Positions 1 to 45,846 of a DNA stretch of 45,846 nt are shown piece by piece (within the stretch, counting starts at the first letter, position 1; the number at the start of each line of letters is the position of its first letter). The DNA is from Herbiconiux sp. (lineage in GTDB: Bacteria > Actinomycetota > Actinomycetes > Actinomycetales > Microbacteriaceae): positions 1 through 45,846 of the forward strand of contig NZ_JAHFUW010000037.1 in the NCBI RefSeq assembly GCF_023264855.1, in the 5' to 3' direction. The position numbers and the translations under genes were made by a program. The notes under the pieces were generated by a model, which worked only from the letters and a program-made list of their open reading frames with translations, did no database searches and was not told the DNA's origin.

Positions 1-162
1 GCCCTTTCGAGTGAGAGTTAGAAGGCTTCTCGAAGGTGTCCCCGGTGGCCACGCTGTTCTTTCAGTGGGGCCGTTGTTACTCGGGGTTCGTTACACCACT
101 CTACGGGGCACTACTATGAGAGCGGCGAGAAGCGCTGGTACCTCCGGTTCTATTGGCCCGAG

Positions 163-729
163 GTGAGGCCACGATATGGGCAATTAGCGGATCGACAAAT
201 CCTGGAAGGCTACAAGGAACTGGCAACTACTGCCGCTCTCGAGTCCAAGCACCTCTACCTGCCTAACGCGGGTCTCACGGGTTGGGTTGTCACTGCTTTA
301 GGTGCCAACGGCTTCTCTACAGGCACCTCATGGGGTGAACAGGCCTTCGCTCGACAAGCTAGGGCTGGCGGTAGACCAGGCCAGGCGCCACCCCCGCGGA
401 TCAAGCGTGTTTTCGACTCGAAGTTACTTCACACGATCGAGCAGACAGAGTTCGACAGGCTCGTCGCGTTGCGAGGTCACAAGAAGTACAACAGCTCGTT
501 TTCTCTTGAGATGGAAACCGATGGTCATGACCACGCTCTGGCTGGACTTCACTACCTGATGGCAGTAGCCGACTTGCAGGCCCAACTTTCAACTCAGCGC
601 CCGAACCTTGCTGCGCTGCGTCGAGTGCGTAAAGGGTTGAAGTTCATCGACGGTCTCGATCGTGTTGACAAACCCACGGGCGCCAACAGGCCAACGCACC
701 TTGACGTTTGGGAATCAGTCCTGAGTTAG
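163..729 (+). CDS. Hypothetical protein, possibly 5'-truncated or frameshifted
   Basis: I do not recognise the family. The 188-residue product has no signal peptide or membrane segment and no motif I can name. GTG at 163 is the first in-frame start, but it has no good ribosome binding site, and the same frame is open from 22 to 162 without any start codon. That upstream stretch reads as plausible protein (HYYESGEKRWYLRFYWPE just before the GTG). Another frame is open from position 2 to about 110, so a frameshift near 104-112 may have split a longer gene that begins outside the window. Base composition is visibly poorer in GC than the rest of the window and a TTA leucine codon is used, which suggests transfer. 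Its stop overlaps the 3' end of the next, convergent gene by 15 bp. Confidence 0.5.
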   Translation: MRPRYGQLADRQILEGYKELATTAALESKHLYLPNAGLTGWVVTALGANGFSTGTSWGEQAFARQARAGGRPGQAPPPRIKRVFDSKLLHTIEQTEFDRLVALRGHKKYNSSFSLEMETDGHDHALAGLHYLMAVADLQAQLSTQRPNLAALRRVRKGLKFIDGLDRVDKPTGANRPTHLDVWESVLS

Positions 730-1497
730 CTCAGGCACCGTCCAGCCGAATACTGGATAGATCTGTCCATTCATCTGGCCTCGACCCCACATTTCAAGGC
801 ACCGTTCTGCGATCAGCATTCTTCCGACGAGCGTGCGCTCTGGCTGAATGCGGCGAGGTCGGACAAGAACCCGCGAGCGTTGCGACTGCGAGTCGACGGC
901 AATCACGCCAACCCCGCCTTCGGCGACGCGATCGAGATGAGGCGTGATCGATCTCATACCAGAAGCGTCCAGCGCAATATAGGCGGCGTCTGCCGACATT
1001 TGTTGTCGACGCGCTTGTCCGATCGCCTTTGTCCAGTCACGCAGCTTTGCTTCGACTGTCACAACGCGTTGTGCAATCCACCGAGCTTCGCCGCGTCGAC
1101 GAACTAGACCATCCACTTCGGTTACCCAGCCTTGTTGAATCAACAGCGGTACAACCGCGCGCCGAACGTAGTCCGGAGACCTTCGGATGCGACGCGCAAG
1201 TTCCCCGATCTGCAGCGGCCCAGACGTAATCGCAAGGACTGCTTTGACTTCGGCCTCTGTTGCAAGCGGACGAACCTCGCCCTCGCGCCGGGCCTGGATC
1301 GCACGTGCGTCGAAGCGTACTCCTGCCAAGTCCGGCACCCCAGCGACGGAGGGCACTTCGGCGAATACCTTAACGTCTATTCCCACGCGGTGCCCGAATG
1401 CCATCCTCGGCAAATCGCGTCGCAGGGATGGGATCATATCGGCCTCGTACCTGAACGGCGTTGCACAGGCAGGCGTTGCTGTTATCGCGTTTGACAA
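715..1497 (-). CDS. PD-(D/E)XK nuclease-like protein with internal winged-helix segment
   Basis: The 260-residue product starts at TTG, supported by CAGGAG about 7 nt upstream. Seen in sequence: a first half ending in a VPDLAGVRFD strand (a candidate PD motif), then a helical segment at about residues 85-130 that looks like a winged helix (LQIGELARRIRRSPDYVRRA followed by LLIQQGWV), then VEAKLRDW (a candidate E-x-K motif) with a QAxxQQ-like helix and AAYIALD. The order PD, wHTH, ExK would put the DNA-binding segment inside the nuclease fold. It has low GC like its convergent neighbour and no nearby mobility gene. A catalytically dead DNA-binding regulator, or an AbiEi-like protein, is the alternative. 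Cleavage activity is inference only. Confidence 0.5.
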   Translation of the reverse strand: MSNAITATPACATPFRYEADMIPSLRRDLPRMAFGHRVGIDVKVFAEVPSVAGVPDLAGVRFDARAIQARREGEVRPLATEAEVKAVLAITSGPLQIGELARRIRRSPDYVRRAVVPLLIQQGWVTEVDGLVRRRGEARWIAQRVVTVEAKLRDWTKAIGQARRQQMSADAAYIALDASGMRSITPHLDRVAEGGVGVIAVDSQSQRSRVLVRPRRIQPERTLVGRMLIAERCLEMWGRGQMNGQIYPVFGWTVPELTQD

Positions 1498-1710
1498 CGT
1501 TGAACTCCTGGTTGGTCAGTTGCGAAGGTCCAATGACTCCATCTTAAGCCCTCAATTTATGCAGGCTAGGAGTCGATGACGATTGATTTAGGGTGTGCGA
1601 GATGAGTGGTTGGATCCCGAGGTGCTCACCGCGAGTCCCCGGTCTAAGGGGTGGCGCGTGCCCGATGTCGACTTCGTGGTTGGCAGCGCATCATTCGCAG
1701 CCGAGGCTCG
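1498..1710. other. Intergenic junction between low-GC tip and sugar locus
   Basis: This is the junction between the low-GC tip and the GC-rich sugar locus. The only protein-like stretch is a 39-codon plus-strand frame from GTG 1595 to TAG 1714 (starting VRDEWLDPEVL), which overlaps the 3' end of the GH42 gene. It may be the tail of a decayed gene. I see no integrase, att repeat or convincing terminator. Confidence 0.3.
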
Positions 1711-3789
1711 CTAGCGCCAGCGCACTACCGCGACGCCCCAGGCCGAGAGGCCGACGACGAGGCGTTGCCGTGCGACGATGGCTCGGCCATCCGTGAGCTC
1801 CTCGATCTCGGCGACCTCGCCGAGGTTGGGGACGTCGACGAAGTGCTCGCTGTACGGGGCGCCGATGAGGAAGAGCACCGACCAGTCGTCGCTCGTTCCG
1901 CGGCGCCACTGCACGGTCGCACCGTCGGTGCCGCGCACGCGCGCCGAGATCGTGACTCCTGCGCGGCTCACCAGATGGCTGGAGAAATCGGGCACGTCCG
2001 ACGAGGGCGTGAGGCTGTGCGCGAGGCCGGGGAAACTGCCGATCGAGATCACCGACCCGGCACCGAGAGCGCGCTCCACGGCGATCGGGTGGCCGTCGTC
2101 GGTGCCGAGCACCCGCGCATCCGCCGGGTCGTAGTGCTCGAGCCAGCTCGCGGCGGGGAGCTGGAACTTCGCGCCGTCGAGCTCCAGCGAGAGGGTTCCG
2201 GATGCGGGCAGCTCGCGCCGACCGAGCGAGCGCAGGCCGAGGGTGCTCGCGCCGCGCGACCCGGGTGGGTGGTAGAAGGCCTCCTCGTCGAACGCCGCTA
2301 GGTCGGCCTCGGTCAGGAGCAGGCCGCCGCGCTCCACCCAGGCGGCGACGGCCGACAGCGCAGCCGGGGGAACGCTCAGCGGCCAGGGGAGCACGAGGAG
2401 CTTGAGGTCCGAAAGGCGCGAGAGGTGATCGGGGTCGAGCACCTCATAGGGCAGCTGCAGCTCCTCGAACACCCGCATCCAGCCGAGCATGCTCTCGCGC
2501 GTCTGCAGCCCGAAGGTGCCGTCCTGCGCCCACTCGAGATAGTAGGTGTCAGGGAGGAACAGCACGCCCACCTGGGCGGGCTCCGGGCGGTAGGCGTCGA
2601 GGAAGTCGCCGTGCTCGGCGAGGATGCCGGCCGTGCGCGCCATCGCCTCAGCCCGCGCAGAAGCGTGGCCGTCGTCGCCGGCGAAACCGAAACCGCCCGA
2701 CTCGCGGCCGAGCACCTCGTCGCGCCACTGCCAGACGATCGTGCCCTTCGCGCCGCGGCCCATCCCGTTCCACAGCCAGCGCTGCTGCTCGTCGGCCCGC
2801 ACGGCGGGCAGCACGTGATGGCCGAGCCGGCCACCGCCGCCCTGCAGCTCGGCCAGCCAGAACGGACGATCGCCGGCGGCACTGCGGGTGGCCTCGATGC
2901 GCAGACCGAGGTCGAGCATCGACATGCCCTGCAGGTGCGGAAAGCTCGAGCATCCGTAACCGTCGAGCTCGGCGGCGAGCGCGAAGTCGTTGCCCCGCGA
3001 CAGCGGCTGCTCGAACAGGCTGCCGGCCGAGTTCACCGAGGGTTCGCCGCAGTGGGCCGAGATCGGATGCGACGGGTCGGCGGCGCGAATCGTGTCGCGC
3101 CGGAAGCGCAGATGCTCGGCGGCGCGCTCCGTGAGGAAGCGCTGGAACGCCACGAGGTCGGTGTAGGGCAGCCCCGGCTTCCGGCCGGGCTGCACGTCGT
3201 CCCATGTCGCGAACCGCCGCCGCCAGGCCCGCGCCACCCCGTCGAGGTCGCCGTACCGCGACACAAGCCACGAGTGGAACGCCCGGATGCTCGCGGGGCT
3301 GTAGTCCAGGTATCCGTCGCCCTCCATCGCCCAGCGGTTCTCGTTCCAGCAGTCCCACGCCACGAGCGCGGGATGCGAGGCGAAGTGCCGCGCAGCCGCG
3401 TCGAGGAAGTCGCGCATGTGCCCCAGCACCCGCGGGTCGTCGATCGAGCCGCCGGGCGTGACCCCGGCCTGCGCCTCGACCCGGGTGGTCGACGGCGTGA
3501 CCCGGCCCAGATGGTCGACCATCGCGGCATCCGGATACCGGCGCAGCAGCCACGCCGGCTGCATCTCGGCGATCGTGCTGATCACCACACGCAGACCACG
3601 AGCGTGCGCGAGATCCAGGATGCGGTCGTAGTCACCCCACTCGAACTCACCCGGCGTCGCCTCCACCCAGCCCCAGATCAGCCAGAGCTGCACGGTGCCG
3701 AACCCGGCCTGCGCGATGTCGGCGATGTCCTGCTCCCACAGCGCGGGGTCGGGCGACGGCGGGCGGTAGTACTGAACCCCGAGCAGCAT
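1711..3789 (-). CDS. GH42 beta-galactosidase
   Basis: Glycoside hydrolase family 42 enzyme, 692 residues, the normal length for the family. No signal peptide is visible, so it probably acts in the cytoplasm on imported oligosaccharides. The N-terminal TIM barrel begins MLLGVQYYRP and carries WDCWNENR, whose Glu150 is the expected acid/base, and WLAELQGG, whose Glu314 is the expected nucleophile. The trimerisation-like domain at about residues 400-600 (VGVLFLPDTYYLEW, LLTEADLAAF) and a small beta-rich C-terminal domain follow. It is the last gene of the minus-strand operon and starts 1 nt after the stop of the FAH-family gene, so translation is probably coupled. Family assignment is secure; the natural substrate (beta-galactoside, or another pyranoside such as an alpha-L-arabinopyranoside) is not. 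Confidence 0.88.
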   Translation of the reverse strand: MLLGVQYYRPPSPDPALWEQDIADIAQAGFGTVQLWLIWGWVEATPGEFEWGDYDRILDLAHARGLRVVISTIAEMQPAWLLRRYPDAAMVDHLGRVTPSTTRVEAQAGVTPGGSIDDPRVLGHMRDFLDAAARHFASHPALVAWDCWNENRWAMEGDGYLDYSPASIRAFHSWLVSRYGDLDGVARAWRRRFATWDDVQPGRKPGLPYTDLVAFQRFLTERAAEHLRFRRDTIRAADPSHPISAHCGEPSVNSAGSLFEQPLSRGNDFALAAELDGYGCSSFPHLQGMSMLDLGLRIEATRSAAGDRPFWLAELQGGGGRLGHHVLPAVRADEQQRWLWNGMGRGAKGTIVWQWRDEVLGRESGGFGFAGDDGHASARAEAMARTAGILAEHGDFLDAYRPEPAQVGVLFLPDTYYLEWAQDGTFGLQTRESMLGWMRVFEELQLPYEVLDPDHLSRLSDLKLLVLPWPLSVPPAALSAVAAWVERGGLLLTEADLAAFDEEAFYHPPGSRGASTLGLRSLGRRELPASGTLSLELDGAKFQLPAASWLEHYDPADARVLGTDDGHPIAVERALGAGSVISIGSFPGLAHSLTPSSDVPDFSSHLVSRAGVTISARVRGTDGATVQWRRGTSDDWSVLFLIGAPYSEHFVDVPNLGEVAEIEELTDGRAIVARQRLVVGLSAWGVAVVRWR

Positions 3790-3790
3790 G

Positions 3791-4657
3791 TCAGACGAAC
3801 TCCTGCCGGATCGAGCCGAGCCCGTCGATCTCGGTGACGAGGATGTTCCCGGGCCTGAGGAACTCCTCGGGGGTGCGGCCCTGGCCTACACCGGCGGGCG
3901 TTCCGGTGAAGACGAGATCGCCCGGCTGCAGCTCGACGATGGCCGAGAGCTGCTCGATGATCGCCGGGATCGTGAAGATCATGTCCCGGGTGCGGCCGTC
4001 CTGCAGCACGCGCTCCCGTCCGGACGCGTCGATGCTGCGGCAGCTCACCCGCAGGTCGTCACGGTCCCGACCGGCCGAGATCTCGGCCACACTCACCACC
4101 GCGGGTCCCGTCGGCGCATAACCCTGGAACGACTTGCCGAGGCTGAACTGCGCCGACGCACCCCACCACTGCACGTCGCGGTCGCTGATGTCCTGCCCGA
4201 TCGTGAGACCGGCGATGCGGTCCCACGCCTCCGCGGCCGGGATGTCGCGCCCGCCCGTGCCGATCACGACCACGAGCTCCGCCTCCCAGTCGACCCGCTC
4301 GCCCGACAACCGCACCACGGCGTCGGGGCCGGTGAGACTGGAGGCGAACTTCGTGAAGACGAGCGGATGCTCCGGCAGCTCGAGCCCGGATTCCGCGGCG
4401 TGGTCGGCGTAGTTGAGCCCGACGGCGAGGATCTGACCGGGCCGGGGCACCGGCGGCCCGAGCGTGGTGAGGTCGACGTCGACCGCACGCGGGTGCCGGT
4501 CGACGTCGATCCCCTCGCCCCACTGGCACAGTTCGCGCCACGAGGTGTAGACCCGCTGCGGGTCGGCCGGGAAGCGGCCGGCGCCGGCAGTGGCGATGTC
4601 GAGCGCGCGGATGTCGCCGAGCAGCACCGCGCGGCCGTTCAGGTTCGCGACCCGCAT
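3791..4657 (-). CDS. Fumarylacetoacetate hydrolase family protein, likely diketo-deoxy sugar acid hydrolase
   Basis: The 288-residue FAH-family enzyme has the short N-terminal domain and a complete catalytic domain. Seen: LAVGLNYADHA, WEAELVVVIG with two metal-binding glutamates, IGQDISDRD with the metal-binding Asp, KSFQGYAPTGP with the conserved Lys, and the closing MIFTIPAIIEQLS and GDLVFTGTPAGVG blocks. Family members such as LRA6 hydrolyse 2,4-diketo-3-deoxy-L-rhamnonate, and related ones the fuconate analogue; others act in catechol-type pathways. Its place beside a sugar-acid dehydratase, a dehydrogenase and an alpha-L-rhamnosidase favours the sugar-acid role, giving pyruvate plus a 3-carbon product. 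The start overlaps the stop of the SGNH gene by one base (TGATG). Confidence 0.8.
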   Translation of the reverse strand: MRVANLNGRAVLLGDIRALDIATAGAGRFPADPQRVYTSWRELCQWGEGIDVDRHPRAVDVDLTTLGPPVPRPGQILAVGLNYADHAAESGLELPEHPLVFTKFASSLTGPDAVVRLSGERVDWEAELVVVIGTGGRDIPAAEAWDRIAGLTIGQDISDRDVQWWGASAQFSLGKSFQGYAPTGPAVVSVAEISAGRDRDDLRVSCRSIDASGRERVLQDGRTRDMIFTIPAIIEQLSAIVELQPGDLVFTGTPAGVGQGRTPEEFLRPGNILVTEIDGLGSIRQEFV

Positions 4658-5271
4658 CAGATCGTCACCGACTCGAACCAGGTACGCGCGAGCAGCTCGC
4701 GACCGGCGTCGGTCGGATGCACGCCGTCCCAGAGGAGCCCGGCCCGATCGCGCTCGTAGCCCGCCCGGGTGAATGCCACGTCGGCCTCCACGAGCTGGGC
4801 GTCGAACTCGCGCGCGAGCCCGCGGACGACCTCGATCTTGGGGTCGAGGTCTTCGCGCCAGCCCGCCTGCTCGGGTGTGAGGGCGAGCAGGAACGGCTCG
4901 ATCAGAACCAGGCGCGCCCCGGCATCCGTCGCCCGCGTCACCAGGTCGCGGTACGAAGCCTCGAACGCCTCGGTGGAGGTGGCCTCGCCGCCGTCGTAGC
5001 GGCGCCAGGTGTCGTTGATGCCCACGTGGATCGACACCACGTCGGGGTCGTGCCCGAGGCAGTCGCGGTCGAAACGGGCCGCGAGGTCGACCGCCCGGTT
5101 GCCGCCGATGCCGGTGTTGACCACGCGGCCGTCGAAGCCGGCCTCGGCACGACGACGGGCCACGCGCGCCACGTAGCCGGTTCCGAGGTCGTGCGGATCG
5201 TCGATCCGTCGTCCGTCTTCGGTGATGCTGTCTCCGATGAAGACCAGATTCTGTGCCACTCGTGTGCTCAC
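4657..5271 (-). CDS. SGNH/GDSL-type esterase
   Basis: The 204-residue SGNH hydrolase shows all four blocks: FIGDSIT near the N-terminus (Ser15 the nucleophile), TGIGGN (oxyanion Gly), HVGIND (oxyanion Asn) and LWDGVHPTDAG (catalytic Asp and His). It has no signal peptide, so it should be cytoplasmic. In glycan loci such enzymes usually remove acetyl or other acyl groups from imported sugars; rhamnogalacturonan acetylesterase is a related example, but no specific substrate can be read here. A lactonase role in the sugar-acid pathway is possible and would fill a missing step. It starts at GTG, overlapping the dehydrogenase stop by 4 bp (GTGA), inside the minus-strand operon. Confidence 0.8.
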   Translation of the reverse strand: MSTRVAQNLVFIGDSITEDGRRIDDPHDLGTGYVARVARRRAEAGFDGRVVNTGIGGNRAVDLAARFDRDCLGHDPDVVSIHVGINDTWRRYDGGEATSTEAFEASYRDLVTRATDAGARLVLIEPFLLALTPEQAGWREDLDPKIEVVRGLAREFDAQLVEADVAFTRAGYERDRAGLLWDGVHPTDAGRELLARTWFESVTI

Positions 5272-6314
5272 TTCGCGTAGTCGGCCGACTGGGCGAAGGC
5301 CACGAGCACTTTGCCCGGGATCTCGTCGCCGTTGGCCAGGTTCATGAACGCCTCGTCGGCGCTCTCGGGTCCGATCACTCGGCTGATGAGGGCCCCGGCG
5401 GTCAGGGGGTTGTCGGCGACCAGCTCGGCGGCATCGGCGAAATCGCGAGCCGAGTACGTGAAGCTGCCGACCAGGGTGCGCTCGGCGGTGCTGATCTGGA
5501 AGGCGTCGAGGCGCACCTGCGGCTCACCCATGCCGACGAGGCAGACCGTGCCGCCGAGCATCGTGCAGGCGAGGGCGTCGGCGATCGAGTGCGTGCTGCC
5601 CACGGCGTCGATGGCGACGTCGACGGGGCCGCCGAGCCGGCCGAGAGCGCCGGCGAGATCGCCCGCCGACGGATCGATCACCGGAACGCCCATCCCTTCG
5701 AGCAGTCTCCGGCGGGCCGGGCTGATCTCGCTGACGGAGATCTCCGCAACACCGAGTGCCTGCAGAACCAGCACCACCGACTGCCCGATCGGCCCTCCGC
5801 CGACGACCAGCACGCGCTGCTGCCCGGTCACCCCGGCGCGGCGGATGGCGTGCAGGGCGACGGCGGTCGGCTCCACCAGGGCGCCGTGCGCGACGGGCAT
5901 GCCGTCGGCGAGCCGCAGCACGTTGGCCGCGGGCACCACCACGTAGTCGGCGAAGGAGGCGTACCGGGCCGGATCGACGCCGATCACCGACTTGCGGGGC
6001 GAGTGCTGCTCGCGGTCGACGAACTCCACCCGGTCTTCGAGAGGGAGCACGACGGGGTTGAAGGTCACCGCGTCTCCGACGGCCAAGCCGAGCGGCTGAT
6101 CCCCGGGCCCGAATCCCTCGATCGTTCCCGAGCTCTCGTGACCCATCACCTGGCCGAGCGCCCGGCGCCCGTTGTGACCGGTGTATCCGTGGATGTCCGA
6201 GCCGCAGATGCCCGTGAACGCCACCCGGATCAGCACCTCGCCGATCGGCACCTCCGGTATGGGGCGATCGGCCAGGGCCATGCGCCCGAATTCCTCCAGG
6301 ACCAGTGTTCGCAC
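5268..6314 (-). CDS. Zinc-type medium-chain alcohol/polyol dehydrogenase
   Basis: MDR-superfamily NAD(P)-dependent dehydrogenase of 348 residues. I chose GTG 6314 (VRTLVLEEFG), which has AGAGGAAA about 7 nt upstream; the in-frame ATG at 6380 lies in the promoter. Catalytic zinc ligands are present (GICGSDIHGY, GHESSG, then LVEPTAVA), as is the Rossmann motif VLVVGGGPIGQ. The structural-zinc lobe is odd: between VTFNPVV and REQHSPRKSVIG, where polyol dehydrogenases carry four cysteines, there are none, although flanking residues are kept. It is the first gene of the minus operon dehydrogenase-SGNH-FAH-GH42. I infer oxidation of a sugar or 2-keto-3-deoxy sugar acid feeding the FAH enzyme; a sorbitol/idonate-type role is the alternative. 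Confidence 0.82.
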   Translation of the reverse strand: MRTLVLEEFGRMALADRPIPEVPIGEVLIRVAFTGICGSDIHGYTGHNGRRALGQVMGHESSGTIEGFGPGDQPLGLAVGDAVTFNPVVLPLEDRVEFVDREQHSPRKSVIGVDPARYASFADYVVVPAANVLRLADGMPVAHGALVEPTAVALHAIRRAGVTGQQRVLVVGGGPIGQSVVLVLQALGVAEISVSEISPARRRLLEGMGVPVIDPSAGDLAGALGRLGGPVDVAIDAVGSTHSIADALACTMLGGTVCLVGMGEPQVRLDAFQISTAERTLVGSFTYSARDFADAAELVADNPLTAGALISRVIGPESADEAFMNLANGDEIPGKVLVAFAQSADYAK

Positions 6315-6391
6315 GGTCGATTTCCTCTCGTCTCGCATCGTCGCATCGGAGTCGCCCGACGTCCGTCGAAGCGGTCCCACCCTATCAAAAA

Positions 6392-6427
6392 GTTCACCCG
6401 AATGATAACAAGTTCGAAATACAGAAC
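6392..6427 (+). promoter_or_regulatory. Predicted IclR-type operator, copy 1 (GTTC-N16-GTTC-N8-GAAC)
   Basis: GTTC at 6392 and 6412 and GAAC at 6424 form one half-site 20 bp upstream of an inverted repeat (AAGTTC, 8 bp, GAACTT). The same 36-bp geometry occurs at 14730 and 15778. It lies between the divergent dehydrogenase and dehydratase operons and can control both. A minus-strand TTGTTA (6406-6411), a plausible -35 of the dehydrogenase operon, lies within it. Confidence 0.6.
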
Positions 6428-6458
6428 TTTTCCCTGGCTTCTTCGTCGATTTCCCGGC

Positions 6459-6464
6459 TATAGT
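6459..6464 (+). promoter_or_regulatory. -10 box of dehydratase/rhamnosidase operon
   Basis: TATAGT lies 8 nt upstream of the ATG at 6473, so transcription could start at or very near the start codon and give a leaderless mRNA. No Shine-Dalgarno sequence is present. A further GTTCGAAAT copy overlaps and follows the box. Confidence 0.45.
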
Positions 6465-6472
6465 TCGAAATC

Positions 6473-7600
6473 ATGATTGACGGCTCACAGTCGAGAACCG
6501 CAGGCGTGACGATCGCCCGCACCGAGATCTTTCCCATCAACCTGCCCGCCACGCCGGACCAGGTTGCGGCCGGGTACTACCACCGCTACTGCGTGGTGCG
6601 CCTGACCACGACCGAGGGCGTGCGCGGCCACAGCTTCGCGGGGCCCATCGACCGCGCGGTCTGGCCGGCGGTCGTCGCCGCCACCGAAGGGTCGTCGATC
6701 ACCGACATCGACGGGATGCTGCGCCGCGGCCTCAATCGCGGCGCCGGCGCCGAGCACGCGGCCTGGGACGCCCTGGGCAAGACGCTCGGCGAACCCGTGC
6801 ACGCTCTGCTGGGCGGCGCGCGGATGCAGCAACTCAAGGCCTACGTCACGCTCGTCTGGCCGGGCGACCCCTCGCAGTCGCACGTCAGTCACGCCCAGAC
6901 CGTCGACGCCGTGCTGGCCTACCAGGCGGCGGGGTTCGAGGGCGTGAAGATCCGCTGCTGGCGGGAGCCCGGCGAGAACGCGCGAGTGTGCGAAGCGATC
7001 CTGGCCGCGACCGGCCCGGACTTCACCCTGATGGTCGATCGCACCGCCCACGTCTCCGGCGCCACCTGGAGCTACGAGCAGGCGCTCGCCGAGGCGCGCG
7101 AACTGCAGGACGTCGGGGTGCGCTGGCTCGAGGAACCGCTCGACCGTTACGACCTGAGCGGCCAGGCCCGGCTCGCCGACGAGATCGACATGCAGATCGT
7201 GGGCGGAGAGGGCTACACGACGCCGGAGGAGTTCGCCGCGGCGCTCGTGGCGCGCAGTTTCGACGTGATCCAGCCGGATGCGTCGATCGCCAACGGCATC
7301 CTGCCCACCGTTCGCGTAGCAGCGACGGCCGAGGCGCTGGGCGTGCCGGTGTGCCTGCACGGCACGGGCGGACTGCGGCTGCCGGGGTGGCTCCAGGCTG
7401 CCGCGCTCATCGGGCCGGAATGGCAGGAGCTCGCGATCATCCCGCCGACGCTGCATCCGGATGAGGCGTGGAGCCTGAACGAGAGCGTGATCCGCAGTGC
7501 GCCGTGGAGCGTCGACCGCGGGCGGATCAGCGTGCCGACGGCGCCCGGGCTCGGCATCGACGTCGACGACGACGCGCTCGACCGCTACCGGATCGGCTAG
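6473..7600 (+). CDS. Enolase-superfamily (mandelate racemase-like) sugar-acid dehydratase
   Basis: The 375-residue product has the enolase-superfamily capping domain and TIM barrel. Seen: VKIRCWR at the second-strand position where many relatives have K-x-K, MVDRTAH (first metal Asp), RWLEEPLDRYD (second metal Glu), IVGGEGY (third metal Glu) and CLHGTGG with a likely catalytic His. Relatives dehydrate aldonates such as rhamnonate, fuconate, galactonate or gluconate to 2-keto-3-deoxy acids. The K-x-R pattern prevents a confident substrate call. The next gene is an alpha-L-rhamnosidase 6 nt downstream, and the FAH enzyme and dehydrogenase are divergent, so L-rhamnonate or a similar 6-deoxy acid is the best guess. 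It has no ribosome binding site; see the -10 box at 6459. Confidence 0.82.
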   Translation: MIDGSQSRTAGVTIARTEIFPINLPATPDQVAAGYYHRYCVVRLTTTEGVRGHSFAGPIDRAVWPAVVAATEGSSITDIDGMLRRGLNRGAGAEHAAWDALGKTLGEPVHALLGGARMQQLKAYVTLVWPGDPSQSHVSHAQTVDAVLAYQAAGFEGVKIRCWREPGENARVCEAILAATGPDFTLMVDRTAHVSGATWSYEQALAEARELQDVGVRWLEEPLDRYDLSGQARLADEIDMQIVGGEGYTTPEEFAAALVARSFDVIQPDASIANGILPTVRVAATAEALGVPVCLHGTGGLRLPGWLQAAALIGPEWQELAIIPPTLHPDEAWSLNESVIRSAPWSVDRGRISVPTAPGLGIDVDDDALDRYRIG

Positions 7601-7606
7601 CCGCCG

Positions 7607-10150
7607 ATGGCCGTGCGCCTCACGCGCCTCACCGTCGAGCACGCCGAGGAGCCGCTCGGCGTCGACGTGCGGCCCCGCTTCGGCTGGGTGGTCGACGGCG
7701 GGGGAGCCGGCACCCGGGTACGCAGCTGGCGGCTCGAGCTGTTCGCGCCGAACGGGGAGCGCCTCTGGACTCGCGACGACCCGAGCGGTGGCCCGGGCGT
7801 CGACGTCGAGTACGACGGACCCGCACTCCGCTCCCTGACCCGGTACCGCTGGCAGGTCACCGTGACGGCCGATGAGGGCACGACGCGAGCATCCTCGGCG
7901 TTCGTCACGGGCATCCTCGACGACGACTGGCGTGGAGCGAAGTGGATCTCCCACCCCACCCCGGGCGGCGCCGCACCGCTGTTGCGCCAGGAGTTCACGG
8001 TGCCGCAGATCGCCGAGCCCCGGCCGGCCGCACCGAGCTACCTCGTGGTCGGCGCCGGCGGCTATGCGCGCCCCGAGATCAACGGCATGCTCGTGCCCGG
8101 CTTCGACCTCGCCCCCGGGTTCACCGACTACGACGTCACCGCCCAGTACGTCATGGTGGAGATCACCGAGTTCCTGGTGCCCGGCCGCAACGCCATCGGC
8201 GTCGAGCTCGGCCGCGGCTTCTACGGCATGGCCGCGCCCTCCACCTGGAACTGGGAGACCGCGCCGTGGCACGACGAGCCCTGTGTGCGCCTCCTGATCG
8301 TGACGGGCGACGAGGTGCTCGCGCTCTCCGACGAGAGCTGGCGGGCCGTCGACGGCCCCACCCGCTACGACGATCTCTACGGCGGCGAGGACTTCGACGC
8401 GCGGTGCGACCGCCCGGGCTTCTCCCTGGGCGGCTACGACGACGAGGGCTGGGCGCCGGTCACGCGCGCGAAAGGCCCCCGCGGCCGGAGCGTCGACCAG
8501 CGCCAGCAACCGATCGCGGTCATGCAGACCTTCGCTCCCGATCGGGTGGAGCAGAGAGCGCCGGGCCGGTGGCTCTTCACCTTTCCCCGGGTGATCGCGG
8601 GACGCATCCGTCTCCAGCTCGACGGCGCAGCGGGGCAGGTGGTGACCGTCCGCACGGCCGAGCGGCTCCGGGCGGACGGCCGGCCCGACAACGACGATCC
8701 GCTCGGCTACTACGCGGGGCGGTTCCAGGAGAGCCGGATCACTCTCGCCGGAGAGCCGCTCGGCTGGACGCAGCGGTTCGGCTACCAGGGCTTCCGGTAC
8801 GTGGAGGTCGAGGCGGCGCGCGAACCCGTGGTCGAGGCCGAGCTGCTGCACAGCGCGGTCGCCCGCACCGGCCGCTTCCACTGCTCGAACGCCTTGCTGA
8901 ACCGCCTGCACGACCTGACCGTCGGCACCGTGCTCAACAATCTGCACGGGCTGCCGACCGACACCCCGAAGTTCGAGAAGAACGGCTGGACGGGCGACGG
9001 GATGCTGGGCGCCGAGCTCATGCTGCTGAATCTCGACAGCCACGAGCTCCTCGCGAAGTGGGCGGACGACATCGCGGCCTCGCGCCACGGCGAGGGGGCG
9101 CCCGAGGTGATCGCACCGCACGGCGGCTGGTCGATGGACTGGACGCCGGCGCCGCCCTGGCATGCGTCGCTGCTGTTCGTGCCGTGGGAGATCTACTGGC
9201 AGCGCGGCGACGTGCGCGTGCTCGCCGACACCTGGCCCGACGCGAGCGCCTACCTCGAGTTCGAGCTGTCGCGCTGGCCGGACGGGATCGCCGACTCGAC
9301 CCTGGGCGACTGGGTGAGTCCGGATGCCGACCCCGGCGGCGGCAACGCGCCCGAAGACACCCGCGTGGCGGCCACCGCACTCCTCATCGCGGCTCTCGAC
9401 ATCGCCGCCCGCACGGCCGCCGTGCTCGGTCACGACTCGCACCGCTGGAGCGCCCACGCCGGCCGCCTGCGCCGGCGCTTCGTCGAGGAGTTCTTCGCCG
9501 CCGATCGCGAACAGGTCGTGGGCGCGGGGGACCGGGGAGACCGCCAGACCCACCAGGTGCTCGCGCTCGCCTTCGACCTGCTGCCGGAGCGGCACCGCCG
9601 GCCGGTGGCCGACACCCTGGCCCGGCTGATCCGGGAGAACGGCGACCACCTGAACACCGGCGCCCTCGGCACCAAGTACCTGCTGCCGCAGCTCACCCGC
9701 TACGGTCACGCCGATACGGCGCTCGCCGTGGCGCTGCAGACCGACTATCCGAGCTGGGGCCTCTGGGTCGAGGCGGGTGCGACCTCGCTCTGGGAGCACT
9801 GGAGCCCGGCCGCCCGGTCGCACGGTCACTACTTCCTCGGCACCATCGACGATTGGCTGTTCCGCTCCGTCGCCGGCATCTCCCCGGCGGCGGCCGGCTG
9901 GCGCGAGATCCGGATCGAACCCGCCGTGCTCGGCCTGGCCTCCGCCGAGGCCGAGGTGCTCACCCCGCTCGGGCGGGCCGGAGTCAGCTGGCGCACCGAG
10001 GGGCCCGGCGTCGTCATCGACGTCGAGATCCCGGTGGGAGCCGTGGCGACCGTGCGGCTCGGAGAGAGCGAATGGGCGGTCGCCGCCGGCCGGCACCGTC
10101 TGAATGGCCAGGTGCCGGCCGATCAGCCGCGCCTCGCGTCGTCGTCGTAG
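7607..10150 (+). CDS. GH78 alpha-L-rhamnosidase
   Basis: The 847-residue protein has the full family architecture: an Ig-like N-terminal domain (about 1-105, ending RYRWQVTV), beta-sandwich domains (about 110-420, with YNG-like ARPEING and GRGFYG), a six-hairpin (alpha/alpha)6 barrel (about 430-770) and a C-terminal beta domain. The catalytic region DTPKFEKNGWTGDG lies near residue 453, and the second conserved glutamate is in ATSLWEHW near residue 727. It has no signal peptide and so is cytoplasmic. It releases terminal L-rhamnose from imported oligosaccharides. It follows the dehydratase by 6 nt. Its last 28 bp overlap the 3' end of the convergent oxidoreductase gene, leaving no room for a conventional terminator. 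Confidence 0.92.
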   Translation: MAVRLTRLTVEHAEEPLGVDVRPRFGWVVDGGGAGTRVRSWRLELFAPNGERLWTRDDPSGGPGVDVEYDGPALRSLTRYRWQVTVTADEGTTRASSAFVTGILDDDWRGAKWISHPTPGGAAPLLRQEFTVPQIAEPRPAAPSYLVVGAGGYARPEINGMLVPGFDLAPGFTDYDVTAQYVMVEITEFLVPGRNAIGVELGRGFYGMAAPSTWNWETAPWHDEPCVRLLIVTGDEVLALSDESWRAVDGPTRYDDLYGGEDFDARCDRPGFSLGGYDDEGWAPVTRAKGPRGRSVDQRQQPIAVMQTFAPDRVEQRAPGRWLFTFPRVIAGRIRLQLDGAAGQVVTVRTAERLRADGRPDNDDPLGYYAGRFQESRITLAGEPLGWTQRFGYQGFRYVEVEAAREPVVEAELLHSAVARTGRFHCSNALLNRLHDLTVGTVLNNLHGLPTDTPKFEKNGWTGDGMLGAELMLLNLDSHELLAKWADDIAASRHGEGAPEVIAPHGGWSMDWTPAPPWHASLLFVPWEIYWQRGDVRVLADTWPDASAYLEFELSRWPDGIADSTLGDWVSPDADPGGGNAPEDTRVAATALLIAALDIAARTAAVLGHDSHRWSAHAGRLRRRFVEEFFAADREQVVGAGDRGDRQTHQVLALAFDLLPERHRRPVADTLARLIRENGDHLNTGALGTKYLLPQLTRYGHADTALAVALQTDYPSWGLWVEAGATSLWEHWSPAARSHGHYFLGTIDDWLFRSVAGISPAAAGWREIRIEPAVLGLASAEAEVLTPLGRAGVSWRTEGPGVVIDVEIPVGAVATVRLGESEWAVAAGRHRLNGQVPADQPRLASSS

Positions 10151-11187
10151 AGGCTCTCGATCACCTCGACCGCGCGGGCAGCGCGCTCCGCACCGGCCGT
10201 GAGGGTCATCAGAGGCTCATCGGAGTGGCCGGCGCGCACCTGGGCCACCGCGTCGATCAGGGTGCTGACCGGGGCGCCGTTCGGATAGGCCGACTCGCCC
10301 TCGCCCGGTTCGACGTGGCCGCTCGCGCCATCCGCCGTCGCCCAGTCGAGCGTCGCCCGGGCGAGGTCGTGCCGCGCCGATCCGGCGGTGCCGAGATAGC
10401 TGACGGACTGCTGCGCGGCCAGGCCGGGCAGGGCGCCTCCCGAGGAGAAGACGGTCGCGACCGCCGTGCCGGAGAGCTGCAGTGAGATCGCGTTGGCCGT
10501 GTCCATGCCGGGGGAGACGAACACGCTCTCGCCGGTGATCCGCTCCGGCCGTGCCCCCGTGGCATCCATGATCGCCGAGACCACGTGGGAGGTTTGGGAC
10601 TGGCCGTGACCGCCGCCGGAGACCGCAACATCCGCGTAGGTTTCGGGCAGCGGAGCGACGGTGTGCGGACGATTCACGCGCCGGAGGTATTCGTCGACGT
10701 CGCCGGTATAGAGGGGAGCCGTGTACGACTCGAACACGGCGTGCACGCCGACGAGGTCACCCAGCCTGCCCTCCGTCAGCAGCGCGCGAATCGCTCGTGC
10801 CGCCGCGGTGTACTGGTAGGGCAGGCTCACCGAGAGGCCGACGCGCCGCGAGGCGGCGAGGCGCACGAGTTCGTGGGCCTCGGCGGCCTGCAGGGTGAAG
10901 GGCTTCTCCACGAGCACGCTGACCTCGCTCAGGATGCCGGCCCGTGCGGCTCCGGCGTGGAACGCGGCGGGGGAGGCGACCACCAGCACGTCGAGGTCGC
11001 ACACCGCCAGCATCTCCTCGACCGTCGAGAATCCCCGCGTATCCGGAGCCCCCGCCGTCACGGAGGCGAGGCGCGCCGGGTCGGGGTCGCTCGCCGCGAC
11101 CAGCGCCGCATCCGGATGCGCCTCGATGGCCGGCACGTGCGCGTGCGCGGCCCACCAGCCGCAGCCGGTCAGACCTACTCGAATCAT
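10123..11187 (-). CDS. Gfo/Idh/MocA family sugar oxidoreductase (first copy)
   Basis: NAD(P)-dependent oxidoreductase of about 354 residues. It has an N-terminal Rossmann fold (IRVGLTGCGWWAAHAHVPAI), the family motif VEKPFTLQ containing the conserved lysine, and the large C-terminal beta-sheet domain. I chose the second of two adjacent ATGs (11187) because AGGAGG at 11192-11197 lies only 1 nt from the first. It follows the ABC-transporter binding-protein gene with 62 nt between, including a hairpin. Family members oxidise C1, C2 or C3 hydroxyls of sugars, inositols or glycosides. In this locus it could be the first (C1) dehydrogenase of a deoxysugar acid route or act on a 3-OH; the sequence does not decide. 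Confidence 0.8.
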   Translation of the reverse strand: MIRVGLTGCGWWAAHAHVPAIEAHPDAALVAASDPDPARLASVTAGAPDTRGFSTVEEMLAVCDLDVLVVASPAAFHAGAARAGILSEVSVLVEKPFTLQAAEAHELVRLAASRRVGLSVSLPYQYTAAARAIRALLTEGRLGDLVGVHAVFESYTAPLYTGDVDEYLRRVNRPHTVAPLPETYADVAVSGGGHGQSQTSHVVSAIMDATGARPERITGESVFVSPGMDTANAISLQLSGTAVATVFSSGGALPGLAAQQSVSYLGTAGSARHDLARATLDWATADGASGHVEPGEGESAYPNGAPVSTLIDAVAQVRAGHSDEPLMTLTAGAERAARAVEVIESLYDDDARRG

Positions 11188-11206
11188 CATGCCTCCTCAT
11201 GCGGAA

Positions 11207-11235
11207 CTGGCCCGCGATGCGCGATCGCGGGCCAG
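11207..11235 (-). terminator. Intra-operon hairpin after binding-protein gene
   Basis: A perfect inverted repeat has 12-bp arms (CTGGCCCGCGAT and its complement) and a 5-nt GCGCG loop. It has no T-run. Hairpins at this place, just after the binding-protein gene, often protect the upstream mRNA or partly stop transcription so that the binding protein is made in excess. Confidence 0.6.
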
Positions 11236-11252
11236 ATCCTGTGGGTTCGGTG

Positions 11253-12686
11253 CTACTGCTGCGCCCAGTCGTCGGTCCACTTGCCGTCGGAGGCGACCTC
11301 TTTCGCGCTGGTCGTCCACTGGTCCAGCGTCTCGGTGAGCTGGTCGTCGAGCGACTTGTTGCCCGTCAGGTAACCCGTGTAGATCGCCTGCCCGAGAAGC
11401 GCCTTGGGCAGCAGTGCCGGCTGCGGAACGGTGGGGCTGAGGGCCCAGTCGCCCGTGGTGAGCCCCTCGAGTCCCGGTGCGGGCTTCGCGTCGGCGAGGG
11501 CGGGGATGCCGCCGGTCTTGTCGAGCCAGGGCTGGATGCCCACGGGGCTGGAGGCGAATTGCAGGAACTTCACGGCCGCGTCGAGCTTGTCGCCCTCGGT
11601 GGTGGCCGGGATCATGTAGCTCGTTCCGCCCGTGTTCGCACCGGAGCGGGCGCCCTCACCGGTGGAGAGCGGGCTGTCCTGCTTCGTGATCGTCGGGAAC
11701 GGGAGGGTTCCGTAGTCCCAGCCGACGTCGTCGAGGCTGGTCGCCGAGAAGTTGGCGCCGAACGACATCGCGGCCTTTCCGGCCAGGAATTCCTGGGCGC
11801 CGGTGAAGGCGGCCCCCGTGCTGGCCACACCAGACCAGTTCGGGGTGGCGCACGCGTCGACGACCTCCTTGGCGAGGGTGAACGCCTCACCGATCTCGGG
11901 GGTGTTCTGCGGGGTGAACTCCCCGGTGAGAACGCCCTTCGAATAGTCCTTCACCGAGATCTGCTTCGAGGTGCCGGGCTTGCCGTCGGGCCCGTAGTAG
12001 TTCAGTTCGTCGAAGTACTTGGTGAGCAGCATCGAGGTGATCGGCTTCACCACGTTCGCCTGGGCGAGGTAGCTGTTGTCGAAGGCCAGGGGCGTGAAGC
12101 CCGCCGCGCTGATCGCCTTGCAGTCCGTGATGAGGTCGCCGTAAGTCGCGGGCGGCTCGTCGATGCCGGCGGCCGCGAACACGTCCTTGTTGTAGTAGAT
12201 GCCGCTGAGATAGAGATTGAACGGCACGAACTCGTAGTGCTGCGCCGCATTGCGGCCCACGTTCGCCTCGCCGCCGATGTAGTCGGGGTTGAAGGCCGTG
12301 ATCCACTTCTCGTTGCCCTCGATGTACGGATTCGGCTGCTCGAAGTAGTCGTCGAGAGCGACGACCTGATCGGGCTTGTGCGAGACCTGGTTGAAGATCA
12401 GCTCCGGGGCCGTTCCGGCGGCGAGCTGCGTCGAGAGCGTCTGGTAGAACTCGGTGAGCGGCAGCACCACCGTCTTCACCTCGATGTTCGGCTCGGCGGC
12501 CTCGAAGCGGTCGACGAGGTCCTCCCAGGCCGGTCCGAAGCTCTGCGGGTCGGTGTTCCACTGGTTCGGCCCGGCGATCGTGATGGTGGTCTTGTCCGAA
12601 CTGGCGCCGGGAGCGCATCCGGCGAGTGCGAGGGCGGTGGCGGCGACCACCCCGAGCGCGATGATCGGTTTGAGCTTGCTATACAT
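11253..12686 (-). CDS. CUT1-type sugar ABC transporter substrate-binding lipoprotein
   Basis: The 477-residue extracellular solute-binding protein (SBP_bac_1 type) has a lipoprotein signal: MYSKLKPIIALGVVAATALA followed by the lipobox LAGC. I start it at ATG 12686; the in-frame frame upstream lacks signal-peptide character. The mature part shows the usual two-lobe features, including NLYLSGIYYNKDVFAAAGI and GAAFTGAQEFLAGKAAM. An AAGGG lies about 10 nt upstream. It follows the two permease genes and binds the imported sugar or oligosaccharide outside the membrane. The ligand cannot be read, but the neighbouring rhamnosidase and galactosidase suggest a rhamnose/galactose-containing oligosaccharide. 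Confidence 0.9.
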   Translation of the reverse strand: MYSKLKPIIALGVVAATALALAGCAPGASSDKTTITIAGPNQWNTDPQSFGPAWEDLVDRFEAAEPNIEVKTVVLPLTEFYQTLSTQLAAGTAPELIFNQVSHKPDQVVALDDYFEQPNPYIEGNEKWITAFNPDYIGGEANVGRNAAQHYEFVPFNLYLSGIYYNKDVFAAAGIDEPPATYGDLITDCKAISAAGFTPLAFDNSYLAQANVVKPITSMLLTKYFDELNYYGPDGKPGTSKQISVKDYSKGVLTGEFTPQNTPEIGEAFTLAKEVVDACATPNWSGVASTGAAFTGAQEFLAGKAAMSFGANFSATSLDDVGWDYGTLPFPTITKQDSPLSTGEGARSGANTGGTSYMIPATTEGDKLDAAVKFLQFASSPVGIQPWLDKTGGIPALADAKPAPGLEGLTTGDWALSPTVPQPALLPKALLGQAIYTGYLTGNKSLDDQLTETLDQWTTSAKEVASDGKWTDDWAQQ

Positions 12687-12753
12687 CCTTGTATTGCCCT
12701 TCTGTGTGAGTAATGACGATGTGTGATCGGTGACGAAGACGCCGGAGGTGCGG

Positions 12754-13623
12754 TCAGTGCGAGCCCGGGAGCCCACCCTGGATTCCGGCCAGGAAGTACT
12801 TGGAGAGAAAGAGGAACAGCAGCAGCAGCGGAAGGCTCGCGATCATGTAGCCCGCGAACATCGCGCCGTAGTCGGTGCCCGCCTGCCCACGGAAGAACAG
12901 CAGCCCGACGCTCACCGGCTTCAGGGCGTTGTCGGTCACCGTGAGCAGCGGCCAGAAGAAGTCGTTCCACACGCCGATCACGGTGAGCAGCGAGACGGTG
13001 CCGACGACCGGCAGCGACAGCGGAAGCATGATCGAGCGGAACAGGCGGCCCGCGCCGGCGCCGTCGACCCGTGCGGCGTCGAACAGCTCCTGCGGGATGC
13101 CCTCGATGAAGGTCTTCATCAGGATGGTGCCGAGCACCGCTCCCCCCGCGATCCTCGGGATGATCAGCACCCAGAGCGTGTTCAGCAGGTCGAGGTCGCG
13201 CATCATCACGAACAGCGGGATGAGGCTCGCGATGCTCGGCACCATGAGCAGGGCGATCACCATCGTGAAGAAGAACCGGCGGCCGGGGAACTGGAAGCGG
13301 GCGAAGACGTATCCCGAGAGCAGGCTCAGGGCGACGATCCCGACGATCGAGACCGCGGCGACCACGACGGAGACCAGCATGAACGGAGCGATCTGGTTCC
13401 AGGCCGTTCCGTAGTTCTCGAAGTGCAGGGGGAACGACGGTGCCCAGTAGCTCGTGGCGAACTGCTCGTTGGTCTTCACCGACGTGGTGAGCACGAAGAG
13501 GTAGGGCAGCAGCCCCACGGCCACGATCGTGATCAGGGCGATGTGGATGCCGGCGCCGCTGCGGCGGCGTCTCACCTTCGTGCGGGGAGGCCGGCTCGGG
13601 GCCTGGATGGTCGCTGCAGACAT
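12754..13623 (-). CDS. CUT1 sugar ABC transporter permease, MalG-like
   Basis: The 289-residue inner-membrane protein has six predicted membrane segments, from IHIALITIVAVGLLPYLFVL to LPLLLLFLFL. The EAA-loop motif EGIPQELFDAARVDGAG, which couples to the ATPase, is intact. It starts at ATG 13623, 5 nt after the stop of the upstream permease, with AAAGGGA upstream. It is the MalG/second-permease type by its C-terminal QGGLPGS-like ending. No ATP-binding gene is present in the operon, so it probably uses a shared MsiK-type ATPase encoded elsewhere, as is usual for actinobacterial CUT1 systems. Confidence 0.9.
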   Translation of the reverse strand: MSAATIQAPSRPPRTKVRRRRSGAGIHIALITIVAVGLLPYLFVLTTSVKTNEQFATSYWAPSFPLHFENYGTAWNQIAPFMLVSVVVAAVSIVGIVALSLLSGYVFARFQFPGRRFFFTMVIALLMVPSIASLIPLFVMMRDLDLLNTLWVLIIPRIAGGAVLGTILMKTFIEGIPQELFDAARVDGAGAGRLFRSIMLPLSLPVVGTVSLLTVIGVWNDFFWPLLTVTDNALKPVSVGLLFFRGQAGTDYGAMFAGYMIASLPLLLLFLFLSKYFLAGIQGGLPGSH

Positions 13624-13628
13624 GACGG

Positions 13629-14600
13629 TCACATCCCTTTCACATTGGTCGTGGAATCGCGGCGCTTGGCGAGGGCCACGATCGTGCTGAAGACGATGGT
13701 GAGCACGAAGAGCGTGGTCGACAGCGCCGCCGCATAGCCCCAGTTGCCTCCGTTGAAGGCCTCGCTCAGCATGTGCAGCACGGGCACCGTCGTCGCGTTG
13801 TCGGGCCCTCCGCTGGTGAGGATGTAGGCGACGAACCCGTACTGCAGGGTCTCGATGACCACCAGCACGAGCAGCAGCTGCAGCTGCCGGCCCATCAGCG
13901 GCAGGTCGATCAGGAAGAGCCGCTGCATCCGGTTCACGCCGTCGAGCGAGCAGGCCTCGAAGATCTCCTTCGGGATGTTCTGCAGCGTCGAGTAGAACAT
14001 CAGGAACGGCAGGCCCGCGATGAAAGGGAAGCCGATGAACAGCAGCGAGAGCAGGGCGAGGTGGGGGTCGCCCAGCCAGTTCTGGGCGAGCGACTCGAGG
14101 CCGATCGACGTGAGGAAGGTGTTGATGACTCCGTCGTTGGGCTGGTAGAGGAACGACCAGATCAGCGCGGTGACGACGCCCGGGAACGCCATGGGCACGA
14201 TCAGGAGCGTGCGGTACACGAACTGCGCGCGCTCGCTGCGCAGGGAGATGAGCAGCTCTGCGGCCGCCAGCGGGATCACCCAGGAGACGACGCCGAAGAC
14301 GAAGATGATGCCGAGGTTCTTGAACGACTCCCACCAGAGCTGATCGCCCATCATGGCGGAGTAATTGTCGAAGCCGATGAAGGTCGACTCCCCGCCCGGG
14401 TTCCAGTTCCAGAACGAGTGGAAGATGCCGCTCGCGGCGGGGTAGTAGCAGAACACCCCCAGCATGACGGCCAGCGGGACGAGCCCGAGATACGCTCCCC
14501 AGCTGATCGATCGCCGGCGCGGACGGCGCTTCGGCGGACGGGTGTCTGCGGTGATCACCATCGCATCCGGCACCACCCGGTCAGGTGTCTGTATGGCCAT
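13629..14600 (-). CDS. CUT1 sugar ABC transporter permease, MalF-like
   Basis: The 323-residue inner-membrane protein has an Arg/Pro-rich cytoplasmic N-terminus (about 1-33) and six predicted membrane segments beginning YLGLVPLAVMLGVFCYYPA. The EAA loop reads NIPKEIFEACSLDGVNRMQR. A strong ribosome binding site (GTGGAGGGCAC) precedes the ATG. It is the first gene of the minus-strand operon permease-permease-binding protein-oxidoreductase. Its promoter region holds a perfect TTGACA -35 and the second copy of the shared operator. Confidence 0.9.
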   Translation of the reverse strand: MAIQTPDRVVPDAMVITADTRPPKRRPRRRSISWGAYLGLVPLAVMLGVFCYYPAASGIFHSFWNWNPGGESTFIGFDNYSAMMGDQLWWESFKNLGIIFVFGVVSWVIPLAAAELLISLRSERAQFVYRTLLIVPMAFPGVVTALIWSFLYQPNDGVINTFLTSIGLESLAQNWLGDPHLALLSLLFIGFPFIAGLPFLMFYSTLQNIPKEIFEACSLDGVNRMQRLFLIDLPLMGRQLQLLLVLVVIETLQYGFVAYILTSGGPDNATTVPVLHMLSEAFNGGNWGYAAALSTTLFVLTIVFSTIVALAKRRDSTTNVKGM

Positions 14601-14729
14601 GTGCCCTCCACGTTGAGTAGGCGCCGGCTGCCGCGATCGAGGTGGAGATCGTCGGCGTCAGCGCGTGACCGAAAGCGCGCCTTCAAGGGCGCAATCGGCC
14701 GAACGCACGAAAGTCTCGCAGACCAAAAG

Positions 14730-14765
14730 GTTCATGTCAAGGAATCGGCGTTCACGTGGGTGAAC
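14730..14765 (+). promoter_or_regulatory. Predicted IclR-type operator, copy 2 (GTTC-N16-GTTC-N8-GAAC)
   Basis: GTTC at 14730 and 14750 and GAAC at 14762. The inner palindrome is GTTCAC, 4 bp, GTGAAC (14750-14765). A further GTTC at 14790 is exactly 40 bp from 14750, on the same helical face, and overlaps the likely -35 of iclR. The site lies between the transporter operon and the regulator gene, so it can control import and autoregulation. Confidence 0.6.
14735..14740 (-). promoter_or_regulatory. -35 box of ABC-transporter operon
   Basis: A perfect TTGACA on the minus strand sits inside the operator, 1 nt from the GTTC half-site. GAGACT follows after 17 bp as a weak -10. Binding at the operator should occlude it. 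Confidence 0.5.
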
Positions 14766-14877
14766 TATGGGCTGAATCCGGCCCCATAAGTTCATCGAGC
14801 TGTATCCTGATCCTATAGACGGGACGCTGTTCCGGTCTCAATGCGCCGGCTCGGATGCGGCGTGAGGGAAGGAAGTC

Positions 14878-15651
14878 ATGGCGACGGACGACAAGGGCAC
14901 CAGCGTCAAGTCCGCCGAACGGGCGCTCGGACTGATCGAGTTCGTGAGCGAGCACGAGAGTGTGAGCTTCGGGGAGATCCTGACCGAGCTCTCCATCCCG
15001 CGATCCAGTGCGCACGGACTCCTCCAGACGCTCACGGCCACGGGCTGGGTCGCGCACGACCCGCGCACCCGCCAGTACTCGCTCGGGCTCCGTGCCTGGC
15101 AGGTCGGGCAGAACTTCCGGGGCCACACCGACCTGCTTGGCATCGTGCGCCCCTTCATGGACAAGCTCGCCGGCGCTGTGGGGGAGACGGTTCAGCTCGC
15201 GCAGCTCGACGGCGTGAACAACGTCTACATCGCCATCAGCCAGGCCGCTCGCACGATGCGGCTCGCGTCGTCGGTGGGCACGCAGCTGCCGGCTCATGCG
15301 ACGGGCATCGGCAAGACGCTCCTCGGTCTGCTGCCGCCCGCGGAGGCGGAACGGCGCCTGCGCGCGGCCGCACCGCTCGAGCACCTCACCGAGCGCACGG
15401 TCTCCGATGTCGACGAGCTGCTCGTCGTGCTCGACCGTGTGCGCGAGGAGGGCTTCGCCCTCGACGACGAGGAGTACATGAGCGGATGCCGCTGTGTCGC
15501 GGTGCCGTTGCCGTTCCTGTCCGACGCGCACCGCCAGATGGCGATCTCGCTCACCATGCCCACCTCGCGCACCGGTGAGCAGTGGCCGGGTGACATCCTG
15601 GGCCAGCTGCGCGCGACGGTGACCGAGCTCGAAGCGACCATCCGCCCCTAG
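14878..15651 (+). CDS. IclR-family transcriptional regulator
   Basis: The 257-residue protein has an N-terminal winged helix (about residues 10-70; VSFGEILTELSIPRSSAHGL is the helix-turn-helix) and a C-terminal IclR effector-binding domain (ETVQLAQLDGVNNVYIA, GTQLPAHATGIGKTLL, GFALDDEEYMSGCRCVAVPL). GGAAGGAAG precedes the ATG. It sits inside the sugar locus, transcribed divergently from the transporter operon. The three 36-bp operator copies at 6392, 14730 and 15778 flank exactly the genes it would be expected to control, so I infer it is the local regulator, with a pathway intermediate or substrate as effector. The alternative TATAGA at 14814 is a plausible -10 for this gene. Confidence 0.9.
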   Translation: MATDDKGTSVKSAERALGLIEFVSEHESVSFGEILTELSIPRSSAHGLLQTLTATGWVAHDPRTRQYSLGLRAWQVGQNFRGHTDLLGIVRPFMDKLAGAVGETVQLAQLDGVNNVYIAISQAARTMRLASSVGTQLPAHATGIGKTLLGLLPPAEAERRLRAAAPLEHLTERTVSDVDELLVVLDRVREEGFALDDEEYMSGCRCVAVPLPFLSDAHRQMAISLTMPTSRTGEQWPGDILGQLRATVTELEATIRP

Positions 15652-15777
15652 AGGCGATCTGGCGACTTCCTTTCCCGGGCGGTGTTCCACTGCCCTGCCT
15701 TTCCTGCTGCCGGCGGGGCGATTTGGCGATCGCGTCTTGCCTTCGACGGCGGCGCTCCAGTAGCGTCGTGTCGAAAA

Positions 15778-15813
15778 GTTCATTCTGACGTATTTAAGTT
15801 CAGAATAGTGAAC
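15778..15813 (+). promoter_or_regulatory. Predicted IclR-type operator, copy 3 (GTTC-N16-GTTC-N8-GAAC)
   Basis: GTTC at 15778 and 15798 and GAAC at 15810. The inner palindrome is AGTTCA, GAATAG, TGAACT (15797-15814). TAGGAT at 15816-15821 is a plausible -10, so the palindrome would lie between -35 and -10, as expected of a repressor site for the GH99-like gene. Confidence 0.6.
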
Positions 15814-15833
15814 TCTAGGATAAGGGAGTCCTC

Positions 15834-18800
15834 GTGCACGATGCAGTCGATCCAGACGCCGTTCCGTCGGCCCAGAGCGAGTGGCTGATGGAACCGGTCC
15901 CCGGCCGGGGGATCAGCCGTCGCTCTTTTCTCTCCATCGCCGCTGCCGCGTCGGCCGTCAGTGGCCTGCTGCTCATGGACAAGCCGGGGCAGGCGTCGGC
16001 ACATCCGCTCCCCGCCGCCTTCGTCAGAGACACGTCGGGCTCCGCCGGCACGGCCCGGTACCTGGTGGAAGAGGACTTCCACATGCCGAACGCCGTCACC
16101 GACCCGATTCTGATCGTGCCGTCGGGGTGGGACGTCCGTCAGGCCGGCGGCAGCTTCACGTTCGCGTACGGACGCTGGGCGAAGGTGACCGACAGCGGAG
16201 GCCTGCCCGTCGTGATGCAGCGGCGGTTCACGGCGCACGAGGCCGGCGTGCTCACCGTCGACTTCCGGTTCGAACCCCTCACCGCGCTCAACGGCGTGAC
16301 CTGGACGGTCGGAACCACCGGGGCGAACGCGGTCGTGCTCACCGCCGACGCGGGCCAGCTGAGCGTGCAGACGCCGACGGGAGCCCAGGCCCTGGCGAGC
16401 CTCACCGTCGGAACGCCGGTGGGCGTGCGCGTGATCCTCGACCTCGACGCGGGGCAGTTCACCGTCTCCGTCAACGGGGCCACGGCGACTGCCGCGATCC
16501 CCTTCGCCCAGGCCGCGACCGTGCTCGACCTCTTCACCATCCAGACGAGCGAGGCCTTCGTCGGCAACTTCTACATCGACACCGTGCGCATCCACCGCGG
16601 CTTCGTGGTGAACGAGTCGTTCGTGACCGTGCCGAGCGGCCTTCCCGCCGACTGGGCCGCGGCGGGTGCGGGTGCGGTCTTCTCGATCGCCGAGCTGCAC
16701 GGATCGAGCTACGCAGATCGCTACAGCCTGCTGGTGAACACGCTCGCAGCCACCGCGCCCGCGACGTTCCAGCGCACCTTCACGGCGCTCACCGACGACC
16801 TGACCTTCGAGTTCCGCTTCCTCGCCCCATCCGGCGCACAGAACGTCTCGGCGGTGCTCTCGGAGGGCACGCAGCCCGGGCTCCAGATCGGGGCCTCCGC
16901 CGGCAGCATCACCTACGCGGATGCGAGCGGAGCACCGGTGGTCTGCTACGACTGCAAGCCCAACCTCTGGTACCACGTGCGCGTGACGACCGACGCGGCG
17001 AACAATCAGGCCACCATCGTCGTGAACGGCAAGACCGCCGCATCCGGAGTCGCGATCCCGGCCGTCACCGCGGTCGACACCCTGACGTTCGGAGTCGGAG
17101 CGGGGCCGTCGGGCAAGGTCTACCTCGACGACATCCGGCTCTCGGTCACGCCCCCGGATCCCACCGACTACGTGCCCACCCCCGTGCCGCTGGACACCGG
17201 CGACTACCTCGTCGGCGTGCAGACCTTCGCCGGCTGGCGCGAGGGTCATCACCAGGGCTGGGATGCTCTGAGCCCCTATCCGAGCCGCAAGCCGCTGCTC
17301 GGCTGGTACGACGAAGGCGACCCGGAGGTCACCGACTGGGGCATCAAGTGGATGGTGGAGAACGGCATCTCGTTCGAGCTGGCGTGCTGGTTCCGCCCGC
17401 TGGACGGGGTGGGGCAGCCGATCAAGGTGCCCGACCTCGGCCACCACCTCCACCAGGGGCTCTTCACCTCGCGCTACAAGTCGCTCGTGAAGTTCGCCAT
17501 CATGTACGAGAACATCAGCAGTGGCGCCACCAACAGCAGCGACTTCCGCACGGTGATGGTGCCGTACTGGATCGAGTACTACTTCCGCGACCCGAGCTAC
17601 CTGGTCATCGACAACAAGCCGGTGTTCTCGATCTACTCCATTCCGAAGCTCATCACGACCTTCGGCAGCGCTGCGGCGGCGGCTGCGGAGGTCGCGTATC
17701 TCCGCACGGCGGTGCAGGCCGCCGGGTTCGACGACCTCATCATCATCGCCCCGCAGGTCGACGCTAATGCGCCGACCGTCGGCGTCGATGCCCAGTACAA
17801 GTACAGCGTCGGCGCCGTCGCCGCGCTCACCGAGGGCTACCGGCAGAACCTGCTCACCTGGCGCGGCAACGCCGTGGTCGACGTGGTGCCGACCATCTCG
17901 ATGGGGCAGGACCAGCTGCCCTGGAACCTCACGCCAGGAGCGTGGGCGAGCGTGACCGATTTCGAGGCGAATGCGACCTGGGTGCGCGACGACTTCATGC
18001 CGGCGCTACCCACGTCGAGTCTCGGCCGGTCGATGGTGCTGGTCGACAACTGGAACGAATTCGGCGAGGGCCACTTCGTGATGCCCAGTGCGCTGGCCGG
18101 ATTCGGCTACGTGAACGCGGTCGCGAACGTGTTCGGTTCGGCCACGCCCGGCGCGAACGTCACTCCCACCACCGCACAGGCGGAGCGGCTGGGCCTGCTC
18201 TACCCGGCCGACCGCACCCAGCCGCTCAAGGAGCTGCCGGCGCCGGCCAAGCCCGACGACTACTGGACGCGATGGACGTTCGACACCGACGGCGACGTCG
18301 AGGGCTGGACCAACAGCGAGAACAACCAGGTCACGAACATCCAGGTGCAGGACGGTGTGCTGACGGCCACCTCGATCGGCACCGACCCGGGCCTGGTGTC
18401 ACCCGACCATCTCGGCATCGACGCCAATCGGGCGCCGTGGGTGCGGATTCGGATGAAGAGCGACACGCCTCCGGAGTACTTCTACTTCATCACCGAGGCC
18501 GACTCGACGTGGAGCCAGGACAAAGGCGCGCAGGTGATCGTCGATTCGTACAACGACGAATTCGGCGTGGGGTACATCGCGGCGTGGGGCAACGCCAAAT
18601 GGGTCGGCACGATCCGGCAGATCCGGATCGACATGATGTCGACGCCCGGCGACTTCACGATCGACGAGATCGGCGTGGTGAAGGTGCCGCTCACCCCTCC
18701 GGCGCTGCTCGTCGGCGGCAAGTACTCCCGCACCGCGGTTCCCCTGCTCGCCCCGAACGGCACGCCGATGGTGCCTGCGGCCTATGTGGTGGAGGCGACG

Positions 18801-19040
18801 GGCGGTCGCCCCGAGTGGCGCCCGGACACCCAGTGGTTCGTCGCCCGGCACACCGGGACGACGCTGATCGCCCAGGTCGCCAGCAGTTCGGCCCACGCCG
18901 GGGCGACGGTCATCCACCTGGATGCGCCGTGCCTGTGGGTCGGCGGTCGCTTCTACATCGCCGCGACGTTCTTCCAGCAGGCGCTCGGGTACACCGTCAC
19001 CTGGGATGCCACGGCCCAACTGCTGACGATCACCCCGTGA
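15834..19040 (+). CDS. Tat-exported multidomain GH99-like (WbsX-type) glycan-active protein
   Basis: The 1068-residue protein starts at GTG with AAGGGAG 5 nt upstream. Residues 28-33 (SRRSFL) plus a following hydrophobic stretch form a Tat signal. Two concanavalin/LamG-like beta-sandwich repeats follow (about 85-255 and 260-440), each ending in a YIDTVRI or YLDDIRLS strand. A GH99-like barrel of WbsX type occupies about 456-780; its end shows DNWNEFGEG, the usual W-N-E-(W/F)-G-E-G signature. Then come a carbohydrate-binding-like beta domain (about 810-960) and a C-terminal copper-amine-oxidase-N-like repeat (about 965-1068, FYIAATFFQQALGYTV). I infer extracellular attack on the glycan before import. 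The activity within the GH99-like group is unknown, and WbsX-type proteins are also linked to glycan synthesis. Confidence 0.78.
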   Translation: MHDAVDPDAVPSAQSEWLMEPVPGRGISRRSFLSIAAAASAVSGLLLMDKPGQASAHPLPAAFVRDTSGSAGTARYLVEEDFHMPNAVTDPILIVPSGWDVRQAGGSFTFAYGRWAKVTDSGGLPVVMQRRFTAHEAGVLTVDFRFEPLTALNGVTWTVGTTGANAVVLTADAGQLSVQTPTGAQALASLTVGTPVGVRVILDLDAGQFTVSVNGATATAAIPFAQAATVLDLFTIQTSEAFVGNFYIDTVRIHRGFVVNESFVTVPSGLPADWAAAGAGAVFSIAELHGSSYADRYSLLVNTLAATAPATFQRTFTALTDDLTFEFRFLAPSGAQNVSAVLSEGTQPGLQIGASAGSITYADASGAPVVCYDCKPNLWYHVRVTTDAANNQATIVVNGKTAASGVAIPAVTAVDTLTFGVGAGPSGKVYLDDIRLSVTPPDPTDYVPTPVPLDTGDYLVGVQTFAGWREGHHQGWDALSPYPSRKPLLGWYDEGDPEVTDWGIKWMVENGISFELACWFRPLDGVGQPIKVPDLGHHLHQGLFTSRYKSLVKFAIMYENISSGATNSSDFRTVMVPYWIEYYFRDPSYLVIDNKPVFSIYSIPKLITTFGSAAAAAAEVAYLRTAVQAAGFDDLIIIAPQVDANAPTVGVDAQYKYSVGAVAALTEGYRQNLLTWRGNAVVDVVPTISMGQDQLPWNLTPGAWASVTDFEANATWVRDDFMPALPTSSLGRSMVLVDNWNEFGEGHFVMPSALAGFGYVNAVANVFGSATPGANVTPTTAQAERLGLLYPADRTQPLKELPAPAKPDDYWTRWTFDTDGDVEGWTNSENNQVTNIQVQDGVLTATSIGTDPGLVSPDHLGIDANRAPWVRIRMKSDTPPEYFYFITEADSTWSQDKGAQVIVDSYNDEFGVGYIAAWGNAKWVGTIRQIRIDMMSTPGDFTIDEIGVVKVPLTPPALLVGGKYSRTAVPLLAPNGTPMVPAAYVVEATGGRPEWRPDTQWFVARHTGTTLIAQVASSSAHAGATVIHLDAPCLWVGGRFYIAATFFQQALGYTVTWDATAQLLTITP

Positions 19041-19098
19041 TGGCACGGCAGACCACCCTGGTCGACTCGCGATCGCACGACGGAAGGGAAAGGGAACG

Positions 19099-20238
19099 AT
19101 GACCCGCGTCGCCATCCTCGGCACCGGCATGATCGGAGCGGTGCACCGGCGGGCCGCGCTCCTGGCGGGAGCCGAGATCGTGGGTGTCCTGGCGTCCACG
19201 CCCGACCGCAGCGATCGCATCGCGACGGCGTGGGGAACCGCCCCGATCCGGTCCCTCCGCGATCTCGATGCGCTCGAGGCGGATGTCGTGCACGTCTGCT
19301 CGCCCAATGCGCTGCACGTCGAGCACACCCGGGCCGCGCTCGACGGCGGAGCGCACGTGATCTGCGAGAAGCCGCTCTCGGTCGCCAGCGACCAGGCGGC
19401 CGCCCTCGCAGACCACGCCGCCGCCCTCGCAGACCACGCCGCCGCGCTCGGCCGGGTCGCGACCGTCCCCTTCGTGTACCGCTTCCACCCGCTCGTGCGA
19501 GAGATCCGAGCTCGAGCGCTGGCGGGCGGATTTGGCGCCTGGCAACTCCTGCACGGCAGCTACCTGCAGGATTGGCTGCTGCCGTCCGGTGCGACGAACT
19601 GGCGCGTCGATGCTGCGCAGGGCGGTCCCTCCCGCACCTTCGCCGACATCGGATCGCACTGGTGCGACCTGATGGAGTTCGTCACCGGCGAACGGATCGA
19701 GACCGTCATCTGCGAGATGACCACCACGATCCCCGAACGGCCGGTTCCCTCGGGCGGTGCCCACGCGGGGGAGCGGATGAGGGTGGACACCGAGGATGCG
19801 GCCGCCGTGCTCTTCCGCACCCGCTCCGGAGTGCTGGGAAGCGTGACGGTCTCGCAGGTCTCGGCGGGGCGCAAGAACCGGCTCTGGTTCGAGTTCGACG
19901 GTGCGGAGAAGTCGGCGGTCTTCGATCAGGAGAATCCGGAGACCGCCTGGCTCGGCTCCGAGGCATCCGATGAGATCATCCGCCGCACGGCCGGCCACGG
20001 CGCCCCCGACGCGCGCCGGCTGTCGACGCTTCCCGCGGGGCATCCTCAGGGCTACGCGCAGTGCTTCGAAGCCTTCGTCGACGACACCTACGCCGCCGTC
20101 CGCGGTGAGCACCGCGACGGCCTGCCCACGTTCGCCGACGGGGTCCGATCCGCACGCATCGTCGATGCGGTCGTGGAGTCCGCCCGCACCGGAACCCGCG
20201 TGGCCGTCGTCGACCATCGGGAGCTGATCCATGCGTGA
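19099..20238 (+). CDS. Gfo/Idh/MocA family oxidoreductase (second copy)
   Basis: The 379-residue NAD(P)-dependent oxidoreductase has an N-terminal Rossmann fold (VAILGTGMIGAVHRRAA) and the family motif ICEKPLSV. The C-terminal domain has DIGSHWCDLMEFVTG, where the conserved D-x-x-x-H pair is expected in the active site. AAGGGAACG precedes the ATG. Residues about 101-114 are a perfect seven-residue duplication from a 21-bp tandem repeat. It lies 58 nt after the GH99-like gene and overlaps the downstream isomerase by 8 bp. The oxidoreductase plus TIM-barrel isomerase pairing is typical of pathways using keto-sugar intermediates. Confidence 0.82.
   Translation: MTRVAILGTGMIGAVHRRAALLAGAEIVGVLASTPDRSDRIATAWGTAPIRSLRDLDALEADVVHVCSPNALHVEHTRAALDGGAHVICEKPLSVASDQAAALADHAAALADHAAALGRVATVPFVYRFHPLVREIRARALAGGFGAWQLLHGSYLQDWLLPSGATNWRVDAAQGGPSRTFADIGSHWCDLMEFVTGERIETVICEMTTTIPERPVPSGGAHAGERMRVDTEDAAAVLFRTRSGVLGSVTVSQVSAGRKNRLWFEFDGAEKSAVFDQENPETAWLGSEASDEIIRRTAGHGAPDARRLSTLPAGHPQGYAQCFEAFVDDTYAAVRGEHRDGLPTFADGVRSARIVDAVVESARTGTRVAVVDHRELIHA
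19399..19440 (+). repeat. Perfect 21-bp tandem duplication inside oxidoreductase gene
   Basis: Two exact copies of a 21-bp unit (19399-19419, 19420-19440) encode the heptapeptide AALADHA twice, followed by a partial third copy (AAL). It keeps the frame and lies in the helix after the EKP motif. It looks like a recent slippage event. Confidence 0.85.
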
Positions 20239-21244
20239 GAACGGCCGGCCCGTCACGCTGTTCACCGGGCAGTGGGCCGACCTGCCCTTCGAGGAGGTCG
20301 CCCGCCTGGCGGCCGGATGGGGATACGACGGCCTGGAGATCGCCGCATCCGGCGACCACCTCGACCTCGAACGAGCCGACCAGGATGACGCCTACCTCCG
20401 TTCCCGCACGGAGATCCTCGACCGCCACGGGTTGACGGTGTCCGCGATCTCGAACCACCTCACCGGGCAGGCCGTCTGCGACGACCCGATCGACTTCCGT
20501 CACGAGGCGATGCTCCGGCCCTCGACCTGGGGCGACGGCGAGCCCGAAGGCGTGCGGGGTCGTGCCGCCGAGGACATGAAGCGTGCCGCCCGCGTCGCCC
20601 GCCGGCTGGGAGCCGATGTGGTCGTCGGATTCACCGGCTCGAAGATCTGGCCCTATGTGGCGCAGTTCCCGCCCGTCCCGGCATCGGTGATCGACGCCGG
20701 CTACGAGGATTTCGCGCGCCGGTGGAACCCGATCCTCGACGTCTTCGACTCCGAGGGGGTCGTCTTCGCCCACGAGGTGCATCCCGGTGAGATCGCGTAC
20801 GACTACTGGACCGGCGTTCGAGCGCTCGAGGCGATCGAGCACCGCGCCGCGTTCGGCTTCAACTGGGATCCGTCGCACATGATGTGGCAGAACATCGACC
20901 CCGTCGCGTTCATCGTCGACTTCGCCGACCGCATCTATCACGTCGACTGCAAGGACACGCGGTTGCGCCGACCTGATGGTCGTTCCGGCGTGCTCGGCTC
21001 GCACCTCCCCTGGGGGGATCCTCGTCGCGCCTGGGACTTCGTCTCCGCCGGACACGGCGACGTTCCGTGGGAGGACTGCTTCCGCGCTCTGCGGAGCATC
21101 GGGTACTCCGGGCCGATCTCGATCGAGTGGGAGGATGCCGGCATGGAGAGGCTGCACGGCGCCCGGGAGGCCGTCACGTTCATCCGCTCGCTGATGTGGC
21201 CGGTTCCCGAGGCCTCGTTCGACAGCGCCTTCGGCAACCAGTAG
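20231..21244 (+). CDS. Sugar isomerase/epimerase, AP-endonuclease-2-like TIM barrel
   Basis: The 337-residue protein of the xylose-isomerase-like TIM-barrel family. The four expected metal ligands are visible in order: Glu in FAHEVHPGE, Asp in FNWDPSHMMWQ, His in YHVDCKD and Glu in SIEWEDAGME. It overlaps the oxidoreductase stop by 8 bp, so the two are co-translated. Relatives isomerise or epimerise keto-sugars, act as 2-keto-myo-inositol dehydratase, or cleave 3-keto-glycosides (the C-deglycosidase large subunits belong to this fold). Which of these applies is not readable. It is the last gene of the sugar locus. Confidence 0.8.
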   Translation: MRENGRPVTLFTGQWADLPFEEVARLAAGWGYDGLEIAASGDHLDLERADQDDAYLRSRTEILDRHGLTVSAISNHLTGQAVCDDPIDFRHEAMLRPSTWGDGEPEGVRGRAAEDMKRAARVARRLGADVVVGFTGSKIWPYVAQFPPVPASVIDAGYEDFARRWNPILDVFDSEGVVFAHEVHPGEIAYDYWTGVRALEAIEHRAAFGFNWDPSHMMWQNIDPVAFIVDFADRIYHVDCKDTRLRRPDGRSGVLGSHLPWGDPRRAWDFVSAGHGDVPWEDCFRALRSIGYSGPISIEWEDAGMERLHGAREAVTFIRSLMWPVPEASFDSAFGNQ

Positions 21245-21271
21245 GAGCGCGCGCGCGGGAGGCCGGGCGCG

Positions 21272-21311
21272 AAAAAAGCCCCCTCCCATGTAGAAGCTAG
21301 GGAGAGGGCTT
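21272..21311 (-). terminator. Rho-independent terminator after tRNA-Phe
   Basis: AAGCCCCCTCCC and GGGAGAGGGCTT (12-bp arms, one mismatch) close a 12-nt loop. On the minus strand the stem is followed by a six-T run, so it terminates the tRNA transcript. It may also stop transcription from the sugar locus on the plus strand. Confidence 0.8.
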
Positions 21312-21313
21312 CG

Positions 21314-21386
21314 TGGCTCCGACGGGCGTCGATCCCGTGACCTCACGATTTTCAGTCGTGCGCTCTACCAACTGAGCTACAGAGCC
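21314..21386 (-). tRNA. tRNA-Phe (GAA)
   Basis: The 73-nt cloverleaf starts GGCTCTGTAGCTCAGTTGG. The anticodon stem CACGA/TCGTG encloses CTGAAAA, giving anticodon GAA. The T arm contains GGGATCGACGCCC, with a GATCGA loop in place of the usual GTTCGA, and the discriminator base is A. CCA is not encoded. It is first in map order of a cluster of three minus-strand tRNA genes. Confidence 0.95.
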
Positions 21387-21428
21387 GAACGGGTGCCGTA
21401 CTACCAGAATACTGCGCCGCTCTAGCGA

Positions 21429-21455
21429 AAAGCCCTTCCGGTGTGGAAGGGCTTT
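21429..21455 (-). terminator. Rho-independent terminator after tRNA-Asp
   Basis: A perfect 11-bp stem (AAAGCCCTTCC and GGAAGGGCTTT) encloses a GGTGT loop and ends in a short T-run on both strands. It lies directly downstream of tRNA-Asp on the minus strand and separates it from tRNA-Phe, so the two tRNAs are probably separate transcripts. Confidence 0.8.
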
Positions 21456-21464
21456 CACGCCTTG

Positions 21465-21538
21465 CGACCCTGACGGGACTTGAACCCGCGACCTCCGCCG
21501 TGACAGGGCGGCACGCTAACCAACTGCGCTACAGGGCC
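21465..21538 (-). tRNA. tRNA-Asp (GTC)
   Basis: The 74-nt cloverleaf has acceptor GGCCCTG paired with CAGGGTC, one G-T pair and discriminator G. The anticodon stem CCGCC/GGCGG encloses CTGTCAC, giving anticodon GTC. The T loop has GGTTCAAGTCC. Confidence 0.95.
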
Positions 21539-21604
21539 TTACTTTATTCGCTTGCTTTTCTATTGTATCTGTTGCCGCGCGGTGCTCGTGACCTGCGGTG
21601 TTCG

Positions 21605-21677
21605 TAGCCCCAACGGGATTCGAACCCGTGCTACCGCCGTGAAAGGGCGGCGTCCTAGGCCGCTAAACGATAGGGCC
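21605..21677 (-). tRNA. tRNA-Glu (TTC)
   Basis: The 73-nt cloverleaf starts GGCCCTATCGTTTAGCGG. The anticodon stem CCGCC/GGCGG encloses CTTTCAC, giving anticodon TTC. The T arm has GGGTTCGAATCCC and the discriminator is A. It is probably first in transcription order with tRNA-Asp. Confidence 0.95.
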
Positions 21678-21741
21678 GCGGCGACAACTCATCGAGTATG
21701 CCACAACTTGTGCGCAGGAACCAATTCGCGACGAGTTGCCC

Positions 21742-21757
21742 ACATCCGGCCGGATGT
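21742..21757 (+). promoter_or_regulatory. Perfect 16-bp palindrome upstream of M23 genes
   Basis: ACATCCGGCCGGATGT is its own reverse complement. It ends 25 bp before a plausible -10 (TAGATT, 21783-21788) of the M23 peptidase operon, so it is placed for an operator near the -35. The regulator is unknown. Confidence 0.35.
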
Positions 21758-21878
21758 CCGTGCAATCCACACGCGCCCGGGTTAGATTCCTGGGAGCGCT
21801 GTGACAGATGTGACGGATGCGAAGACGACAGCACGGCAGGCCGCGGGCACGGCTCGGCCATCAGCACGGCAGGGGAGC

Positions 21879-23138
21879 ATGAGCACCGGGAACCACGTCA
21901 CACCTCGACGGCGCAGGCGGGGCTTCCTCACGGGGCTCGTCGCGCTGGCGCTCGTGGTGTCCGCCGGGATCGCTGCCGGGCCTGCCTATGCCGACGATGA
22001 GTACCCCACCTGGGACGACGTGAAGAACGCCCAGGCCAACGAGGCGGCCAAGGGCGAAGAGGTCACGCGCATCCAGGGCCTGATCGAGAGCATGAACTCG
22101 GCGGTGTCCGCGGCGCAGGCGGTCGCCACGCAGCGCGGAACCGAGTACCAGGCCGCTCAGGAGAAGTACGACACGGCGAACTACGTCGCCGGTGAACTAG
22201 AGGCGCAGGCGGCCGAGGCGGCCACCCGCGCCGACACCTCGAACCGCCAGGCCGGGCTGCTGGCCGCGCAGCTGGCGCGCTCCGGTGGGGGCGACCTCAC
22301 GCTGAACCTCATCGTCGGGGGCGACCAGCTCTCCAGCGATCTGCTCTACCAGCTCAGCGCGATGTCGAAGCTCAGCGAGAAGACCTCGCAGATCTACGCG
22401 CAGGCCGAGCAAGACCGCAACACGGCCTCGGCCCTCACCGCGCAGGCGCAGGTCGCCCGTGACGAGCTGAAGGGTCTGGCCGACGAGGCCCAGCGCCTGC
22501 GCGACGAGGCGGTGGCCGCCCAGCAGGCGGCCGAGTCCGCGCTGCAGGAGCAGCAAGACCACCAGGTCGAGCTCTCGGCCCAGCTGCAGGTGCTGCAGGA
22601 GAACCGGGCGGCCACCGAGGCCGACTTCCAGAAGGGCGTCGACGCCCGGGCGGAGGCGGCACGCGCGGCCGCGGCCGCGGGCCTGCCCACCCTGCCGTTC
22701 ATCGCGGCGAGCGGATGGTCGAGCCCGTTCCCGGGGGCGTTCTCCTCCGACGAGTACGGGATGCGCGTCAATCCGGTCGACGGCGGCTACCGGCTGCACT
22801 CGGGCATCGACCTCGTCTACGGCGGCGGCACCTGCGGCGCCTACGTCTATGCGGCGGCCGAGGGGCTCGTGAACTACGCGGGCTGGAACGGCGGCTACGG
22901 CAACTTCATCCAGATCGACCACGGCGGCGGCATCGCCACCGCCTACGGCCACAACACCCAGCTGCTGGTGAGCAACGGCGACTACGTCTCGGTGGGCCAG
23001 CCCATCTCGCTTGCCGGCACCACCGGCAACTCCACCGGCTGCCACCTCCACTTCGAGGTGCGCCAGAACGGCACCGCGGTCAACCCGCGGCCGTTCATGG
23101 AGGCGCAGGGGATCACCTTCTGGTACGAGCATTCATGA
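21879..23138 (+). CDS. Exported M23-family peptidase with coiled coil (first copy)
   Basis: The product has a signal peptide (an Arg-rich run, then GFLTGLVALALVVSAGIAAG, cleavage near AYA-DDEY) and a long alanine/glutamine-rich coiled coil (about 60-270). A C-terminal LytM/M23 domain carries LHSGIDL (zinc His and Asp) and GCHLHFE (H-x-H). This suggests a cell-wall endopeptidase, or an activator of one, working outside the membrane. I chose ATG 21879 because it gives a normal signal peptide and has AGGGGAG just upstream; GTG 21801 is in frame and also possible. The next gene is a paralogue starting at the overlapping ATGA. The zinc ligands look complete, so catalytic activity is plausible. Confidence 0.87.
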   Translation: MSTGNHVTPRRRRRGFLTGLVALALVVSAGIAAGPAYADDEYPTWDDVKNAQANEAAKGEEVTRIQGLIESMNSAVSAAQAVATQRGTEYQAAQEKYDTANYVAGELEAQAAEAATRADTSNRQAGLLAAQLARSGGGDLTLNLIVGGDQLSSDLLYQLSAMSKLSEKTSQIYAQAEQDRNTASALTAQAQVARDELKGLADEAQRLRDEAVAAQQAAESALQEQQDHQVELSAQLQVLQENRAATEADFQKGVDARAEAARAAAAAGLPTLPFIAASGWSSPFPGAFSSDEYGMRVNPVDGGYRLHSGIDLVYGGGTCGAYVYAAAEGLVNYAGWNGGYGNFIQIDHGGGIATAYGHNTQLLVSNGDYVSVGQPISLAGTTGNSTGCHLHFEVRQNGTAVNPRPFMEAQGITFWYEHS

Positions 23139-24439
23139 CGATGACCAGACCGACCCGACGAGTCCCGGGCGCCACGCGAGCACACGGCTCCGGGAGGGCC
23201 GTCCCGCGCTTCCGTCTCGCCGCCGCCATGGCCCTCGCGGCCGGCATCCTCGCGGTGGACGTGTTCCGCGGAACCGAGGGCGCATCGGCCGCCGACTACC
23301 CCAGCTGGGAAGACGTGCTGGCGGCACGCGCGAGCGAGTCGACGAAGCAGGCCGAGGTCACGCGCATCCAGGGTCTCATCGCGGGTCTGCAGGCCGAAGT
23401 CGTGGCCGCCCAGGCGCTCGCGGTGCAGCGGGCCGACGAGCACTCGGCGGCGCAGGCCGCCTACGACTCGGCGGCGTTCCGGGCCGACGAACTGGCGGCG
23501 CAGGCCGTCGAGGCGGCATCGCGCGCCGAGGCATCGAACGCGCAGGCCGGCATGCTCATCACTCAGTTCACGAGGGCCGGCGGCGCCGATCTCACGCTGA
23601 ACCTGATCGTGGCCGGAGACGACTCCGACGATCTGCTCTACCAGCTCGGCGCGATGAGCCAGCTCTCGCAGAAGACCGGGCAGCTCTACGAGCAGGCCGC
23701 GAACGACCGCAACACGGCGCAGTCGCTCACCGAGCAGGCAGAGGTGGCCGAATCCGCTCTGGAGGCGCTGAAGATCGCGGCGCAGGAGGCGTTCGACGCC
23801 GCGATCGCGGCCCAGGAGCAGGTCGAAGCGGCGCTGGCCGAGCAGCAGGCGCAAGGCGCGGTGCTGCAGGAGCAGCTCGCATCCCTCACCTCGGCCACGC
23901 AGAAGACCGTGGCGGAGTACGAGAAGGGTGTCGAGGAGCGGCGCAAGGCCGAGGAGGCGGCTCGCGCGGCGGCCGAGGCAGCCGCGAAGGCCGCCCGGGA
24001 GGCCGCCGGGGGCGGCGACTCCGGTCCCGGTCCGTCGGTCGACGGCTGGTCGAGCCCGCTCTCGAACTGGATCGTGAGCGACGAGTTCGGCAACCGCTTC
24101 CACCCGATCGATCGCGTCTGGCGGCTGCACGCCGGCATCGACCTGGTGCGCGGCGGTGGCACCTGCGGTGCTCCGGTCTACGCGGCGGCGGCCGGCACCG
24201 TCACCCAGGCCAGCTACAACGGAGGCCTCGGCAACTCCGTCACGATCAACCACGGCGGCGGCCTCACCACCGTGTACGGCCACAACTCCTCGCTGAACGT
24301 CGGCCGCGGCCAAGACGTCGGCGGCGGCGAGATCATCGCCTGGGCCGGCACCACCGGCAGCTCCACCGGCTGCCACGTGCACTTCGAGACCCGCGTTGAC
24401 GGGAGCGCGCAGAACCCGCGGAACTACGTGGGTTTTTGA
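23135..24439 (+). CDS. Exported M23-family peptidase with coiled coil (second copy)
   Basis: The 434-residue paralogue of the upstream gene has the same layout: signal peptide (FRLAAAMALAAGILAVDVF), coiled coil with conserved blocks (VTRIQGLI, DLTLNLIV, LLYQL-AMS), an Ala/Lys-rich linker and a C-terminal M23 domain. Zinc-binding residues are present in RLHAGIDLVRGG and GCHVHFE. It starts at ATG 23135 overlapping the stop of the first copy (ATGA), so the two proteins are made together. The shared blocks show a tandem duplication, with divergence mostly in the linker and loops. It is probably a cell-wall hydrolase used in growth or septation. Confidence 0.87.
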   Translation: MTMTRPTRRVPGATRAHGSGRAVPRFRLAAAMALAAGILAVDVFRGTEGASAADYPSWEDVLAARASESTKQAEVTRIQGLIAGLQAEVVAAQALAVQRADEHSAAQAAYDSAAFRADELAAQAVEAASRAEASNAQAGMLITQFTRAGGADLTLNLIVAGDDSDDLLYQLGAMSQLSQKTGQLYEQAANDRNTAQSLTEQAEVAESALEALKIAAQEAFDAAIAAQEQVEAALAEQQAQGAVLQEQLASLTSATQKTVAEYEKGVEERRKAEEAARAAAEAAAKAAREAAGGGDSGPGPSVDGWSSPLSNWIVSDEFGNRFHPIDRVWRLHAGIDLVRGGGTCGAPVYAAAAGTVTQASYNGGLGNSVTINHGGGLTTVYGHNSSLNVGRGQDVGGGEIIAWAGTTGSSTGCHVHFETRVDGSAQNPRNYVGF

Positions 24440-24551
24440 GCTGTTGCTAGCTGCCGGGGCGGCCGGGCTTCGCTCGCACCTGGCGACCACACGCTCACCC
24501 TGGGTCGTCGAGTACGGCCCGCGACCTTGTCGCGCGTCGGGTGGTGAAATG

Positions 24552-24617
24552 CATCGCGACCCGTCAGTTTTGGCCCGAAAAGGTGCTGAGAAGGGCCGAA
24601 AGTGACGGGTCGCGATG
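24552..24617. repeat. Long hairpin element with 25-bp arms
   Basis: CATCGCGACCCGTCA (24552-24566) pairs perfectly with 24603-24617. The stem continues through TTTTGGCCC and GGGCCGAAA with one mismatch and one G-T pair, closing a 16-nt loop at 24577-24592. It lies between the convergent M23 and ppa genes. It has no T-run, so it is either a factor-assisted bidirectional terminator or a dispersed palindromic element. Confidence 0.7.
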
Positions 24618-24658
24618 AGAGTGGGCGGGGCCCGAGTGCGCTGGGCGCGAGAGGGTGA

Positions 24659-25156
24659 CTAGTGTCCTGCGCCCTCTTCGGCGAGCTTCTTGAAGCCGGC
24701 CTCGACGATGGCCTCGGCCTCGGCGGCGTCGCCCCAGCCTTCGATCTTCACGAACTTGCCGGGCTCGAGGTCTTTGTAGCGGGCGAAGAAGTGCTCGATC
24801 TCCTTGCGGGTCTGCTCCGGAACATCCGTGATGTCCTGGATGTGCAGCCAGCGCGGGTCCTTGTGGGGAACCACGACCACCTTGGCGTCGGAGCCGGCCT
24901 CGTCGCTCATGTTGAGCACACCGACGGGGCGCACCTTCACACCGACACCCGGGAAGACGGGGTACTCGAGCAGCACGAGCGCGTCGACGGGGTCGCCGTC
25001 CAAGCCCAGGGTGTTCTCGAAGTACCCGTAGTCGGTGGGGTAGGCGAAGCTCGTGAAGAGCACGCGGTCGAGGTACACGCGACCGGTCTCGTGGTCGACT
25101 TCGTACTTGTTGCGGCTTCCCTTGGGAATCTCGACGACGACGTCGTACGCGGCCAT
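24659..25156 (-). CDS. ppa: Inorganic pyrophosphatase, family I
   Basis: The 165-residue cytoplasmic enzyme hydrolyses PPi to 2 Pi and so drives biosynthetic reactions. Family I blocks are complete: [23 protein letters not shown], and [10 protein letters not shown] with the three metal-binding aspartates, followed by DPRW and [11 protein letters not shown]. Length is normal for bacterial enzymes of this family. It is transcribed divergently from tilS across 50 bp, with GGGAGCACCACC before the ATG. No anomaly is seen. Confidence 0.97.
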
Positions 25157-25206
25157 AGGTGGTGCTCCCTCGATGTGTGGCGGTCTGAGTGCAATAACGT
25201 TACTGG

Positions 25207-26316
25207 ATGCACATGGACGGCCGCCGACCGCGCCTCACCCCGGCCATCGCCGACGTGCGCCGCGCGGTGCGCGAGGGTCTCGCCGCGGCGGGTCTCGCCG
25301 AGGGAACCGCGGTGCTCGTCGCTCTGAGCGGCGGACCCGATTCGCTGGCGCTCGCCGCCGCGACGGCTTTCGAGGCGCCGCGGGCGGGCATCCGGGCCGG
25401 CGCGGTGATCGTCGACCATGGTCTGCAAGAGGGGTCGGATGCGGTGTCCGAGCGCGTGGCCGGCCAGGCGCGCGCTCTCGGCCTCGACCCCGTGCTCGTG
25501 CGGCGGGTCGAAGTCGCCGCGGGTCCGGCATCCGTCACCGGAGGCGTGGAGGCCGCAGCCCGGGACGCCCGCTACGCGGCGATCGACGAGGCACTGGCCA
25601 CCACCGGCGCCCACGCCGTGCTGCTCGGCCACACCCTCGACGACCAGGCCGAGTCGGTGCTGCTCGGCCTCGCCCGGGGTGCCGGCGCCGGAAGCCTCGC
25701 GGGCATGGCGGCCGTCACGCCGCCACCCGGGCACGACGACCACGACCACGGTCACGGCGGCAGCCGCGCATCCGGATCCGTCGTTCCCCTCGGCTCGCGC
25801 CTGCGTCCGCTGCTGGGCATCCGTCGTGCGCAGACGGAGGCGTTCTGCACCGACTCCGACCTCACGCCGTGGCACGACCCGCACAACGACAGCGAGCGCT
25901 TCACCCGGGTGCGCGTGCGCCGCTCGGTGCTGCCCGTGCTCGAGGCCGAGCTCGGCCCGGGCATCGCGGAGGCGCTCGCCCGCACCGCCGAGCAGCTGCG
26001 CGAAGACGACGAGACCCTGCACGACATGGCGATCGAGACCATCGAAGACCTCGTCGAGCACGCCGAGGCGGGCATCGCGATCTCGGTGGGCGCGCTCGAG
26101 GCGAACCCGCCGGCGCTCCGCAACCGCATCATCCGGTACGTCGTCGAGAGCGAGTTCGGGGTGGCGCTGTCCCGCGTGCAGACCGTGGCGACTGCCGCGC
26201 TGGTGACGGATTGGCACGGCCAGAAGGGCGTCGATCTGACAGGGATTAGAGTGGTGCGGCAGGGCGGCCGGCTGGTGTTCAGCCGGGCGGTCCGCGGCGA
26301 CGAGCGCGAGCACTGA
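25207..26316 (+). CDS. tilS: tRNA(Ile)-lysidine synthase
   Basis: The 369-residue enzyme converts C34 of tRNA-Ile(CAU) to lysidine with ATP and lysine, changing its specificity to AUA. The N-type ATP pyrophosphatase loop [10 protein letters not shown] (residues 38-47) is intact, as are GHTLDDQAE and the [17 protein letters not shown] block. An unusual His/Asp/Gly-rich insert ([11 protein letters not shown]) lies near residues 178-188. No ribosome binding site is seen; TAACGT sits 6 nt before ATG 25207, so a leaderless mRNA is likely, and ATG 25213 is an alternative. It is the first gene of the tilS-hpt-ftsH-fol series. Confidence 0.95.
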
Positions 26317-26351
26317 CCAGCGCGAGCACTGACGAGAAGAGGGACAGCCGG

Positions 26352-26906
26352 ATGGACATCAGCGACATCGAGTCGGACATCACCGAGGTGCTGCTCACCG
26401 AGGAGCAGATCGCCGAGACGATCGCGGGCCTGGCCCGGCGCATCGAGGCCGACTACACGGATGCCGACGACCTGCTGCTGGTGGGCGTGCTGCGCGGCGC
26501 CGTGATGGTGATGGCCGACCTCGCCCGCGAGCTGCGCCTGCAGCTCAACATGGACTGGATGGCGGTGAGCTCGTACGGATCCGGCACGCAGTCCAGCGGC
26601 GTCGTCCGCATCCTGAAAGACCTCGACACCGACATCTCGGGCCGCAAGGTGCTGATCGTCGAAGACATCATCGACTCCGGCCTCACCCTCTCCTGGCTGC
26701 TGGCGAACCTGCGGTCGCGCGGTGCCGCATCCGTCGAGATCTGCGCCCTGCTGCGGAAGCCGGAGGCGGTGAAGGTCGAGATCGACGTCGAGTACGTCGG
26801 CGTCGACATCCCGAACGCCTTCGTCGTCGGCTACGGCCTCGACTACGCCGAGCGCTACCGCAACCTCAAGTCGATCGGCGTGCTCGCCCCCCACGTCTAC
26901 TCCTGA
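26352..26906 (+). CDS. hpt: Hypoxanthine(-guanine) phosphoribosyltransferase
   Basis: The 184-residue purine-salvage enzyme makes IMP or GMP from hypoxanthine or guanine and PRPP. The PRPP-binding motif [17 protein letters not shown], the flexible-loop [11 protein letters not shown] and the C-terminal [13 protein letters not shown] block are all present. It starts 35 nt after tilS with GAAGAGGGACAG upstream. Its placement between tilS and ftsH is conserved in many Gram-positive bacteria. Confidence 0.96.
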
Positions 26907-26950
26907 CGCCCGGCCTGCCGCGCGGGGTCGAGAGAGCGTGGGCGGCGCTT

Positions 26951-26968
26951 GTTACGCCCACGGGGAAC
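26951..26968 (+). promoter_or_regulatory. ClgR-like operator upstream of ftsH
   Basis: CGC-CCACG-GGG flanked by A and AAC matches the CGC-N5-GCG core of actinobacterial ClgR sites with one mismatch. It lies 46 bp upstream of a TACCCT -10 (26997-27002), exactly as at clpC. The left part also pairs with CGTGGGCG at 26937-26944 as an 8-bp hairpin downstream of hpt, an alternative explanation. Confidence 0.45.
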
Positions 26969-27057
26969 ATGGAGGCGCCGCTCAGCGCGCGACGAGTACC
27001 CTTGCACCACGACCTAAGCCAGTGCCGACTCGTGCGGTACCGAAGCGATGAAGAGAC

Positions 27058-29070
<2,013 letters not shown>

Positions 29071-29076
29071 GCGCCC

Positions 29077-29745
29077 GTGTCATCCGTCGACCGGGACAGG
29101 ATCGAGGCCGCGGTCAGCGAGATCCTCGCCGCCATCGGTGAGGATCCCGCCCGCGCGGGCCTGCAGGAGACCCCGCGGCGCGTCGCTGAACTCTTCGCCG
29201 AGCTCTACGGCGGTGTGGGGCAGGATCCGGCCGACGCGCTCGGGCAGGCCTTTCCGGCTCCGGATGCGCCGGCCGCCGAGTCGAATCCGTCCGGGCCGGC
29301 GACCCCAGATGCGGCCGACCCTACCGAATCGCCGGTCGCGCCTGCCGGGCAGCCCGTGCTGATGCGCGGCATCGCCTTCCGCTCGGTCTGCGAGCACCAC
29401 CTGCTCCCCTTCGAGGGGGTGGCGCACGTCGCATACGTGCCCGACCGCGTCGTCGCCGGTCTCGGCGGCGTCATCCGCGTGGTGGAGTCCGCGTCATCGC
29501 GCCCGCAGCTGCAGGAGCGCCTCACCGACGACATCGCCGAAGCGCTCGAACGCGGCCTCGGCGCGCGCGGCGTGCTGGTGGTGCTCGACGCCAAGCACGG
29601 TTGCGTGACGGCTCGGGGTGCCCGTCAGACCGGCAGCAGCACCGTCACCCTCGCCGCGCGCGGCGAGCTGGCCGACCCGGCCGCCCGGGCCGAGATCACC
29701 GCACTGATCGGCGCGGGCGCAGCCCCCGGAGGCGATCCGCGATGA
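29077..29745 (+). CDS. folE: GTP cyclohydrolase I, atypical
   Basis: First folate-pathway enzyme: GTP to dihydroneopterin triphosphate. The 222-residue product starts at GTG. The zinc/catalytic blocks SVCEHHLLPFEG and KHGCVTARG are present, as is RPQLQERLTDDIA. Two oddities are visible. The usual GLSK triphosphate-binding motif reads GLGG, losing Ser and Lys. A Pro/Ala-rich insert of about 20-30 residues (about 60-90) precedes the core. Neighbours folP, folB and folK, with ATGA overlaps, support the folate role. Altered substrate handling or reduced activity is possible; a second folE elsewhere cannot be excluded. Confidence 0.88.
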   Translation: MSSVDRDRIEAAVSEILAAIGEDPARAGLQETPRRVAELFAELYGGVGQDPADALGQAFPAPDAPAAESNPSGPATPDAADPTESPVAPAGQPVLMRGIAFRSVCEHHLLPFEGVAHVAYVPDRVVAGLGGVIRVVESASSRPQLQERLTDDIAEALERGLGARGVLVVLDAKHGCVTARGARQTGSSTVTLAARGELADPAARAEITALIGAGAAPGGDPR

Positions 29746-30548
29746 CCGTCATCATGGGCATCCTCAACGTCACACCCGACTCCTTCAGCGATGGCGGGCT
29801 CTGGTTCGACGGCGACGCCGCCATCCGCCACGCCGAGGGGATGGTGGCCCGTGGCGCCGACATCGTCGACGTCGGCGGCGAGTCCACCCGGCCGGGCGCG
29901 CCGCGCGTGGCCATCTCCGAGGAGCATCGGCGGGTGCTGCCGGTGGTGCGCGAGCTCGTGGCGCGCGGCATCACCGTGAGCGTCGACACCATGAACGCCT
30001 CCACGGCCGCGGCCGCCATCGACGCGGGCGCCGCCATCGTGAACGACGTCTCGGGCGGTCTGGCCGATCCGGAGATGGACGACGTGATCATCGGCAGCGA
30101 CGCCCGCTTCGTGGTGATGCACTGGCGCGGGCACAGCGACGTGATGAACGACAACGCGCGCTACACCGACGTCGTGGCCGAGGTGGCCCGCGAGATCGAG
30201 TTGCGCGCCGCCCAGCTGATCGTGAAGGGCGTCGCGCCCGAACGCCTGATCCTGGATCCGGGTCTCGGCTTCGCGAAGAACGGCCCGCAGAACTGGACGG
30301 TGCTGGCGCATCTGGATCGCCTCACCGCGCTCGGCGTGCCGGTGCTGGTCGGCGCCTCGCGCAAGCGGTTCATCGGCGAACTGCGACCGGGCAGCACGCG
30401 CGTCGAAGAGCGTGACTTCGCATCGGCGGTCGTCGCCGCCCTCGCGGCCGCGAACGGCGTCTGGGGAGTGCGCGTGCACGACGTATCCGGAACCCGCCAG
30501 GCCCTCGACGTGGCCAAGGCGTGGACGAAGGGCAGGATCGAAGCATGA
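29742..30548 (+). CDS. folP: Dihydropteroate synthase
   Basis: The 268-residue enzyme joins 6-hydroxymethyl-dihydropterin pyrophosphate and p-aminobenzoate to dihydropteroate; it is the sulfonamide target. DHPS signatures are present: MGILNVTPDSFSDGG, DVGGESTRPGA, INDVSGG-like IVNDVSGG, and GASRKRFIG near the C-terminus. ATG 29742 overlaps the folE stop (ATGA), with GGAGG upstream within folE. It overlaps folB in the same way. Normal length and no anomaly. Confidence 0.97.
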   Translation: MTVIMGILNVTPDSFSDGGLWFDGDAAIRHAEGMVARGADIVDVGGESTRPGAPRVAISEEHRRVLPVVRELVARGITVSVDTMNASTAAAAIDAGAAIVNDVSGGLADPEMDDVIIGSDARFVVMHWRGHSDVMNDNARYTDVVAEVAREIELRAAQLIVKGVAPERLILDPGLGFAKNGPQNWTVLAHLDRLTALGVPVLVGASRKRFIGELRPGSTRVEERDFASAVVAALAAANGVWGVRVHDVSGTRQALDVAKAWTKGRIEA

Positions 30549-30985
30549 CGGACATCGACGAGCTCGACATCCTCACCCTCACCGGTCTGGAGGTGTTCGC
30601 GCACCACGGCGTCTTCGACTTCGAACGCGAGAACGGCCAGCGCTTCGTGATCGACGTCGCACTCTGGCTCGACACCGCCCCCGCCGCGGCCGGCGACGAG
30701 CTCGCCGCCACGGTGCACTACGGCGAGCTCGCGGTCGAGATCTCGGGTGCGGTCGCGGCCGATCCGGTCGACCTGATCGAGACGCTGGCCGAGCGGGTCG
30801 CCGGCGTCGTGCTGGCCCACGAACCCGTGCAGCGCGTGCGGGTGGTGGTGCACAAGCCGGATGCGCCGATCACGGTTCCGTTCGGCGATGTGAGCATCAC
30901 GATCACGCGCCGCCGCGCCCACGCCGCAGCCCTCGCCGACGCCCCCGGCGCCCGCCCGCTCCGAGCAGAGACGCCCCCAGCATGA
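30545..30985 (+). CDS. folB: Dihydroneopterin aldolase
   Basis: The 146-residue product cleaves dihydroneopterin to 6-hydroxymethyl-dihydropterin and glycolaldehyde. The family motifs LTGLEVFAHHGVFDFERENGQ and TVHYGELAVEI are seen, with the VHKPDAPI strand near the end. I chose ATG 30545, which overlaps the folP stop (ATGA) and has AGGATCG upstream. The C-terminal extension of about 25 residues (Ala/Arg-rich) is dispensable-looking. Translationally coupled to folK. Confidence 0.95.
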   Translation: MTDIDELDILTLTGLEVFAHHGVFDFERENGQRFVIDVALWLDTAPAAAGDELAATVHYGELAVEISGAVAADPVDLIETLAERVAGVVLAHEPVQRVRVVVHKPDAPITVPFGDVSITITRRRAHAAALADAPGARPLRAETPPA

Positions 30986-31536
30986 ACGCCCTGAACCCCC
31001 GCCCGATCCCGGTCGTCACCAAGCGCCTCGTCGGTCTGCCGGCCGTGCTGGCCTTCGGCAGCAACCTCGGCGACCGCGAGGCCACCATCCTGGCGGCCGT
31101 CGACGAGTTGCGCGCCGAGGAGGGCATCGAGGTCGTGGCCGTCTCCCGGCTCTACCAGACCACCGCGGTCAAGCTCACCGGCATCGACCACTCGGCGCCG
31201 CCTTACCTCAACGCCGTGGCGAGCATCCGCACCACCCTGCATCCCGAAGAGCTGCTCGGCGTCGTGAACCGCATCGAGCACGAGCACGGGCGGGTGCGTG
31301 CCGAACGCTGGGGCGACCGCACGCTCGACGTCGACATCGTGACCTTCGCCTCGGTGGTGCGCGACACCGAGCGCCTCACGCTGCCGCACCCGCGCGCGGC
31401 CGAGCGCGACTTCGTGCTCGTGCCCTGGCTCGAGATCGCTCCGGATGCGACACTGCCGGGCCGTGGCCGGATCGACCGGCTGCTCGCCACCATCCCCGAC
31501 ACCACCCTGCAGCCGTACGTGGGGGAGCCCCGGTGA
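30982..31536 (+). CDS. folK: HPPK: 6-hydroxymethyl-dihydropterin pyrophosphokinase
   Basis: The 184-residue enzyme transfers pyrophosphate from ATP to 6-hydroxymethyl-dihydropterin. HPPK signatures: FGSNLGDREATI, SRLYQTTAV, PPYLNAVASI, WGDRTLDVDIV with the two magnesium aspartates, and LPHPRAAERDFVLVP. An N-terminal extension of about 19 residues precedes the fold. ATG 30982 overlaps the folB stop (ATGA), and its own stop overlaps the next gene (GTGA). It completes the folE-P-B-K set. Confidence 0.97.
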   Translation: MNALNPRPIPVVTKRLVGLPAVLAFGSNLGDREATILAAVDELRAEEGIEVVAVSRLYQTTAVKLTGIDHSAPPYLNAVASIRTTLHPEELLGVVNRIEHEHGRVRAERWGDRTLDVDIVTFASVVRDTERLTLPHPRAAERDFVLVPWLEIAPDATLPGRGRIDRLLATIPDTTLQPYVGEPR

Positions 31537-31985
31537 GACACACCCGCCCCGCCACGGTGGTGCTGTTCGGCCTCGTCGGCGCCATCGCGGGATTCGTGCT
31601 GGAGGTCGCGCTGGCTGCCGCCGGACAGCCCGTGATGATCCCGCCGTACACGCTCGCCGTCACGCTGGTGGCCGCCGCGGTGATCGTGGTCGTGCTCGCC
31701 GTGCCGATCCGCCGTGCCATCCGCGGCACGTCCGCCACCCGGATCAATCCGTTCCGCGCGATGCGGGTGGTGGTTCTCGCGAAGGCCTCGAGTCTCGTCG
31801 GCGCGTTGATCGCCGGCTTCAGTGCGGGCGTGCTGGTGTTCCTCCTCACCCGTCCCGTGGTGGCCGACGTCGGCTCGCTCTGGCCCGGCATCGTGGCCGC
31901 GCTCGCCGGCGCGGTGCTGCTCGTGGCGGGTCTCGTGGCCGAGCGGCTGTGCACGCTGCCGCCCGACGAGCCCGAGACGAAGTGA
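31533..31985 (+). CDS. DUF3180 membrane protein
   Basis: The 150-residue protein has four predicted membrane segments, two near the N-terminus (VVLFGLVGAIAGFVLEVAL; LAVTLVAAAVIVVVLAVPI) and two after residue 85. It belongs to the actinobacterial DUF3180 family, which usually follows folK. INPFRAMRVVVLAKASSLVGA is the conserved central block. It starts at GTG 31533 overlapping the folK stop. No biochemical function is known to me. Confidence 0.88.
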   Translation: MRHTRPATVVLFGLVGAIAGFVLEVALAAAGQPVMIPPYTLAVTLVAAAVIVVVLAVPIRRAIRGTSATRINPFRAMRVVVLAKASSLVGALIAGFSAGVLVFLLTRPVVADVGSLWPGIVAALAGAVLLVAGLVAERLCTLPPDEPETK

Positions 31986-32563
31986 GTGCCGTGCCTCCTG
32001 AGCCCGGGCCGGCGGATGCGGTGCAGAATCCGGATGCCGTGGCGCCGTCCGGGCCGGCCGACGCGCCCGGGCCGGCCCCGGCATCCTCGAACCGGCTGAC
32101 CGTCGACGGCGAGTGGCGCGGGGTGAGCCCCAAATACCTCGGCGTGGAGATCGTGTCGAGCATCATCGGACTCGTGGTGCTGTGCGGCATCACCGTGCCG
32201 TTCATCCTGCTCGGTACCTGGTTCGGCTGGCCGGCGCTCGTGCTGGCCTTCGTGATCGGCGTGGTGACGATCGCGCTCGCGCCGCGCCGGGTGCGCTCGA
32301 TCGGCTACCGGCTGCGCTCGGACGACCTCGTCTTCAAGCGCGGCATCATGTTCCACCGGGTGGTCTCCGTGCCGTACGGCCGGATGCAGCTGATCGACAT
32401 CACGCGTGGGCCGGTCTCGCGCGCTCTCGGGCTCGCCGACCTCAAGTTCGTCACCGCCGCCGCCTCGACCGGGGTCAGCATCCCGGGTCTGGTCGACGCC
32501 GAGGCGACGCGCCTGCGCGACGAGCTGGTGTCGCTCGCGGAGTCGCGCCGGGTCGGGCTCTGA
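31982..32563 (+). CDS. PH-domain (bPH2, YdbS-like) membrane protein
   Basis: The 193-residue protein starts at GTG 31982 overlapping the previous stop (GTGA). A Pro/Ala-rich cytoplasmic N-terminus (about 1-40) is followed by two membrane segments (IVSSIIGLVVLCGITVPFIL and GWPALVLAFVIGVVTIAL). A bacterial PH domain follows (about 105-193: YRLRSDDLVFKRGIMFHRVVSVPYGRMQLID, then LADLKFVTAAAS). It is paired with the larger PH protein downstream, like the YdbS/YdbT pair of Bacillus. Role unknown. Confidence 0.85.
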   Translation: MSAVPPEPGPADAVQNPDAVAPSGPADAPGPAPASSNRLTVDGEWRGVSPKYLGVEIVSSIIGLVVLCGITVPFILLGTWFGWPALVLAFVIGVVTIALAPRRVRSIGYRLRSDDLVFKRGIMFHRVVSVPYGRMQLIDITRGPVSRALGLADLKFVTAAASTGVSIPGLVDAEATRLRDELVSLAESRRVGL

Positions 32564-32573
32564 CGGTGTGGCG

Positions 32574-34262
32574 ATGACCGGCGGATCCGGCGGCGAGACC
32601 GACGGCAGCGGGCCCGGCGGGCTCCGCCGCGAGCCGGGCGACCTCGTCGACGGCGAGTGGCACCGGCTGCACCCGGCCACGCCGCTGCTGCGCGGCGGCA
32701 TCGTCCTGATCGCCATCCTGGGATTCGTCATCGCGAACTTCCGGGAGCGCTTCCTCGACTGGGTCTTCGCGGCCCCCGAACTGCCGGGCGATCCGTTCCA
32801 GGTGGCGTACGAGCGCGGGCAGCTCGGCTGGGCCGTCGTCATCCTCGCCGTGGGGCTGGTCGTCGGCGTCATCGTCTTCTATGCCTCGTGGCGCATGCAC
32901 TCGTTCCGGGTCGGCGACGACGTGGTGGAGGTGCGAAGCGGCATCCTGTTCCGCACTCATCGGCGTGCCCGGCTCGACCGCATCCAAGGGGTGGCGATCG
33001 GCCGTCCGCTCTTCGCGCGCCTGTTCGGTGCGGCGCGCCTGGAGATCAGTGTCGCCGGCCAAGACGCCATGGTGCAGCTCGCCTACCTCGGCAGTGCCGA
33101 CGCCGACCGCCTCCGCCGCGAGGTGCTCACCCTCGCCTCCGGCCTGCGCGCAACCGCATCCGTGTCCGTATCTGCTCCCGCTCCCGCCCCAGCGCCTGGC
33201 GCCTCGGTGAGCTCCGAGCCTCTCCGCACCGGGGTCGTCGACCGGCGGATGCGCGAGCTGCTCGCCCCCGAGCTCGACCCCTCGGCGGCGCCTCCCGAGT
33301 CCGTGGTGCGCATCCCGGCCGGCCGGCTCATCGCGTCGCTGGTGCTGAGCGGGTTCACCGTGGCGCTGCTGATCGTGGGCGCGTTCGTCGTGACCACGAG
33401 TCTGCTCGGGCGGCGCGAGTTCTTCGCCATCCTCGTGCTGCCGGGTGCCGCGGCCGCCATCGGCTACTACTTCAACCGCACCACGAAGTCGCTGCGCTAC
33501 AGCATCGCCGGCACTTCCGACGGTGTGCGGGTGGGCTTCGGCCTGCTCTCCACGAGCAACGACACCCTGCCGCCCGGGCGCATCCACGCCGTCGAGGTGA
33601 GCCAGCCGCTGCTCTGGCGGCCGGCGGGGTGGTGGATGATCCGCATCAACCGGGCGGGGGCGGCCGGTGAGGGGAGCGCGCAGACGAGCACGCTCATGCT
33701 GCCCGTGGGCACGGTCGACGACGTGCGGAAGGTGCTCGGACTGCTGCTTCCGGGACTCGCCGGCGCCGAGACCCGCGAGCTCGTGCTCGCGGGTCTCCAG
33801 GCGCGCGCCGGCGAGGGCTTCGTCGACGCGCCTCGGCGGGCGTGGCCGCTGCGCCCGTTCTCGTGGCGGCGCACCGGCTGGGCCGAGACTCCGGACGCCG
33901 TGCTCATCCGCTCGGGATTCGCCTGGCGCCACCTCACGGTCGTGCCGCTCGCGCGGGTGCAGAGCCTGCGCGTCTCGCAGGGCCCCCTGCTCCGGATGCT
34001 CGACCTCGTCGAGCTGAGCGTGCAGACCGTCGCCGGTCCGGTGCGCGCCACGGTGCCCGTGCTCGACCGCTCGGTGGGGGAACAGGCCTTCGCCCGCTGG
34101 TCGGCCGAGGTGGTGGCGGCCGACAGGGCCGACCGCTCGCACCGCTGGGCCGCATCCGGAGCCGTGCCCGACCAGACGCCGGGCCCCGCCGACCGCGGCG
34201 CATCCGAAGCCGGCACCGCCCCCACCCCGAATTCCGCCCCCGACCCCGGAGGAGAACGATGA
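32574..34262 (+). CDS. PH-domain (bPH2, YdbT-like) membrane protein
   Basis: The 562-residue partner of the preceding protein has three PH-like units, each with the F/L-R-x-G signature (VEVRSGILFRTHRRARLDRIQ; VRVGFGLLSTSNDTLPPGRIH; VLIRSGFAWRHLTVVPLARVQ), separated by pairs of membrane segments. A Ser/Ala/Pro-rich linker lies near residues 200-220, and the C-terminus is a disordered Pro/Ala tail. I chose ATG 32574; GTG 32568 is also in frame. In Bacillus the related pair is linked to resistance against class IId bacteriocins. Its stop overlaps the next ATG. Confidence 0.85.
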   Translation: MTGGSGGETDGSGPGGLRREPGDLVDGEWHRLHPATPLLRGGIVLIAILGFVIANFRERFLDWVFAAPELPGDPFQVAYERGQLGWAVVILAVGLVVGVIVFYASWRMHSFRVGDDVVEVRSGILFRTHRRARLDRIQGVAIGRPLFARLFGAARLEISVAGQDAMVQLAYLGSADADRLRREVLTLASGLRATASVSVSAPAPAPAPGASVSSEPLRTGVVDRRMRELLAPELDPSAAPPESVVRIPAGRLIASLVLSGFTVALLIVGAFVVTTSLLGRREFFAILVLPGAAAAIGYYFNRTTKSLRYSIAGTSDGVRVGFGLLSTSNDTLPPGRIHAVEVSQPLLWRPAGWWMIRINRAGAAGEGSAQTSTLMLPVGTVDDVRKVLGLLLPGLAGAETRELVLAGLQARAGEGFVDAPRRAWPLRPFSWRRTGWAETPDAVLIRSGFAWRHLTVVPLARVQSLRVSQGPLLRMLDLVELSVQTVAGPVRATVPVLDRSVGEQAFARWSAEVVAADRADRSHRWAASGAVPDQTPGPADRGASEAGTAPTPNSAPDPGGER

Positions 34263-34963
34263 GACCGTCCGAACGCACCGGCCGCCTGGGTGTCGGCATC
34301 ATCGGCGCGGGCCGCGTGGGCCCCGTCATCGGCGCGGCGCTCGCCGGAGCGGGCCATGCGCTCGTGGGCGTCTCCGCCATCTCCGAGGCGAGTCGCGAGC
34401 GAGCGGATGCGATGCTGCCGGGAGTGCCCGTGCTCCCCATTCCCGAGCTCGTCGAGCGCAGCGAGCTCGTGATCATCGCCATCCCCTCCGACCAGCTCGC
34501 CGCGCTGGTGAAGGGCCTGGCCGAGACCGGCGCCTGGCAGCCCGGCCAGCTCGTGCTGCACACCGCGGCGCCCTTCGGCGTCGAGGTCTTCGCGCCCGCC
34601 CGTGCAGCCGGTGTCATCCCGCTCGCGGTGCATCCGGCGATGTCGTTCACCGGCACGAGCGTCGACCTGGCGCGGCTGGCCGGCACCCACTTCGCGGTGA
34701 CCGCCCCCACGCCCGTGCTGCCGATCGCCCAGGCGCTGGTCGTCGAGATGGGCGGCGAACCGGTGGTGGTCGACGAGGCCGACCGCGCGGCCTACGCCGA
34801 GGCGATCGAGACGGCCACCACCTTCTCGACGGCGATCGTGGAACAGGCCGCCGGCATCCTGAGCGGGATCGGAATCGAGAGGCCCGGCCGCCTACTCGCT
34901 CCGCTCGTGCGCTCGTCGGTGGAGAACGCCCTGACGCGCGCCGGAGGCCCGCTGCCCGGGTAG
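34259..34963 (+). CDS. Rossmann-like DUF2520 protein
   Basis: The 234-residue protein has a dinucleotide-binding Rossmann fold (VGIIGAGRVGPVIGAALAGAGH) and a C-terminal helical DUF2520 domain (HPAMSFTGTSVDL, then AIETATTFSTAIVEQAAGIL). The arrangement resembles proline reductase and ketopantoate reductase relatives. It has a strong ribosome binding site (GGAGGAGAACG) and overlaps the upstream stop. The usual neighbour is panC, 55 nt downstream here, which hints at a link with pantothenate metabolism, but the reaction is unknown. Confidence 0.85.
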   Translation: MRPSERTGRLGVGIIGAGRVGPVIGAALAGAGHALVGVSAISEASRERADAMLPGVPVLPIPELVERSELVIIAIPSDQLAALVKGLAETGAWQPGQLVLHTAAPFGVEVFAPARAAGVIPLAVHPAMSFTGTSVDLARLAGTHFAVTAPTPVLPIAQALVVEMGGEPVVVDEADRAAYAEAIETATTFSTAIVEQAAGILSGIGIERPGRLLAPLVRSSVENALTRAGGPLPG

Positions 34964-35017
34964 CATCGTCGTGGCGCCGGATCCTCGGGCGCCACTGCAC
35001 CCTCGAAGGAGCCCCAG

Positions 35018-35971
35018 GTGGCCGACTCCGTCTCCCTCTCGGAAGACCTCGCCCTGAACGCCGCGCCGAGCGCCGCAGCGGGCACCGTTCCGGTCGCCGC
35101 ATCGACGCCTGTCGTGGTGACGACGGTGGCGGGCCTGCGCGAGGCGCTCGCCGAGGCCCGCACCGCGCGCGGCAGCACGGCGCGGGTCGCCCTCGTCCCC
35201 ACCATGGGCGCCCTGCACGCCGGGCATCTGGCCCTGGTCGACCGGGCCGCCGAGGTCGCCGACATCGTCGTGGTGTCGATCTTCGTGAACCCGCTGCAGT
35301 TCAGCGATCCGGCCGATCTCGATCGCTACCCGCGCGATCTCGACGGCGACCTCGCCGCGATCGCCGCCGGCGGTGGGCACGTCGACTACGTCTTCGCCCC
35401 GGATGTCACCGAGCTCTACCCGCACGGCGACGTGGCCACCCGCGTCACCGCCGGGCGGGTCGGCGGCCTCTTCGAGGGCCGCAGCCGTCCGGGTCACTTC
35501 GACGGGGTGCTCACGGTCGTCGCCAAGCTGATCAACGCGGTCGGACCCGACGTCATCCTGTTCGGCCAGAAGGATGCCCAGCAGGTCTTCTTGGTGGGGC
35601 GGATGATCGACGAGCTGAACATGCCGGTGACGCTTGACGTCATCGAGACCGTGCGCGACGGCGACGAACTCGCGCTCTCCAGCCGCAACCGCTTCCTCGA
35701 CGCGCGCGAGCGCCGGGCCGCCGTCACGCTCCCGCACGTGCTCGAGGCGGCCGAGTCCGCGGCCGACCGTGGCATCGACGCGGTGCTCGCGGCGGCACAG
35801 GCGGCCGCCATGGGCGAGCAGCTGGTCGACCTCGACTACCTGGCCATCGTGCATCCCGACACCTTCCTGCCCGTCGACGACGACTACACCGGCCGCGCCC
35901 GCGTCATCATCGCCGCCCGCGTGGGCGACAACCGCCTGATCGACAACGCCGCGATCTACCTCGGCGCCTGA
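35018..35971 (+). CDS. panC: Pantoate--beta-alanine ligase
   Basis: The enzyme makes pantothenate from pantoate, beta-alanine and ATP. At 317 residues it is longer than usual because of an N-terminal extension of about 30 residues rich in Ala/Ser/Pro. The nucleotidyltransferase motif PTMGALHAGHL is intact, followed by VSIFVNPLQF, DVILFGQKDAQQ and ALSSRNRFLD (the KMSKS-like region). It starts at GTG with AAGGAG upstream; a shorter start near residue 34 would also fit the family. TAGCAT at 34961 is a possible -10. panB and panD are not in the window. Confidence 0.95.
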   Translation: MADSVSLSEDLALNAAPSAAAGTVPVAASTPVVVTTVAGLREALAEARTARGSTARVALVPTMGALHAGHLALVDRAAEVADIVVVSIFVNPLQFSDPADLDRYPRDLDGDLAAIAAGGGHVDYVFAPDVTELYPHGDVATRVTAGRVGGLFEGRSRPGHFDGVLTVVAKLINAVGPDVILFGQKDAQQVFLVGRMIDELNMPVTLDVIETVRDGDELALSSRNRFLDARERRAAVTLPHVLEAAESAADRGIDAVLAAAQAAAMGEQLVDLDYLAIVHPDTFLPVDDDYTGRARVIIAARVGDNRLIDNAAIYLGA

Positions 35972-36135
35972 CGTCGCCGCGACCCGCTTCGTCGCGTTCA
36001 CTCCAGCGAGCCTGACCCCGAACTCCGCCACTATGGCCGAGCTTGCGCTGAGAGTCGCTGCAGTGGACCGCAAGGGCGGCGGGCGGCCCGCGCGGTCCCG
36101 GTAAACTGGGCGGGACTATAGGAGACCCGTTCCGC

Positions 36136-37668
36136 ATGACCGACGCATCCGCGCCCCGCACCACCCCCGCCTCCGCCGAGACCGAGATCGTCGAGCCCAC
36201 CGAGGACGAGATCTTCGAGCAGAAGGCCGTGCGCCTGGCCAAGCGCGACAAGCTGAACGAGTCCGGTGCCGAGGCCTACCCGGTGGCCGTTCCCGTCACC
36301 ACCACGATCCCCGCCGTGCGCGCGAAGTGGGGCCACCTGGCCGCCGACGAGACCAGCGGCGAGACCGTCGGGGTCGCCGGTCGTGTCGTGTTCCTCCGCA
36401 ACACGGGCAAGCTGTGCTTCGTCTCGCTGCAGTCGGGCGACGGCACCCGCATCCAGGCCATGCTCTCGCTCGCGAACGTGGGCGAGGAGTCGCTGGCCGA
36501 GTTCAAGGAACTCGTCGACCTCGGTGACCACCTGTTCGTCTCGGGTGAGGTCATCTCCAGCCGCCGCGGCGAGCTGAGCGTGATGGCCACCGGCTGGAAG
36601 ATCGCCAGCAAGGCCGTCCTGCCCCTCCCCAACCTGCACTCCGAGCTCTCGGAGGAGGTGCGGATGCGCAACCGCTACCTCGACCTGATCGTGCGCGACC
36701 AGGCCCGCCAGATGGTGCGCACCCGGGCGCAGACGATGGCATCGCTGCGCAGCACCTTCGCCGATCGCGACTACCTCGAGGTCGAGACGCCGATGCTGCA
36801 GACCATGCACGGCGGCGCCGCGGCCCGTCCGTTCGCCACGCACTCCAACGCCTTCGACACCGAGCTGTATCTGCGCATCGCTCCGGAGCTCTTCCTCAAG
36901 CGCGCCGTGGTGGGCGGCATCGACCGGGTGTTCGAGATCAACCGCAACTTCCGCAACGAGGGCGCCGACTCCACCCACAGCCCCGAGTTCGCGATGCTCG
37001 AGGCCTACGAGGCCTACGGCGACTACACCTCGATCGCCGAGCTCACCCAGTCGCTCATCCAGAACGCGGCGTTCGCCGTGGCCGGATCGCACGTGGTCAC
37101 CTGGGCCGACGGCACCGAGTACGACCTCGGCGGCGAGTGGGACCGCATCAGCATGTACGGCTCGCTCTCCGAGGCGGCCGGTGTGGAGATCACCCCGTCG
37201 ACGAGCGTGGCCGAGCTACAGGCCATCGCCGACCGCGAGGGCGTCGAGGTGCACCTGCCCAACCACGGCAAGCTGGTCGAAGAGCTCTGGGAGCACTTCG
37301 TGAAGGGCGGCCTCACCCGCCCCACCTTCGTGATGGACTTCCCGCTGGAGACGAGCCCGCTCACCCGCGCGCACCGCAGCATCCCGGGCGTGGTCGAGAA
37401 GTGGGACCTCTACATCCGCGGCTTCGAGCTGGCCACCGGATACTCCGAGCTGGTCGACCCCGTCATCCAGCGCGAGCGTTTCGTCGAGCAGGCCAAGCAG
37501 GCCGCGGCCGGTGACGACGAGGCGATGCGGCTCGACGAGGAGTTCCTGCGCGCGCTCGAGTTCGGCATGCCCCCGTCGGGCGGCATGGGAATGGGCATCG
37601 ACCGCCTGCTGATGGCGATCACCGGTCTCGGCATCCGCGAGACCATCCTGTTCCCCCTGGTCAAGTAG
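36136..37668 (+). CDS. lysS: Lysyl-tRNA synthetase, class II
   Basis: The 510-residue class II synthetase attaches lysine to tRNA-Lys. It has an N-terminal OB-fold anticodon-binding domain (about 60-170; [20 protein letters not shown]). Class II motif 1 lies near VETPML, motif 2 at [20 protein letters not shown], and motif 3 at [15 protein letters not shown] close to the C-terminus. Length is normal. It has its own promoter region (TAAACT/TATAGG and GGAG before the ATG). Confidence 0.97.
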
Positions 37669-37699
37669 CCCTCTCAGCGGGGCGTGCGAGGATGAGCGC

Positions 37700-37918
37700 A
37701 TGAGCTTTCTCGGCAGCGGTCCCAAAGATCCGTACCAGCCCGGCAAGACCGAGCGCGAGAACAACGCGGGCAACGCGGGCCGGGTGAACCCCGACGACAA
37801 GGACCGGGATCCGAGCAAGCCCACAACCACGCGCATCGCGATCTGGATCATCGTCAGCGCCGTGGGCCTCTACTTCATCGGCTCGGGCATCTACGGCATC
37901 ATCACGAACGGCGGCTGA
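37700..37918 (+). CDS. Small single-pass membrane protein
   Basis: The 72-residue protein has a hydrophilic Asn/Asp/Lys-rich N-terminus (1-45) and one C-terminal membrane helix (IAIWIIVSAVGLYFIGSGIY). I do not recognise a family. GAGGATGAGC lies upstream of the ATG. It sits 31 nt after lysS. Confidence 0.65.
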   Translation: MSFLGSGPKDPYQPGKTERENNAGNAGRVNPDDKDRDPSKPTTTRIAIWIIVSAVGLYFIGSGIYGIITNGG

Positions 37919-37971
37919 GCGGTCAGGCCGGGCACAGCCCGGCCGCATCCGGATGGCGTACCCTTGACGGG

Positions 37972-38151
37972 ATGGACGATCTCTGGCCTGCACTCGCGGC
38001 ACTCGCACCGACGGTTCTGATCGGGCTGGTGTTCTGGTTCGTCATGCGCGCCCTGATCCGCTCCGACAAGGCCGAGCGCCGGGCGAAGGCGAAGATCGAG
38101 GCCCAGGAGCGCGCGCGACTCGGCCTGCCCGCCAAGGCGTCCGCCGAATAG
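37972..38151 (+). CDS. Small single-pass membrane protein, 59 residues
   Basis: The 59-residue product starts MDDLWPALAALAPTVLIGL, has one N-terminal membrane helix (about 10-28) and ends in a highly charged cytoplasmic helix (SDKAERRAKAKIEAQERARL). TACCCT ends 7 nt before the ATG and no ribosome binding site is present, so the mRNA is probably leaderless. Codon use matches its neighbours, which supports it as a real gene despite its size. Confidence 0.65.
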   Translation: MDDLWPALAALAPTVLIGLVFWFVMRALIRSDKAERRAKAKIEAQERARLGLPAKASAE

Positions 38152-38244
38152 GTCAGGTCACCCCCGATCGCCTGCCCGGCGCATTCGCTCCGACCCGATA
38201 CGGTATCCCTAGGGAACAGGGAGTTCGCCAGGGGAGCGGGGAGC

Positions 38245-39717
38245 ATGTCGGCATCTGATGTGGCGGTCTTCGTCGCCCTCGCGCTGCTGCTGATCGACCT
38301 GGTGATCCGTGTGATCGCGGTGATCGTGGTTCCGCGCAACCGCCGGCCCTCCACCGGCATCGCCTGGCTGATGGCCATCTTCGTGCTGCCGTACGTCGGT
38401 TTTCTGCTGTTCCTGCTGATCGGCTCGTACAAGCTGCCGAAGTCGCGGCGCGACAAGCAGCACGCCATCAACGAGTTCATCATCGAGACCACCGAAGGTA
38501 TCGAGCGGGTCAGCAACAACCAGCCCTGGCCGCCCTGGTTCAAGAACGTCGTCGAGCTGAACCGCACCCTCGGCGCGATGCCCCTGGTCGGCGGCAACAA
38601 CGCGAGCCTGGTGGGCGACTACGACGAGGCGATCCGCCAGATGACCGTGGCGATCGACCAGGCGCAGCGCTACGTGCACGCCGAGTTCTACATCCTGTCG
38701 CTGGATGCGACCACGGCCCCGTTCTTCGACGCCCTCGAGGCCGCCGCCAAGCGCGGCGTGACCGTGCGCGTGCTGCTGGACCACATCGCCTCGGTGCGCG
38801 CCCCGGGGAACAAGAAGACCGCCAAGCGCCTGAACGCGATGGGCGTGAAGTGGCATTACATGCTGCCGGTGCAGCCTCTCAAGGGCAAGTGGCAGCGGCC
38901 GGATCTGCGCAACCACCGCAAGATCCTGGTCATCGACGGCGACCTGGCCTTCATGGGTTCGCAGAACGTCGTCGATCGCAGCTACAACAAGAAGGGCAAC
39001 ATCCGTCGCGGCCTGAAATGGCAAGACCTGATGACCCGCCTCGAAGGCCCGATCGTGGCCGGCATCAACGCCATCTTCATCACCGACTGGTACAGCGAGT
39101 CGAACGAGCTGCTGCTGCGCGAGACGCGGGCCATCACCGACGAGGTGATCGACGACGAGCCGGATGCCCTCGATATGCAGGTGGTGCCGTCCGGTCCCGG
39201 GTTCGACGGCGAGAACAACCTGCGCCTGTTCCTGGCGCTGCTCTACAACGCGCAGCAGCGCATCATCATCACGAGCCCCTACTTCGTGCCGGATGACGCG
39301 ATGCTCTACGCCATCACCACGGCCACGCAGCGCGGTGTCGAGGTGCAGCTGTTCGTCTCCGAGATCGGCGACCAGGCGCTCGTCTACCACGCGCAGCGCT
39401 CGTACTACGAGGTGCTGCTGCGGGCGGGCGTGAAGATCTGGATGTACCAGTCGCCGTACATCCTGCACTCCAAGCACTTCACGATCGACGACGACGTGGC
39501 CGTGATCGGCTCCTCGAACATGGACATGCGCTCGTTCAGCCTCAACATGGAGGTGTCGCTGATGGTGCGCGGCCGCTCGTTCGTGAGCGAGATGCGGGCG
39601 GTCGAAGACGGGTACCGCGCCGTCAGCCGCGAACTGACCCTCGAGGAGTGGCACAAGCAGCCGCTGCGCTCGACGATCCTCGACAACCTCGCGCGCCTCA
39701 CCTCCGCCATCCAGTAG
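38245..39717 (+). CDS. cls: Cardiolipin synthase, phospholipase-D type
   Basis: The 490-residue membrane enzyme transfers a phosphatidyl group to make cardiolipin. Two N-terminal membrane helices (VFVALALLLIDLVIRVIAVIV and IAWLMAIFVLPYVGFLLFLL) precede two PLD domains with intact HKD motifs: HRKILVID near 224 and HSKHFTID near 408, each followed by a G-S-x-N block. AGGGGAGCGGGGAGC precedes the ATG. Its 3' end faces the pirin gene across 30 bp. Confidence 0.93.
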   Translation: MSASDVAVFVALALLLIDLVIRVIAVIVVPRNRRPSTGIAWLMAIFVLPYVGFLLFLLIGSYKLPKSRRDKQHAINEFIIETTEGIERVSNNQPWPPWFKNVVELNRTLGAMPLVGGNNASLVGDYDEAIRQMTVAIDQAQRYVHAEFYILSLDATTAPFFDALEAAAKRGVTVRVLLDHIASVRAPGNKKTAKRLNAMGVKWHYMLPVQPLKGKWQRPDLRNHRKILVIDGDLAFMGSQNVVDRSYNKKGNIRRGLKWQDLMTRLEGPIVAGINAIFITDWYSESNELLLRETRAITDEVIDDEPDALDMQVVPSGPGFDGENNLRLFLALLYNAQQRIIITSPYFVPDDAMLYAITTATQRGVEVQLFVSEIGDQALVYHAQRSYYEVLLRAGVKIWMYQSPYILHSKHFTIDDDVAVIGSSNMDMRSFSLNMEVSLMVRGRSFVSEMRAVEDGYRAVSRELTLEEWHKQPLRSTILDNLARLTSAIQ

Positions 39718-39747
39718 GGGCCGTTCTAGCCGCGGGGTCTCTGGGCT

Positions 39748-40788
39748 CTAGTCGCGGGGCCGCAGTCGCACGCCGGGCAGCACCGGGGCGGGCAGCGGGT
39801 TCCCTGCGAAGTGGTGGTCGCTGTCGCCGAAACGGCGGGGGAGTGCGGATGCTGCGGCCTGGTCCGCGGGCCCGGACGACGCATCCGGGGCATCCGCGGG
39901 TTCGGCGCCCGACTCCCGCTGCCACTGGGCGCGGTAGCCGACGACCTCTTCGTGGTTGCGGCCCACGAAGTTCCACCACATCAGGATCTGCTCGCGCAGC
40001 GGGGCGCCGCCGATCAGCAGCGCGCGCACGGGCCGAGCGCCCGCTTCGAGACGGATGCTCGTGCGGCCGAGCCCGGTGTAGGCCAGTTCGGTGCGCTGCA
40101 CCCGGCCGCCCTCCACGGAGAGCTCCCCGGCATCCACGAGCACGCCGTGCTCGAAGTCGGCCCGCACGGGGAGCTCGGCCACGCCGCCGGCCGGCAGGCG
40201 GATCTCGGCGGCCACCAAGGGCGTGAAGGTGGTGGCCCCGACGCTCGCGCCGGCGAGTGAGCCCACGAAAACGGCGAGTTCGGCATCCTGCACCGTGGCC
40301 GGCACCGCGCGGTGGCTCTCGAAGAACGGGCCGACCTGGCGCGAGGCCTCCGGTAGCGCCACCCAGAGCTGCACGCCGTGCAGCGTGGTGGTGGCGGAGG
40401 TGGAGATCTCGGAGTGCGAGATGCCGCGGCCTGCGGTCATCAGGTTGAGCTCGCCGGGGCGCACGAAGGCGTGGCTGCCCACGCTGTCGCGATGCTCGAT
40501 CTCGCCGGCGAACAGCCAGCTCACAGTCTGCAGCCCGGTGTGCGGATGCGGCGGCACCACCATCCCGCCGGTCACCGAGACGTCGGAGGGACCGTAGTGG
40601 TCGACGAAGCACCAGGCTCCGATGAGGGTGCGCTCGCGGCTGGGGAGCGTGCGGTGAACCGTCATCGCGCGCGGTCCGCCGAGCGGCACCTCACGCGCCT
40701 GGATGATCTCGGGCAGTGCCGGGCCCGCGGCCAGGACGGCGTCGCACTCGACCCAGGTCTCGGCGGGCTTCTGCTCGAGGTTGCTCAT
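39748..40788 (-). CDS. Pirin-family cupin protein
   Basis: The 346-residue two-cupin protein. The first cupin carries the pirin iron site: HPHTGLQTVSW, then GEIEHRDSVG and GELNLMTAGRGISHSE (three His and one Glu). The second cupin (about 190-280) lacks these ligands. A C-terminal extension of about 60 residues is Ala/Asp-rich. Some pirins oxidise quercetin; others act as redox-linked regulators, so no substrate is assigned. TAGGAT ends 6 nt before the ATG, so the mRNA may be leaderless. Confidence 0.9.
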   Translation of the reverse strand: MSNLEQKPAETWVECDAVLAAGPALPEIIQAREVPLGGPRAMTVHRTLPSRERTLIGAWCFVDHYGPSDVSVTGGMVVPPHPHTGLQTVSWLFAGEIEHRDSVGSHAFVRPGELNLMTAGRGISHSEISTSATTTLHGVQLWVALPEASRQVGPFFESHRAVPATVQDAELAVFVGSLAGASVGATTFTPLVAAEIRLPAGGVAELPVRADFEHGVLVDAGELSVEGGRVQRTELAYTGLGRTSIRLEAGARPVRALLIGGAPLREQILMWWNFVGRNHEEVVGYRAQWQRESGAEPADAPDASSGPADQAAASALPRRFGDSDHHFAGNPLPAPVLPGVRLRPRD

Positions 40789-40880
40789 GAACGAATCCTA
40801 CGTTCGCTACGATTCTCGACGGGGGATCGCTTTCGTCGCGCCCCCGCGCATCCGACAATCCGACAATCCGGGGGAAACCA

Positions 40881-41303
40881 ATGATCACGTCCACGCTCGC
40901 CGAGAGCTACTCGTACTCCTACAGCTACCAGGCCGACCCGTTCTCGTCGATCATCAGTGCCGTGCTCGTCGCGCTCACGATCATCGGCATGTGGCTCACG
41001 TTCAACAAGGCCGGCCTGCACGGCTGGGCCGCGATCGTGCCGTTCTACAACATCTGGACGCTGTGCAAGCTGGCGGGACGCCCCGGCTGGTGGTTCATCT
41101 GGTACATCATCCCGATCGCGAACATCATCGTCGGCATCATCGTCGCGCTCGAGGTCGCCCGCCGCTTCGGCAAGGGCGGTGTCTTCGGCTTCTTCCTGCT
41201 CTTCTGGCCGCTCCCCTTCATCGGCTACCCGATCCTCGGCTTCGGCAGCGCCCAGTACCAGGGCCCCCGCCCCGAGGGCGCCGCCCCCGCCGTCACCGTC
41301 TGA
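40881..41303 (+). CDS. DUF5684 membrane protein
   Basis: The 140-residue protein has three to four predicted membrane segments. Family blocks are FNKAGLHGWAAIVPFYNIWTL and GRPGWWFIWYIIPIANII, then VARRFGKGGVFGFFLLFWPL. The N-terminus has an SYSYSYSYQ repeat. GGGGGAAACC precedes the ATG. Related proteins are sometimes fused to signal peptidases, but no function is established. It ends 5 bp from the convergent HTH gene. Confidence 0.85.
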   Translation: MITSTLAESYSYSYSYQADPFSSIISAVLVALTIIGMWLTFNKAGLHGWAAIVPFYNIWTLCKLAGRPGWWFIWYIIPIANIIVGIIVALEVARRFGKGGVFGFFLLFWPLPFIGYPILGFGSAQYQGPRPEGAAPAVTV

Positions 41304-41307
41304 TCAC

Positions 41308-41553
41308 CTACTCGCGTTCACGGGCGGTCGCGGCTTCTCGCCGTGGCCGCCCGTATCGCTGCCGGGCCGCCTCTCCCGAGGTGCCCAGGGCGGCGCCGAT
41401 CGTGCCCCACTTGATGTTGCCGGCGCGCGCGGCAGCTATGGCATCTGCGAGCACCACCTCTGCATTCCGCCGGGCGGCCGCTGCTTCCCACAGGGCGTCG
41501 TAGGCGGGGCCGTCGATCAGATCTTCGTCTTTGGGCTCGTACTTCTCAAACAT
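41308..41553 (-). CDS. Small helix-turn-helix protein
   Basis: The 81-residue protein has an acidic N-terminus (FEKYEPKDEDLIDG) and a C-terminal half that reads as a helix-turn-helix (AIAAARAGNIKWGTIGAALG, then TSGEAARQRYG). I do not know the family. Its promoter contains a perfect palindrome between plausible -35 (TTGCTC) and -10 (TAGCCT) boxes, which suggests autoregulation. No partner toxin is seen beside it. Confidence 0.65.
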   Translation of the reverse strand: MFEKYEPKDEDLIDGPAYDALWEAAAARRNAEVVLADAIAAARAGNIKWGTIGAALGTSGEAARQRYGRPRREAATARERE

Positions 41554-41570
41554 GTCGGCTCATCGAAGGC

Positions 41571-41586
41571 TACAAGTCAACTTGTA
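41571..41586. promoter_or_regulatory. Palindromic operator in HTH-gene promoter
   Basis: TACAAGT-CA-ACTTGTA is a perfect inverted repeat with 7-bp arms. It fits in the 16-bp spacer between TTGCTC and TAGCCT on the minus strand, the classic place for a repressor. Confidence 0.5.
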
Positions 41587-41701
41587 TTGAGCAATAGTCA
41601 TGCTTGATCGTCGGTGATGCGAATCGCGAGAGGGTGGCGCATCCGGAATCTGTGCAGAACCTCGCGCGGGGGCGCGCCTGTGGAGAACGGGGCGTAACTC
41701 A

Positions 41702-41719
41702 GTCACGCCCACGGCGAAC
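41702..41719 (+). promoter_or_regulatory. ClgR-like operator upstream of clpC
   Basis: CGC-CCACG-GCG flanked by A and AAC fits the CGC-N5-GCG core of actinobacterial ClgR sites. It lies 46 bp upstream of a TAGTCT -10 (41748-41753), adjacent to the -35 position, as expected for an activator. clpC is a known ClgR target in Corynebacterium, Streptomyces and Mycobacterium. Confidence 0.6.
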
Positions 41720-41798
41720 AGGGGCTGTCGGGGGTCGGTTCGCTGGCTAGTCTCTTCGTATCGGCCGTCATCCTGCCCTGGCGGCCAAGGAGACAGAC

Positions 41799-44321
41799 AT
41801 GTTTGAGAGATTCACCGACCGCGCCCGTCGCGTCGTCGTCCTGGCCCAAGAAGAGGCCAAGATGCTCAACCACAACTACATCGGCACCGAGCACATCCTG
41901 CTCGGACTCATCCACGAGGGTGAGGGTGTCGCAGCGAAGGCTCTCGAGTCGCTGAACATCTCGCTCGATGCCGTGCGCGAGCAGGTTCAAGACATCATCG
42001 GCCAGGGCCAGCAGCAGCCCACCGGTCACATCCCCTTCACGCCGCGCGCGAAGAAGGTGCTCGAGTTGAGCCTCCGCGAGGCCCTGCAGCTCGGCCACAA
42101 CTACATCGGCACCGAGCACATCCTGCTCGGCCTCATCCGCGAGGGCGAAGGCGTGGCCGCGCAGGTGCTCGTCAAGCTCGGCGCCGACCTCAACCGGGTG
42201 CGTCAGCAGGTCATCCAGCTGCTCAGCGGATACCAGGGCAAGGAGCAGGTCGCGGTCGGCGGGAACGACCAGGCGCCCGACAAGGGATCGCAGATCCTCG
42301 ACCAGTTCGGCCGCAACCTCACCCAGGCCGCGCGCGACAACAAGCTCGACCCGGTGATCGGCCGCGAGAAGGAGATCGAGCGGGTCATGCAGATCCTCTC
42401 GCGCCGCTCCAAGAACAACCCCGTGCTGATCGGTGAGCCCGGCGTCGGCAAGACCGCCGTCGTCGAGGGCCTGGCCCAGGCGATCGTGCGCGGCGACGTG
42501 CCCGAGACCCTGAAGGACAAGCAGCTCTACACGCTCGACCTCGGTTCGCTGATCGCCGGCTCCCGCTACCGCGGCGACTTCGAGGAGCGCCTGAAGAAGG
42601 TCACGAAGGAGATCCGCACCCGCGGCGACATCATCACCTTCATCGACGAGATCCACACCCTGGTGGGTGCGGGTGCCGCCGAGGGTGCGATCGACGCGGC
42701 GAGCATCCTGAAGCCGCTGCTCGCCCGCGGTGAGCTGCAGACCATCGGCGCCACCACGCTGGACGAGTACCGCAAGCACTTCGAGAAGGATGCCGCGCTC
42801 GAGCGCCGCTTCCAGCCCATCCAGGTGGCCGAGCCGTCGCTGCCCCACGCGATCAACATCCTGAAGGGGCTCCGCGACAAGTACGAGGCCTTCCACAAGG
42901 TGTCGATCACGGATGGCGCGATCGTCGCCGCCGCGAACCTCGCCGACCGCTACGTGCAAGACCGCTTCCTGCCCGACAAGGCCATCGACCTGATCGACGA
43001 GGCCGGCGCACGCCTGCGCCTCTCGATCCTGTCGGCCCCGCCGGAGCTGCGTGAGTTCGACGAGCGGATCGCCGCCGTCCGCGGCCAGAAAGAGGCCGCG
43101 ATCGAGGACCAGGACTTCGAGAAGGCCGCCAGCCTGCGCGACGAGGAGAAGAACCTCCTCGGCGAGCGACTGCGCCTGGAGAAGCAGTGGAAGTCGGGCG
43201 ACGTGCAGACCTCCGGCATCGTCGACGAGGGGCTCATCGCCGAGGTGCTGGCCCAGGCCACAGGCATCCCGGTGTTCAAGCTCACCGAAGAGGAGTCGGC
43301 TCGGCTCGTGTTCATGGAGAAGGCTCTGCACCAGCGGGTCATCGGCCAGAACGAGGCCATCGCGGCCCTCTCGCGCACCATCCGCCGCACGCGTGCGGGT
43401 CTGAAAGACCCGAAGCGCCCCTCGGGCTCGTTCATCTTCGCCGGCCCCACGGGTGTCGGTAAGACCGAGCTCGCCAAGGCGCTCGCCGAGTTCCTGTTCG
43501 ACGACGAGAACGCGCTGATCTCCCTCGACATGTCGGAGTACGGCGAGAAGCACACGGTCTCGCGGCTGTTCGGTGCCCCTCCCGGGTTCGTCGGCTTCGA
43601 AGAGGGCGGCCAGCTCACCGAGAAGGTGCGCCGCAAGCCGTTCAGCGTGGTGCTGTTCGACGAGATCGAGAAGGCCCACCCCGACATCTTCAACTCGCTG
43701 CTCCAGGTGCTCGAGGAGGGGCGTCTGACGGATGGTCAGGGTCGCGTCGTCGACTTCAAGAACACGGTCATCATCATGACGACGAACCTCGGAACCAAGG
43801 ACATCACGGGCAGCCCCATCGGCTTCCAGGTGTCGGGCAACGAGTCGACCTCGTACGACCGCATGAAGGCGAAGGTCTCGGAGGAGCTGAAGAAGAACTT
43901 CAAGCCGGAGTTCCTCAACCGCGTCGACGACACCATCGTGTTCCCGCAGCTGAACAAGGTCGAGCTGCTGCAGATCGTCGACCTGTTCATCAAGCGCCTG
44001 CGCGACCGCCTGCTCGACCGCGACATGACCATCGAGCTGACGCTCGCGGCCAAGGAGCGCCTGATCGAGGTCGGCTTCGACCCCTCGCTCGGTGCGCGCC
44101 CGCTGCGTCGCGCGATCCAGCACGAGGTCGAAGACCAGCTGTCCGAGCGCATCCTGCAGGGTGAGCTGAACGCGGGCGACCACGTGCACGTCGACTTCGC
44201 CGACGGCAAGTTCTTGTTCACGCAGACCTCGCGGGAGCCCGTCGCCATCGGCGCGGGTGCCGGCGACCAGCAGCAGGCCTCGGCCGCTGCGGCTGCGGCC
44301 GCCCTCGGCGACCTCGACTAG
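41799..44321 (+). CDS. clpC: ATP-dependent Clp protease ATP-binding subunit ClpC
   Basis: The 840-residue Hsp100 unfoldase feeds substrates to ClpP. It has an N-terminal double Clp repeat (about 5-140, each copy with [14 protein letters not shown]), a first AAA+ module with GEPGVGKTA near 213, and a UVR-like middle coiled coil ([19 protein letters not shown] near 431). The second AAA+ module has GPTGVGKTE near 549 and the C-terminal D2 small domain. It ends in an Ala/Gln-rich tail. AAGGAG precedes the ATG. It has its own promoter with a ClgR-like site and a strong hairpin after the stop, so it is monocistronic. Confidence 0.97.
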
Positions 44322-44350
44322 TCACCCCTCGGCGGCCCCGGCCGCCTCCC

Positions 44351-44386
44351 CGAAGGGCCGGACACCACGCGGTGTCCGGCCCTTCG
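44351..44386 (+). terminator. Strong hairpin terminator after clpC
   Basis: A perfect 16-bp stem (CGAAGGGCCGGACACC and its complement) encloses an ACGC loop, followed by TCGTCGT rather than a clean T-run. It lies 30 nt after the clpC stop. Confidence 0.75.
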
Positions 44387-44388
44387 TC

Positions 44389-44417
44389 GTCCCGCTATCG
44401 CACGCACATAGCGGGAC
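44389..44417. repeat. Second hairpin between clpC and argA
   Basis: GTCCCGCTAT and ATAGCGGGAC are perfect 10-bp arms around a 9-nt loop, directly after the clpC terminator and 66 bp before argA. It could be a second terminator or an operator for argA. Confidence 0.5.
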
Positions 44418-44483
44418 TACGTGACGGGTCGAGGCGGGGGAGCGGATGCACGAGCACCGGGCAGGCGGCGATACGCTGGTGCG

Positions 44484-45011
44484 ATGAGTTCGAGCAAGAC
44501 GCAGAGCGCCGTGACCGTGCGGCGTGCGCGTACCAGTGACGTCCCCCGCATCCAGGAGCTGGTGGAGCCCCTGGTGCAGCGACGAATCCTGCTCGGCAAA
44601 GACGCGGTGGTGTTCTACGAGGCCGTGCAGGAGTTCCGGGTGGCCGAAGACGGCGAGGGCAATCTCGTCGGCTGCGGCGCCCTGCACGTGTTCTGGGAAG
44701 ACCTCGGCGAGGTGCGCACTCTCGCGGTGCACGACGACTGGCTCGGCCGGGGCGTGGGCCGGGCCCTTCTCGCGCAGATCGAGACGGATGCGGTTGACCT
44801 GGGTCTCTCGCGCCTGTTCTGCCTCACCTTCGAGGTGCCGTTCTTCGAGCGCAACGGCTACACGGCCTCGCCGCTCGCGCTGGTGGAGCCCGAGGTCTAC
44901 GCCGAACTCGTGCGCTCCCCCGACGAAGGTGTCGCCGAGTTCCTCGACCTCGCCCGGGTGAAGCCCAACACCCTCGGCAACACCCGCATGCTGAAGCACC
45001 TCGAACGATGA
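44484..45011 (+). CDS. argA: Amino-acid N-acetyltransferase, short actinobacterial ArgA type (GNAT)
   Basis: The 175-residue GNAT protein makes N-acetylglutamate from glutamate and acetyl-CoA, the first step of arginine synthesis. It resembles Mycobacterium tuberculosis ArgA (Rv2747) in VRRARTSDVP, YEAVQEF-VAE, VGCGALHV, and the C-terminal GVAEFLDLARVKPNTLGN. The acetyl-CoA loop is GRGVGRALLAQ. I chose ATG 44484 because TACGCT ends 6 nt upstream and the more upstream frame is low-complexity; the mRNA is probably leaderless. It overlaps the next gene (ATGA). It lacks the amino-acid kinase domain of E. coli ArgA, as is normal for this type. Confidence 0.87.
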   Translation: MSSSKTQSAVTVRRARTSDVPRIQELVEPLVQRRILLGKDAVVFYEAVQEFRVAEDGEGNLVGCGALHVFWEDLGEVRTLAVHDDWLGRGVGRALLAQIETDAVDLGLSRLFCLTFEVPFFERNGYTASPLALVEPEVYAELVRSPDEGVAEFLDLARVKPNTLGNTRMLKHLER

Positions 45012-45295
45012 GCGCCGGCACCGTCGAGCACGACGACAACCCGGACGCCGAGGGCGACGGCGCGCACAACAAGACCTTCAACCAGCGTCTGCGCGACCGC
45101 TACTTCGGCCGGACCCGCCCGGGAACGGATGCGGCGGCGGAAGCCGAGAGCGAGTCCTCGCTCCCCAAATCGAACCAGATGGGCTTCTTCGGCCGCGTGC
45201 AGCGCCCCGGCGGTTTCGACCGCCCGCCCGAAGAGCCGGTCGAGCTCGACGACGACGACCTCCCCTGGGAGCTCGGCGGCCCGCGCCGCGACTGA
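45008..45295 (+). CDS. Small hydrophilic hypothetical protein
   Basis: The 95-residue acidic protein has no membrane segment. The only ordered-looking blocks are NKTFNQRLRDRYFGRTRPGT and NQMGFFGRVQRPGGFDRPPE. It overlaps argA by 4 bp (ATGA), so it is co-translated. I do not recognise a family. It ends 2 bp from the convergent zinc-finger gene. Confidence 0.6.
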   Translation: MSAGTVEHDDNPDAEGDGAHNKTFNQRLRDRYFGRTRPGTDAAAEAESESSLPKSNQMGFFGRVQRPGGFDRPPEEPVELDDDDLPWELGGPRRD

Positions 45296-45297
45296 CC

Positions 45298-45651
45298 TCA
45301 GCGGCGTACGGGGCGCGACGCGCAGGTGACGCAGAAGGTCGCGGTGGGGCGGACCTCCAGGCGGCCGGAGGCGATCCGCCCGCCGCAGGATTCGCAGATG
45401 CCGTAGCGGCCTTCGGCCACGCGGGCGACGGCGGCGTCGACCTCGGCCAGGCGCGCCGTCGCCTCGCGCTGCAGACCGTCCAATCGCGACCACTCGCTGG
45501 AGAGGGTCGGCCCTTCAGGATCGTGCTCGTCGTCATCCGACGACGACTCACGGATGCGCCTCAGCTCATCGAGCGCGCTCGAGAGGGCGGCGAGTTGCGC
45601 TTCGGTGCGCTGACGCTCGGCCCGGAGGGATTCGCAGGGGCCCGTGATCAG
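45298..45651 (-). CDS. DksA/TraR-type C4 zinc-finger protein, non-canonical start
   Basis: The C-terminal half carries a C4 zinc finger (CESCGGRIASGRLEV, then CVTC) as in TraR/DksA proteins, which bind the RNA polymerase secondary channel or act as small regulators. It is preceded by a coiled coil (LRAERQRTEAQLAALSSALDEL) and a DDDEHDPEG block typical of actinobacterial members. No ATG, GTG or TTG exists in this frame upstream of TTG 45483, which would give only 61 residues and cut off the coiled coil. CTG 45651, overlapping the upstream stop as CTGA, or ATC 45648 are the best placed candidates. I give the long form; the exact start is uncertain. Confidence 0.6.
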   Translation of the reverse strand: MITGPCESLRAERQRTEAQLAALSSALDELRRIRESSSDDDEHDPEGPTLSSEWSRLDGLQREATARLAEVDAAVARVAEGRYGICESCGGRIASGRLEVRPTATFCVTCASRPVRR

Positions 45652-45821
45652 CCTGCGGGCGCGGGGCCGTCGGTGGGCGTGGCGTCGCCGATGAACTCCT
45701 TGAACTCGTCTTCGACCTTCTCGTCGAAGCTGTCGGTCTCTTCGTACTCGTCGTCGACCTCGGGGTGCTGCCCGTTGTGCTCGAACGACTCAGGGGTGGG
45801 GGGATCTACGAAAGTGCTCAT
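45648..45821 (-). CDS. Small acidic protein, 57 residues
   Basis: The 57-residue protein starts MSTFVDPPTPESFEHNGQ, is rich in Asp and Glu (EVDDEYEETDSFDEKVEDEF) and ends in Ala/Pro. It has no membrane segment, and I do not recognise it. TAGCCT ends 6 nt before the ATG and there is no ribosome binding site, so a leaderless mRNA is likely. Its stop overlaps the presumed start of the DksA/TraR gene, so the two are probably one unit. Confidence 0.55.
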   Translation of the reverse strand: MSTFVDPPTPESFEHNGQHPEVDDEYEETDSFDEKVEDEFKEFIGDATPTDGPAPAG

Positions 45822-45846
45822 GCCAAAAGGCTACGCCGGGCCGCCG

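Follow-up and report, generated by a model that had tools for sequence, protein, structure and literature searches.

The tandem operators predicted for IclR-family regulators by Suvorova and Gelfand in 2021 are the closest described counterparts of the sites reported here (PMC8222616). The available parts of that survey give the group 1 IclR consensus as GKTYCRYW3-4RYGRAMC, with a subgroup NGT-12-ACN, and find sugar-acid genes to be frequent in group 1 regulons. They also predict two arrangements, tandems spaced 18-22 nt apart (94 orthologous groups) and three boxes that alternate in direction (32 groups), and name PcaU, PobR, and HmgR as cases of an external direct half-site. In these parts, the operator types are treated as separate and are taken to suggest two dimerization modes. 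Because this survey describes them, the geometry, the two-dimer idea, and the gene class discussed below are already known; the regulator and regulon considered here were not found named in the parts available. Like the published tandems, each of the present sites appears to pair two palindromes of group 1, separated by roughly two helical turns and located at genes of sugar-acid metabolism, but the copies in our DNA seem to have one decayed box.

Two further IclR-family proteins invite comparison. PheR of Sphingobium is a repressor with a Hill coefficient of 1.95 and a protected region of 44 bp, from -21 to +23 (PMC13273656). Its footprint over the transcription start is about the size of the operators proposed here, and it likewise displays signs of cooperativity, but it has its own operator sequence and its substrate is phenanthrene. 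TtgV, an IclR-family tetramer, is said to have been found by Lu et al. in 2010 to bind its operator cooperatively. TtgV differs in being an efflux-pump regulator, and our regulator matches the TtgV-operator structure 2xro weakly in sequence (E 7e-15).

With respect to the sugar, the LacI-type RhaR of Actinomycetales co-regulates uptake and catabolism of rhamnose and its oligosaccharides, as the available part of the regulon paper describes (PMC3870299). RhaR differs both in family and in serving a phosphorylative pathway. IclR is absent from the main text of that paper, as far as this text is available, and a literature search for an IclR regulator of rhamnonate genes gave no paper on the present regulator, judged by title.

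A repeated element in a sugar locus

The window is the whole stretch of DNA analyzed, 45,846 nucleotides from a Herbiconiux species. Its sugar-degradation cluster includes the following genes and sites. The four boxes of each site are given in order, and the second box is not part of the 36-bp pattern, GTTC-N16-GTTC-N8-GAAC, from which the analysis began.

1711..3789, minus strand: GH42-type beta-galactosidase, in the operon of the Zn-dependent dehydrogenase
3791..4657, minus strand: FAA hydrolase; best NCBIfam match is 2,4-didehydro-3-deoxy-L-rhamnonate hydrolase, below cut-off (172 of 500 bits)
4657..5271, minus strand: GDSL-type esterase, in the operon of the Zn-dependent dehydrogenase
5268..6380, minus strand: Zn-dependent dehydrogenase, predicted O1 target; true start probably downstream of the listed GTG
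6392..6427, plus strand: operator O1, GTTC/GATA/GTTC/GAAC, with a putatively decayed box 2, between the divergent Zn-dependent dehydrogenase and dehydratase-like genes; exact in six of six genomes
6463..6498, plus strand: operator-like O4, GTTC/GATT/GCTC/GAAC, 71 bp after O1; one mismatch in six of six genomes
6473..7600, plus strand: enolase-superfamily (MR_MLE) sugar-acid dehydratase-like gene
7607..10150, plus strand: alpha-L-rhamnosidase (GH78-type domains)
10123..14600, minus strand: ABC importer operon (permease, permease, solute-binding protein, Gfo/Idh oxidoreductase), predicted O2 target
14730..14765, plus strand: operator O2, GTTC/GAAT/GTTC/GAAC, between the ABC importer operon and iclR; exact in six of six genomes
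14790..14805, plus strand: extra unit GTTC-N8-GTAT at the iclR promoter, 40 bp from the second palindrome of O2
14878..15651, plus strand: IclR-family regulator (Pfam IclR_C 129 bits, cut-off 24; HTH_IclR 45 bits, cut-off 22)
15778..15813, plus strand: operator O3, GTTC/GTAT/GTTC/GAAC, upstream of the GH99-like (WbsX-domain) gene; exact in five of six genomes, with one mismatch in genome G005
15834..19040, plus strand: secreted GH99-like/WbsX-domain protein, predicted O3 target
19099..20238 and 20231..21244, downstream of the GH99-like gene: Gfo/Idh gene, then xylose-isomerase-like gene

The 14878-15651 protein belongs to the IclR family, with both its helix-turn-helix and C-terminal domains above the Pfam cut-off. 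It falls below the cut-off of every NCBIfam model matched, including that of the PcaR/PcaU/PobR subfamily (TIGR02431; 137.5 bits, cut-off 284.75). The secreted GH99-like protein ends in a copper-amine-oxidase N1-type domain, which is an unusual combination.

The pattern lies at 6392-6427, 14730-14765, and 15778-15813, where a sequence-only reading had placed it, and all three copies are indeed intergenic: the first separates the dehydrogenase and dehydratase-like genes, the second the importer operon and iclR, and the third iclR and the GH99-like gene. These are the only exact copies in the whole genome (97 contigs, 4.37 Mb), in which the reversed control pattern has no match, and 100 dinucleotide-preserving shuffles of the window contain none. 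The same reading had held chance to be unlikely, and three copies within 9.4 kb, zero in the shuffles and none elsewhere in the genome bear this out. If one mismatch is allowed, 24 additional matches appear, namely 6463-6498, the 14730 site on the opposite strand, and 22 outside the locus. Among 398 genomes of the family, 165 have at least one exact match. A lone match is therefore unremarkable, three in 9.4 kb are remarkable, and the case for the pattern rests on clustering and conservation.

Conservation is found in six genomes: that of the window, four others of the genus Herbiconiux, and Leifsonia sp. 71-9. H. ginsengi, strain 3FA27C10, MAG GW715, and Leifsonia sp. 71-9 carry each of the three operators without a mismatch at the equivalent position, and G005 carries two, so that 17 of the 18 copies are exact. 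The boxes stand out in the alignments, and the eight central bases of the palindromes drift. An orthologue of iclR occurs in five of 16 same-genus genomes, the present one included. Among eleven genus members scanned for the pattern, four have the orthologue and carry 3, 3, 3, and 2 copies; the other seven lack the orthologue and carry 0 or 1. Chance recurrence of twelve common bases, for which the many family genomes with a match might speak, has a negligible probability and is rejected on the shuffles, the genome-wide scan, and the conservation, the last of which already refutes it.

The number of sites is less certain than their position. Three copies are exact, as had been claimed, and the weaker O4 probably makes a fourth. 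A profile trained on the sites themselves, O4 included, was used to score 150 of 865 first-look candidates in the genome; it gave four matches, all at the sugar locus, with O4 the sole one beyond the exact copies. Because O4 runs across a -10-like TATAGT and the start codon (ATG, 6473) of the dehydratase-like gene, its conservation partly has another cause. A further GTTC at 14790, noticed earlier as lying 40 bp away, is present and conserved in all six genomes: GTTCA and CTGTAT of the unit are invariant, the 24-25 bases separating it from O2 diverge, and the distance from this GTTC to the left arm of the palindrome is 40 bp in five genomes and 41 bp in G005 (counted by eye). A GTTC-N8-GAAC palindrome also occurs at 11904-11919, inside the solute-binding-protein gene, and at the corresponding place in the related loci L040-L043. 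This is coding sequence, and it was excluded from the operator count.

Probable tandem palindromes at a 20-bp pitch

Repeated at a 20-bp pitch, GTTC-N8-GAAC becomes GTTC-N8-GAAC-N4-GTTC-N8-GAAC, and the 36-bp pattern is the same array minus box 2. The sequence-only reading had seen one half-site plus a palindrome of two. The fixed 20-bp geometry is real, but the sites are better read as four boxes in two tandem palindromes, of which the inner second box appears to have decayed in the Herbiconiux/Leifsonia clade. O2 retains 15 of the 16 letters and is the only nearly complete tandem in the window. Box 2 begins with G at all four sites in all six genomes (24 of 24 sequences), and no other position beyond the reported boxes is invariant. 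This conservation has another possible cause, because the surroundings of box 2 in O1 and O2 overlap possible -35 elements.

Loci of iclR homologues in other bacteria are suggestive of the complete form. Forty-two were fetched, and mismatches to the two palindromes were counted in 32. Outside Herbiconiux/Leifsonia, where the orthologous iclR genes are 45-57% identical, 12 of 25 loci keep both palindromes with no more than one mismatch apiece; the palindromes are 20 bp apart in 11 loci and 21 bp in one. Pitch was scored in the best 29 of the 42 loci (L040-L068; 45-94% identical), with the 13 most distant left out. Of the 29, from eleven genera, 26 score best for two palindromes at pitch 20. Paenarthrobacter peaks at 21 instead, one of two Pseudonocardia loci at 26, and the other equally at 19 and 23. 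A score of at least 14 out of 16 is reached by 20 loci at pitch 20, and otherwise by a single locus at 21 and another at 26. Mononucleotide shuffles (n = 580) never exceed 12, but real sequence at wrong pitches reaches 13, so the shuffles are a lenient control and the comparison of pitch with pitch is the better one. Of the 26 loci that favor pitch 20, ten belong to Microbacterium, nine of them with almost the same site sequence, which reduces the independent evidence to about a dozen lineages. In the Microbacterium sites the decay is mirrored: one palindrome is intact, and the other has a poor inner box. A matching operator adjoins the orthologous iclR in all eleven genera, through different gene orders.

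The GTTC-N8-GAAC core and spacing of O1-O3 agree with a group 1 IclR operator of the NGT-12-ACN subgroup, and the inner RY..RY and A/T-rich center of that consensus are present only in part at the window sites. With the 26 loci at pitch 20 and two more at 19 or 21, the spacing also falls within the 18-22 nt between centers of the published tandems. The alternating-direction three-box type does not fit: the perfect boxes run direct, direct, inverted, and the order alternates only when the weak box 2 is included. The operators of PcaU, PobR, and HmgR are alike in joining a palindrome to a direct-repeat external half-site (PMC8222616, in the parts available). They differ in that relatives of our regulator have a second full palindrome, so the outer half-site at the window reads as the remnant of a palindrome. 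The external direct repeat of PcaU is likewise 20 bp away.

Proposed regulation and its alternatives

The reading that we prefer, at a probability of about 0.72, is that each 36-bp element is an operator of the 14878-15651 protein, comprises tandem palindromes, and is bound by two dimers or one tetramer that represses until a sugar acid releases it. The centers of the two palindromes, 20 bp or two helical turns apart, would lie on one face of the DNA, and the protein is predicted to bind O1-O4 and to regulate its own gene; occupancy by a dimer pair or tetramer agrees with published data on the family. Since the operators sit on or beside core promoters, the bound protein would most likely act as a repressor of the catabolic, dehydratase/rhamnosidase, importer, GH99-like, and iclR genes. 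That the sites cover promoters for hydrolysis, import, and catabolism had been proposed from the start, and the proposal holds up: the set is non-random, conserved, and locus-specific, and a matching operator lies beside iclR in the eleven genera.

The promoter elements were picked by eye, aided by alignments, because a scan for sigma-70-like promoters and terminators found none at its threshold at the three operator places. TTGACA occurs on the minus strand at 14735-14740, within O2, and a conserved TTGCCT-18-TAGCGT pair at 15737-15766 lies just before O3. The -10-like TATAGT at 6459-6464 is followed after 8 bases by the ATG of the dehydratase-like gene. By eye, the interval 6459-6475 contains no clear Shine-Dalgarno sequence, so the mRNA of this gene may be leaderless.

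A rhamnose-derived sugar acid is the likeliest inducer, as suggested by the neighbors of the orthologues, by the dehydratase of Arthrobacter globiformis, and by the rhamnosidase, GH42, GH99-like, and importer genes of the window. The regulator adjoins a dehydrogenase like that of the window in 22 of 25 orthologous loci and an FAA hydrolase in 18 of 25. In A. globiformis, the tandem operator is followed by an operon for an MFS transporter, a dehydrogenase of the window's kind, and an enzyme that scores as L-rhamnonate dehydratase (744 bits, cut-off 393). The hydrolase of this operon most resembles 2,4-didehydro-3-deoxy-L-rhamnonate hydrolase, at a below-cut-off 278 of 500 bits. The dehydratase-like protein and FAA hydrolase of the window are both below the cut-offs for L-rhamnonate dehydratase and the diketo-acid hydrolase. 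The repressor would most likely be released by a sugar-acid intermediate of a non-phosphorylative L-rhamnose-type pathway.

It is possible, if unlikely, that the sites are true three-box operators of the PcaU/PobR/HmgR kind, in which a dimer occupies the palindrome, a further subunit the outer half-site, and box 2 has no function. Three boxes are perfect and the second is not, the Microbacterium sites could equally be a palindrome with one outer box and a poor inner one, and PcaU is reported to need its external direct repeat (cited in PMC8222616, in the parts available). A box without function is hard to square with an invariant G in all 24 sequences, with the near-complete O2, or with the two palindromes kept in 12 of 25 distant loci.

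The direction of regulation is a separate matter. PcaU and PobR act as activators, and NCBIfam scores the present regulator with their family, at a below-cut-off 137 of 285 bits, so activation deserves some weight, but it too is improbable: O3 follows its putative promoter, picked by eye, and O4 covers a start codon, positions that suit blocking. Less probable still is that another transcription factor binds these sites and that iclR is merely a neighbor. Identical geometry does precede azlC in other genera without a nearby IclR gene. However, the site stays beside the iclR orthologue through varied gene orders in eleven genera, genus members without the orthologue have at most one match, and the core fits the IclR consensus. 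On the preferred reading, this cluster from a soil actinobacterium is a tidy new example of the known tandem IclR switch. An unstudied IclR regulator thereby gains a concrete candidate operator, a small list of predicted targets, and a likely class of substrate, all of which make it easy to test.

A possible box lattice, and the geometry away from iclR

What may be new is a single four-box array that unites the published IclR operator types. Group 1, group 2, three-box, palindrome with external half-site, and tandem palindromes could all be sub-selections of one lattice of boxes repeating about every 20 bp (GTTC-N8-GAAC-N4) and bound by one tetramer. Different boxes would decay in different lineages, here the second, and a second dimerization mode would not be needed. 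The spacing arithmetic of the published consensus sequences allows such a lattice, in which group 2 would be the middle of a tandem, and orthologues of our regulator have the complete four-box array and two forms of box loss. We regard this as a tentative hypothesis, and a rather doubtful one, which draws on arithmetic with the spacings and on a single group of regulators. The range from intact to partly decayed tandems next to orthologues of one regulator does offer a good natural experiment on whether the operator types originate from one tetramer footprint.

The distribution of the geometry speaks against the lattice. Across the family, 29 loci match the four boxes with at most one mismatch. 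At 25 of them an IclR gene is absent within about 1.5 kb, and the IclR genes at the other four are all orthologues of the window regulator. An orthologue-derived profile, applied to 39 further loci bearing the 36-bp pattern (about 3 kb of sequence at 30, about 11-20 kb at nine), found no IclR gene at any of them; its only match in this search was at L093, which lacks the pattern. The four-box geometry is thus not exclusive to IclR, judging from these sequences, and the 36-bp pattern was rejected as a general marker of IclR loci.

Two other settings of the geometry were observed. Just upstream of azlC, whose product belongs to an exporter family for branched-chain amino acids, the half-site arrangement recurs in three further genus-level groups (L087:9992, L088:9989, L089:9964, and L124:1501), and an IclR gene is absent from the neighborhood; to connect it with the IclR-type leucine regulator NdgR/LtbR would be guesswork. 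In genome G356, a perfect four-box match (L117:1501 and further places) forms part of a longer inverted repeat. Copies similar to it, GTTCTGCC...GGCAGAAC, are found repeatedly in G356, and perhaps in G322, and the G356 element looks like a repeated hairpin rather than an operator.
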